Source of the DNA: an uncultured Eubacteriales bacterium
GTDB lineage: Bacteria; Bacillota; Clostridia; Oscillospirales; Ruminococcaceae
DNA: 41,459 nt
Direction of reading: 5' to 3'
Assembly: GCA_900319075.1 (NCBI GenBank)
Contig: ONMZ01000015.1
Span: 1-41,459 of the forward strand
This document shows positions 1-41,459 of the stretch, piece by piece. The notes below the pieces were generated by a model. The model made no database searches. It was not told the origin of the DNA and worked only from the letters and a program-made list of their open reading frames with translations. The translations under genes were made by a program, and so were the position numbers. Every line of letters begins with the position of its first letter. The stretch's first letter is position 1.

Positions 1-842
1 CTGGCTGATGTAGAGCTGTGCGCTGAGGCACTCTGTAAGTGTGGTGCAGCCTGCGATGTATGTCTGCATAAGTGCGTCGCAAAGAGGCTTTGCCTTGTCG
101 ATAGCCTCGCCGCTGAACATCGACTGTGAGCAGAAGTGTTTGTATGTTACATCGAATATGTTGCCGTCCTGTGTGAAGGAAGGCTTCTTGATAAGCTCGT
201 TGAGCTGACCGAGTACGTTTTCAAACTTGATATCCCACTCGCTGTATGTGCCTGCAAGGGAGCCGATCTTTGCGATCTTGTCAAGCTTGGTGAGAGAATT
301 GTCTTTAGAGATCTCATTGATCTTTCTTCTCATGCTCTGTACCTGGCTCTTGAAGCTTACGAATGTATCGTAAAAGCTCTGGATACCGAGCTGGTTGCCC
401 AAAGAGTTCGCAAGCTCGTCCTGAAGCTTGTCGATGCGCTCAAACAGCTTGTCGATCTTGTCGTTTATCTGATCCAGCTTTTCCTGTGTAGGATCCGGCT
501 TACCGCCGATGAACAGATCAAGAATTCCGCTGAGAGCCGGTGTAAAGAACTTGCCGTACTCGGTGAATTCCTCAAAAACCTTGAAAAGTGTTGCTGATGT
601 AACGTCCTTGACCTTGAGCAGATCGTTGTCAAGCTCAACTACTGCGAAAGAATTTCCCGAGGCTGCCATTGCGGAGCTTGTGTTCATATTTACAACTGCC
701 TGTGTGTCAGCTGCCGATGCAGCGAATGTTGCCGCAGTGGACATCATCATTACAGCCGCAAGTATTGCTGTGAAGGTTCTCTTTATTTTTCCGTTTGTTT
801 TTTTCCGTTTGTTTTCTTGGTAGTGTTAGTTGTGTTTGTCAT
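1..842 (-). CDS. Secreted helical protein, incomplete at window edge and frameshifted near its start
   Basis: The ATG at 842-840 has a good ribosome binding site (AGAGGA, 7-nt spacing) and opens a Thr/Asn/Lys-rich leader, but this frame stops at 785-783. The long frame that continues to base 1 picks up immediately after: K-R-T-F, a hydrophobic stretch and an Ala-rich cleavage region ending in ASAADTQ, a normal signal peptide. No ATG, GTG or TTG lies in the long frame before the signal peptide. Deleting one copy of the 14-bp tandem repeat at 787-814 joins leader and signal peptide in frame. The mature part (about 230 residues visible) is mostly helical with a coiled coil (heptads around QEKLDQINDKIDKLFERIDK) and no domain I can name; the helix-rich look weakly recalls pore-forming proteins. 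The true state (intact, phase-off, pseudogene or sequencing error) is open. Confidence 0.7.
787..814 (-). repeat. 14-bp perfect tandem duplication inside the leader of the secreted protein
   Basis: On the minus strand, AAACAAACGGAAAA occurs twice head to tail (814-801 and 800-787). Fourteen is not a multiple of three, so two copies put the signal peptide out of frame with the ATG at 842, while one copy restores a continuous reading frame. Confidence 0.9.
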
Positions 843-899
843 AGTGATTCCTCTTTAGATGTCCTTTTGTGGTTGTGGTTTTTGCTTTTCTCTGTCTAT

Positions 900-928
900 A
901 TAATAGCCCCATTTTGCACAGAATTCAA
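900..928 (-). promoter_or_regulatory. Sigma-A promoter for the secreted protein gene
   Basis: Minus strand TTGAAT (928-923), 17-bp spacer, TATTAT (905-900). Transcription would start near 893, giving a leader of about 50 nt before the ATG at 842. Confidence 0.65.
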
Positions 929-940
929 TAGATAATATAT

Positions 941-1015
941 CCCCATTTTGTAGTAAATGCTGCACGCAAACGTTTGCAAAGTAAGTTAAACTACAAAACC
1001 GGGTGAAATTGTAGT
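941..1015. promoter_or_regulatory. Operator-like cluster: 12-bp palindrome plus repeats
   Basis: GCAAACGTTTGC at 966-977 is a perfect palindrome with a central CG, the form used by LacI/CcpA-family regulators. Around it lie three copies of TTGTAGT: direct at 948-954 and 1009-1015, inverted at 990-996. CCCCATTTTG is also repeated at 907-916 and 941-950, flanking the -35 of the secreted-protein promoter. The region 843-1187 otherwise holds no convincing gene; a 64-codon minus-strand ORF at 855-1049 covers these sites and looks spurious. Confidence 0.45.
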
Positions 1016-1187
1016 AAAAAAACCTGCCGTTTTGTAATGGCTTTGTCAAGATGGACCGTAAATTTGTTATATACTATATATGATGTCAAAGGGATATGAG
1101 CCTTGCGCCACGCTGTCCTGTGCGGAGTTTTGATGAGAAATAAAAAAGCACCCTTTCGGATGCTGATATTTGGGTGATGAACGGCAC

Positions 1188-1216
1188 TTGCAAATCCACC
1201 GTATTTATGTTACAAT
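1188..1216 (+). promoter_or_regulatory. Promoter of the ECF sigma/anti-sigma operon
   Basis: TTGCAA (1188-1193), 17-bp spacer, TACAAT (1211-1216). It looks like a housekeeping sigma-A promoter rather than an ECF-type autoregulated one. Confidence 0.6.
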
Positions 1217-1245
1217 AAATCCGATTTATGGGAGGAAGTGACAAG

Positions 1246-1782
1246 ATGCTGCCGATGATATATATGTCATTGGTCGATGATGACGATCTGCCCCGGTTTG
1301 AGGAGATATATACAAAATACAGACAAATGCTTTATGGCATTGCGTACAGAATTCTGAATAATGAACATGATGCGGAAGAAGCCGTAATTACCACATACGA
1401 AAGGATCGCAGAAAAGTTTAAAGATATTTCACAAATTCCTTGTAATGAATTGCCCTCCTGCATTGTTATTATATGTAGAAACGCTGCAATAAATATATAC
1501 AGGAATAATAAAAAAATAGCTGAGCGTACAACGGAGCTGTGTGAAATAATATCTGCTGAGGATGTGTTTCGCAGCTTTGATGACAAAGATGAACTGATAA
1601 ATGCTCTTAAACAATTACCTGATGATTACAAGGATATCCTGTTTCTTTACGACCTGCAGGGTCTATCGGCAAATAAGATAGCAAAGATGACAGGGATGAA
1701 AGAAAACACAGTTCGTGTCAAGGCGTTCAGAGCAAGAAAAATGATAAAAGATATCCTGAACGGAGGTGTGGTAAATGACTGA
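1246..1782 (+). CDS. ECF-type RNA polymerase sigma factor
   Basis: A 178-residue sigma-70 family protein of the extracytoplasmic-function class that would direct RNA polymerase to alternative promoters. Region 2 is seen in YRQMLYGIAYRILNNEHDAEEA and the following helix; region 4 in LPDDYKDILFLYDLQGLSANKIAKMTG, followed by the recognition helix ENTVRVKAFRARKMI. An upstream ATG at 1228 is in frame, but GGAGGA sits just after it, 9 nt before the ATG at 1246, so 1246 is preferred. The stop overlaps the next start by 8 bp (ATGACTGA), indicating translational coupling with a membrane partner that is probably its anti-sigma factor. The signal and regulon cannot be read from the sequence. Confidence 0.85.
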   Translation: MLPMIYMSLVDDDDLPRFEEIYTKYRQMLYGIAYRILNNEHDAEEAVITTYERIAEKFKDISQIPCNELPSCIVIICRNAAINIYRNNKKIAERTTELCEIISAEDVFRSFDDKDELINALKQLPDDYKDILFLYDLQGLSANKIAKMTGMKENTVRVKAFRARKMIKDILNGGVVND

Positions 1783-2449
1783 AAAAGAGTATAAACGGTG
1801 TATATCACAAGCGCTGTGTCCGGAGTATGATGCGATGCTTTTCCCCATAGAGCCTGAGCACAGCTTTTCTGTGACATTTGAAACAAAGATGCAAAAGCTT
1901 ATTAAACAAAGGAACAAGCCATACTACTCAATGATAAATACCGTCGGGAAACGGGTGGCAGTGATAATACTTGCGCTTTTTGTCATGTCCTTCACCACCG
2001 TTATGAGCGTTGAAGCTTTGCGAAAGCCTTTTCTCAGCTTTATCACCAATATATTCTCATCTCACTCCCAGATCAGGAGTGAAACGGACAGCAGCAGGGT
2101 ATATCCCGCTGCTATTGAGAATAAGTATGACATTTCCGCAGGCACTCAGAATTATGAAAGAACGATCTTGTATGAAAGAAAAGACTGCATAAGCATCCAT
2201 TACAGTAAAGGAAACAAGGTCATAGATCTTGAACAGCATACAGTTGATAGTTTTGACGGCAATTATAATACGGAAAAAACAACGACCGAGCATGTTGACA
2301 TTAACGGCAATGATGCCGTTGGCTGGCTGGATAACCATGATTATTACACCCTGATCTGGAACAATGGGGAATATGTGATCGAGATCAACTCAAACCTGGA
2401 TAAAACCCAATTGATCGAGATAGCAAGATCTGTTCAGAAAGCACAATAG
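1775..2449 (+). CDS. Membrane anti-sigma-like protein with DUF4367-like C-terminal domain
   Basis: 224 residues: a cytoplasmic N-terminal segment of about 55 residues, one transmembrane helix near 58-80 (VAVIILALFVMSFTTVMSV), and an extracytoplasmic domain ending in EYVIEINSNLDKTQLIEIARSV. That ending resembles the DUF4367 domain found on proteins encoded next to clostridial ECF sigma factors. No zinc anti-sigma HxxxCxxC motif is visible, so anti-sigma activity is inferred from gene order, the 8-bp overlap and topology. The outer domain would be the sensor. A terminator follows at 2518-2558. Confidence 0.65.
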   Translation: MTEKEYKRCISQALCPEYDAMLFPIEPEHSFSVTFETKMQKLIKQRNKPYYSMINTVGKRVAVIILALFVMSFTTVMSVEALRKPFLSFITNIFSSHSQIRSETDSSRVYPAAIENKYDISAGTQNYERTILYERKDCISIHYSKGNKVIDLEQHTVDSFDGNYNTEKTTTEHVDINGNDAVGWLDNHDYYTLIWNNGEYVIEINSNLDKTQLIEIARSVQKAQ

Positions 2450-2517
2450 AGCAAAACTATGTATCCGCAGCAGCCATTGCAATTGCAGGTGTGAAGTATT
2501 ATTTTCAGAATAATGGA

Positions 2518-2558
2518 AAGGGAGACCATCTGTTGATACAGAGGTCTCCCTTTTTTTA
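2518..2558 (+). terminator. Rho-independent terminator after the sigma/anti-sigma operon
   Basis: Stem AAGGGAGACC (2518-2527) pairs with GGTCTCCCTT (2543-2552) and runs into a T tract. The transporter gene on the other strand ends at 2581, so it also insulates the convergent units. Confidence 0.85.
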
Positions 2559-2580
2559 TTGCCATATTGCTTTTTGTCCG

Positions 2581-3546
2581 TTAAGATGATTCCTGCTGCT
2601 CATCATTTTCTGTATCCTTATCCGTTCCCATTCGCCGAAATACCCCTGCAAGCACAGCCCCCGAGATGTTGTGCCATACGGAAAATATTGCTCCCGGAAC
2701 AGTTGCCATGGAAAGATCCGGAAAAGCGCTTCCGGCAAGGGTGGTAGCAAGTCCGGAGTTTTGCATACCTATCTCGATAGCGACAGCCTTCTTTCTGGAA
2801 ATATCCATTTTAAACAGCACACCCACAAGATAACCGCAGACGTAGCCTAAAAGGTTATGGAGGATAACGACCGCAAAGATAACCGCACCTGTGGAGAGGA
2901 TCTTTTCGCTGTTGTGTGAAACCACAGCCGCAATTATCAGGCATATAGCTGTTACGGAAATGCAGGGAAGTATATCTTTGATCTTTTCGCACACTTTCGG
3001 CATCAGCTTGTTTATGAGTATTCCAAGCCCTATGGGCACAGCAACTACCTGGATAATAGAAAAAATCATCGCTTTTACATCAACATGTACCGAGGTCCTG
3101 AGGAAAAGATATGTAAGCGCCGGGGTCAGCAGGGGCGAAAGCAAAGTATTTACGCTGGTCATGCCTACCGAAAGGGAGACATCGCCCTTTGAAAGGTATG
3201 TTATCACGTTGCTTGCAGTACCGCCCGGGCAGGTGCCCACAAGCATCACGCCCACCAGCAGCGAACGTTCAAGACCAAATGTCTTTCCCAACGCAAAAGC
3301 CAGCAGCGGCATGATAATGAACTGAGCGGAACAGCCGATAATAATATCCTTCGGGCGTGAGAAGACAACGCCAAAGTCCGACAGTTTCATTGTAAGACCC
3401 ATACCAAACATAACTACCATAAGAAGGTAATTTACCCAGCTTGTCTGTATCCACATACTGCTTTTTGGCACAAACAGAGCAAGAGCAGCAACTGCCAGTA
3501 CGATAATAGCCATATATTTGCCTAAAAATCCGCTTACTTTTTTCAT
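2581..3546 (-). CDS. Bile acid:sodium symporter (BASS)-family transporter
   Basis: About 321 residues with 9-10 hydrophobic helices. Family hallmarks are GMGLTM in the second helix pair, CPGGTASN (sodium-binding crossover region) and EIGMQNSGLA. Bacterial members import organic anions with Na+; family substrates include bile acids, pantoate and other small carboxylates, and the substrate here cannot be chosen. An upstream in-frame ATG at 3555 lies directly on the ribosome binding site (GGAGAG); the ATG at 3546, 9 nt downstream of it, is the better start. The acidic C-terminal tail is rich in Glu/Gln/Asp. Monocistronic, with its own sigma-A promoter, convergent with the sigma-factor operon. 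Confidence 0.85.
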   Translation of the reverse strand: MKKVSGFLGKYMAIIVLAVAALALFVPKSSMWIQTSWVNYLLMVVMFGMGLTMKLSDFGVVFSRPKDIIIGCSAQFIIMPLLAFALGKTFGLERSLLVGVMLVGTCPGGTASNVITYLSKGDVSLSVGMTSVNTLLSPLLTPALTYLFLRTSVHVDVKAMIFSIIQVVAVPIGLGILINKLMPKVCEKIKDILPCISVTAICLIIAAVVSHNSEKILSTGAVIFAVVILHNLLGYVCGYLVGVLFKMDISRKKAVAIEIGMQNSGLATTLAGSAFPDLSMATVPGAIFSVWHNISGAVLAGVFRRMGTDKDTENDEQQESS

Positions 3547-3605
3547 CTTTGCCATCTCTCCATCAAAAGAACCTTAGCGTATATGCTGTAAACTGCGCCT
3601 ATAAG

Positions 3606-3634
3606 ATTATAGCACATTTAAAAATACAATGCAA
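3606..3634 (-). promoter_or_regulatory. Sigma-A promoter of the BASS transporter gene
   Basis: Minus strand TTGCAT (3634-3629), 17-bp spacer, consensus TATAAT (3611-3606). The 5' leader is about 55 nt. Confidence 0.75.
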
Positions 3635-3694
3635 GAGAACGCTTTGGGAAAAAATAGAATAAGCGCACTCGGCGGGATATAATCACCCCTGTAA

Positions 3695-3958
3695 AGTGCG
3701 CCCGGTGCAGAGCTGGCAATAGGAAACAATGCAACAATGGTCATCAAAAAGGGCGGCTCAATGATAATCGACGAGACCTGCACAAACGAGGTCGAGTATG
3801 ATGCAGCGACCGCTGTGGACCCCGCTCAGGCAGATACTACCATAATGAACGGCTCAGACCATGCCGGTATCCGGCGTATGGGATACCAACTGCTCTTCTC
3901 ACAGCGAGTGGAAGCCATAATGACAGGTTCGGTAAGCAAGCCGGATGTAAAATAATTA
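3695..3958 (+). pseudogene. Orphan open frame, possibly a gene remnant
   Basis: An open frame from 3695 to the stop ending at 3958 would give a 72-residue product from an ATG at 3737 (MVIKKGGSMIIDE...). There is no ribosome binding site or promoter, and the frame is open upstream of the ATG. I recognise no family. The composition is more gene-like than the AT-rich spacer around it, so it may be a leftover of a decayed gene; nothing else is visible in the 3635-3973 interval. Confidence 0.2.
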
Positions 3959-3973
3959 AACTCAAAACTTCAC

Positions 3974-4020
3974 AAAAAAAGAGGCTCATCAAAGCAAATT
4001 GTTTTGCTGCGATAAGCCTT
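3974..4020 (-). terminator. Terminator of the phosphate/calcium transport operon
   Basis: On the minus strand AGGCTTATC (4019-4011) pairs with GATGAGCCT (3990-3982) with one G-T pair, and a T7 run (3980-3974) follows. It lies 26 nt past the stop of the Na+/phosphate cotransporter. Confidence 0.75.
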
Positions 4021-4045
4021 TCGTTGTATGTAAGTTTGTCTTTTA

Positions 4046-5800
4046 TTATTCTGCTGATAACCTGTATTTTTTCTCGTATGCAGTATATGCGCTGATGAAC
4101 TGGGGCGTTCTTTCCGCTTTTAATGTGTCAAGATAAAAGTGGCTGTTAAGGTCTGTCTTGTCAAGGCGGATTATGGACACCGCTATATTTGAGCAATGGT
4201 CTGAAACCCTCTCGCAGTTTATAAGCAGATCGGAAAGGTATACACCCAGCTCCGGGCTGCATTCTCCCCTGCGAAGTCTTGCTATATGCTTGTCCCTGAT
4301 CTTTATGGTGATTTCATCAATGACCTCTTCCAGCGGCTCGACCTTGAGCGCATCGGAAATATCATTTTTTACAAATGCGCCAACTGTCAGCTCGGAGATC
4401 TCTGTCAAGGCTGCAAACAATGTGGTGAAATCTGTCCGGGCATTATCGGAAAAGCGCTGATCGTTATTATTCATCTGCTGTCCGATCTGGATAATATTGA
4501 TAGCGTGGTCGCCGATGCGTTCAAAATCACCGATACTGTGGAGAAGCTCGGTAACGATAAGGCTGTCTGAGTCTGTAAGACTTACCGGTGACAGCTCAAG
4601 AAGAAAAGCGGAGAGATTATCTTCCATTTTATCAAGAGTCTGTTCCTTTTCTTCTACGCTCTTTGCAGTTTTTTCATCACACTCGAACAGGGAATATAGC
4701 GCTTCGTGTAAAGCGGCTTTGGCGGTCTGAGCCATTTCATCGGTACGCTCCTTGCACTGTGATACGGCAAGAGGGGGCGCTGAGATAAGACGCTTGTCCA
4801 GCAAAACTGAGCTTTCTTCCCCTTTTGCATCGGGAACGACCTTTTTTGCAAGTTTGACAAGCTGATTTGTAAAAGGCAGCAGCAAAAGCGTGGTCACAAT
4901 ATTGAAGATCGAATGGACTGCGGCGATCTCCACAACGCCGATAGGCTTTTCAACAAAGCTGAAATTAAATACTGCGTTAAGACCGTAAAATACTGTCAGA
5001 CAGGCGATAGTTCCTATAATATTGAAAGACATATGCACCACCGTTACACGCTTGGCGTTCTTGTTTACGCCAATAGAGGACAAAAGTGCCGTTACGCAGG
5101 TGCCGATATTTTGTCCCATAATGATAGGTATTGCCATTGAATAAGAGATAGCGCCTGTCATGGAAAGCGCCTGCAATATGCCCACAGATGCAGCTGATGA
5201 CTGAATAACCCCGGTAAATAATGCGCCGAACAGCACGCTGAGTATGGGGTTTTTAAAAGCTGTCATCAGGTTTGAAAAGCCTTCCATCTCTGCAAGAGGT
5301 GAAACTGCGTTTTTCATCAGCTCCATTCCGAACATCAGCACAGCAAAACCCACCATGATCGTACCGATATCCTGACGCTTTTTCTTTTTGCTCATCATTA
5401 TCATAACCACACCGATAAGGGCGATCACCGGAGCGAAGTTTTCAGGCTTGAGCATAGATAAGAAAATATTGCCGCTTTTAATGCCTGTGGTGCTGAGCAG
5501 CCATGCTGTCAGGGTCGTGCCGATGTTGGAGCCCATTATAACGCCCACGGTCTGTTCAAGCTGCATTATCCCCGAATTGACAAGTCCCACCAGCATTACC
5601 GTCATAGCCGATGAGGACTGAACAGCGATAGTAATGCCTGCGCCAAGAGCAAGGCTCTTGAAGGGGTTGGAGGTCATCTTTTTCAAAGTGGTTTCCAGTT
5701 TGCCTCCTGCGATCTTCTCCAGGCTTTGTGACATAACGTGCATACCGAATAAAAAGAATGCAAGACCTCCGCATAAGGTGCATATGGAAAAAATGTTCAT
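4046..5800 (-). CDS. Na+/phosphate cotransporter with C-terminal PhoU-like domain
   Basis: 584 residues of the NptA/type II Na/Pi-cotransporter family. The duplicated membrane core carries the paired signature QSSSAMTVMLVGLVNSG (about residue 61) and QSSAASVGILQALSMTG (about residue 200), the inverted QSS repeats that form the Na+/phosphate site. Residues from about 350 to 560 are helical and PhoU-like, with repeated heptads such as LLHSIGDFERIGDHAINI and LLINCERVSDHCSNIAVSI carrying the E/D-xx-D metal-binding pattern. The family imports phosphate with Na+, and the PhoU part probably regulates it. It is the last gene of the operon behind a PhoP/PhoR-like system; start supported by a GGGGGG ribosome binding site and an 18-bp gap from the antiporter. 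Confidence 0.9.
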   Translation of the reverse strand: MNIFSICTLCGGLAFFLFGMHVMSQSLEKIAGGKLETTLKKMTSNPFKSLALGAGITIAVQSSSAMTVMLVGLVNSGIMQLEQTVGVIMGSNIGTTLTAWLLSTTGIKSGNIFLSMLKPENFAPVIALIGVVMIMMSKKKKRQDIGTIMVGFAVLMFGMELMKNAVSPLAEMEGFSNLMTAFKNPILSVLFGALFTGVIQSSAASVGILQALSMTGAISYSMAIPIIMGQNIGTCVTALLSSIGVNKNAKRVTVVHMSFNIIGTIACLTVFYGLNAVFNFSFVEKPIGVVEIAAVHSIFNIVTTLLLLPFTNQLVKLAKKVVPDAKGEESSVLLDKRLISAPPLAVSQCKERTDEMAQTAKAALHEALYSLFECDEKTAKSVEEKEQTLDKMEDNLSAFLLELSPVSLTDSDSLIVTELLHSIGDFERIGDHAINIIQIGQQMNNNDQRFSDNARTDFTTLFAALTEISELTVGAFVKNDISDALKVEPLEEVIDEITIKIRDKHIARLRRGECSPELGVYLSDLLINCERVSDHCSNIAVSIIRLDKTDLNSHFYLDTLKAERTPQFISAYTAYEKKYRLSAE

Positions 5801-5818
5801 AATAATTCCCCCCCGAAG

Positions 5819-6796
5819 CTAACGCAGCACAGCAAATACAACATCAGCAGCGTAGATCAGTACCATTATTCCACCTTCAGTCCTGCCGATATTTTTTGTT
5901 CTTGCAAAGATCATCGTTATAAAACTTACGGCAACAAGTACCGCAAGATCAGTTACAGATGCGAAATTTACGGCGATAGGGTGGATCGTCCCTGATACTC
6001 CGAGAATAAAAAGGAGATTAAAGATGTTTGACCCTACCACATTTCCCACAGCAAGTCCGTTTTCACCTTTGCGTGACGCAACCACCGAAGTTACCAGTTC
6101 CGGAAGAGATGTACCTATCGCTACGATTGTCAGTCCGATCAGGGTCTCTGACATTCCGAAGGCGGATGCAATGGCTTTTGCGCTGTTTACAACAAACTGC
6201 CCTCCGGCGATGATACAAACAAGTCCGATAAGTATCAGCACAGCGCATTTCCACAAAGGGGTGATCTCACCGGATTCTTCCGGCTGAGGCGATCTTCTCG
6301 CCGAGCGTATCAGCAATGCGATGTAGGTTATAAAGATCACCATAAGGATAATGCTGAATATCCTGCTGATCTGCCCCACATTATCGCTCATGGCAGCAGA
6401 GGTGATTTTCCCATTCAATAACGACGGCAGTCCAACTGCCCCCAGGGTCAGCAGAGAGATCACGATAGACAGCGGGAAATCACGTTTCATAATGACCGGT
6501 TCAATGGGCAGGGGGCGTATCATAGCGCATATGCCCAGCACTCCCAGGAGATTGAAAATATTTGACCCTGTAACATTGCTCAGTGCGATCTCGTTAGCTC
6601 CTTTGATAGCTGCCGAAGTGCTGACAGCAAGCTCAGGTGCGCTTGTTCCCATTGCAACGATGGTCAGTCCGATAACGACACCGGGGACCTTGAAATTCTT
6701 TGCAAGTGCAGAGCTTCCGTCTACAAAAAAGTCTGCACCTTTGATAAGTGCGAGAAAGCCTGCCCCAAGCAGCAGTATATTCAAAAAAAGATCCAT
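5819..6796 (-). CDS. Ca2+/Na+ antiporter-family (CaCA, YrbG-like) protein
   Basis: 325 residues, about ten transmembrane helices in two homologous halves. The alpha-1 repeat contains GLTIVAMGTSAPELAVS and GSNIFNLLG; the alpha-2 repeat contains GLTIVAIGTSLPELVTS and GNVVGSNIFN. Both key acidic residues (Glu of APEL and LPEL) are present, so ion exchange looks intact. Members exchange Ca2+ (sometimes Na+ or K+) against Na+ or H+. It lies between the PhoR-like kinase gene (26-bp gap) and the Na+/Pi cotransporter (18-bp gap), which suggests calcium export is coordinated with phosphate uptake, perhaps to avoid calcium phosphate precipitation in the cell; that role is inference. Confidence 0.88.
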   Translation of the reverse strand: MDLFLNILLLGAGFLALIKGADFFVDGSSALAKNFKVPGVVIGLTIVAMGTSAPELAVSTSAAIKGANEIALSNVTGSNIFNLLGVLGICAMIRPLPIEPVIMKRDFPLSIVISLLTLGAVGLPSLLNGKITSAAMSDNVGQISRIFSIILMVIFITYIALLIRSARRSPQPEESGEITPLWKCAVLILIGLVCIIAGGQFVVNSAKAIASAFGMSETLIGLTIVAIGTSLPELVTSVVASRKGENGLAVGNVVGSNIFNLLFILGVSGTIHPIAVNFASVTDLAVLVAVSFITMIFARTKNIGRTEGGIMVLIYAADVVFAVLR

Positions 6797-6822
6797 TTTT
6801 TACGACTTCCATTTCATTATGT

Positions 6823-8127
6823 TCACTTGAACGTGACGGTTATGCTTGTTCCCACGCCCACGGTGCTTTCCACATTTATTTGTGCACCGTGATGCTGTGC
6901 TATATGCTGTACGATAGAAAGTCCGAGACCTGTGCCGCCCTTTGCACGGCTGCGGCTCTTGTCGATACGATAGAACCGCTCGAATATCCGTGGGATACTT
7001 TCCCCGGGTATGCCGATACCGGTGTCTTTTACCGTAAGCGTTTTACCTTTTATCTCTATATCTATGTTGCCGTTTTCACGGTTGTATTTTATGGCATTGT
7101 CCACAAGGTTGTAGACCAGCTCGCAAAGCTCTGACCTGCTTGCGGTGATGACTGTATTATCTCCGCTGACAGTTATCATGATACCACGGCTTTGTGCCTG
7201 CTGTGACAGTCTTTCTTTGCATTCCTCGGCGATCGCTTTAAGATCTGCCTGTTCATCAAGTGGTGCGTCCCCGATGCTGTCAAGCTCGGACAGGCGCAAT
7301 ATATCCCCGATAAGCGTAAGCATACGGGCAGACTCTTTTTTGATCTTGCCTGCAAATTCCACGCTGTCAGCGCCTTGTGCCATTCCCGATTCGATAAGCT
7401 CTGCATAGCCTGAAATTGACGTAAGAGGCGTTTTCAGCTCGTGAGATACGTTCGCAGTAAACTCCTGGCGCATTTCACTTTGTGCGTTTCTTGCGTTGCG
7501 TATTTCCTCCACAAGGGGTATTACCTCTGGGTAGATGCCGCTTTCCTCAGGGGGCGAGTTTGTCCTGATAAGCTGTGGTATCCTGCGAAAGGGCGCAATA
7601 AGATTGTTTGTCAGTTTCACAGACACAAGCATCGAAACGACAACGATACCCAGTATTATAATAAGTATAAGTACCAGGGAACGTTCAAAAAGCGCAAATA
7701 TAGAATGGGCCTGAATAGACACCCTAAGGATATTTCCGTCCTCCAGCCGCAGAGCGTAGTAATAGTCCTCGATACCGATGGTATCAGAAAGCCTTGTATC
7801 CGTTCCGCTTCCGTTTTCTATTGCGGATATGATCTCGGGACGGTCAAGGTGGTTGGTCATGTTTTCGGCATCGGCGTCGCTTTCATAAAGCACCTTTCCC
7901 CCCTTGTCGATAAGGGTGATGCGAAGATCCTTTCCCGAGAATCTTGACAGCTTATCAGGTGAAGAAATATCCCGGTAGCTTTCCGCTACAAGCTGACATT
8001 CGTGAGCAAGGGTCTGTCTGGTCTCAGAGCGGAAAAAGTGATAATAGATCACCGTTGTGATAAGTATCCCGACGATGGCCGTAACAACACCCATGTAAAA
8101 CAGATGCAGATTTATTTTCCTTTCCAT
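6823..8127 (-). CDS. PhoR-type sensor histidine kinase
   Basis: 434 residues. Topology: transmembrane helix near 10-30, extracytoplasmic sensor of about 120 residues, second helix near 150-172, HAMP-like linker, then HisKA with FTANVSHELKTPLTSISGYAELIESG (phospho-His about residue 229) and HATPase_c with VYNLVDNAIKYN (N box), DTGIGI (G1), FERFYR (F box) and GGTGLGLSIV (G2). This is a complete kinase of the PhoR/VicK class. It starts 2 nt after the response regulator stop, so the two are co-translated. The link to phosphate rests on the downstream Na+/Pi cotransporter and the PHO-box-like promoter, not on the sensor domain, which I cannot assign. Confidence 0.9.
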   Translation of the reverse strand: MERKINLHLFYMGVVTAIVGILITTVIYYHFFRSETRQTLAHECQLVAESYRDISSPDKLSRFSGKDLRITLIDKGGKVLYESDADAENMTNHLDRPEIISAIENGSGTDTRLSDTIGIEDYYYALRLEDGNILRVSIQAHSIFALFERSLVLILIIILGIVVVSMLVSVKLTNNLIAPFRRIPQLIRTNSPPEESGIYPEVIPLVEEIRNARNAQSEMRQEFTANVSHELKTPLTSISGYAELIESGMAQGADSVEFAGKIKKESARMLTLIGDILRLSELDSIGDAPLDEQADLKAIAEECKERLSQQAQSRGIMITVSGDNTVITASRSELCELVYNLVDNAIKYNRENGNIDIEIKGKTLTVKDTGIGIPGESIPRIFERFYRIDKSRSRAKGGTGLGLSIVQHIAQHHGAQINVESTVGVGTSITVTFK

Positions 8128-8129
8128 AC

Positions 8130-8798
8130 TTACTCATCCTTGTCCAGTTTATAGCCTACATTGCGAACTGTAATAATATATCTGCCCCGGTCCCCGAGTT
8201 TGTTTCTGAGGGTACGGATATGGACATCAAGGGTTCGCCCGGTACTGTCGTGTCCCAATATATTATTAAGGATATCATCACGGCGAAGTACGATCCGTGG
8301 GTTTGAAAGAAACATTTTCAACAGCTCATACTCCTTGTATGTCAGCTCCGCCGCAGCACCGTTCACACTCACGGTCCTTGTATCCTGTGACATTACTATC
8401 CCTTCAAAGCTCAGTGTTTCGCTGTCTGCGCCGGGGACGTTTCTCAGACGTGCCCTGACACGGCTCACCATTTCCATAACGCTGAACGGTTTGCACATAT
8501 AGTCATCTGCACCAAGATCAAGCCCTTTTACCCTGTCGATCTCAGTGGTTTTTGCAGAGATGATAATAACAGGTAAATGCCGGTATCTGAGATCGCTGCG
8601 AAGCTTTTTCAAAACCTCAAGTCCGTCCTGGCGGGGGAGCATTATGTCAAGCAATATCAGATCGGGGCACTGCTTTTCAAGGGCAATGTAAAAATCATTG
8701 GCATTTTCAAAGGAGGCAACTTCATAGCCGTTCTTTTCAAGTGCGTAGCCCTCAAGCTCTCTGATATTATCCTCATCCTCCACTATGTATATCAGCAT
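8130..8798 (-). CDS. OmpR/PhoB-family response regulator (PhoP-like)
   Basis: 222 residues: receiver domain with acidic pocket E7-D8 and phospho-acceptor D51 in LILLDIMLPR, conserved Thr/Ser (IIISAK) and Lys (DDYMCKPFS), followed by a winged-helix DNA-binding domain (LTYKEYELLKMFLSNP, VDVHIRTLR-type recognition helix, YxV/RNVGYKL end). An in-frame ATG lies 33 nt upstream, but GGAG sits 9 nt before the ATG at 8798, which gives the canonical start MLIYIVEDED. First gene of a four-gene operon (regulator, kinase, Ca2+ antiporter, Na+/Pi cotransporter). The promoter carries 11-bp periodic TTAACA-like repeats, the pattern bound by PhoP in Bacilli, so autoregulation under phosphate limitation is likely. 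Confidence 0.9.
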   Translation of the reverse strand: MLIYIVEDEDNIRELEGYALEKNGYEVASFENANDFYIALEKQCPDLILLDIMLPRQDGLEVLKKLRSDLRYRHLPVIIISAKTTEIDRVKGLDLGADDYMCKPFSVMEMVSRVRARLRNVPGADSETLSFEGIVMSQDTRTVSVNGAAAELTYKEYELLKMFLSNPRIVLRRDDILNNILGHDSTGRTLDVHIRTLRNKLGDRGRYIITVRNVGYKLDKDE

Positions 8799-8822
8799 TT
8801 TATCACGCTCCAAACGAGAAAA

Positions 8823-8876
8823 GTATAACACGGTAATGTAAAAATGAAAAGTACAGTAATGTTAAATCAAGGTTAA
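8823..8876 (-). promoter_or_regulatory. PHO-box-like activator site and promoter of the two-component/transport operon
   Basis: Reading the minus strand from 8876: TTAACC-N5-TTAACA-N5-GTACTT-N5-TTTTAC (8876-8871, 8865-8860, 8854-8849, 8843-8838). The 11-bp period matches PhoP/PhoB direct-repeat boxes; the first two units fit best, the third poorly. A -10-like TTATAC follows (8828-8823), with no good -35, as expected for an activator-dependent promoter. Confidence 0.6.
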
Positions 8877-8916
8877 GTTATTTCACAAAGGCCCCTGTAT
8901 TTTTTACTGCGTGCCA

Positions 8917-8968
8917 ATAAAAAAAGGGGAAAGGCTGCCGTACTTTTTGGTAAGTGCAGCAGCCTTCC
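8917..8968 (-). terminator. Terminator of the MATE gene
   Basis: On the minus strand GGAAGGCTGC (8968-8959) pairs with GCAGCCTTTCC (8938-8928) with one bulged base, followed by a T-rich run (8925-8917). Confidence 0.7.
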
Positions 8969-8999
8969 TTAACTATCGTATATACCGGACAAAGAGGGG

Positions 9000-10373
9000 T
9001 CATACCTGCTTTTCCGCCTTGCATAAGGGCGGATCGGTATTCTTTTTCATGCCCGAAAAATTCATTTCCCTTCTGCACAGCACCACCGACATCACCATTG
9101 CCACAGTCCAGCCTATTGGCCACGCTGCCCATATGCCTGTTGTACCCCAAAATGACGAAAGCACCTTGGCAAGCACAACACGCAGTATCAGATCGGTGAA
9201 CGTGGCAGACATAAACTGTTTCATAAGCTGTGCGCCTCGTAAAACTCCGTCGGATATAAGCTTTAAAGATGCGATGAAATAAAAGGGGGAAACTATCTGC
9301 AAAAACCTGACTCCCACTGTCATGGCGGTATCGGTGGGCTTGTCAAGGAAAAGATATACAAGATGTCTGCCTGCGAAAAGATAAAGCGCAACTATCGGTA
9401 TACAGATCACCCAGACCAGTTTTATACCTGCCTTAAAGCCTTCGTAAACTCTATGAGGCTTGCCTGCACCGATGTTTTGTGCGGTGAAATTAGATACACC
9501 GTTTCCAAGGGTGGTGAAGGAGGTTATTACAAGATTATTGAGCTTGACAGATGCTGCATAGCCTGCGGTAACGCCGGAGCCAAAGCTGTTTATGATACCT
9601 TGGATGATGATATTACCCACAGAGATAAAACTCTGCTGGAGTATGCTTGGAACGGCAACAGCGGCTATCTTTCCAAGGAGCTTGCGTGAAAAAACAGCAG
9701 CTTTTTCATCCGTTTTGATCTTTGAAAATCTTTTGAAAACCACCGTCACAGCAAGCACACAGCTTACTCCCTGACAAATAAGCGTTGCCCATGCAACTCC
9801 TGCAACCCCCATGTTAAACGCTGTTACGAACAGAATGTCCACAGCTATGTTTGAAACTGAGGACACCGCAAGAAAAATAAAGGGCGTGCGTGAATCTCCG
9901 AGAGCGGAGAAGATTCCCGTTGCAATGTTGTAAAAAAATACAAACGGCAGGCTCCATATGTAAATTATGAGATACTGCTCGGACGGCACCATAATGTTAT
10001 CCGGAGTGTTTATTATTTCAAGCAGGTCCCGGGAAAAAATAAGCCCTGCGATCATAAGCGCAAGACAAAGCACACCTCCTGCAATAAGGGTGGTGTAAAC
10101 TGCGGTCTTCATGTCCTTCAGACGCTTTTCACCGAAAAGCTGTGATACGATCACCGAACAGCCAATGTTGCAGCCGAATGCAAACGCAATGAACACAAGG
10201 GTTATCTCGTAGCTGTTGCCTACCGCAGCAAGAGCCTCCTCTCCGATAAACTTACCTGCAACAAAACTGTCGGCAATATTATAAAGCTGCTGAAAAATTA
10301 TGCTTCCCAAAAGCGGCAGACAAAATTTCCACAAAACCCTGTCTGAGCGTCCCACCGTCAGGTCTTTGGTCAT
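9000..10373 (-). CDS. MATE-family efflux transporter
   Basis: 457 residues, twelve predicted membrane helices in two halves. It begins with MTKDLTVGRSDRVLWKFCLPLLGSIIFQQLYNIADSFVAGKFIGEEALAAVGNS..., the typical start of the DinF/NorM-like clostridial MATE group, and the second half repeats the pattern (VPSILQQSFISVGNIIIQGIINSFG). The family exports drugs or metabolites using Na+ or H+ gradients; the substrate is unknown. An in-frame ATG 24 nt upstream precedes GGGAGA, so the ATG at 10373, 8 nt after that site, is chosen. It diverges from a LysR gene across a strong palindrome, so induction by that regulator is likely. Unlike the second MATE in this window (33021), it has no C-terminal extension. 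Confidence 0.88.
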   Translation of the reverse strand: MTKDLTVGRSDRVLWKFCLPLLGSIIFQQLYNIADSFVAGKFIGEEALAAVGNSYEITLVFIAFAFGCNIGCSVIVSQLFGEKRLKDMKTAVYTTLIAGGVLCLALMIAGLIFSRDLLEIINTPDNIMVPSEQYLIIYIWSLPFVFFYNIATGIFSALGDSRTPFIFLAVSSVSNIAVDILFVTAFNMGVAGVAWATLICQGVSCVLAVTVVFKRFSKIKTDEKAAVFSRKLLGKIAAVAVPSILQQSFISVGNIIIQGIINSFGSGVTAGYAASVKLNNLVITSFTTLGNGVSNFTAQNIGAGKPHRVYEGFKAGIKLVWVICIPIVALYLFAGRHLVYLFLDKPTDTAMTVGVRFLQIVSPFYFIASLKLISDGVLRGAQLMKQFMSATFTDLILRVVLAKVLSSFWGTTGIWAAWPIGWTVAMVMSVVLCRREMNFSGMKKNTDPPLCKAEKQV

Positions 10374-10441
10374 TATAGATTCTCCCTTTCCATTCACACT
10401 GTTGACTTTGATCCCGAAGTATAGTATAATTGATTTTCAGG

Positions 10442-10469
10442 GATATGTAAAATATATATTTAACATATC
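10442..10469. promoter_or_regulatory. 28-bp near-perfect palindrome between MATE and LysR genes
   Basis: GATATGT at 10442-10448 is mirrored by ACATATC at 10463-10469 around an AT-rich core; 13 of 14 base pairs match. It includes several T-N11-A arrangements expected for LysR-type regulators. It sits about 30 bp before the LysR start and about 70 bp before the MATE start. Confidence 0.65.
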
Positions 10470-10499
10470 TGATATATAATTTTTATATGGAGAATTTGT

Positions 10500-11408
10500 A
10501 TGAATATCAGCTACGATCATTATAAGATATTTTACTATGTTGTCAGATACGGCAGCTTTACAAGGGCGGCAAACGCCCTTACAAGCAATCAGCCTAACAT
10601 TACCAGAGCGGTGAGTATACTTGAATCCCAGCTTGGCTGTACGCTGTTTATACGCACAAACCGAGGTGTAAAGCTCACATCGGAAGGACAGAAATTGTAT
10701 GAGCACATAAAACCGGCTGTGGAACAGATAAATAAAGGCGAGGAGGAGCTTGCCCTGCACAAGACGCTGCGATCGGGCATTATATCCATAGGAGCCAGCG
10801 AAATAGCGCTGCGATGTTTTTTGCTGCCTGTTCTTGCAGAGTTTCACAAAAAATACAGCGGTGTCAAGCTGAAAATATCAAACTTTTCAACTCCTCAGGC
10901 AATTTCAGCTTTGCACAAAAGTCTTGTGGACATTGCATTTGTCACAACTCCCACAAGTGATATGAAGGGACTGAAAGGGGTAAATATACGAAAGATCCGT
11001 GAGATACCCGTGTGCTCGCCGGAACTTGAACATCTTGCTAAAAAAGCTCTGGGGTATAACGATATAGCGAACTATCCCCTTATCACTTTGAGTGAGGGAA
11101 CAAAGAGCTATGATATGTACCGTGACCTGTTTGTACAAAACGGTGTAGCATTTGACCCGGATATTGAGGTGGCTACTGCCGATATGATCCTGCCTATGGT
11201 CAGAAGCGGACTTGGGATCGGTTTTGTCCCGGAACCGTTCCTTAACGGCGTACAGGGTGTCATCAGACTCAAATTGAAAGATAAGCTGCCCCAAAGGCAG
11301 ATATGTTGTATCAAAGCCGCACAGCACTCCCTCAGCAGCGCCGCAGGAGAGCTTGAGAGGATGGTAACGGTAAAAATCAAAGGGACAACCTCTGAGCAGC
11401 CTGTATGA
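10500..11408 (+). CDS. LysR-family transcriptional regulator
   Basis: 302 residues. The N-terminal winged helix-turn-helix is clear (YKIFYYVVRYGSFTRAANALTSNQPNITRAVSILESQLGCTLFIRTNRGVKLTSEG), followed by a linker helix and a periplasmic-binding-protein-like effector domain (IISIGASEIALRCFLLPVLAEFHKKYSGV... to LPMVRSGLGIGFVPEPF). Such proteins activate a divergent target when a small ligand binds. The divergent MATE gene and the 28-bp palindrome between them make that exporter the probable target; the ligand is unknown. GGAG lies 9 nt before the ATG. It is clearly different in sequence from the LysR at 19417. Confidence 0.9.
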   Translation: MNISYDHYKIFYYVVRYGSFTRAANALTSNQPNITRAVSILESQLGCTLFIRTNRGVKLTSEGQKLYEHIKPAVEQINKGEEELALHKTLRSGIISIGASEIALRCFLLPVLAEFHKKYSGVKLKISNFSTPQAISALHKSLVDIAFVTTPTSDMKGLKGVNIRKIREIPVCSPELEHLAKKALGYNDIANYPLITLSEGTKSYDMYRDLFVQNGVAFDPDIEVATADMILPMVRSGLGIGFVPEPFLNGVQGVIRLKLKDKLPQRQICCIKAAQHSLSSAAGELERMVTVKIKGTTSEQPV

Positions 11409-11466
11409 TCTTTGCCCAAAAGGGCTTGTGAGAGTGTTTTTCATGGAGGATGCGCTGCGGTCTTGC

Positions 11467-11495
11467 TTGACATAAGTGCAGGGTTATGATATAAT
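11467..11495 (+). promoter_or_regulatory. Consensus sigma-A promoter of the ABC transporter operon
   Basis: TTGACA (11467-11472), 17-bp spacer, TATAAT (11490-11495): both hexamers are perfect, so expression should be strong unless repressed. Confidence 0.85.
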
Positions 11496-11554
11496 AATTT
11501 ATCAGCATAAAACAAGGATAGTCAGCAAAATGAAGAAAACGGAGGGTAATGCAA

Positions 11555-12478
11555 ATGGCATATATAATGCAGACGCAGAACCTGACAAAGACCTATGGGA
11601 AAAAGGACGCCGCCAAGGATATCAATATCAATATCCGTGAGGGCGAGATCTACGGTCTTATCGGGCGAAACGGCGCAGGAAAAACCACAATAATGAGAAT
11701 GATAAGCGGTCTGTCGAACCCAACGAGCGGAACTTATTCGCTGTTCGGCAAAACAGGCGCTGAAATGAGAAAAATGATGAATAAGGTCGGCGTTCTGATC
11801 GAGCACCCGGGTCTTTACCCCAAGCGCAGTGCAAGGGAGAATCTGAAGATCAAGTGTCTGGCAATGGGCGTTGACTATAAAAAGGATAACTACCTTGACA
11901 ACCTGCTGAAAATCGTCGGACTTGAAAACGTATCCGATAAAAAAGGCGCAGGGGAGTATTCTCTGGGTATGCGCCAGAGACTCGGCATCGCACTTGCACT
12001 TGTTGGTGAGCCTTCAATGATAATCCTTGACGAGCCTATCAACGGACTTGACCCGCAGGGAATCGTTGAGGTAAGACATACCCTCGCACAGCTGCGTGAC
12101 GAAAAGGGCATCACCATAATGATATCCAGCCATATCCTCGAGGAGCTTGCAAAGCTCGCAGATTCCTACGGCATAATCCACGAGGGAAAGCTGATAGAGC
12201 AGTTTACAAATGACGAGCTTATGTCACGCTGCGGCCAGTTCGTGGCAATAAAAACGCCCGATAACGACGGTGCAATAAAAGCGCTCTCGGGCATCGGCAT
12301 CACACAGACCTCTATCGACGAGGACGGAGTGCTGCGTGTCGGTGAAAGACTCGAAGACAGTGACAAAATGGCAGCGGCTATCGTAAAAGCTGATGTTCCC
12401 CTCAAGGAGCTCTATGTCAACAGCGTATCTCTTGAGGACTACTATCTCAGTCTTACAGGAGGTGAGCATAATGGGTAA
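11555..12478 (+). CDS. ABC transporter ATP-binding protein (BcrA-like)
   Basis: 307 residues. Walker A GRNGAGKT at 37-44, Q-loop region MNKVGVLIEHPGLYP, signature YSLGMRQRLGIALAL, Walker B MIILDEPINGLDP and the H-loop ISSHILEELAKLAD are all intact. The C-terminal part after about 215 is the extra domain seen in bacitracin/lantibiotic-type exporters (BcrA/LanF group). It would power the permease encoded next. Of two close ATGs, the one at 11555 is 9 nt from GGAGG, whereas 11549 is only 3 nt away, so 11555 is chosen. Its last 8 bases overlap the permease start. The adjacent permease of the same type suggests peptide antibiotic resistance or a related efflux role. Confidence 0.9.
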   Translation: MAYIMQTQNLTKTYGKKDAAKDININIREGEIYGLIGRNGAGKTTIMRMISGLSNPTSGTYSLFGKTGAEMRKMMNKVGVLIEHPGLYPKRSARENLKIKCLAMGVDYKKDNYLDNLLKIVGLENVSDKKGAGEYSLGMRQRLGIALALVGEPSMIILDEPINGLDPQGIVEVRHTLAQLRDEKGITIMISSHILEELAKLADSYGIIHEGKLIEQFTNDELMSRCGQFVAIKTPDNDGAIKALSGIGITQTSIDEDGVLRVGERLEDSDKMAAAIVKADVPLKELYVNSVSLEDYYLSLTGGEHNG

Positions 12479-13343
12479 CGTTATCAGAATGGACCTTTAC
12501 AGACTCGTTAAATCAATGTCGTTCAAGGTCTGCCTCATTATCGTGTTCTTTATGAATCTGATCGAAGGACCGCTCGGAAAGATAATGTTCAACCTCGGCA
12601 AAAAGCTTGCAGAGCAGAATGAAGATCCCGAAAAGGCTCTTGCACAGCTTGGTGAATGGGACAACACCTTCCACTTCGGCAATGTCCTCGCAGACCAGCT
12701 CGGAACTGTCTGTACGGCAGTGTTCCTGCTTTGCATCGTGTGGTTCTGCTATGCTGATATCCAGCACGGCTACATCAAGAATATCGCAGGTCAGCTTCCC
12801 AGCAGAGGTCACACCATAATCTCCAAATTCGTAGTGATCCAGTTCACAACGCTGCTGTTCTATGCAGTTACTGTTATCGGCAACACCATAGGTCAGCTGC
12901 TGGTCGGCAGACATATAGTGTTCAATATGAGTGTCGCAGGAGATTTTGATGAGGAGACTCTGACCAGGGCCGAGGAAAAGATATTCGGCATGGGGTCTGT
13001 GCTCGCTGAATTTGCGATAAAATGGATACTGCTCACGGGACTTTGCGCATTGGTGCTGCTGCTTACCACAGCGATCGGCTCAAATGTCGCAGGTACGATA
13101 GTTGCGATCCTGTGCGGCGCAGGCTTTACAGGACTTGCTTATACGGGCATCTCCGCAGGTATTAACAAGCTGTTTAAGTTCAAAAAGGATTTCGAGCTTT
13201 CAGATTATATGCCAGACAGCCTCTACCGTACGAACCTCAACGACGAGGGCTGTATGCTGCGAGCGCTGATAGTCGGCATAATCACAGTAGTTGTTCTGCT
13301 GTATTTCACAACAAAGCTGTATAACAAAAAAGATATAAAGTAA
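12471..13343 (+). CDS. ABC-2-type permease subunit
   Basis: 290 residues with six predicted membrane helices, starting MGNVIRMDLYRLVKSMSFKVCLIIVFFMNL, the usual beginning of ABC-2 permeases paired with BcrA-like ATPases. A large extracytoplasmic loop (residues about 30-75, KLAEQNEDPEKALAQLGEWDN) follows helix 1. The frame is open further upstream but the ATG at 12471 has GGAGGTG 6-7 nt before it and overlaps the ATPase stop by 8 bp, so it is the start. Sequence conservation in this family is low; identity rests on hydrophobicity pattern, size and coupling to the ATPase. Confidence 0.82.
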   Translation: MGNVIRMDLYRLVKSMSFKVCLIIVFFMNLIEGPLGKIMFNLGKKLAEQNEDPEKALAQLGEWDNTFHFGNVLADQLGTVCTAVFLLCIVWFCYADIQHGYIKNIAGQLPSRGHTIISKFVVIQFTTLLFYAVTVIGNTIGQLLVGRHIVFNMSVAGDFDEETLTRAEEKIFGMGSVLAEFAIKWILLTGLCALVLLLTTAIGSNVAGTIVAILCGAGFTGLAYTGISAGINKLFKFKKDFELSDYMPDSLYRTNLNDEGCMLRALIVGIITVVVLLYFTTKLYNKKDIK

Positions 13344-13351
13344 TACTTCTA

Positions 13352-13385
13352 AAAAAGAGAGGGGAAGATCTCCCCTCTTTTTTTA
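13352..13385 (+). terminator. Terminator of the ABC transporter operon
   Basis: AGAGGGGA (13358-13365), 5-nt loop, TCCCCTCT (13371-13378), then a T tract. A preceding A run makes it potentially active in both directions. Confidence 0.88.
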
Positions 13386-13414
13386 TGGGCAAAAGCTTGA
13401 TGCGATATAACCGG

Positions 13415-13473
13415 CAAGCATGGCTGAATATTTGATATAAGTATTTGTAATCGTAGCAAAGCTGTGGTATTAT
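13415..13473 (+). promoter_or_regulatory. LysR-type operator/promoter of redox operon A
   Basis: CAAGCAT (13415-13421), 6 nt, then a 24-bp block (13428-13451) identical at 23 positions to 20371-20394. The -35 TTGTAA (13445-13450) lies inside the block, with a 17-bp spacer and -10 TATTAT (13468-13473). The same arrangement precedes operon B next to the LysR gene, so this is probably bound by that regulator. Confidence 0.75.
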
Positions 13474-13545
13474 ATAGATGTACCAAAACAGCAAATCGTG
13501 CAGATAAGACATGATCTGCGGCACAACGACAAAAGGAGAATCAAC

Positions 13546-14259
13546 ATGAAGATCAAAAAGATGTTTTTTACAATAATAGCAGCTTCAATGCTGATGCTTA
13601 CCGCCTGCGGCTCATCAAGCAGCTCTGCGGAAAGCTCAGAAACAGCAGCGTCGGAAGCCGCCGGCACTCAGTCATCTCAAAAGGCTGAAACGGGATCAAA
13701 AGCTACCGAAAGCTCTACGGCGGAAACCTCCGGGGCTGAAAGCTCAAAAGCGCAGGAGAGTATAAAAGACAAAAGCGGCTCAGGCAAGGATACCCTTGTG
13801 GTCTATTTCTCCGCAACAGGCACCACTAAGGGAGTTGCCGAGAAGATCGCCCAGGTAACAGACGCAGATATTTATGAGATAGTTCCTCAGGAAAAATATA
13901 CCTCACAAGATCTTAACTGGCACGACGACAAGAGCCGCACGACCATTGAGATGAACGATGCAAATGCAAGGCCCAAGATCGCCGGAGATCTTCCGGATAT
14001 AAGCGGATACAAAAAAGTGTATATCGGCTATCCGATCTGGTGGGGTGATGCACCGAGAATAATGAGTACATTTGTTGAGAGCGTTAAGCTTGACGGAAAA
14101 ACAGTCATACCTTTTTGCACCTCCGGCGGCAGCTCAATAGGCAGCAGCGGAAAAAATCTGGAGAAACAGTCGGGTCAGGGCAACTGGCTTTCCGGCGGAA
14201 GACTTGACGGAGGCATCTCAAAGGAAAAGATAAGCCAGTGGATCGACGGACTTGAATAA
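13546..14259 (+). CDS. Lipoprotein flavodoxin
   Basis: 237 residues. A signal peptide with lipobox (MLMLTAC, Cys about residue 18) is followed by a Ser/Glu/Ala-rich linker of about 60 residues and a flavodoxin domain. The FMN phosphate loop is SATGTTKG in LVVYFSATGTTKG; the flavin-contacting loop is YIGYPIWWGDAPR and the last loop PFCTSGGSS. This is the Flavodoxin_4-like branch common in gut Firmicutes. The lipobox places the domain outside the membrane, unusual for an electron carrier. GGAG 7 nt before the ATG at 13546 decides the start. First gene of operon A; the next gene ends in a second domain of the same type. Confidence 0.88.
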   Translation: MKIKKMFFTIIAASMLMLTACGSSSSSAESSETAASEAAGTQSSQKAETGSKATESSTAETSGAESSKAQESIKDKSGSGKDTLVVYFSATGTTKGVAEKIAQVTDADIYEIVPQEKYTSQDLNWHDDKSRTTIEMNDANARPKIAGDLPDISGYKKVYIGYPIWWGDAPRIMSTFVESVKLDGKTVIPFCTSGGSSIGSSGKNLEKQSGQGNWLSGGRLDGGISKEKISQWIDGLE

Positions 14260-14282
14260 TGTATAGTACGGAGGGACAGTTT

Positions 14283-16436
14283 ATGCATACGAAAACAAAT
14301 CTTATAAAAAGGATAGTTGACGTTGTGCTGACTGTCCTTGTGCTTTTGATAATGGCGTACCAGGTTACCGGTGACTGGCTTCACGAATGGCTGGGTATAG
14401 CCATGACGGTAATAGTAATATGTCATCATATACTTAATTACAAATGGTACAGATCTCTTTTCAAGGGCAAATATACCCCATACAGAATAATACTGACCGC
14501 AGGCGATGTGCTGCTGCTTGGAGCGTTTGCAGTTACTGCGCTAAGCGGAATGTCCATGAGCGGCCATGCCGTTCCCTTTTTGTACGGTACAATAAACGTT
14601 ATGAGCGCACGGAAGCTCCATCTCGCACTCTCTTATTGGACATTCACCCTTATGGGCGTCCACGTGGGATTGCACCTGCGCTCTATGACAGTAAAATTCA
14701 AGTTTTCCAACAAAGTAAAGTCCCCGGTGCTTTCCCTTTTCGCCGCAGCTGCTGCATGGGGCGGATATCTTTTTTTCAAAGGCGAAATAATCAACTATAT
14801 GCTTTTTAAGACCCACTTTGCTTTTCTTGATTATGAAAAAGCAAAATGGCTTGTGGTTGTTGAAAATCTTGCGATGCTGCTTTTCTGGGCGTTTGTGGGA
14901 CATACTCTCGCAAAGTTCTGCCAAAAGCATAATAGCAAGGCGGATATACTTAAACCCATAGCCTGGCTTGCGGCAGTGATACTGGCGGCAGCTGTGATGA
15001 TATTTGCTCTGAAGAATAAAGGCACACAGGAAACGCCGGGATCGTGGCAGGACGCACCCTTGCCGCAGACAGCGACTCAAAGTGTCCAAAGCGCACCAAG
15101 GGATGAAATAAGCCGGGATAAGCCGGATAAAGACGGCTTTGTCCTTATAAATGCAGGCAGCTATAAAATGGGGAGCCCGGAAAGTGAGAACTGGCGAATA
15201 AACGATGAAAAGCAGCATGAGGTGAGCGTAAGTGCTTTTTACATAGATCCCTTTGAAACCACTCAGTGGGATTATGAAAGCATAATGGGCAGCAATCCAA
15301 GTACCTTTAAGGGGAAAAAGCTCCCTGTGGATAATATATCATGGCTCGATGCCGTGAACTATGCCAACGCAAGGAGCAAAGCCTCCGGCCTTACACCTGC
15401 CTATACCGTTACAGACGAACAGGTCAGATGGGATAGATCAGCCAATGGGTACAGGCTTCCCACCGAAGCTGAGTGGGAATATGCCTGCCGGGCAGGGAGT
15501 GAGACCCCGTTTAACACTCAGCATTCACTCAGCGCTCAGGATGCTAATTTCTACGGACATTATCCATACGAGATAGAGGAAAACTATTTTGATAATTCTC
15601 CCCTTGAGGCTAAGCCGGGAGAGTATCGTAACACCACCGTGGACGTGGGATCGTTTAAGGCGAATGCCTGGGATCTTTTTGACTGCCACGGAAATGTGAA
15701 CGAGTGGTGCTGGGACTACTATGGAGAATATGATGTCTCTCAAAAACAAGATCCCACAGGCGTACAGTCAGGCACAAGACACGTGTACCGAGGCGGCGGA
15801 TGGAACGACTTTGCCAAGAATATGCGAAGCGCATACAGAGCCGCAGGGCAGTCCGATATGAAAAGCTATAACCTTGGAGTGCGCCTGGTGAGAAACGCCG
15901 CAGCCGTAAGCGGAGTTGTTGCAGCAAAAGAACAAGGCGCAAAGCAAAGCAGCTCTGAAAAAGTGCTCATCGTTTATTATTCCTGGAGCGGAAACACCCG
16001 TGGCATAGCAAACGAGATACAAAAACAAACAGGTGCCGATGTCTTTGAGATAACCCTGCAAACGCCCTATTCCACCGATTACAATACGGTGCTTATGCAG
16101 GCGCAGGAGGATCAGCATAAACAGGCAAGACCAAAGATAAACGGAAGCGTTGATGTGAGCGGATATGATACGGTGCTGCTGGGCTATCCTAACTGGTGGG
16201 CATCTATCCCTATGCCGATAGCAACGTTCCTTGAGAGATATGATCTGTCCGGCAAGAGGATAATCCCGTTTTGTTCACATGGCGGCGGACGCTTCGGACA
16301 AAGTCTTACAGCCATAGCAAAAATGGCGCCGGATTCGGTGATGGGAGAGGGGCTGTCGGTACACTATTCGGGTGGGGAAAGTATGCCCCAGGATGTGTCC
16401 CAATGGCTTAAAGATAATAACGTTAAAACAAAGTGA
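14283..16436 (+). CDS. Fusion: 7-TM DUF4405/cytochrome b-like domain, FGE/SUMF1-like domain, flavodoxin
   Basis: 717 residues. Residues 1-255 hold seven predicted helices with histidines in or near the membrane (WLHEWLG, VICHHILNY, RKLHLALSYW, MGVHVGLHL, FVGHTL), the pattern of DUF4405 proteins thought to bind b-type haem. Residues about 284-545 are a formylglycine-generating-enzyme-like domain (LINAGSYKMGSP, YRLPTEAEWEYACRAG, GNVNEWCWDYY, YRGGGWND, NLGVRLVR). Residues about 558-717 are a flavodoxin (YYSWSGNTRG, LGYPNWW, PFCSHGGG). The two copper-binding cysteines of true FGEs are missing from the RGGGWNDFAKNMRSAYR segment, so sulfatase activation is unlikely. N-in topology with seven helices puts both soluble domains outside. 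GGAGGG 7 nt upstream decides the start at 14283. It probably passes electrons across the membrane to an external flavodoxin; this is inference. Confidence 0.82.
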   Translation: MHTKTNLIKRIVDVVLTVLVLLIMAYQVTGDWLHEWLGIAMTVIVICHHILNYKWYRSLFKGKYTPYRIILTAGDVLLLGAFAVTALSGMSMSGHAVPFLYGTINVMSARKLHLALSYWTFTLMGVHVGLHLRSMTVKFKFSNKVKSPVLSLFAAAAAWGGYLFFKGEIINYMLFKTHFAFLDYEKAKWLVVVENLAMLLFWAFVGHTLAKFCQKHNSKADILKPIAWLAAVILAAAVMIFALKNKGTQETPGSWQDAPLPQTATQSVQSAPRDEISRDKPDKDGFVLINAGSYKMGSPESENWRINDEKQHEVSVSAFYIDPFETTQWDYESIMGSNPSTFKGKKLPVDNISWLDAVNYANARSKASGLTPAYTVTDEQVRWDRSANGYRLPTEAEWEYACRAGSETPFNTQHSLSAQDANFYGHYPYEIEENYFDNSPLEAKPGEYRNTTVDVGSFKANAWDLFDCHGNVNEWCWDYYGEYDVSQKQDPTGVQSGTRHVYRGGGWNDFAKNMRSAYRAAGQSDMKSYNLGVRLVRNAAAVSGVVAAKEQGAKQSSSEKVLIVYYSWSGNTRGIANEIQKQTGADVFEITLQTPYSTDYNTVLMQAQEDQHKQARPKINGSVDVSGYDTVLLGYPNWWASIPMPIATFLERYDLSGKRIIPFCSHGGGRFGQSLTAIAKMAPDSVMGEGLSVHYSGGESMPQDVSQWLKDNNVKTK

Positions 16437-16443
16437 GGCAGCT

Positions 16444-16977
16444 ATGAAAATAATAGTTCTTATGGGTAGCCCCAATAAAAACGGTTCCACAAGCATACTG
16501 GTGGAAAACTTCAAAAAGGGCGCTGAACAAAGCGGACACAGCGTTGAGGTGATAGATGTGTGCCACAAGGATATCCACCCCTGCATAGGCTGTGTAAAGT
16601 GCGGGTATGAAGGCCCCTGCGTCCAGAAGGACGATGTGGAAATTATAAGACAAAAACTGTTGGCTTCGGATATGGTGGTGTTTGCAACTGCGCTGTATTA
16701 CTACGGTATGACAGCACAGCTCAAAGCAGTCGTAGATCGGTTCTGTGCCTATAACAGCAGCCTTAACCGCAGGCATCTGAAGTCTGCGCTGCTTGCGGTG
16801 GCGTGGAATTCCCAAAGCTGGACCTTTGATGCGCTTCAGGCACATTATAAGACCCTGGTTCGCTATATCAATTTCCAAGACATGGGAATGGTCCTGGGTC
16901 ACGGCTGCGGGAGCCCGTCGATGACAAGAAACAGTAAATATCCCGATGATGCCTATGAACTGGGCAGATCTTTGTGA
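16444..16977 (+). CDS. Iron-sulfur flavoprotein-like NAD(P)H:FMN reductase
   Basis: 177 residues with a flavodoxin-like fold of the NADPH-dependent FMN reductase superfamily: MKIIVLMGSPNKNGSTS phosphate loop, and ALYYYGMTAQLKAVVDRF. A compact cysteine motif, C-x2-C-x2-C-x5-C in PCIGCVKCGYEGPC, matches the 4Fe-4S ligation pattern of archaeal/clostridial iron-sulfur flavoproteins (Isf). No signal peptide, so it is cytosolic and could feed electrons to the membrane fusion encoded 7 bp upstream. The start at 16444 fits homologues and the GAGG-like site; a longer open frame upstream lies inside the previous gene. At 177 residues it is slightly shorter than the operon B paralogue (211). Confidence 0.82.
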   Translation: MKIIVLMGSPNKNGSTSILVENFKKGAEQSGHSVEVIDVCHKDIHPCIGCVKCGYEGPCVQKDDVEIIRQKLLASDMVVFATALYYYGMTAQLKAVVDRFCAYNSSLNRRHLKSALLAVAWNSQSWTFDALQAHYKTLVRYINFQDMGMVLGHGCGSPSMTRNSKYPDDAYELGRSL

Positions 16978-16996
16978 TATGACAGGAGGAATAAAA

Positions 16997-17752
16997 ATGA
17001 GTGAAAAAATAGTACAGACAGCAGGCAGAAATGCACTTGGTGAGTTTGCCCCCGAATTTGCACACTTTAACGACGATGTGCTTTTTGGAGAGAACTGGAA
17101 CAATACCGATATCGACCTGAAAACAAGGTCGATCATCACCGTTGTTGCGCTTATGTCCCAGGGCGTAACGGATAACTCTATCCGTTACCACATACAAAAT
17201 GCAAAAGACCACGGCGTTTCACAGGCTGAAATGGCAGCGGTGATAACCCATACTGCTTTTTATGCCGGTTGGCCCCACGCCTGGGCGGTGTTCAATATCG
17301 CCAAGGAGGTATACTCACAGCAGGAGCCTGCCCTTACCGAAAAGGACAGGTATCAAAATACCCTGCTTTTCCCCATAGGGGAGGCAAATCCTTACGGAGA
17401 ATACTTTGTGGGACAAAGCTACCTTGCCCCCATTTCCTCCGAGCAGGTACCTGTGTTCAACGTGACCTTTGAGCCTGCCTGCCGCAATAACTGGCATATC
17501 CATAACGCCGAAAGCGGCGGTGGACAAATGCTTATCTGCGTGGGAGGGCGTGGATATTACCAGCAGTGGGTAAGCCCTGCAAGAGAGCTTAGACCCGGAG
17601 ATGTTGTAAATATCCCTCCCCGGGTAAAGCATTGGCATGGTGCCGCACCTGACAGCTGGTTTTCACACCTTGCCATTGAGGTGCAGGGAGAGAAAACAAG
17701 CACCAAGTGGTGCGAGGCTGTATCGGATGAGGATTACGCAAAGCTGAAATGA
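16997..17752 (+). CDS. Carboxymuconolactone decarboxylase-cupin fusion
   Basis: 251 residues. Residues about 20-105 are a carboxymuconolactone decarboxylase/AhpD-like domain (TRSIITVVALMSQG, IQNAKDHGVSQAEMAAVITHTAFYAGWPHAW); the CxxC of peroxidase AhpD proteins is absent, while the HTAFYAGWPH segment typical of gamma-CMD proteins is kept. Residues about 140-245 are a cupin with metal-ligand-like NNWHIHNAESGGGQ and a second motif GDVVNIPPRVKHWHGA. This fused form is frequent near flavodoxin and AKR genes in gut bacteria; its substrate is not established. The start at 16997 follows AGGAGG by 6-7 nt. It is the last gene of operon A, followed by a hairpin. Confidence 0.85.
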   Translation: MSEKIVQTAGRNALGEFAPEFAHFNDDVLFGENWNNTDIDLKTRSIITVVALMSQGVTDNSIRYHIQNAKDHGVSQAEMAAVITHTAFYAGWPHAWAVFNIAKEVYSQQEPALTEKDRYQNTLLFPIGEANPYGEYFVGQSYLAPISSEQVPVFNVTFEPACRNNWHIHNAESGGGQMLICVGGRGYYQQWVSPARELRPGDVVNIPPRVKHWHGAAPDSWFSHLAIEVQGEKTSTKWCEAVSDEDYAKLK

Positions 17753-17758
17753 TCTCAT

Positions 17759-17784
17759 ACGCCCGGAATGTATTTTCCGGGCGT
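17759..17784 (+). terminator. Hairpin at the end of operon A
   Basis: ACGCCCGGAA pairs with TTCCGGGCGT across a short loop just after the stop at 17752. The T run is weak (GCTTTGT), so termination may be partial. Confidence 0.6.
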
Positions 17785-17835
17785 GCTTTGTATATTAAGC
17801 AATGGCACAAAACACCGGATATTGCTGCGCCCGGA

Positions 17836-17864
17836 TTGACTTTCCCCAGTGAATATGGTATACT
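17836..17864 (+). promoter_or_regulatory. Sigma-A promoter of the AKR-DUF1349 operon
   Basis: TTGACT (17836-17841), 17-bp spacer, TATACT (17859-17864). The LysR-type block of operons A and B is absent here. Confidence 0.75.
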
Positions 17865-17893
17865 CTTGCTTAATAAAAAAGGAGAGAAAGGCT

Positions 17894-18733
17894 ATGGAAA
17901 ATTATACACTTTTAAACGGAGTCAGCATTCCGGTGATCGGCTTTGGCACCTGGCAGACTCCGGGAGACAAAACCGGGACAGAAGCTGTTTTAACAGCCTT
18001 GCAAGCAGGCTACCGCCATATTGATACCGCCCAGGGCTACAGAAACGAACAAGCGGTGGGAGAGGCTGTGAAAAAAAGCGGCATACCCCGTGAAGAGGTG
18101 TTCATAACCTCAAAGTTGGACAATCCTATGCATGGATACGACAATACAATCTCGTCGTTTGAAAAGACCCTGGAAAAACTGGGGACCGATTATGTGGATC
18201 TGTTTTTGATACATTGGCCCAACCCCCTTGAGTACCGCAGCAGCTGGCAAAAGACAAACGCTGAAACGTGGAAAGCTTTTGAAGAGCTTTATGAGGCAGG
18301 AAAAATAAGAGCCATCGGCATAAGCAATTTCCGTCAGCACCATATCGACGAGCTTATGAAAAGCGCAAAGATACCGCCTATGGTGAACCAGATACGCCTG
18401 TGTCCCGGCGAGACCCAAAGCGAGCTTGTTGAGTATTGCAAAAACAGGGGTATGCTCCTTGAAGCGTACAGCCCCCTTGGAACAGGAAAAATATTCAGCG
18501 TTGAGCAGATGAAAGCTCTTGCACAAAAGTATAACAGATCCGTCGCACAGATCTGTATCCGCTGGAGCCTGCAAAACGGGTGGCTGCCTCTGCCTAAATC
18601 GGTGAGTGCCGAAAGGATAAAAGAAAATCTTGATGTTTTTGATTTTGAGCTGACAAAGGAAGATGTCCTGATGATATCCGGCCTGACAGGCTGCGTCGGA
18701 CTTTCGATGGATCCGGACAAAACCAACTGGTAA
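17894..18733 (+). CDS. Aldo/keto reductase, cytosolic
   Basis: 279 residues of the AKR superfamily (2,5-diketo-D-gluconate reductase-like group), reducing carbonyls with NADPH. The catalytic tetrad is present: Asp and Tyr in YRHIDTAQGYRNE, Lys in FITSKL, His in FLIHWPNP. The NADPH region is seen in AQICIRWSLQNGWLPLPKS and SAERIKENLDVFDFEL. No signal peptide, unlike the AKR at 20656. The start at 17894 follows GGAGAG by 8 nt; the frame is open upstream but without a better site. Co-transcribed with the DUF1349 gene 20 bp downstream. Confidence 0.9.
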   Translation: MENYTLLNGVSIPVIGFGTWQTPGDKTGTEAVLTALQAGYRHIDTAQGYRNEQAVGEAVKKSGIPREEVFITSKLDNPMHGYDNTISSFEKTLEKLGTDYVDLFLIHWPNPLEYRSSWQKTNAETWKAFEELYEAGKIRAIGISNFRQHHIDELMKSAKIPPMVNQIRLCPGETQSELVEYCKNRGMLLEAYSPLGTGKIFSVEQMKALAQKYNRSVAQICIRWSLQNGWLPLPKSVSAERIKENLDVFDFELTKEDVLMISGLTGCVGLSMDPDKTNW

Positions 18734-18753
18734 GAAGCGAAATGGAGTTAATG

Positions 18754-19365
18754 ATGGATATAAAGAAAATGGAGTGGACAAGACAGCCCCTTGAGTTTTA
18801 CGCAGATGACCACAAGGTGGAAATAACCACCGGACCATTTACCGACCTTTGGCAAAGAACATACTATCATTTCCGCAACGATAATGCTCCGGTGCTTCAG
18901 ATGAAAACAGAGGAAAAATATTTTTCCTTTATTGTAAAGACCGACTTTACCCGAAGCAGCCGCCGCTTTGATCAGTGTGGGATAGTTATGTATCTTGACT
19001 CTGAAAACTGGTTAAAAGCATCAGTGGAATATGAAAATGACCGTTTCGAGCACCTTGGTTCCGTGGTCACCAATCATGGCTATTCAGACTGGGCGACCAC
19101 TGCCATACCTGCGGATGTGAAAACAATGTGGTACCGCCTCAGCCGCAGAGAGGACGATTATTGCATCGAGTGTTCTCAGGACGGCAAAAACTTTTCTCAG
19201 ATGCGTGTTTGTCATATGCTTGAGGGAGCAGGGGAGATAAGCTTTGGTATCTACGCCTGCAGCCCCGAGGATTCCAGCTTCAAAGCGGTGTTTACCGATA
19301 TGCAGATAACACCCTGCGCCTGGAAAGCACACGACGGACAGCAGCCGGATGAAGATATAATATGA
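18754..19365 (+). CDS. DUF1349-family protein
   Basis: 203 residues. The order W-T-R-Q-P, YADDHKVEITTGPFTDLWQRTYYHFRNDNAPVL, FSFIVKTDFTRSSRRFDQCGIVMYLDSENWLKASVEYEND and ISFGIYACSPEDSSFKAVFTDMQI matches DUF1349, a concanavalin-like beta-sandwich family related to yeast regulator-of-enolase proteins. No catalytic role is established. Three ATGs compete (18742, 18751, 18754); GGAG at 18744-18747 best serves 18754 (6 nt), though 18751 remains possible. Coupled to the AKR, so it may bind a sugar-like or carbonyl substrate; that is a guess. Confidence 0.75.
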   Translation: MDIKKMEWTRQPLEFYADDHKVEITTGPFTDLWQRTYYHFRNDNAPVLQMKTEEKYFSFIVKTDFTRSSRRFDQCGIVMYLDSENWLKASVEYENDRFEHLGSVVTNHGYSDWATTAIPADVKTMWYRLSRREDDYCIECSQDGKNFSQMRVCHMLEGAGEISFGIYACSPEDSSFKAVFTDMQITPCAWKAHDGQQPDEDII

Positions 19366-19370
19366 TCGTA

Positions 19371-19409
19371 AAAAATCCCGTGAACGAGTTTTTCGCTCAC
19401 GGGATTTTT
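19371..19409. terminator. Bidirectional terminator between DUF1349 and LysR genes
   Basis: AAAAATCCCGTGA (19371-19383) pairs perfectly with TCACGGGATTTTT (19397-19409). A and T tails on both sides allow termination of the rightward DUF1349 operon and the leftward LysR gene (stop at 19417). Confidence 0.9.
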
Positions 19410-19416
19410 GATATTT

Positions 19417-20307
19417 TCATGTATTGCTTTTTTCCAGCACGCTTTTGAATTTTTCAAGGAAAGTGCTTGCAGCTTTTGTAAAGACCGGATAGCGCTTCCA
19501 GATAAAATGACATACCGCTTCCATTGGCGGGTCAAAGGGTACAAAGCATAGCTCGCTGTCTCCGCTTACATTTATCAGCTTGTCAAGAGTAATGGCGCAG
19601 CCCATACCCTCACGGACCATGACCGAGGCGTTGTAGATAAGATTGTACTCTGCGGCTATGTGAGATGAAGGAGCATGCTGCGATATCAGGTCTGAAAGCA
19701 TGGTGCTGTGGTTGGGCTGACGGGGGATAAGCAGCGACTGCCCCGAAATATCTTTAAGAGCCACGGACCGTTTGTGTGCAAGGGGTCCGTCCCGGCGCAT
19801 AAGTACGCCCCATATGTCATGCAGGGGGATCTCGATGGATTCGTATTTTGTCCTGTCCGCCTGCTGAAACACAAGCCCGAAATCAAGCAGTCCCTTGTCC
19901 AGCCTTTCAAGCACGCTTGTGCCGTCTGCGCTGAAAAAGCTGTACTGGATCTGAGGGTAGTCGGTCTTTAGCTCTCGTGCGGTATCTGCAATAAGTTTCA
20001 CAGCGTAAGTCTCACCGGCACCTATGTATACGGTCCCGGATATGTTATCGCTGCTTTGCTTTATCTCCTGCTCGGTCTTTTCAACAAGCTCTACTATCTC
20101 CTCGGCACGCTTGCGAAGCATCATTCCCTCATCGGTCAGAGTAACACCCTTGTTTGAACGGATAAACAGCGGCTTTCCAAGCTCGGACTCAAGCTCGCTG
20201 AGCTGCCTTGAAAGAGTAGGCTGGGAAAGGAAAAGCCTTTGTGCAGCAACCGAGAAGCTTTGCTCCCGAGCCACAGCAAGAAAATATTTCAGCACACGAA
20301 TATCCAT
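19417..20307 (-). CDS. LysR-family regulator, likely controlling redox operons A and B
   Basis: 296 residues. N-terminal winged HTH: MDIRVLKYFLAVAREQSFSVAAQRLFLSQPTLSRQLSELESELGKPLFIRSNKGVTLTDEG; then a dimerisation helix and an effector domain (GTVYIGAGETYAVKLIADTARELKTDYPQIQYSFFSADGTSV...). A GGGGG ribosome binding site lies 7 nt before the ATG. It diverges from operon B, and the intergenic block 20358-20394 recurs almost unchanged before operon A at 13415-13451. That repeated block is the main evidence for its targets. Its own -35 overlaps the CAAGCAT part of the block, so autoregulation is expected. The effector is unknown; operon content suggests an electrophile, quinone or carbonyl signal. 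Confidence 0.9.
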   Translation of the reverse strand: MDIRVLKYFLAVAREQSFSVAAQRLFLSQPTLSRQLSELESELGKPLFIRSNKGVTLTDEGMMLRKRAEEIVELVEKTEQEIKQSSDNISGTVYIGAGETYAVKLIADTARELKTDYPQIQYSFFSADGTSVLERLDKGLLDFGLVFQQADRTKYESIEIPLHDIWGVLMRRDGPLAHKRSVALKDISGQSLLIPRQPNHSTMLSDLISQHAPSSHIAAEYNLIYNASVMVREGMGCAITLDKLINVSGDSELCFVPFDPPMEAVCHFIWKRYPVFTKAASTFLEKFKSVLEKSNT

Positions 20308-20330
20308 ACAAACGCCCCCTTTTTACATAG

Positions 20331-20360
20331 ATTATAACACAGCCTGAATATTACTGTCAA
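20331..20360 (-). promoter_or_regulatory. Promoter of the LysR gene
   Basis: Minus strand TTGACA (20360-20355), 18-bp spacer, TATAAT (20336-20331). The -35 overlaps the conserved CAAGCAT (20358-20364) of the shared operator. Confidence 0.75.
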
Positions 20361-20416
20361 GCATAAGCGTATATTTGATATAGGTATTTGTAATTTTGCA
20401 CCGGGTGTGTTATACT
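20358..20416 (+). promoter_or_regulatory. LysR-type operator/promoter of redox operon B
   Basis: CAAGCAT (20358-20364), 6 nt, then the 24-bp block 20371-20394 that differs from operon A's block at one base. The -35 TTGTAA (20388-20393) is inside the block; a 17-bp spacer leads to -10 TATACT (20411-20416). Same geometry as at 13415-13473. Confidence 0.78.
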
Positions 20417-20446
20417 GAAAAAAACGATGAAACAGAGGTGTTATAA

Positions 20447-20659
20447 TTGGACGACAGCATCAGACAAAACCTTATCGACGCAGGGTGCGACGATAAATTT
20501 ATAAAGGAGTTTGACTGTTGTATGTGCGACAAAAAACAGTGTGAAAAGATGCTTGCACAGCACCGCAGAGAACTTCTTGATGAGGTACACGCAAAAGAAC
20601 ACAGCATCAGCTGCCTTGATTATCTGGTGCATAAGATGAAACGGGATGAAGTGAAATGA
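20447..20659 (+). CDS. Small Cys-rich conserved protein, TTG start
   Basis: 70 residues: MDDSIRQNLIDAGCDDKF..., then FDCCMCDKKQCEKML and a helical C-terminus HRRELLDEVHAKEHSISCLDYLVHKM. The start is TTG at 20447 with GAGGTG 6-7 nt upstream; no in-frame ATG precedes it. I do not recognise a named family, but small proteins of this layout (LxxAGC, then a Leu-rich LLDExH...CLDYLxxxM helix) are familiar from gut Firmicutes near flavodoxin/AKR genes. The stop overlaps the next start (ATGA), so it is translationally coupled to the lipoprotein AKR. Five cysteines could bind a metal or sense redox state; that is inference. Confidence 0.7.
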   Translation: MDDSIRQNLIDAGCDDKFIKEFDCCMCDKKQCEKMLAQHRRELLDEVHAKEHSISCLDYLVHKMKRDEVK

Positions 20660-22061
20660 AAAAGATAGTTTTTTTATAACAGCCCTGGCGGCAGGTGTGC
20701 TTCTGAGCGGCTGTAATTCTCAGTCAGAGGGAAAAAACAAAGAAGTGATCGAAAGACAGCATGAGCTTATGAGCAGCAGTTACAGCAGCTCCGCTGAAAG
20801 CGCTGCGGATCCGGAAAAAACCGACCCAAGCTCAGCAGCACCGGAAATGATAGAAAGTGAGACTGTTATGGAATTATCCGCCGGAAATAAGACCTTTCAG
20901 GTGAGTCTTGAAGAAAATGAAACCGTTTCGGCATTGAAAAAGCTTCTTCCTGCACAGCTTGAAATGAGTGAACTTAACGGAAATGAAAAGTATCATTATC
21001 TTGACAGCTCGCTCCCCAGTATACCTGTTAAGGTGGGCAACATCAACAAGGGAGATGTGATGCTTTATCAGGATAACTGTTTAGTGATATTCTATAAGAG
21101 CTTTTCCTCCTCATACAGTTATACCAAGATCGGCCATATAAAAGATACCTCAGAGCTTGAACAGGCTCTTGGAGAGGGCAGCGTCAAGGTGGGGTTTTCC
21201 TTGAAAACCGTAAAGGTGCAAAGTGCAAATAATAAGTTTGACTTTGCCAAAAAGACCGTTACACTTAACAGCGGATATGAAATGCCCCTGCTTGGACTTG
21301 GAACGTGGACACTGGACGATGCCACTGCCGAGAACTCGGTCTATACCGCCATCAAAGACGGATACCGCCTTATTGACACAGCCCAGTATTACGGCAACGA
21401 AAAAGGTGTTGGCAGCGGTCTGAAAAAGGCGATCTTCGAGGGGATCGTAAAGCGTGAAGATGTTTTTATAACCACAAAAGTAATGCCCTCAAACTATGAC
21501 AGAGCATATAAGTCCATAGATGAGTCCCTTGAAAAGCTGGGTGTGGAGTATATAGATCTTATGCTTATACATCAGTCCGGAAAGGGCGATGAGGAGGTCT
21601 ATAAGGCGCTATGCAAGGGAGTCAAGGACGGAAAGCTCCGCTCCATAGGCATCTCAAACTACTACACACCCAAGGAGTTTGACAGGGTAGTTTCCGCAGG
21701 GGATATAATGCCTGCGGTGGTGCAGAATGAAAACCACCCCTTTTATCAGAACGCCGAGCTGCGAGAATATGCAGCCCGGTATGGGACCGTGGTTGAGTCC
21801 TGGTACCCCTTCGGTGGCAGGGGCCATACACAGGATCTTTTTGGCGATCAGACGATAAAGGATATCGCCAAGGCTCATAACAAAACTCCGGCACAGGTTA
21901 TCCTGCGCTGGCATCTGCAAGCAGGATATGTGACTATCCCCGGCTCAAAGGATCCGGATCATATACTTGAAAACTACAATATATTCGACTTTGAGCTGAG
22001 CGGAGAAGAAATGAAAAAAATGCTGGAGCTGAATACCGGCAAACGATATGAAAACTGGTAA
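20656..22061 (+). CDS. Lipoprotein: cyclophilin-like domain fused to aldo/keto reductase; frame broken at T7
   Basis: The ATG at 20656 overlaps the preceding stop (ATGA) and starts MKKIVFL, but hits TAA at 20677. With one more T in the run 20669-20675 the frame continues as MKKIVFFITALAAGVLLSGC, an ideal lipoprotein signal peptide, and stays open to 22061. Without it, the only in-frame start is GTG at 20697, inside the signal peptide. After a Ser/Glu linker, residues about 60-170 (MELSAGNKTFQVSLEENETVSALKKLLP..., VKVGNINKGDVMLYQDNCLVIFY) resemble a cyclophilin-like beta barrel. The rest is an AKR with complete tetrad (DTAQYYGNE, FITTKV, LMLIHQ). An AKR outside the membrane would lack NADPH, which is odd. 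Function unknown; the sequence could also be a sequencing error at the homopolymer. Confidence 0.78.
20669..20675 (+). other. T7 homopolymer that breaks the lipoprotein AKR frame
   Basis: Seven T residues at codons 5-7 of the gene. Seven gives TAA at 20677-20679; eight gives a continuous signal peptide and protein. Polymerase or replication slippage here would switch the product on or off. Confidence 0.8.
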
Positions 22062-22073
22062 AGGAGAGATCGT

Positions 22074-22709
22074 ATGAAGGTACTTATTATCAACGCAAGT
22101 CCAAGAGTCAACGGCAATACCTCCATCGCCGTGAAGGAGCTTGTAAAAACTTTTGAAGACCAGGACGTTCAGACCGAGGTGGTGCAGATAGGTGCAAATG
22201 CCATAAGAGGCTGCATAGCCTGCGGTAAGTGTTCCCGGCTGGGAAAGTGCGTCTTTGACGATGCGGTAAACCTGATCGCCCCCAAGTTCAAAGAAGCTGA
22301 CGGATTAGTGGTGGCAACGCCTGTGTATTACGCCTCGGCAAATGCAACGCTTATTGCCTGCCTGGACAGACTGTTTTACAGCACCTCGTTTGATAAAACC
22401 ATGAAAGTCGGAGCAAGTATCGCAGTAGCACGCAGAGGCGGCTGTTCAGCGACTTTTGACGAGCTTAATAAGTATTTTACCATAAGCTCCATGCCCGTTG
22501 TATCCAGCTCCTATTGGAACAGCGTACATGGCAGAGAGATGGGCGAGGCGGCGTATGACGCCGAGGGACTTCTCACAATGCGTACCCTTGCAAGAAATAT
22601 GACATTTATGATGAGATCAATAGCCCTTGGCAAGGAAAAGTTCGGACTGCCCGAAAAAGAAGCATGGCAGCCTACACACTTTATCAGAGCGGATCTGTCC
22701 GGAGAATAA
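22074..22709 (+). CDS. Iron-sulfur flavoprotein-like NAD(P)H:FMN reductase
   Basis: 211 residues, paralogous to the protein at 16444. Flavodoxin-like fold with phosphate loop NASPRVNGNTS and the cysteine motif C-x2-C-x2-C-x5-C in GCIACGKCSRLGKC, the compact 4Fe-4S pattern of Isf proteins; then ATPVYYASANATLIACLDRLFYS. The C-terminal part (SSYWNSVHGREMGEAAYDAEGLLTMRTLARNM) is typical of the longer flavodoxin-family NAD(P)H reductases. A GGAGAG site lies 5 nt before the ATG; the gap from the AKR gene is 12 bp. No signal peptide, so it acts inside. Each LysR-type operon thus carries one such reductase. Confidence 0.85.
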   Translation: MKVLIINASPRVNGNTSIAVKELVKTFEDQDVQTEVVQIGANAIRGCIACGKCSRLGKCVFDDAVNLIAPKFKEADGLVVATPVYYASANATLIACLDRLFYSTSFDKTMKVGASIAVARRGGCSATFDELNKYFTISSMPVVSSSYWNSVHGREMGEAAYDAEGLLTMRTLARNMTFMMRSIALGKEKFGLPEKEAWQPTHFIRADLSGE

Positions 22710-22726
22710 AAAACGGAGGTAGAAAT

Positions 22727-23725
22727 ATGAACGAGCAAACACTAAAATTAACACAGGACTGGGACAAAACTTTTCCAAAGTCGGAAAAAGTGGATCATAA
22801 GAAAGTGACCTTCCGTAACCGCTACGGAATAACTCTTGCTGCGGATATGTATACTCCCCAAAATGCCGTGGGCAAGCTTGCTGCCGTAGCAGTCTGCGGA
22901 CCTTTCGGCGCAGTCAAGGAACAGTGCAGCGGCCTTTATGCACAAACGCTGGCAGAGCTTGGCTTTGTCACAATTGCATTTGACCCTTCCTTTACAGGGG
23001 AAAGCGGCGGTCAGCCCAGATATATGGCATCGCCCGATATAAATACCGAGGATTTTCAGGCAGCGGTGGATTTTCTCAGCGTACAGGACGTTGTTGATGC
23101 CCAAAGGATCGGTATCTGCGGAATATGCGGCTGGGGCGGATTGTCTATAAACGCAGCGGCGATAGATACACGTGTAAAAGCCACCGTTGCAGTTACAATG
23201 TATGATATGGCAAGGGTAAATGCCAACGGCTATTTTGACTCTGAAAACAGCGAAGAGCAAAGATATGAAAAGAAAGCGGCGCTTAATGCTCAGCGCACCA
23301 AGGATTTTTCAAGCGGAGAGTATACCCTTGGCGGAGGAGTAGTTGACCCCCTCCCTGACGATGCACCGTTTTTTGTAAAGGACTATTATGATTACTATAA
23401 GACCCAAAGAGGCTATCACCCTCGTTCGCTCAATTCCAACGGGGGCTGGAATGTTGTGGGCTGTATGTCCTTTATGAACCAGCCTATAAATACGTACAGC
23501 AATGAGATAAGAAGCGCAGTGCTTGTGATCCACGGCGAAAAGGCACATTCCTGCTATTTCAGCAAGGATGCTTATGCCGCAATGACAAAAGACAGCAAAT
23601 ACACGGATAATAAACAGCTTCTTATAATCCCGGATGCCGTTCATACAGACCTGTATGACGGGGGCGAAAAAAAGGTGATCCCATTTGACAAGATCCGGGA
23701 GTTCTACGAAAAGTATCTGAAATAA
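22727..23725 (+). CDS. Alpha/beta hydrolase (dienelactone-hydrolase-like) with Cys nucleophile
   Basis: 332 residues of the alpha/beta-hydrolase fold. After KVTFRNRYGITLAADMYTP, the oxyanion-hole region (AVAVCGPFGAVKEQCSGLYAQTLAELGFVTIAFDPSFTGESGG) and the nucleophile elbow IGICGICGWGGLSINAAA are clear. The nucleophile position is Cys, as in dienelactone hydrolase, rather than Ser. The Asp/His end is in VLVIHGEKAHSCYFSKDAY and IPDAVHTDLYDG. Members of this group often sit in flavodoxin/AKR clusters; the substrate is unknown. The start at 22727 follows CGGAGG by 7 nt; an upstream in-frame frame is ignored. Last gene of operon B; no clear terminator follows, only a short hairpin without T run near 23729. 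Confidence 0.85.
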   Translation: MNEQTLKLTQDWDKTFPKSEKVDHKKVTFRNRYGITLAADMYTPQNAVGKLAAVAVCGPFGAVKEQCSGLYAQTLAELGFVTIAFDPSFTGESGGQPRYMASPDINTEDFQAAVDFLSVQDVVDAQRIGICGICGWGGLSINAAAIDTRVKATVAVTMYDMARVNANGYFDSENSEEQRYEKKAALNAQRTKDFSSGEYTLGGGVVDPLPDDAPFFVKDYYDYYKTQRGYHPRSLNSNGGWNVVGCMSFMNQPINTYSNEIRSAVLVIHGEKAHSCYFSKDAYAAMTKDSKYTDNKQLLIIPDAVHTDLYDGGEKKVIPFDKIREFYEKYLK

Positions 23726-23758
23726 AACTGCTGCCGCAGCAGGTGAGCACTCGCCGAT

Positions 23759-23787
23759 TTGACAAACTTTTTGTGCAGGTTTATAAT
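23759..23787 (+). promoter_or_regulatory. Consensus sigma-A promoter of the CDF transporter gene
   Basis: TTGACA (23759-23764), 17-bp spacer, TATAAT (23782-23787), perfect in both hexamers. Confidence 0.85.
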
Positions 23788-23825
23788 ACTGTTATGTAAT
23801 TTTATTCGACCCGGGAGGAGATCGT

Positions 23826-24965
23826 ATGTCGGAAAGATCTGAGGATATAGCTGTCCTTGCTGCGGACAGAGAAAAAATAATCGTAAGAACAAGTGCGGTG
23901 GGAATAGCGGCAAATGTGCTGCTTGCAGCGTTCAAAGCGTTTGTGGGTTTTGTGTCCAATTCCATAGCAGTCATACTTGATGCAGTCAACAATCTGTCCG
24001 ATGCCCTGTCCTCGGTAATAACCATTATCGGCGCAAAGCTGGGTGCGAAAAAGCCGGATAAAAAGCACCCCCTCGGATACGGCAGGGTGGAGTATATAAG
24101 CTCAATGCTGGTTGCCGCCATAGTTATATATGCAGGTATCACATCCCTGGTCGAGTCGGTAAAAAAGATAATACACCCGGAAACTGCGGATTATTCAGCA
24201 GTTTCCCTGATAATAATCAGCGTTGCCATAGCTGTAAAGCTGGTGCTGGGAGGATACGTAAAAAAACAGGGCAAAAAAGTCAATTCCGGCGCACTTACAG
24301 CCTCCGGATCGGATGCTTTGTTTGATGCTGTGTTGTCCTCGTCGGTCCTTGCCACAGCGGTCATCTATCTTGTGAGCGGCGTATCTCTTGAGGCATATAT
24401 CGGTGTGGTCATTGCAGGCTTTATTATAAAAGCAGGCATAGAGATGATGCTGGAAACACTTGATGATATAATTGGACAGCGCAGCGATTCGGAAATGGTC
24501 AAAAAGCTGAAACATATTATTTGTGAAGAAGATGCCGTAAGGGGAGCGTACGATGTTACCCTGTTCAATTACGGACCTAACAGAAACTATGGCTCGGTGC
24601 ATATCGAACTGCCTGACAATATGACCGTAGATGAGGTGGACCGTATAACCCGCAGGATCCAGCTGAACGTTTTTCAGAAAACAGGGGTCATACTCACCGG
24701 AGTAGGCGTGTACTCCTTTAATACGTCAGACGATGAGGCGGCGCAGATACGCAACAGGATACAAAAGGCGGTCCTTTCCCATGAATGGGCGCTGCAGATG
24801 CACGGGTTCTATACTGACACCAAGGCGAAAACCATACATTTTGACGTGGTCATAAGCTTTGATGTGGACAGCAAAGAGGCGCTGGAAACACTTACAAAGC
24901 AAACCAAGGAAATGTATCCGGATTATTCGGTAATGATAGTCCCCGATTCGGATATTTCAGATTGA
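23826..24965 (+). CDS. Cation diffusion facilitator (CDF) metal exporter
   Basis: 379 residues. Six transmembrane helices in the first 210 residues; metal-site motifs SNSIAVILDAVNNLSDALSSV in helix 2 and the family loop DKKHPLGYGRVEYISSM; a second Asp site in helix 5 (SGSDALFDAVLSSSVL). The cytoplasmic ferredoxin-like domain (residues about 215-300, HIICEEDAVRGAYDVTLFNYGPNRNYGSVHIELPDNMTVDEVDRI) is followed by an extra C-terminal 80 residues resembling a second such domain (KAKTIHFDVVISFDVDSKEALETL). CDF proteins export Zn2+, Fe2+, Mn2+ or Co2+ using H+. Helix 2 lacks a His at the usual site (N-L-S-D instead of H-x-x-x-D), which hints at Mn/Fe rather than Zn. GGAGGAG precedes the ATG. Confidence 0.88.
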   Translation: MSERSEDIAVLAADREKIIVRTSAVGIAANVLLAAFKAFVGFVSNSIAVILDAVNNLSDALSSVITIIGAKLGAKKPDKKHPLGYGRVEYISSMLVAAIVIYAGITSLVESVKKIIHPETADYSAVSLIIISVAIAVKLVLGGYVKKQGKKVNSGALTASGSDALFDAVLSSSVLATAVIYLVSGVSLEAYIGVVIAGFIIKAGIEMMLETLDDIIGQRSDSEMVKKLKHIICEEDAVRGAYDVTLFNYGPNRNYGSVHIELPDNMTVDEVDRITRRIQLNVFQKTGVILTGVGVYSFNTSDDEAAQIRNRIQKAVLSHEWALQMHGFYTDTKAKTIHFDVVISFDVDSKEALETLTKQTKEMYPDYSVMIVPDSDISD

Positions 24966-24973
24966 TATAATAT

Positions 24974-25016
24974 AAAAGCCTGAGAACAATTGCTTGCTCT
25001 CAGGCTTTTGTTTTTT
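24974..25016. terminator. Bidirectional terminator between CDF and YibF-like genes
   Basis: AAAAGCCTGAGA (24974-24985) pairs perfectly with TCTCAGGCTTTT (24998-25009); T-rich tail to the right and A-rich tail to the left serve both convergent genes. Confidence 0.9.
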
Positions 25017-25018
25017 GT

Positions 25019-25771
25019 TTAAGCTTTTTTCTCTTTTTTTAATGCGCCGGCGGTAATGTACGCCGTAATAGGTATAACAATGATACAGCCTATTGCGCTG
25101 AACAGTATCCTGATTATCTCTGCTGCGAAGGTCTTTGCGTTGACTATCTCTAAAAAAGAATAATTACAGGTATAAAACCAGATCATCAGCGTCATGAAAT
25201 CTCCGAGGAATGCAAACATAAGCGTGTTTGTGGTGGTGCAAAGAATATCCTTGCCAATGTTCATGGCGGATGCAAAAAGCTCTTTTTTTGAAAGCTCTCT
25301 GTTGTTTTCGTGCACCTCGTAAAGCGCAGATGAGATGGCTATTGAGGAATCTACAGTTGCTCCAATAAGACTGATAAGTATCATTGATATTGCAATGTCG
25401 GTAAAATCAAGCTTCACATCATAAGAGAACATATTTATCTCCTCGTAGGATTCGTATCCGAAGCCTGCGATCCTTGAAATATAGGTCATAAAGAATATGA
25501 GCACCGACAGTATCACAAGAACGACAGCTATGGATTTTATGCTGGAAATGGTCTTTATGCTTTCTCCGTTTACAAAAAACAGCATCACGCAGCTTACCGT
25601 AAAGCACCCGATAAGGGAACAGATAATAGGATTAAGACCCAGTGCGATCAGATAGAATATGACCATGAGGATAACAAAGTTCAGTATAAGCGAAACAAAA
25701 AGCTTTAATCCACGCTTTTTGTCAACATACATCATCAGCGCAAGAAGAATAAGTGAAAGCACTATTATCAT
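25019..25771 (-). CDS. YibE/F-like membrane protein (YibF-like partner)
   Basis: 250 residues with about seven membrane helices. The conserved core is VKLDFTDIAISMILISLIGATVDSSIAISSALYEVHENNRELSKKELFASAMNIGKDILCTTTNTLMFAFLGDFMTLM, the YibE/F family signature (G-A-x-x-D-x-x-I-x-I followed by G-x-D-I-x-G/C-T-x-x-N-T). It lacks the extracytoplasmic domain of its neighbour. ATGA overlap with the YibE-like gene shows tight coupling; the two probably form one transporter. Function of the family is not established, though a transport role is assumed. GAGGTG 7 nt upstream of the ATG. Confidence 0.82.
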   Translation of the reverse strand: MIIVLSLILLALMMYVDKKRGLKLFVSLILNFVILMVIFYLIALGLNPIICSLIGCFTVSCVMLFFVNGESIKTISSIKSIAVVLVILSVLIFFMTYISRIAGFGYESYEEINMFSYDVKLDFTDIAISMILISLIGATVDSSIAISSALYEVHENNRELSKKELFASAMNIGKDILCTTTNTLMFAFLGDFMTLMIWFYTCNYSFLEIVNAKTFAAEIIRILFSAIGCIIVIPITAYITAGALKKEKKA

Positions 25772-26823
25772 TGTTTTACACCTCGTTTCATTATCCTGAT
25801 GGAAACAAAAGCGCTTATGGGAATAGTGATCACTATTCCGATGCTTCCTGCAAGAAATCTTGCCAGTTCAAGAGAAAAGTTGCTGGCGATGTAGTTTTTG
25901 AACATAAATCCGTTGCGTATTGCAAGAACAAAAACAGGCAGCCCCGCACAAATATACGTGAAAAACAATACGTTGCTCATGGTGCCCATAATGTCTTTGC
26001 CTATCTCTTTGGCGGACTTGTTAAGCTCTTTTTCGGTTATTTCCTTATTTTTACCGATAAGCTCGGAAACCGAGGACGAAATGGTTATCGCAACGTCCAT
26101 GACCGCACCGATAGAGCCGATAAGAAGTTCCGGAAGGATTATATCCTCAGCAGGGACCGTAAGGAAGGAGACCTCGTTGAAATTCACGCCGCTGTAAGAT
26201 GTGGTCTTTACCACAATAAGCAAAAGTGCCAGCATGACAAATGTGGAAATCGCCACCGAGATAACTGCGGATAAGGTTTTCTTGTTCACACCGCTTGCAA
26301 ATATAAGTGACAGCACCGAAAAGATCAACATTTCCGTTACGCATAAAAACAGCAGGTCGACCCCTTTGATATAAAGATGAAGTCCTATATAGAAAATAAC
26401 AGAGTTGATGATAACGCTTGCAACGGACAAAAGACCCTTGAAAGATCCCACGATGTATATGAGTATCACAAATGCACAGCTCATAAGCGCCAGGTAAAAA
26501 TCACGCTTGAGCTGAAGCTCTGTGCCGTCGATGATGACCTTATCGCCTGTCCTGAATCGGTCTGTGACCACAGAGGAATAAGTCTGCTCATACTGCATCT
26601 CTTTTACCGAGCCTTTGTCTTTGCCGTTTTGTATAACACCTGTGACTTTGCGGGTGTAATGCTCCTCGCTCAGCCCCATGGAGTTGCGTGAGATCTCCTC
26701 ACGGACCGTTTCTATCTTTGTTATCTTCATTATCTGCTTTGAATACAGAAAATCGTCGTTATAGACAAATATCAAAACGGCAGCGGAAACAAGCAGAATA
26801 ATTATAAGAACTATCTTTTTCAT
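25768..26823 (-). CDS. YibE/F-like membrane protein (YibE-like partner)
   Basis: 351 residues: one N-terminal helix, an extracytoplasmic domain of about 90 residues (KITKIETVREEISRNS... to GDKVIIDGTELQLKRD, OB/beta-rich), then seven helices with the family core ILPELLIGSIGAVMDVAITISSSVSELIGKNKEITEKELNKSAKEIGKDIMGTMSNVLFFTYICAGLP. The core aligns well with that of the downstream protein, so the pair are paralogues of different build. The open frame begins three codons earlier at GTG, but GGTGG 5 nt before the ATG at 26823 favours that start. Divergent from the NRPS operon with its own sigma-A promoter. Confidence 0.82.
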   Translation of the reverse strand: MKKIVLIIILLVSAAVLIFVYNDDFLYSKQIMKITKIETVREEISRNSMGLSEEHYTRKVTGVIQNGKDKGSVKEMQYEQTYSSVVTDRFRTGDKVIIDGTELQLKRDFYLALMSCAFVILIYIVGSFKGLLSVASVIINSVIFYIGLHLYIKGVDLLFLCVTEMLIFSVLSLIFASGVNKKTLSAVISVAISTFVMLALLLIVVKTTSYSGVNFNEVSFLTVPAEDIILPELLIGSIGAVMDVAITISSSVSELIGKNKEITEKELNKSAKEIGKDIMGTMSNVLFFTYICAGLPVFVLAIRNGFMFKNYIASNFSLELARFLAGSIGIVITIPISAFVSIRIMKRGVKQ

Positions 26824-26869
26824 AAGCACCACCGGAAACTACAAAATACAAATAATACCTTCTCTTTGA

Positions 26870-26898
26870 ATTATACATTCTTTTATCTCTGATTGCAA
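26870..26898 (-). promoter_or_regulatory. Promoter of the yibE/F-like pair
   Basis: Minus strand TTGCAA (26898-26893), 17-bp spacer, TATAAT (26875-26870). Confidence 0.7.
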
Positions 26899-26949
26899 TA
26901 GGCAGAGGCAATTTTTCGTAATTCAAAAGGGCTTGCAGTGTTTTTTTCA

Positions 26950-26978
26950 TTGACAACCTACGACTCGTGATGTATAAT
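26950..26978 (+). promoter_or_regulatory. Consensus sigma-A promoter of the NRPS operon
   Basis: TTGACA (26950-26955), 17-bp spacer, TATAAT (26973-26978). The leader to the ATG at 27067 is about 80 nt. No partner-switch-dependent sigma promoter was recognised, so transcription looks constitutive. Confidence 0.82.
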
Positions 26979-27066
26979 TAAAACGGGTATACTGCGGCGT
27001 TTGTGCAGCAGTGACCAAAGCCTTATCAATAGCGGGGATAAATCGTAAAAAGAAAGGAAAAACGTT

Positions 27067-30000
27067 ATGGATCAGAGCATTGTTTTAAAAATCGCACAAA
27101 ACATAAAGGAAGATCCTCAGTTCGTAATTCTGGTCGATCAGGGGAAAAATAACTATTTCACATATAAAACCTTTGACGAGTGTGCACGGCGTATTGCCGG
27201 CAAGCTGTCACGCCTGAATGTGGGATATAGAGATTTTGTTACCATAGAGATGCCAAGGAATAAAGAGTATGTGGCAGCGATGTATGCCGTTTGGCTGGTA
27301 GGTGCGGCTTTTGCACCCCTTTCGCCTGCGTATCCGCCGGAGCGTCTTGAGTATATACGCAGCGACTGCGGCGCAAAGCTGGTCATAGACGAAAAGTTCC
27401 TCAGAGATATAGAAAAAGAACAGCCCTATGAAGCCACAAATGCTCCCAAGCCGGAAGATCCGTCTTTGCTTGTCTATACCTCCGGTTCAACAGGTAAGCC
27501 TAAAGGCGTTTTGCACTCTCATGCAAGTATAAGCAGCTCTGTTATCAGATATTGTGAGTATACCCAGGCTCCGGAGGGATTCCGTGCAGCTCTTGGTGCT
27601 CCGTTTACATTTGTCGCCTCGGTACAGGGCGTATTTGTTCCCCTTTACTGCAAGACGGCCTCATACCTCATGCCCTATGAGACGATGCGTGATCCTGTGC
27701 TGCTGGCAGATTATATCTACGACAATAAGATAAACCGTGTGTTTATAAGCCCTAAAATGCTCAGAGTGTTCAAGCAAAAGGGCAATTATCTGAAAACCGT
27801 TGTGACAGGCACCGAGCGTGTGAGCAATATCTATACCGATGAGTTTGAGCTGATCGTTATGTACGGTCAGACCGAATCTGCATCGGGAGCGCTGGCGTTC
27901 AGGATAGATAAAAAGTACGACAATACCCCTATCGGCAAGCCGCTTGGAGGCGTAAAGATCCATATTCTCGATGAAAACGGGAACGAAGCCGAGGAGGGCG
28001 AGCTTTGCCTTGCCGGTTATTTTGCCGACGGATATCTGAACCTTCCCGAGCAGACCGCAAAGACCTTTACCCCCAACCCCTTCAAGCAGCAGGACGGCTT
28101 TGATAAACTGCTGCATACCGGAGATATCGTTAAAATGGACGAACAAGGCAACGTTATCTTCCTTAACCGTAAGGACTGGATGGTGAAGATAAACGGACAG
28201 CGTGTTGAGCCGGGAGAGATAGAGGCGATAATCAAAAATACACATGGTATTGCCGACGCAGCTATAAAGGATTTTAAAAACCAGTACGGACAGGTTTATC
28301 TTGTTGCCTATTATGTTGAAAATGAGCCTGTGGATCCGCAGGATATCAAAAATGCAATAGGAAAGAAACTGCCGCCATATATGATACCGGCATTTTTTGT
28401 AAAACTGGATAAGCTCCCTGTGAACGCCAACGGAAAGCTTGACAGGAAAGCGCTTAATGCGCCGGAGGCAGGAAGCTTCAAAAGCGAATATGCTGCACCT
28501 GAAACGGATATGCAAAAGGCTTTGTGCTCCGCTTTTGAAAAGATCCTTGGCATTGAGAACGTGGGCGCAGATGATGACTTCTTTGCAATGGGCGGAGACT
28601 CTATAAAATGTGCAATGGTCTCGGCTGAATGTGACATCTACAAAATATCCACCGCAGATATCTTTGAGGGAAAAACTCCCCGAATGATAGAAAGACTGCT
28701 TATTAAAAAAGCACAGAAAAAGAAAATCGCCCCCAAAGCACAAAAGGCGAAAATATATCCCCTTACCCCCTCGGAAAGAGGAATGTATTTAGAGCAAAAG
28801 CTCAACGAAAACTCTACCGTCTATAATCTTAATATTGCAGTCATTATCAAAGGCAGCGATATGAATAAAGCGGAAAATGCCCTGAACCAGGTGTTTAAAG
28901 CGCATGAGGCTTTTCATTCCTATTATGGCGAGCAAAACGGTCTGCCTGTGCGTATAGTTTCTGATAAGCTGCCCAATATCGAGAAAAAGACAGCCTCTTG
29001 CCGTGAAGAGGTAATTAAGATCGTGGACGAAAGTGCCGTTGTGCCCTTTGACCTTAATAAAGGCATACCTGTGCGTGCGGCATTGTACCGGATCGACAAC
29101 GGCGGCATTGTCCTGCACCTTGAAATACATCATATCGCCTTTGACGGAGGCTCGGCAAAAACCTTTGTGGCAGAGCTTATCGACGGGCTTAACGGGTTGA
29201 GCGTAAGCCCTGCGGAGATAGACCTTTCGGATATCTATGATCTTGATATGGGCGAAAAGTACGAAAAGGGCATGGCTTATTATAAGAAGATGTTTGAAGA
29301 CTCGGTGCCTGTAAACGAAATGCCTGTTAAGGGCAGCCGTCCGAAGGTACACCCCTTGTCCGACAGACAGATAAACTTTGATTACGATAAGGACCAGATC
29401 AAAGCCATAGATAACATTGCCCGGCTTTACAGTGTGACAGAGTTTGAGCTTTTGTTCTCTGCTGTGGCAATGACCCTTGGCAAGTATACCGTATCTGAGG
29501 ATGTGGTGCTTGGCATACCTACAAATATGCGTCCCGACGGCGGCGATAATATAATCGGAATGTTTGTAAATACCGCCCCTGTAAGAATAAGACCTGTAAG
29601 AAATATGGAGCTTGCAGACTATTTTGCATCGGTCAGCAATTCTGTAAGAAACGCTACCTATGGAGCATATCTGCCTTTTGAAGACGTGGTCGCACAGTTT
29701 GTAAAGCAGCGTGACGAAAGCCGCAATCCTATGTTTGATGTAAGCGTCAACTATATGTGGAATCCTCCTGCATACAGCAAGGACGGTCTGACTGTTGAGC
29801 TTTATTCGCCGCTTCAGAAAATGGGACGTGATATAGGCTTTGTGTTCCGTAAGGGAGAAAACGGTCTGCATTGTATGGTGCAGTACTCATCACAGTTGTT
29901 TGAAGATACAGTGGTAGAAAACTTTACCGCTCAGCTCAGACATACCCTTGAGCTGCTTAAAAACAGCAGTCTGAAAACTGTAAGGGATGTGCTTGACCTT

Positions 30001-33000
30001 CCGCAGGATCAGCGCCAAAAGATCGAAAGCTTTTCCAGCGAGGCAGAAGCTGACGTGCCGGTGAAGCTTTTGCATAAAATGTTTGAAAAGTGTGCTGCTG
30101 AAAACCCGGATAGGATAGCACTTATTGCAAAGGATAGAACGCTGAGCTATAAAGAGCTGAACGAAAGTGCAAATATCGTTGCCAACGAGCTGATAAACAA
30201 AGGCGTTAAGGTCGGCGACAGCATCGTGCTGCTGCTTCCGAGAGAAAGCTGCTATTTCAGCTGTTTGTTCGGCGTTAATAAAGCGGGCGCAGCCTTTATC
30301 CCCTGTGATCCGCAGTACCCGGCTGATCGTATCAACAGCATTATTGAGGACAGCGATGCTGTGTTCATCATAACCACCAAGGATAAGCTTGACCAGTATA
30401 AGGATCATAATGCCATAGACGTTGAGGAAATACTCAAAGGCAGCCTGACAAATGATCCGGGCGTTGAGATGACGGGTGAAGAGCTGAGCTATATGATCTA
30501 CACCTCAGGCTCAACAGGTAAGCCAAAAGGCGTAATGCTGCGCCATAAGGGCATTTGTAACTACCTTATGCCGCACCCTGCAAATATCCATATGCACTGC
30601 TTGAAAAACAATGCTGAAAACTATCTTTCCGTAACCACCGTATCTTTTGATATGTCCTTCAAGGAGCATACCGCTGCCCTCTGCAACGGCAAAACGCTAA
30701 TATTTGCCGCCGAGGACGAGATGAATGATCCAAGAGCCCTTGCAGAGCTTATGGAAAAATACAATGTGGACTGCATCAATGCCACCCCGTCAAGACTTCA
30801 GCAGTATATGCAGTATGAGCCATTCAGAAAAGGACTTTCAAAGTGCAAAATGGTGATGTCCGGCGGCGAGGGCTATCCGATATCGCTGCTCGGCGAGCTT
30901 AAAAAATGCTCAGGCGATATAAAGATCTTCAACACCTACGGGCCTACCGAGATAACCGTATCCTGCAACGCCGCAGACCTTACCGATGCACAGCACATCA
31001 CCGTAGGCAGACCGCTGCTCAACTATAAGGAATATATCGTTGACAAATTCGGCGATATAGCGCCCTACGGCGTTGTGGGTGAGCTTTATGTGGGCGGTAT
31101 CGGCGTGGCAAAGGGCTATAAGAACCTTCCCGAAAGGACAGCCGAGGCTTTTGTTGAGTTTGCAGGGCAAAGAATGTACCGTACAGGTGACCACGCAAAA
31201 TTTGATAAGGACGGCAACGTTATAATACTTGGCAGACTTGACGACCAGGTCAAGCTGAGAGGTCTGCGTATCGAGCTTGGAGAGATACAGGGGCTTATAG
31301 CTGCACAGCCGCATATCAAAGAAGTTGCTGTGGTAATAAAGAAGCTGAGCGGACAGGATAACCTGTGTGCTTATTTCACAGCAGATACAGAGATAGATAT
31401 AACCGCATTGCGTGATGAGCTTAAAAAGAGCCTTACCCACTATATGGTCCCAACTGCCTATCTCCAGCTTAACGAGATGCCTATAACACCAAACGGAAAG
31501 ACAGATATAAGGCGCCTGCCGGAGCCTGTTTCCCTTTCCGGTACAGAGTATTGCGAACCTGCCAACGATACGGAAAAATTCTTCTGTGAGGCATTTGCAG
31601 CTGCTCTTAATCTTGAGCGTGTGGGAGCGCTTGACGATTTCTTTGAAATAGGCGGAACCTCCCTTATCGTAACCTCTGTGGTGCTGGCAGCTACGGAAAA
31701 GGGCTTTGAGATAACCTACGGAGATGTGTTCAAGCGAACTACTCCAAGGGCTCTTGCAGAGCTGTTCAAGGACGGAGAGGTAAACGATACACAACAGTTG
31801 TTTGATTTTGACAACTACGATTATACCAAGATAAATAAGCTTTTACAGGGCAATACTGTGGAAGCGTTCCGAAACGGCGAGCTGCGTGACGTGGGCAACG
31901 TTCTCATTACCGGTGCAACCGGTTATATGGGCGCCCACCTGCTTGCAGAGTACCTTCGCAGCGAAAAAGGTACCGCATACTGTATGATAAGAAAAGGCAG
32001 ATTCGATACCGCAAAGGAACGTCTTGAAAATATGATGTTCTACTACTTTGGCTCTGACCTTGAGGACGAGGTAAACAACCGTGTACAGGTCTTTGACGGA
32101 GACGTTGTGAACTATGCAAGCTTTGAGCGGTTTGAAAAAATGCCTGTGGATACCGTTTTCAACTGTGCGGCAAACGTAAAGCATTTTTCCAGCGGTACGG
32201 ACATTGAGGATATCAACGTGGGCGGAGCTGTGAACTGTATCAAGCTTTGTAAAAAAATTGGGGCAAGACTTATTCATTTCTCCACCGTTTCCGTTTCCGG
32301 AACCACAGACGATGTTTCAAAGCTCGGCAGACAGGACCTTGACGAACAGTCCCTGTACTTCGGACAGACCCTTGACAATAAGTATACCTCATCCAAGCTT
32401 ATGGGTGAGCGTATGGTTCTTGAGGCTGTCGCAGAAGGCCTTGATGCAAAGGTAATAAGGGTGGGAACTCTTGCCGCAAGAGAATCTGACGGTGAGTTCC
32501 AGATAAACTTCCTTACCAATAACTTCATGGGCAGACTTCGTTCTTATGCACTGCTTGGCTGTTTCCCATATGGTATGATAGAAAATCAGGTGTGCATGGG
32601 ACCTATCGACCGTTCCTGCGAGGCATTTTTGAAACTTGCCCGTTCGCCACGTGAGTGCTGCGTCTTTAATGCAGTCAATAACCATACTTTGCCCCTTGGC
32701 GATATAATTAGACAGATGAACGAAAACGGTATGGAAGTTAAGTTCGTTGAATATGATGAGTTTGCAAAGGCGCTTAATGAAGCTCAGCAGGACCCTGAAA
32801 AGGCAGCCATCCTTTCCAGTATGACAGCATATATGAATACTGCCCACGGAAAGAAAGTAACTGCCCTGCCATGCAAAGCACATTACACCACTCAGATCCT
32901 TGCACGAATGGGCTTTTTCTGGAATCAGAGCAATGAAAAATACGTAAACGACTTTATAAATGTCCTGCGTGGATTCAGATTTTTCAATAAGAATAATCTC

Positions 33001-33009
33001 AAACGATAA
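27067..33009 (+). CDS. Nonribosomal peptide synthetase, A-T-C-A-T-R
   Basis: 1980 residues. A1: core A3 YTSGSTGKPKGV (about 136), but the A4 region reads FTFVASVQG with Val183 where amino-acid-activating domains have Asp235 (GrsA numbering). T1: GGDS with Ser512. C: intact HHIAFDG (688-694). A2: A3 at 1144-1155 and FDMSFKE with Asp1195, Met1196, Lys1199; Lys at this pocket position recalls Glu-activating domains. T2: GGTS with Ser1532. R: SDR-type thioester reductase with GATGYMG (1616-1622) and YxxxK (Y1773, K1777), which releases the chain as aldehyde or alcohol. No thioesterase, epimerase or MbtH is present, and no phosphopantetheinyl transferase is in the window. Predicted product: an N-acyl (A1) amino-aldehyde, perhaps glutamate-like. 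First gene of a five-gene operon. Confidence 0.92.
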   Translation: MDQSIVLKIAQNIKEDPQFVILVDQGKNNYFTYKTFDECARRIAGKLSRLNVGYRDFVTIEMPRNKEYVAAMYAVWLVGAAFAPLSPAYPPERLEYIRSDCGAKLVIDEKFLRDIEKEQPYEATNAPKPEDPSLLVYTSGSTGKPKGVLHSHASISSSVIRYCEYTQAPEGFRAALGAPFTFVASVQGVFVPLYCKTASYLMPYETMRDPVLLADYIYDNKINRVFISPKMLRVFKQKGNYLKTVVTGTERVSNIYTDEFELIVMYGQTESASGALAFRIDKKYDNTPIGKPLGGVKIHILDENGNEAEEGELCLAGYFADGYLNLPEQTAKTFTPNPFKQQDGFDKLLHTGDIVKMDEQGNVIFLNRKDWMVKINGQRVEPGEIEAIIKNTHGIADAAIKDFKNQYGQVYLVAYYVENEPVDPQDIKNAIGKKLPPYMIPAFFVKLDKLPVNANGKLDRKALNAPEAGSFKSEYAAPETDMQKALCSAFEKILGIENVGADDDFFAMGGDSIKCAMVSAECDIYKISTADIFEGKTPRMIERLLIKKAQKKKIAPKAQKAKIYPLTPSERGMYLEQKLNENSTVYNLNIAVIIKGSDMNKAENALNQVFKAHEAFHSYYGEQNGLPVRIVSDKLPNIEKKTASCREEVIKIVDESAVVPFDLNKGIPVRAALYRIDNGGIVLHLEIHHIAFDGGSAKTFVAELIDGLNGLSVSPAEIDLSDIYDLDMGEKYEKGMAYYKKMFEDSVPVNEMPVKGSRPKVHPLSDRQINFDYDKDQIKAIDNIARLYSVTEFELLFSAVAMTLGKYTVSEDVVLGIPTNMRPDGGDNIIGMFVNTAPVRIRPVRNMELADYFASVSNSVRNATYGAYLPFEDVVAQFVKQRDESRNPMFDVSVNYMWNPPAYSKDGLTVELYSPLQKMGRDIGFVFRKGENGLHCMVQYSSQLFEDTVVENFTAQLRHTLELLKNSSLKTVRDVLDLPQDQRQKIESFSSEAEADVPVKLLHKMFEKCAAENPDRIALIAKDRTLSYKELNESANIVANELINKGVKVGDSIVLLLPRESCYFSCLFGVNKAGAAFIPCDPQYPADRINSIIEDSDAVFIITTKDKLDQYKDHNAIDVEEILKGSLTNDPGVEMTGEELSYMIYTSGSTGKPKGVMLRHKGICNYLMPHPANIHMHCLKNNAENYLSVTTVSFDMSFKEHTAALCNGKTLIFAAEDEMNDPRALAELMEKYNVDCINATPSRLQQYMQYEPFRKGLSKCKMVMSGGEGYPISLLGELKKCSGDIKIFNTYGPTEITVSCNAADLTDAQHITVGRPLLNYKEYIVDKFGDIAPYGVVGELYVGGIGVAKGYKNLPERTAEAFVEFAGQRMYRTGDHAKFDKDGNVIILGRLDDQVKLRGLRIELGEIQGLIAAQPHIKEVAVVIKKLSGQDNLCAYFTADTEIDITALRDELKKSLTHYMVPTAYLQLNEMPITPNGKTDIRRLPEPVSLSGTEYCEPANDTEKFFCEAFAAALNLERVGALDDFFEIGGTSLIVTSVVLAATEKGFEITYGDVFKRTTPRALAELFKDGEVNDTQQLFDFDNYDYTKINKLLQGNTVEAFRNGELRDVGNVLITGATGYMGAHLLAEYLRSEKGTAYCMIRKGRFDTAKERLENMMFYYFGSDLEDEVNNRVQVFDGDVVNYASFERFEKMPVDTVFNCAANVKHFSSGTDIEDINVGGAVNCIKLCKKIGARLIHFSTVSVSGTTDDVSKLGRQDLDEQSLYFGQTLDNKYTSSKLMGERMVLEAVAEGLDAKVIRVGTLAARESDGEFQINFLTNNFMGRLRSYALLGCFPYGMIENQVCMGPIDRSCEAFLKLARSPRECCVFNAVNNHTLPLGDIIRQMNENGMEVKFVEYDEFAKALNEAQQDPEKAAILSSMTAYMNTAHGKKVTALPCKAHYTTQILARMGFFWNQSNEKYVNDFINVLRGFRFFNKNNLKR

Positions 33010-33020
33010 GGAGGCTGCAA

Positions 33021-34754
33021 ATGGAACGCAGCGGAATACTTTTAAACCGTAAATACCGTGCACTTCTTGTGTCAACGCTTGCAATGACCGCCTCCATCTA
33101 CCTGTCAGGCATATTCGACAGCATAATGGTGGGACGGATCCTTGGCACAGCAGAGGTTTATGCCATAAACCTTACCTCACTTATAGTATTTTTAAGAGCC
33201 ATACCTGTGTCGATCTCTACTTTTGGTGGAAATACCCTTAGCGTTATCTATAAAAGCAAGCGTGACGGTAAGTCATCTGACATAGTTTTTACCCTGTCTT
33301 TTCTGTTCGGGTTTATAATATCTACTCTGATGGCGGTGGCTGGCATAATATTTGCCGGTCCCACCGCAAATCTTCTTTCCCAGAACAAAGCAGAGGTAAG
33401 CTCTCTGGTACTGCAATACCTGTATCCGCTGTGGGCAGTCACACCTCTGGTAGCCCTTGTGAACCAGACGGCTGCCTATGCCCGTACCGACGGTATGCGT
33501 AAGCTTGCCGTAAGTCTGCCCATCGTGTCAAATGTAGTTAACCTCATATGCGACTATGTGTATATGAAGATATTTGGCTGGGGGCTTGCAGGCGCAGGCT
33601 GGGCAACGGTTACAGGTTATGCGGTCGGCACAATTATGACCTTGATGTATTTCAGATCCAAAAAAAGAACGGTGCACTTTGTAAAGTCTGCTCTCAGACA
33701 GCTGAAATATCTTGGCGGCGTAATAAGCATTGGACTGCCGTCTGCACTTATATATGTGTGCAATTTCCTGCGGCTTTTCTTTGTCAACGCCATTATCCTT
33801 TCCTCAACAGGAGTTGTCGGCGGAAAGATAGCCTCGGTGTCCTTCTCGCTCAACAGTATCGCATTCATATTTGTGGAGGGCGCATCAATGACCCTCCTGC
33901 CCATACTGGGAGCGCTGTATGGTGAAAAGGACACAAAGGGTCAGCGCATCACCCTGCGCTACGGAATGATAGTTACCGTAGTCCTGTCCCTTATCGTTAC
34001 TGTGGTATCGGTTCTGTTCCCGCAACAGCTTGCATCGCTCTACGGCTTTACCGACCCGGAGGCGATAAAGGTGTTCAACACCACCTTCAGACTGCTGTCT
34101 ATAAACGTGCCCATACTTGCAGTCATCTATGTAATGCGCTCTTTCTTTCAGGCAACAAAGCAGAAAGGACTTGCAAATCTCCTTGTTGTCCTTGACGGAT
34201 TTTTAACTATCGTACCCCTTATGTACTGGTTCTCAAAGTACAATATCTATTGGCTGTGGGCAGCGTTCCCGATCTCTAAGGTCCTTACTCTGGCAATAGT
34301 AGCGGCAGTAATGCTTGCAACCAAAAAAGCCCGCAACAAAAAAGGCATACTTGGACTTGATGAACCCCAGGGCATCGCTTATGACTTTTCCATAAAAAAT
34401 GAGATCGACCAGGCTATCAAAGCCTCTGAGGAAGCAATGTCCTTTTGCGAAAAAAACAACGTGCCGGAGAATGTGGCAAACCTTGTGGGCGTTACTGTTG
34501 AGGAGCTTTGCCACAATATCGCCACATACGCAAGCTCCGCAGCTGCCGATACAGTTGATGTGTGCGTGCGTATCCTTGAAAATGAGGTCAATATCCGGCT
34601 CCGTGACAGCGGCAGTGAATTTGACCCTACGGATTATATAGATAACAGCGGAAGACAGATAACAGGCCTTGAGCTCGTTCGCAAACTAAGCTCCGGGATC
34701 AACTATAACCGAATACTTGGCTTTAATGTGACAAACGTGACTGTTTCATATTAA
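33021..34754 (+). CDS. MATE transporter fused to an RsbW-like ATPase domain
   Basis: 577 residues. Residues 1 to about 445 are a MATE exporter with twelve helices (STLAMTASIYLSGIFDSIMVGRILG at the start). Residues about 450-577 are a GHKL ATPase of the RsbW/SpoIIAB anti-sigma kinase type: N box with E495-L-C-H-N499, G1 box DSGSEFDP, and TGLELVRKLSSGINYNR near the end. The ATP-binding residues appear intact. It starts 11 bp after the NRPS stop behind AAGGAGG, so it is probably the product exporter. The kinase-like tail could phosphorylate or bind the STAS protein encoded at 37759 and tie export to a partner switch; that is inference. The MATE at 9000 has no such domain. Confidence 0.85.
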   Translation: MERSGILLNRKYRALLVSTLAMTASIYLSGIFDSIMVGRILGTAEVYAINLTSLIVFLRAIPVSISTFGGNTLSVIYKSKRDGKSSDIVFTLSFLFGFIISTLMAVAGIIFAGPTANLLSQNKAEVSSLVLQYLYPLWAVTPLVALVNQTAAYARTDGMRKLAVSLPIVSNVVNLICDYVYMKIFGWGLAGAGWATVTGYAVGTIMTLMYFRSKKRTVHFVKSALRQLKYLGGVISIGLPSALIYVCNFLRLFFVNAIILSSTGVVGGKIASVSFSLNSIAFIFVEGASMTLLPILGALYGEKDTKGQRITLRYGMIVTVVLSLIVTVVSVLFPQQLASLYGFTDPEAIKVFNTTFRLLSINVPILAVIYVMRSFFQATKQKGLANLLVVLDGFLTIVPLMYWFSKYNIYWLWAAFPISKVLTLAIVAAVMLATKKARNKKGILGLDEPQGIAYDFSIKNEIDQAIKASEEAMSFCEKNNVPENVANLVGVTVEELCHNIATYASSAAADTVDVCVRILENEVNIRLRDSGSEFDPTDYIDNSGRQITGLELVRKLSSGINYNRILGFNVTNVTVSY

Positions 34755-34765
34755 CGGAGATAACA

Positions 34766-36556
34766 ATGAAAGGATCAAATAATAAATTATCGGATGAGTC
34801 AATAAGATTGCTGGACAATAACGAGCACCGGATGAACCTTATTGTAACGCTAATACTTGCCATCGTAGATGCGTTAATGATTATACAGGTTTTTTTAAGC
34901 CCCCATAAAGCATATATAATAGTTTTCTGCGGTGTGCCGGCTTTATTGCTGTCATTGGTGATAGTGTTGAATCTGGTGTTCAGCAGGCATCTGCATCACT
35001 GGGTGAAAAATGTGAATATGATAGTGATGCTGATATCGTTCATGTTGGTGGGAGAGATAAACCATAGTGAGTTTTTCATGCTTTTTATCCTGCCGTCGTT
35101 TCTCAGCAGTTTCTATTACTACCCTAAGTATACCGTGATCAGTTCCGCAGCATCTTTGGTGACCCTGTGGGTGGTGATGTTCAACAGAGTGGACTTCAGC
35201 CATGGCACACAGATGGAAGATTTTGATCTGCAAAACCTGTTCTCAATTTTGTCCAAAGCCTTTGACTTTTCCACGGTCAGTGAGCTGGCAAGTGTGGGTC
35301 GGATCTGTATGTTCGTCTTTGCAGCAGCGATGATGAGCATAGCGATTTATATGTCTTTCAGCGGAAGGATCTTTTACTATCGCCAGGCAATGCTTTTAAA
35401 CGATAACGCCGCCTCAAAGGCAGAGCTCATAATGGCAAGGGCTATCCAGGACGGTGCCATATCACATGATTTTCCCGACAACGAGTTTTATTCCGTCTAC
35501 GGAGATATGGTCACAGCATCTAAAGTCGGAGGCGACTTTTACGATCAGTTTATGGTGGACGATACTCATCTTGCCCTGGTCGTAGGAGATGTCTCCGGTC
35601 ATGGAATGGCTGCGGCAATGTTTATGATGCTGTCCATGACCCTTATCAAAGTCAATGTACAAAGCGGATATTCGTGCGATAAGGCAATATCCAGAACTAA
35701 TAAATACCTTGTTTCAGCAAACCCCCAGAAGTTTTTTGTGACCTGTTGGCTGGGAATAATAGACCTGACAACAGGAGAGCTTTGCTATACCAATGCAGGA
35801 CATAACTATCCTGTTTTGCTGCGGAAGGGACAAAGGGCTGAGTTCCTTAAATCAAAGACTGACTTTGTCCTTGGCAGAAGACGGCTTGCACCTTATAGTG
35901 AAAAGCATATTAAGCTGAATGAGGGAGACAGACTTGTACTTTATACCGATGGCGTTACCGAGGCAGTATCACGTCAGGATGAATTTTTCGGCGACGAAAG
36001 ACTGCTGGAAGCATTAAGTGCCTGCGGCTCTGAAAGCGCACAGCGGCTTGTTTACCTGATATGGAAAGCGGTAGATACGTTCAGCAAAGACCGGGTGCCA
36101 AGCGATGATATTACCATCGAAGCATTTGATCTTAAAAAGCTAATGTCCCAACCGCAGTATGAGACCAAAAACTTTTTTCTCACCATGGAGAGCTTTGACA
36201 GCGTCCAGGAATATATCTCCGGGCGGTGTAAAGAATACGGCTGCAGCACGGACGTTGTGTATAATATACTGGCTGCGTCCTCCGAAATACTTGCCAATAT
36301 TGAATCCTATGCCTACGAAGACGGGGGAGAGATAGAGATAATGATCATTTCCCGTGGCCGCAGAGTCTGCATAGTGTTCAAGGACAGCGGGGAACCTTTC
36401 GACCCGCTGCTGGCAAAAAAACCTGATGTTACCCTGCCGCTTGAGCAAAGGAGCCCCGGCGGATTGGGTATCCATATCGTTTGCAAGCTTATGGACAGCG
36501 TAAGCTACCGTTATGAAAACGGGCAGAACGTGCTGACCATAGAAAAAGACTTTTAG
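34766..36556 (+). CDS. Membrane SpoIIE/RsbU-type phosphatase fused to RsbW-like ATPase domain
   Basis: 596 residues. N-terminal membrane module of about six helices (27-150 and 190-212). PP2C/SpoIIE domain about 225-455 with metal-binding residues GGDFYD (Asp257), GDVSGHG (Asp275), LYTDGVTEA and PSDDITI. C-terminal GHKL domain about 465-596 with N box E507-I-L-A-N511, KDSGEPFDP and PGGLGIHIV. Thus a phosphatase for phospho-STAS and a kinase-like domain sit in one membrane protein. In known partner switches RsbU/SpoIIE dephosphorylates the anti-anti-sigma protein and RsbW rephosphorylates it. Operon gap from the MATE fusion is 11 bp. The sensed signal may be perceived by the membrane part; unknown. 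Confidence 0.88.
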   Translation: MKGSNNKLSDESIRLLDNNEHRMNLIVTLILAIVDALMIIQVFLSPHKAYIIVFCGVPALLLSLVIVLNLVFSRHLHHWVKNVNMIVMLISFMLVGEINHSEFFMLFILPSFLSSFYYYPKYTVISSAASLVTLWVVMFNRVDFSHGTQMEDFDLQNLFSILSKAFDFSTVSELASVGRICMFVFAAAMMSIAIYMSFSGRIFYYRQAMLLNDNAASKAELIMARAIQDGAISHDFPDNEFYSVYGDMVTASKVGGDFYDQFMVDDTHLALVVGDVSGHGMAAAMFMMLSMTLIKVNVQSGYSCDKAISRTNKYLVSANPQKFFVTCWLGIIDLTTGELCYTNAGHNYPVLLRKGQRAEFLKSKTDFVLGRRRLAPYSEKHIKLNEGDRLVLYTDGVTEAVSRQDEFFGDERLLEALSACGSESAQRLVYLIWKAVDTFSKDRVPSDDITIEAFDLKKLMSQPQYETKNFFLTMESFDSVQEYISGRCKEYGCSTDVVYNILAASSEILANIESYAYEDGGEIEIMIISRGRRVCIVFKDSGEPFDPLLAKKPDVTLPLEQRSPGGLGIHIVCKLMDSVSYRYENGQNVLTIEKDF

Positions 36557-36567
36557 GAGGAATTTAA

Positions 36568-37743
36568 ATGAGCAAGCCTACCCGCATCATTATCGCAGGT
36601 GACCTTTTCCCCATGCCATGTAATTACAGCTTGTTTGAAAAGGGCGATATACAAACGCTCTTTGGCAGCAGGGTTTGTGAAATGTTTGCCTCGGCGGATA
36701 TAAGGATATGCAACCTTGAGGGCAGCTTTACCGACAGAGAAACACCTGTTGAAAAAGCAGGTCCCAATATCAAAGCTCCCACAGCGGCAGTAAAGGCAGT
36801 GAAGGAACTGGGAATAAACTATGCCACCCTTGGCAATACACATTCCATGGATTTCGGCGCACAAGGCTATGCCGATACCTGTAAAACTTTAAGTGAAGCA
36901 GGCATTAAGTATTTCGGCTGGGGCGACGACATTGACCATATTATTGCCCACCGCACCTTGACCCATGAGGGCAGAAGAATAAGTCTGTATAACGTTACCG
37001 AGCAGTTTGAAAATGCCCCCGGAACGGATTGCCCGGGTGTGAATCTTTATGACGAGTACCGTGTGTGCGCCCGGCTGAAGGAGCTTAAACAGCAAAGTGA
37101 TGTGCTGATAGTTTTCTATCACGGCGGTATCGAGGGCTCACATTATAACAGCGAAATAATGCGTCGCCGATTTCACCGCATGGCAGATAACGGTGCCGAC
37201 GTTGTCATCTCTCAGCATACCCATGCCATAGGCGAGCAGGAAACCTATAATGGTTCATATCTGCTCTATGGACAGGGAAATTTCTGCTTCCATTTCAGAG
37301 ACAATGTGACACCCCAGCTTGCCGAAGGGCTGGTGCTGGAGCTTGAAATATCCGAAAGCGGCGTTACGCCCAAGCCCCACCGTGTGCTGCGTACCGAGTT
37401 TGGCTGTGTGTATGATGATAAGCAGCAGCTGGAGGAGTTTTACCGCCGCAGCAGTGTCCATGACAAGCTTTTAAGCGGGGATTCCGAAGCGTTGAAAGAG
37501 TTTGATGAGGCTTTCGGAAAGGATTGTAAAAACTGGGCAGGTACGCTGCTGTGGGCTATGCGAGGGCAGAACCCGGAGGATGACCAAAAGCGAAAAGAGC
37601 TTTCTGCAAAGGATATGAGCGAGTATCTGGCATCACAGTATTCAAGACAGCAGCTGCTTGTGATCCAGATGTTCCTGCGAAATGAGGAGTTTAACGAACT
37701 TGGCAGAAGAATAATCAGCGATATGCTGAATGAAACAAAATAA
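36568..37743 (+). CDS. CapA-like metallophosphatase-fold protein
   Basis: 391 residues of the CapA/PgsA family (poly-gamma-glutamate synthesis related, calcineurin-like fold). Seen motifs: IIIAGDLFPM, ADIRICNLEGSFTD, NYATLGNTHSMDFG (usual GNNHxxD is GNTHSMD here), VFYHGGIEG, ADVVISQHTHAIGEQETYNGSYLLYGQGNF. All likely metal ligands (Asp, Glu/Asn, His) are present. It lacks a signal peptide or membrane anchor, unlike most capsule-linked CapA proteins, so it should act in the cytosol. A comparable protein beside an NRPS might hydrolyse or form an amide/isopeptide bond of the product, or be an accessory phosphatase; neither can be chosen. AGGAGG 6-7 nt upstream; 11-bp gap after the phosphatase gene. 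Confidence 0.82.
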   Translation: MSKPTRIIIAGDLFPMPCNYSLFEKGDIQTLFGSRVCEMFASADIRICNLEGSFTDRETPVEKAGPNIKAPTAAVKAVKELGINYATLGNTHSMDFGAQGYADTCKTLSEAGIKYFGWGDDIDHIIAHRTLTHEGRRISLYNVTEQFENAPGTDCPGVNLYDEYRVCARLKELKQQSDVLIVFYHGGIEGSHYNSEIMRRRFHRMADNGADVVISQHTHAIGEQETYNGSYLLYGQGNFCFHFRDNVTPQLAEGLVLELEISESGVTPKPHRVLRTEFGCVYDDKQQLEEFYRRSSVHDKLLSGDSEALKEFDEAFGKDCKNWAGTLLWAMRGQNPEDDQKRKELSAKDMSEYLASQYSRQQLLVIQMFLRNEEFNELGRRIISDMLNETK

Positions 37744-37758
37744 AGAGGAGGATCAATA

Positions 37759-38058
37759 ATGCAGATCAATATTTATGAGGAAAACGGAGCAAGCGTTATC
37801 GCTCCAAACGGGAAGATAGACCATGTCACCGTGGGGGAGTTTGATGAAAAGATCAATGAACTGGGAAATCAAAACGATAAGTTGGTTCTTGACATGAAAG
37901 ATGTAGAGTATGTAAGCTCGGCTGCGCTCAGGGCAATACTCAACATAAACGACCTGATGGCTGATAAGGGCGGCAGCTTTACCCTTAAAAACGTCAATAA
38001 AAAAGTCATGGAGATATTTAATATCACAGGCTTTGCTGATTATCTGAACATTGTCTGA
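37759..38058 (+). CDS. STAS-domain anti-anti-sigma factor
   Basis: 99 residues, one STAS domain like RsbV/SpoIIAA. The phosphorylation site lies in DVEYVSSAALRAIL (Ser53/Ser54), fully conserved in form. In the known mechanism the unphosphorylated STAS protein binds an RsbW-like kinase and frees its partner; phosphorylation by RsbW stops this and SpoIIE-type phosphatase restores it. Here the kinase-like domains are both fused to membrane proteins of the same operon and no sigma factor gene is present, so the STAS protein may instead gate the transporter or another enzyme. AGAGGAGG lies 7 nt before the ATG. Followed by a terminator. Confidence 0.9.
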   Translation: MQINIYEENGASVIAPNGKIDHVTVGEFDEKINELGNQNDKLVLDMKDVEYVSSAALRAILNINDLMADKGGSFTLKNVNKKVMEIFNITGFADYLNIV

Positions 38059-38065
38059 AACAAAG

Positions 38066-38104
38066 AAAAGCGGAGAGCTTCTGTGAGAAGTCCTCCGCTT
38101 TTTT
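38066..38104. terminator. Terminator closing the NRPS operon
   Basis: AAAAGCGGAG (38066-38075) pairs with CTCCGCTTTT (38093-38102), with an inner CTTCT/AGAAG stem and a T run. The A-rich left side lets it also serve the leftward flavodoxin gene ending at 38134. Confidence 0.88.
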
Positions 38105-38133
38105 GTGAAAAAAAGATCCTGAATCGTCCGGGA

Positions 38134-38547
38134 TCAGCCGCCCTTTGCCAGCTTTTCACCGAGCGCTTTGCACTTAGCCAGCGCATCTTCATCAGGTGTG
38201 TTGTTGGCAATAAGCCCTTCGCCGCCAACTATATTTGCTCCCGCAGTCTTTACCCTGTCTGCCCAGAGCCTAATCCATTCACCGTCACCCCAGTCATACG
38301 AACCAAACAAAGCCACATTTTTGCCTGCAAGCTTTGACTCGTTTGCAGAGTAAAACGGCTCAAACTCGCTGTCTTCCAGTTCCTCTGCGCCCATGGCAGG
38401 ACAGCCCAGAGCTACCGCTTCGTAGTCTGAAAGATCACCGCTGAATGAGCTTACAGGAGTAGCCTCCACCCCTGCACCTTCCGCAACAGCCTTTGCCATA
38501 GCCTCGGTGTTTCCTGTTCCGCTCCAGAATATAACTGCTGTTTTCAT
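38134..38547 (-). CDS. Short-chain flavodoxin
   Basis: 137 residues, cytosolic. FMN phosphate loop SGTGNTEA in AVIFWSGTGNTEAMAKAV, flavin loops CPAMGAEELEDSEFEPF and FGSYDWGDGEWIRLW, the classical clostridial flavodoxin pattern. It can replace ferredoxin as a low-potential carrier when iron is short. AGGAGG precedes the ATG by 7 nt, and the gene lies 12 bp after DUF3793. A GTTAG-N6-CTAAC site upstream of the pair at 39202 links it to the metal-responsive DtxR-type regulator nearby, which fits induction by iron starvation. The promoter itself was not identified. Confidence 0.92.
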   Translation of the reverse strand: MKTAVIFWSGTGNTEAMAKAVAEGAGVEATPVSSFSGDLSDYEAVALGCPAMGAEELEDSEFEPFYSANESKLAGKNVALFGSYDWGDGEWIRLWADRVKTAGANIVGGEGLIANNTPDEDALAKCKALGEKLAKGG

Positions 38548-38559
38548 AAAATTTCCTCC

Positions 38560-39132
38560 TTATGAGATCCTGAGTATCTGATAAAGATCCAGTCCCTCAC
38601 CTAATTTATTGCACAGATATCTTCTGCACTTATCGTATTTTTTAAACGTGCTCCTTGCTTGCTTCTCGTCACCGTAGACCTTCCAGTAACCGCATAGCTT
38701 GAAGCCGCAGCCTTTGTGAAGAATAAACCCTTTTACGTCCTCCACGGGATAGCCCAGAAATACCCCGATCTCATGGGGAAATCCCCCTGTTCCGCTGCAT
38801 CGCTTTGCCAGCGTGTCAAGACATTGTTCAGTGTCCATATCCCTGCCGTATCCCCATTTTTCAAGCAGCTGTCTGCGTGATGCGTCCTGTAAAAGCCGCT
38901 GCAAAAGCTGTTTGTTGTAAAGCATAAGAAGACATCTTTGTCCGCACTCGCAAAGGATCTTTATTTTCAAACCCTTGGCGTATGCCTTTTTGTTGAAGCT
39001 CTCCACTGAGGAGTAAACATCAAACTCGTTTTTGTCAAAACTCATAAGACTTGCCGCCTTTATTCCCAGAAGGGAAGGGGCAGAGTTTATTGCAAGCTTG
39101 TGTTCAAAGCAGATGCAATTACCACGATCCGT
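38560..39132 (-). CDS. DUF3793-family protein, apparent ACG start
   Basis: 190 residues if started at 39132. The C-terminal half carries the family signature FPHEIGVFLGYPVEDVKGFILHKGCGFKLCGYWKVYGDEKQA, with LCNKLGEGLDLYQIL at the end. The first ATG (39045) would remove a conserved N-terminal stretch, CFEHKLAINSAPSLLGIKAASL, that is plainly encoded upstream in the same frame. That extended frame contains no ATG, GTG or TTG before a stop. The best-spaced codon is ACG at 39132-39130, 7 nt after GAGGTG (39145-39140); ATT at 39135 is another option. From ACG the length matches the usual family size of about 190. DUF3793 genes commonly sit with flavodoxin and iron-uptake genes; function unknown. 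Confidence 0.75.
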   Translation of the reverse strand, partial: TDRGNCICFEHKLAINSAPSLLGIKAASLMSFDKNEFDVYSSVESFNKKAYAKGLKIKILCECGQRCLLMLYNKQLLQRLLQDASRRQLLEKWGYGRDMDTEQCLDTLAKRCSGTGGFPHEIGVFLGYPVEDVKGFILHKGCGFKLCGYWKVYGDEKQARSTFKKYDKCRRYLCNKLGEGLDLYQILRIS

Positions 39133-39201
39133 AATTCTTCACCTCGTTTGACTGTTATTGTTTGCATTTTGAGATCATTTATCCATATGGCATAACAATT
39201 A

Positions 39202-39217
39202 GTTAGTTATAACTAAC
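39202..39217. promoter_or_regulatory. DtxR-type operator upstream of DUF3793-flavodoxin
   Basis: GTTAGTTATAACTAAC, a perfect 16-bp palindrome of the form GTTAG-N6-CTAAC, 70 bp upstream of the DUF3793 start. The same form occurs at 40948 and 41048. Confidence 0.7.
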
Positions 39218-39274
39218 CCATGCGTACGGCTTATATATCCTGAGTATCCAACTTCTGCAATACCGCACTGCATT

Positions 39275-40057
39275 TCAGGACAGCGCCACATCCAAAGTCA
39301 TCATAAGTGTAAAGCCTGCGGAAAACATAAGCACACCCACATTTGAGTGTTCTCCCTGGGACATTTCCGGTATCAGCTCCTCCACTACCACATACATCAT
39401 GGCTCCTGCGGCAAAGCTCATAAAATAAGGCATTGCCGGTAAAAACAATCCTGCAAAAAGTATAGTCAGCACCGCACCTATTGGCTCGACTGCACCGGAT
39501 AGTACACCTCCTGCAAAAGCCTTAGCTTTACTTTTCCCGTTGGAGTAAAGGGGCATTGAAATGATCGCACCCTCCGGGAAGTTCTGTATTGCGATCCCAA
39601 GCGCCAGAGCAAAAGCTCCTCCGGTTGTTACCTCTGCCGAGTCTGAAAGAAATCCGGCGTATACTATTCCCACAGCCATTCCCTCAGGTATATTGTGCAG
39701 CGTTACCGCAAGTACCATCATCGTGGTGCGCGTAAGCTTTGAGGGCAGCCCCTCCGCTTTGTCAGCGTCCATATGCAGATGGGGGATAAGGCAGTCCAGC
39801 AAAAGAAGAAAGAGTATCCCGCACCAAAAACCGATCACAGCAGGCAAAAAAGAAAGCTTGCCCTTGCTGCTTGACTGTTCTATTGAAGGGATTATCAAGC
39901 TCCAGATCGAGGCTGCGACCATAACGCCGGAGGCAAAACCTGTAAGCGCACGCTGTACGAGCTTGCCCGGCTGCCGTTTCATGAAAAGAACACAGCCCGA
40001 ACCGAGCGCAGTCCCTAAAAAAGGGAGCAGCAGACCTGTCAACAATTCATGTCTCAT
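39275..40057 (-). CDS. ZIP-family divalent metal transporter
   Basis: 260 residues, eight predicted helices. ZIP metal-site motifs are present in helices 4 and 5: AVTLHNIPEGMAVGIVYAG and GIAIQNFPEGAIISMP. A histidine-containing loop (LIPHLHMDADKAEG) may collect metal. The ZIP family imports Zn2+, Fe2+ or Mn2+, but related bacterial GufA-type members are less defined. The open frame extends 36 codons upstream, but AAAGGA 9 nt before the ATG at 40057 and homologue-like beginning MRHELLTGLLLPFLGTALG favour this start. Last gene of the HMA-DtxR-ZIP unit. Confidence 0.85.
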   Translation of the reverse strand: MRHELLTGLLLPFLGTALGSGCVLFMKRQPGKLVQRALTGFASGVMVAASIWSLIIPSIEQSSSKGKLSFLPAVIGFWCGILFLLLLDCLIPHLHMDADKAEGLPSKLTRTTMMVLAVTLHNIPEGMAVGIVYAGFLSDSAEVTTGGAFALALGIAIQNFPEGAIISMPLYSNGKSKAKAFAGGVLSGAVEPIGAVLTILFAGLFLPAMPYFMSFAAGAMMYVVVEELIPEMSQGEHSNVGVLMFSAGFTLMMTLDVALS

Positions 40058-40133
40058 ATGCTCACTTCCTTTGCGGATCTTAAATTTAAAATCGCACCGT
40101 GATCTTTGCCTCGCAGACCCCTTATTGAAAGTA

Positions 40134-40162
40134 ATACGAAGCAGATATGTTCTGCTTCGTAT
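40134..40162 (-). other. Perfect 11-bp hairpin between DtxR and ZIP genes
   Basis: ATACGAAGCAG (40134-40144), 7-nt loop, CTGCTTCGTAT (40152-40162). No T run follows on either strand, so it is more likely an RNA-processing or attenuating hairpin than a full terminator. Confidence 0.6.
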
Positions 40163-40218
40163 CACTCAGCTATGGAGAGGTCGTCATAAATGAAAACCCG
40201 TTGTGTTAGCAAATATCT

Positions 40219-40620
40219 TTATTGACCGCCACAGTCCTGTAAATCGTCCCGCAGGTGGCTTTTCAGCTTCTTAAAGCTGTCCACGCACAAAGCGTGCTCC
40301 ATTTTACAAGCTTCGTCCTCAGCAGTCTTTTCGTCCACACCCGCTTGTATAAGGATGCTCTTAAAAAATACGTTTTTCTCGTAAATATCCTTTGCCTCGG
40401 AAAGTCCCTTTGGGGTAAGAAGCACACGCTTGTTCGGCGTAAGACTGATCTTACCGTCAAAAAGCAGATTTCGTACAGCCCTGCTCACACTTGCCTTGGT
40501 GTAATTCATAGACCGTGCAATATCGGTCACTCTCACAGGCTGAGTGTTGTCCTGGGAAAGAATGTATATTGTTTTTAAATAATCGTCCGCTGACTCGCTT
40601 GCCTTGTCGTAGCTATCCAT
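40219..40620 (-). CDS. DtxR/MntR-family metal-dependent regulator
   Basis: 133 residues. Winged helix: SADDYLKTIYILSQDNTQPVRVTDIARSMNYTKASVSRAVRNLLFDGKISLTPNKRVLLTPKGLSEAKDIYEKNVFFKSILIQAG; the metal-binding/dimerisation part keeps DEACKMEHALCVDSFKKLKSHL with the Glu, Cys and His ligands typical of the group (AEDEACKMEH). It has no SH3-like C-terminal domain, as in MntR-size members. It should repress when bound to Fe2+ or Mn2+. Three GTTAG-N6-CTAAC sites lie in the neighbourhood, one on the promoter of its own operon, which supports autorepression and control of DUF3793-flavodoxin. Confidence 0.9.
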   Translation of the reverse strand: MDSYDKASESADDYLKTIYILSQDNTQPVRVTDIARSMNYTKASVSRAVRNLLFDGKISLTPNKRVLLTPKGLSEAKDIYEKNVFFKSILIQAGVDEKTAEDEACKMEHALCVDSFKKLKSHLRDDLQDCGGQ

Positions 40621-40641
40621 AGTTCTTTGTCCTGACAGCAG

Positions 40642-40890
40642 TTACCTGCCGAACAATCCTTTCTTGTGGTATGTCTCGGTATTTATATCTCCAAGCTCGT
40701 ACCCTGTTTGTGCAATTATCTGAATAAGCTGATCCCGGGGTATTTGCTGTTGAGATATTATCTCTGTTATGCCTTTTTTGTGTGAAGAGCTTACTTTTTT
40801 GACCTCAAAATTCTTTCTAATTGCGTCGTTTATATGAGCCTCACACATTGAGCACATCATTCCGTTTATTTTCAAAGTGGTCTTATACAT
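40642..40890 (-). CDS. Small HMA-domain metal-binding protein
   Basis: 82 residues. N-terminal heavy-metal-associated motif GMMCSMCEAHINDAI (GMxCxxC), followed by a beta-alpha-beta pattern (VKKVSSSHKKGITEIISQQQIPRDQLIQIIAQTGYELG) and a short basic tail. It resembles copper-chaperone-like HMA proteins, but in this operon with DtxR and ZIP genes it may handle another metal. First gene of the HMA-DtxR-ZIP operon; GGAG lies 8 nt before the ATG. Confidence 0.85.
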   Translation of the reverse strand: MYKTTLKINGMMCSMCEAHINDAIRKNFEVKKVSSSHKKGITEIISQQQIPRDQLIQIIAQTGYELGDINTETYHKKGLFGR

Positions 40891-40947
40891 AGCTTTTCTC
40901 CATTCAAACCGCCCGACGTGGAAGTAAGACCTTCTGTCCGGCTTTGA

Positions 40948-40963
40948 GTTAGTTGTGCCTAAC
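40948..40963. promoter_or_regulatory. DtxR-type operator at the HMA-DtxR-ZIP promoter
   Basis: GTTAG TTGTGC CTAAC. It lies 9 bp downstream of the -10, covering the start of transcription, a classic position for repression. Confidence 0.75.
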
Positions 40964-40972
40964 TATATAACA

Positions 40973-41001
40973 ATAATACTCCCGCCAAGCAGATTTGTCA
41001 A
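40973..41001 (-). promoter_or_regulatory. Promoter of the HMA-DtxR-ZIP operon
   Basis: Minus strand TTGACA (41001-40996), 17-bp spacer, TATTAT (40978-40973). Confidence 0.8.
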
Positions 41002-41047
41002 GCTTATTCACCGCCTTGAAGATGAAAATTGTAGGGGTACACAATAA

Positions 41048-41063
41048 GTTAGGCAAAACTAAC
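41048..41063. promoter_or_regulatory. Third DtxR-type operator
   Basis: GTTAG GCAAAA CTAAC, exactly 100 bp from the site at 40948. No rightward gene or clear promoter was found in 41064-41184, so it may be a second upstream site of the same operon or control a gene beyond the window. Confidence 0.65.
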
Positions 41064-41184
41064 CTGAAGGTTTGTGCAGTTCTACTCTGTAAGCAAGAAA
41101 CAAGAAATAGTTTTTTTCAACAAATTAAGGGCATCCCATAAGTATGGTACTCATACAGAAGTATTATAAACGCTTTTTGGGGAA

Positions 41185-41377
41185 AACCCTTTTGCAAAAT
41201 GGGTTCCGCTAACGGCTTTGCCGTTAGCTACGGAGACTTGACCTTTTGGTCAAGTCTCTGCCCAAACCGAGAATATCCTATGGATATTCTCGTGCGCCGG
41301 CTACGCCGGTGCGCCCTTCTCCTAAAACTCTTAATGATTTTTACCCCCCGATGGTTTTATCCATCGGGGGGTAAAAA
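41185..41377. repeat. Cluster of six consecutive hairpins
   Basis: Stems: 41185-41205 (AACCC/GGGTT around TTTTGCAAAA); 41208-41228 (9 bp, loop TTT); 41233-41258 (11 bp, loop TTTT); 41269-41291 (10 bp, loop TAT); 41292-41314 (10 bp with two G-T pairs, loop TAC); 41338-41377 (17-bp perfect stem TTTTTACCCCCCGATGG, loop TTTTAT). Nearly every base is in a stem. A 74-codon ORF at 41199-41423 reads through but its codons are dictated by the inverted repeats. It could be a mosaic intergenic repeat or a structured RNA. Nothing recognisable follows to the end of the window. Confidence 0.8.
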
Positions 41378-41459
41378 TAGTTATGGTCAAGAAATGCAGT
41401 TAGGAAACAGTCCTTCGCAATAAAAGATGTTCCGCAAAACGTTTTATAAATCTTCTATA

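Follow-up and report, generated by a model that had tools for sequence, protein, structure and literature searches.

The window, by which we mean the whole stretch of 41,459 nucleotides analysed, carries at 27067–38058 (forward strand) a tight operon of five genes, all on the same strand and separated by 11, 11, 11 and 15 bases, encoding an NRPS, a MATE-HATPase fusion, a SpoIIE-HATPase fusion, a CapA-like protein and a STAS protein (Table 1). Judged from sequence, this arrangement is, on balance, best explained as a sigma-independent partner switch whose output would be the transporter. The membrane SpoIIE protein would sense a signal from the outside or the membrane and dephosphorylate STAS, which the RsbW-type kinase domain of the same protein would re-phosphorylate. 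The phosphorylation state of STAS would then set its binding to the RsbW-like tail of the MATE exporter, a tail that appears to have kept the STAS-binding fold and largely lost the kinase machinery. Docking of STAS on the MATE would open or close export of the NRPS product, both the sign of this effect and the signal being presumptive.

Operon architecture and gene products

All the parts named in the initial annotation (STAS, SpoIIE, two RsbW-like domains, MATE and NRPS) were found where it had placed them, the Pfam scores of the MATE, SpoIIE and STAS genes all being above cut-offs. A search for a sigma factor gene in the operon (27067–38058) gave none. The view of that annotation that partner-switching parts are here physically joined both to an exporter and to an NRPS, and lack a sigma factor, is supported.

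The domain order of the NRPS is that of the aureusimine synthetase AusA, and its best NCBIfam match is the aureusimine model (1003.7 bits over residues 9–1967, the cut-off of 2500 not being reached). The HHIAFDG motif of the C domain is intact. In contrast to AusA-type dipeptide-aldehyde NRPSs, the first A domain has Val rather than Asp at the site where the second A domain has Asp; we take this site to be position 235 in GrsA numbering, where Asp binds the amino group. The SpoIIE protein consists of a hydrophobic N-terminus (peaks within residues 25–198), a SpoIIE phosphatase (265–453) and a HATPase domain (480–593), and its phosphatase has GDVSGHG, TDGV and DDIT, presumably the catalytic motifs of PP2C/SpoIIE phosphatases. 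Alignment with SpoIIAA predicts Ser54 of the STAS protein, within YVSSAALR (codon 37918–37920), as the phospho-serine. The CapA-type gene, the fourth of the operon, was not described in the initial annotation, which did mention a five-gene set; it lies beside the fusion mainly in the nearest relatives of the window (loci L043/L140, L141, L143, L144, L145 and L155), with more distant copies elsewhere in the locus in L063 and L075.

When the 260 bases upstream were shuffled 2000 times, a promoter score of 12/12 never arose, and promoter-like matches over the whole region numbered 24 against 18.0 ± 4.1 by chance, so little above expectation. A match of equal score and position was found in L140, and among 27 loci the score was 11 or 12 in nine, with no match of at least 9 in eight. 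The predicted promoter of the operon is of SigA type. The hairpin that follows the STAS gene was spotted by eye and is absent from the list of a simple terminator scan. Known anti-phage defence was considered as a role and rejected, PADLOC giving no match for the four proteins submitted.

Table 1. Features of the operon and of its ends, in order of position.
Feature	Position	Strand	Evidence
Promoter match TTGACA-17-TATAAT	26950..26978	+	12/12 sigma-70; 88 bases upstream of NRPS start
NRPS, 1980 aa, A-PCP-C-A-PCP-thioester reductase (R)	27067..33009	+	Pfam, NCBIfam
MATE exporter (~residues 1–440) with RsbW/SpoIIAB-fold domain (~452–577)	33021..34754	+	Pfam MatE 76.0, HATPase_c_2 38.7 bits
MATE-borne HATPase domain	34374..34751	+	N-box E495..N499 and D529-x-G531 kept; lid short; second glycine box TGLE
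Membrane phosphatase-kinase (SpoIIE-HATPase fusion)	34766..36556	+	Pfam SpoIIE 164.8, HATPase_c_2 65.9 bits
SpoIIE-borne RsbW-type kinase domain	36203..36544	+	N-box, DSG and GLG motifs intact
CapA/PGA_cap-type protein	36568..37743	+	Pfam PGA_cap 154.5 bits
STAS protein, 99 aa	37759..38058	+	Pfam STAS 66.1 bits
Intrinsic-terminator-like hairpin with T-run	38064..38104	+	-23.8 kcal/mol, z -6.2

Recurrence of the fusion and of its neighbours

A survey of the kind proposed by the initial annotation found the fusions to be conserved, contrary to the outcome that it had named as refuting. MATE-HATPase fusions form a genuine family that recurs across genomes, with 113 non-duplicate members (L140 and L157 being left out because their contigs are those of L043 and L044), 81 of which have at least one partner (STAS, SpoIIE or kinase) within 8 kb. 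The MATE fusion of Ruminococcus sp. FC2018 is 90% identical to that of the window. None of the 19 unfused MATE controls counted had a partner (Fisher p 1e-9), a comparison that leans against the fusions since flanks were fuller in the controls (8 kb available on both sides in 14/19, against 55/115 fusions), and chance co-location was rejected on these counts. As controls served the 20 unfused MATE regions that ranked highest by E-value once one containing stop codons had been set aside; L132, whose MATE start lay outside the inspected place, was not counted and also had no partner, and no STAS, SpoIIE or HATPase match occurred anywhere in the 20 loci. The 40 class/phylum regions yielded 37 counted fusions, since L103, L115 and L116 lacked a whole one; among 80 further loci, L140–L179 were scanned for partners (L173 being cut), and L180–L219 were far, partial or unfused. 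Partner counts come from ORF sets that keep small genes beneath longer antisense ORFs, and counts per genome are lower bounds because at most 4 or at most 10 candidates per genome were scored, depending on the search.

Both STAS and SpoIIE lie within 8 kb of 57/113 fusions, and an intact kinase domain is also encoded nearby in 47 of these 57 loci. The serine at the Ser54 column of STAS is invariant (90/90, 88 distinct sequences), and the phosphatase motifs are complete in 74/81.

It is highly improbable that the STAS, SpoIIE and kinase genes act on another target in trans and that the MATE-borne domain is an evolutionary leftover. Such a reading would accommodate the 32/113 fusions with no partner within 8 kb (among them the C40 copy of this genome's kind, and some loci being cut by contig ends), as well as the second STAS-RsbW pair present in the genome; the fusions without a partner also speak against the transporter-directed switch preferred here. 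However, the partner genes cluster on the strand of the fusion (STAS 80/84, SpoIIE 78/82, HATPase 68/71), and among the 37 aligned fusions E494 and N569 are kept in 37/37 and E495, R528, F534, P536 and Y562 in at least 90%.

Fold and degeneracy of the MATE-borne domain

The AlphaFold model of the whole fusion (mean pLDDT 84.5) matched MATE structures in the PDB. Modelled alone (pLDDT 91.2), the HATPase domain matched best the SpoIIAB:SpoIIAA complex (1th8), and also SpoIIAB with SigF (1l0o); it has a GHKL fold of SpoIIAB type. Its kinase machinery is degenerate in most of the family: the kinase/ATP motifs (E..N, DxG, GxG) are all present in 2/115 MATE-borne domains, against 34/37 SpoIIE-borne and 29/31 standalone ones, as counted with a looser, register-free pattern (a column-based count gives 0/115 but is register-sensitive, and a stricter pattern undercounts the SpoIIE-borne domains). 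The catalytic-base Glu is retained in 113/115. Given this degeneracy, the intact SpoIIE-fused and standalone domains and the invariant STAS serine, the MATE-borne domain is most likely a receiver that reads STAS, rather than a STAS kinase. Against this view, the retained Glu, together with the E, N, D and G still present in the copy of the window, would allow some ATP binding.

The initial annotation had instead considered the MATE-borne domain as a possible kinase of STAS, which would make the exporter an active signalling enzyme. This now appears improbable, even though the window retains the fold, the N-box Glu/Asn and the DxG, some members look nearly intact (L044 and L050 with all motifs; L073 and L110 with a full lid but no G1 Gly), and 7/57 STAS and SpoIIE loci, including the C15 cluster of this genome, have no other HATPase domain within 8 kb, so that phosphorylation there might fall to the MATE domain or to a kinase acting in trans. 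In the window and in 39/40 members of its clade, the ATP lid is short and the second glycine box is lost, Asn or Asp is lost in 31/115 fusions, and the operon of the window, like the 47 loci mentioned above, encodes an intact kinase domain, here fused to SpoIIE; the earlier assignment is thus not supported.

Sigma factors, known switches and possible targets

Another reading would make the MATE fusion a membrane-bound anti-sigma factor, with the transporter as sensor and transcription as output. Sigma factors are bound by RsbW/SpoIIAB domains, in line with the match to 1l0o, and a further sigma factor could be missing from the assembly, which is 86.65% complete. However, SigF and SigG are the best-scoring assignments for the two SigB/F/G-type sigma genes that the genome was found to contain, SigF having its own SpoIIAA/SpoIIAB operon, and the operon of the window has a SigA-like promoter. 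SigF-like genes are not enriched near fusions (1/115 versus 1/19 controls), a search made with one SigF sequence, so that other sigma types could be missed; L054 gave a weak match (E 3e-3). Bacterial sigma factors are, to our knowledge, absent from archaea. A similar gene set occurs in the archaeon Methanobrevibacter ruminantium M1, where mru0066–0071 comprise an NRPS, two serine phosphatases, an anti-sigma antagonist and MatE (Leahy et al., 2010, PMC2812497). Taken together, we consider the anti-sigma reading very unlikely and set the probability of a SigB-type output low.

In the passages available to us, the authors of that study read the M. ruminantium cluster as controlling NRPS expression, the NRPS ends in a thioesterase according to the text and in a thioester reductase according to the legend of Figure S8, and no MATE-HATPase fusion is mentioned (PMC2812497). 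Accordingly, the claim of the initial annotation that no system of this layout had been characterised stands in that none was found, whereas the gene set itself is not new. Among the matches listed from the open-licence PMC literature, no title or opening of an abstract names a MATE-RsbW fusion, and no biochemistry on the system was found; SpoIIE and STAS do not occur in PMC8241843.

The SigB and SigF switches (RsbU/RsbV/RsbW and SpoIIE/SpoIIAA/SpoIIAB) share with the window a phosphatase, a STAS protein with a conserved Ser and an RsbW-type kinase, and RsbW/RsbV (6m36) and SpoIIAB/SpoIIAA (1th8) are the nearest solved relatives; in contrast to them, the operon of the window has no sigma factor and has an extra, degenerate RsbW-like domain within an exporter. 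Rv1364c, part of mycobacterial sigma-F regulation, combines phosphatase and RsbW domains in a single protein (3ke6 being the best PDB sequence match to the phosphatase of the window) but no exporter. In the SiaABCD system of Pseudomonas aeruginosa, SiaC is described as binding and activating the diguanylate cyclase SiaD (PMC8457831). This switch likewise has no sigma output, and SiaB-SiaC (6kko) matches the fold weakly (E 0.02), but its target is a diguanylate cyclase, whereas the putative target in the window is a transporter. We know of no HATPase domain in the target of SiaABCD.

The synthetase could also be a target. STAS may be a phospho-switched tether that brings the synthetase to the exporter and couples synthesis to export when unphosphorylated; the NRPS would be targeted no less than the pump, and the idea is compatible with the transporter-directed switch preferred here. 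STAS domains fused to NRPS condensation domains point in this direction, with 31 full-length matches in 28/189 genomes of one other family (both domains being assigned by Pfam for L118, and the remainder by similarity to L118). The neighbour of the fusion gene is a MATE gene in 16/20 loci analysed (13 with a 4-base overlap); in the other four it encodes an NRPS A domain, and SpoIIE lies on the opposite side. A STAS gene also lies 25–69 bases upstream of the NRPS in 13/27 relatives with A, C and R matches, 8 of these 13 bearing another STAS downstream. As the STAS-condensation fusions mostly lie beside a MATE gene, docking of the synthetase on the exporter may be a further role of the switch. 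However, the STAS of the window is a free 99-aa protein, the fusion was not seen in its clade, and its presence in another family is no proof of contact in the window; moreover, most of the 20 short loci end before the MATE tail, with a HATPase match found in six, and loci without an NRPS exist, with GH3 or other enzymes instead. We therefore regard the tether as rather unlikely. A related proposal, doubtful but worth stating, is that the switch is a docking clamp in which unphosphorylated STAS, free or C-fused, would bind the MATE pseudokinase tail and so couple synthesis to export on a signal read by SpoIIE; the module would pass between NRPS, GH3 and other small-molecule genes.

Partner switching has mostly been known as a means of controlling transcription. 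Here, as far as comparative sequence analysis can tell, a drug-type exporter of gut and rumen bacteria seems to carry a docking domain through which a phosphorylation switch that usually turns on genes would control the export, and perhaps the synthesis, of the small peptide made by the neighbouring gene. If true, natural-product export in bacteria could be gated by protein phosphorylation. With the phosphatase as sensor, release of the product would await a signal, a possible explanation for silent clusters. MATE-HATPase fusions would also offer a handle for genome mining, pointing to small-molecule operons in Clostridia of the rumen and gut, in Selenomonas and, should the fusion be present there, possibly in methanogens.

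Recurrence and neighbourhood of the exporter fusion

The five genes of the operon are separated by gaps of 11–15 bases and lie between a promoter match and a terminator-like hairpin (table). The fusion of a MATE exporter to a C-terminal HATPase domain that it encodes is a real and conserved arrangement. In 297 genomes of the family, at least 39 matches, from at least 26 genomes, ran through to where the HATPase domain ends (query end ≥567; one of the 39 starts at a contig end). Wider surveys with the domain profile (391 genomes of the class, 398 of the phylum) gave further matches, and 40 regions were fetched. A scan of named genomes provided 39 whole relatives (L140-L179 minus L173), many from rumen assemblies labelled Ruminococcus or Lachnospiraceae, one from Pseudobutyrivibrio sp. 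ACV-2 and, at 33–35% identity, others from Selenomonas ruminantium. NRPS A domains were found near 30 of the 39, and all three switch parts near 28.

Once two duplicates were dropped, 81 of 113 fusions had at least one STAS, SpoIIE or other HATPase gene inside 8 kb, and 57 had STAS and SpoIIE together, whereas none of the 19 unfused MATE genes counted as controls in genomes of this family had such a neighbour (Fisher p = 1e-9), nor did one occur anywhere in the 20 control loci. This confirms the initial annotation, which had tied partner-switching parts to the exporter of an NRPS operon. Fusion and neighbour shared a strand for STAS in 80/84 cases, for SpoIIE in 78/82 and for HATPase in 68/71.

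Positions of features in the window, in its genome (G000, contigs C15, C37 and C40) and in fetched loci (L-numbers, own coordinates)
Feature	Location	Coordinates	Description
Promoter match	window	26950-26978	perfect TTGACA-17-TATAAT; operon start
Gene 1	window		NRPS, A-PCP-C-A-PCP-R
First A domain	window	27067-28450	part of gene 1
Gene 2	window		MATE exporter, additional C-terminal HATPase_c_2
Gene 3	window		membrane protein, SpoIIE phosphatase + HATPase_c_2
Gene 4	window		PGA_cap/CapA-type protein
Gene 5	window		STAS protein, 99 aa
Hairpin	window	38064-38104	terminator-like; operon end
Sigma70 region 2	window	1306-1515	some 25 kb from operon
Second NRPS operon	L042 (G000:C15)	1593-16699	two MATE-HATPase fusions
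Lone fusion	L010 (G000:C40:57041-58774)	11042-12790	no SpoIIE adjoining
STAS-RsbW pair	L011 (G000:C37)	4933-5689
Kinase ORF	L142	11742-12194	~150 aa, adjoins fusion
Kinase ORF	L145	2401-2856	~150 aa, adjoins fusion
STAS-condensation	L117	2855-4447	fusion
STAS-condensation	L118	6752-8344	fusion
STAS-condensation	L119	11541-13145	fusion
STAS-condensation	L220-L239		fusions
STAS-APH-HATPase	L081	9952-11541	triple fusion, three domains by Pfam
Likely similar to L081	L080	7139-8701	STAS and HATPase matches only
Likely similar to L081	L088	12702-14309	STAS and HATPase matches only

Proposed division of roles among the ATPase domains

The MATE-borne domain is of the RsbW/SpoIIAB kind: all five PDB matches to E 0.01 by sequence profile were RsbW and SpoIIAB. 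An AlphaFold model of this domain alone (37 sequences) had a mean pLDDT of 91.2, with SpoIIAB bound to SpoIIAA as top PDB match (1th8; E 4e-8, TM 0.75 by query), and the transporter portion matched MATE structures.

The suggestion that this domain phosphorylates the STAS protein fared less well. When the domains were aligned jointly and the GxG box was accepted in any register, the three kinase/ATP motifs scored (E..N of the N-box, DxG and GxG) occurred together in only 2/115 MATE-borne domains, as opposed to 34/37 SpoIIE-borne and 29/31 standalone ones. The N-box Asn or G1 Asp was lost in 31 of the 115 and the general-base Glu retained in 113; the window's MATE tail retains E495, N499, D529 and G531, has a short lid, and carries TGLE in place of GLG. 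The STAS serine was present in 90/90 sequences (88 distinct, taking in two sporulation SpoIIAA entries and the C37 copy), and the phosphatase motif set was complete in 74/81 SpoIIE domains. Because the motif states split in this way, and because, among the 57 loci where STAS and SpoIIE occur together, 47 carry an intact kinase domain (three others have another HATPase), our reading gives the MATE tail the putative role of receiver and assigns that of kinase to the SpoIIE-borne or standalone domain. The remaining seven loci, with no other HATPase domain inside 8 kb, and the nearly intact MATE tails of L044, L050, L073 and L110 speak against making this split absolute; in the seven, the MATE tail might itself be the STAS kinase, or a kinase might act in trans.

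The second NRPS operon of the window's genome, on C15, also encodes SpoIIE, STAS and triosephosphate-isomerase-like proteins, and no separate HATPase domain was found in the 16.7 kb of locus examined. In L142 and L145 the kinase ORF stands where relatives encode a phosphatase-kinase, and its start in L142 looks like a phosphatase-domain remnant.

Possible links to biosynthetic enzymes

In a different family of the same phylum, STAS and an NRPS condensation domain are joined in one protein (Pfam, L118; L117 and L119 translations resemble it). A survey of this fusion gave at least 31 full-length matches in at least 28/189 genomes. Among 20 fetched loci, 16 had a MATE neighbour, 13 of these with a 4-base overlap also seen in L118 and L119, and the other four adjoined an NRPS A domain and SpoIIE; six of the MATE genes had a HATPase match, the MATE tail lying mostly beyond the ends of these short loci. 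Of 27 NRPS genes in the window's clade for which A, C and R were all matched, 13 have a STAS gene 25–69 bases upstream. On our boldest reading, drawn from the fusions, STAS may tie the biosynthetic enzyme to the pump. The triple fusion of L081 adjoins a MATE-HATPase gene, as do the likely similar genes of L080 and L088.

Besides NRPSs, the neighbours include GH3-type synthetases (L061, L069 and L104 by Pfam, L046 by look), an ATP-grasp protein (L104), a formyltransferase-like protein (L071) and a lone condensation domain (L179); the switch module therefore travels with small-molecule enzymes. The four GH3-type acyl-amido synthetase genes lie between MATE-HATPase and SpoIIE. In the first A domain of the window's NRPS, Val occupies the site of the amino-binding Asp; across the clade, counting free-standing domains as well, the same site in 34 first A domains is V in 24, K in 4, I in 3 and D in 3. 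The starter unit may be something other than an amino acid.

Likely output and input of the switch

That the module lacks a sigma factor was borne out as far as seen: a SigF-like gene (query, a single SigF sequence) lay inside 8 kb of 1/115 fusions versus 1/19 controls. The genome has 13 Sigma70 region-2 matches above cut-off, one of them in the window. Its two SigB/F/G-type genes scored highest as SigG (C46) and SigF (C40), with SigB far lower, and the SigF gene is accompanied by its own SpoIIAA/SpoIIAB genes. No sigma factor for the switch was in sight in this assembly, whose 86.65% completeness keeps the absence from being proof. Archaea are not known to have bacterial sigma factors, which makes a sigma output implausible in the archaeon M. 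ruminantium. NRPS clusters have been described from this species, one of them holding a pair of serine phosphatases together with an anti-sigma antagonist and MatE, and the authors interpret the clusters as sensing the environment and regulating how the NRPS is expressed (Leahy et al., 2010, PMC2812497); the available passages of that paper make no mention of a HATPase tail.

The C40 fusion lies ~2.7 kb past spoIIAA-spoIIAB-sigF; of 29 fusions that, like it, have no G1 Gly, 10 have no partner inside 8 kb. The C37 STAS-RsbW pair adjoins apparent FHA-ABC transporter genes (by look), and no phosphatase or sigma factor occurs in the 10 kb examined; it may act in trans on lone fusions.

Several hydrophobic segments lie within the first 200 residues of the window's phosphatase; that of L148 has a HAMP domain, and that of L177 (Selenomonas) dCache and HAMP; judged from their domains, these differing sensor parts would fit an extracytoplasmic or membrane signal. 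Our literature searches brought up no characterised precedent for a MATE-HATPase partner switch. The system is likely a variant of partner switching, its physical interactions all predicted, in which the transporter would be the output.
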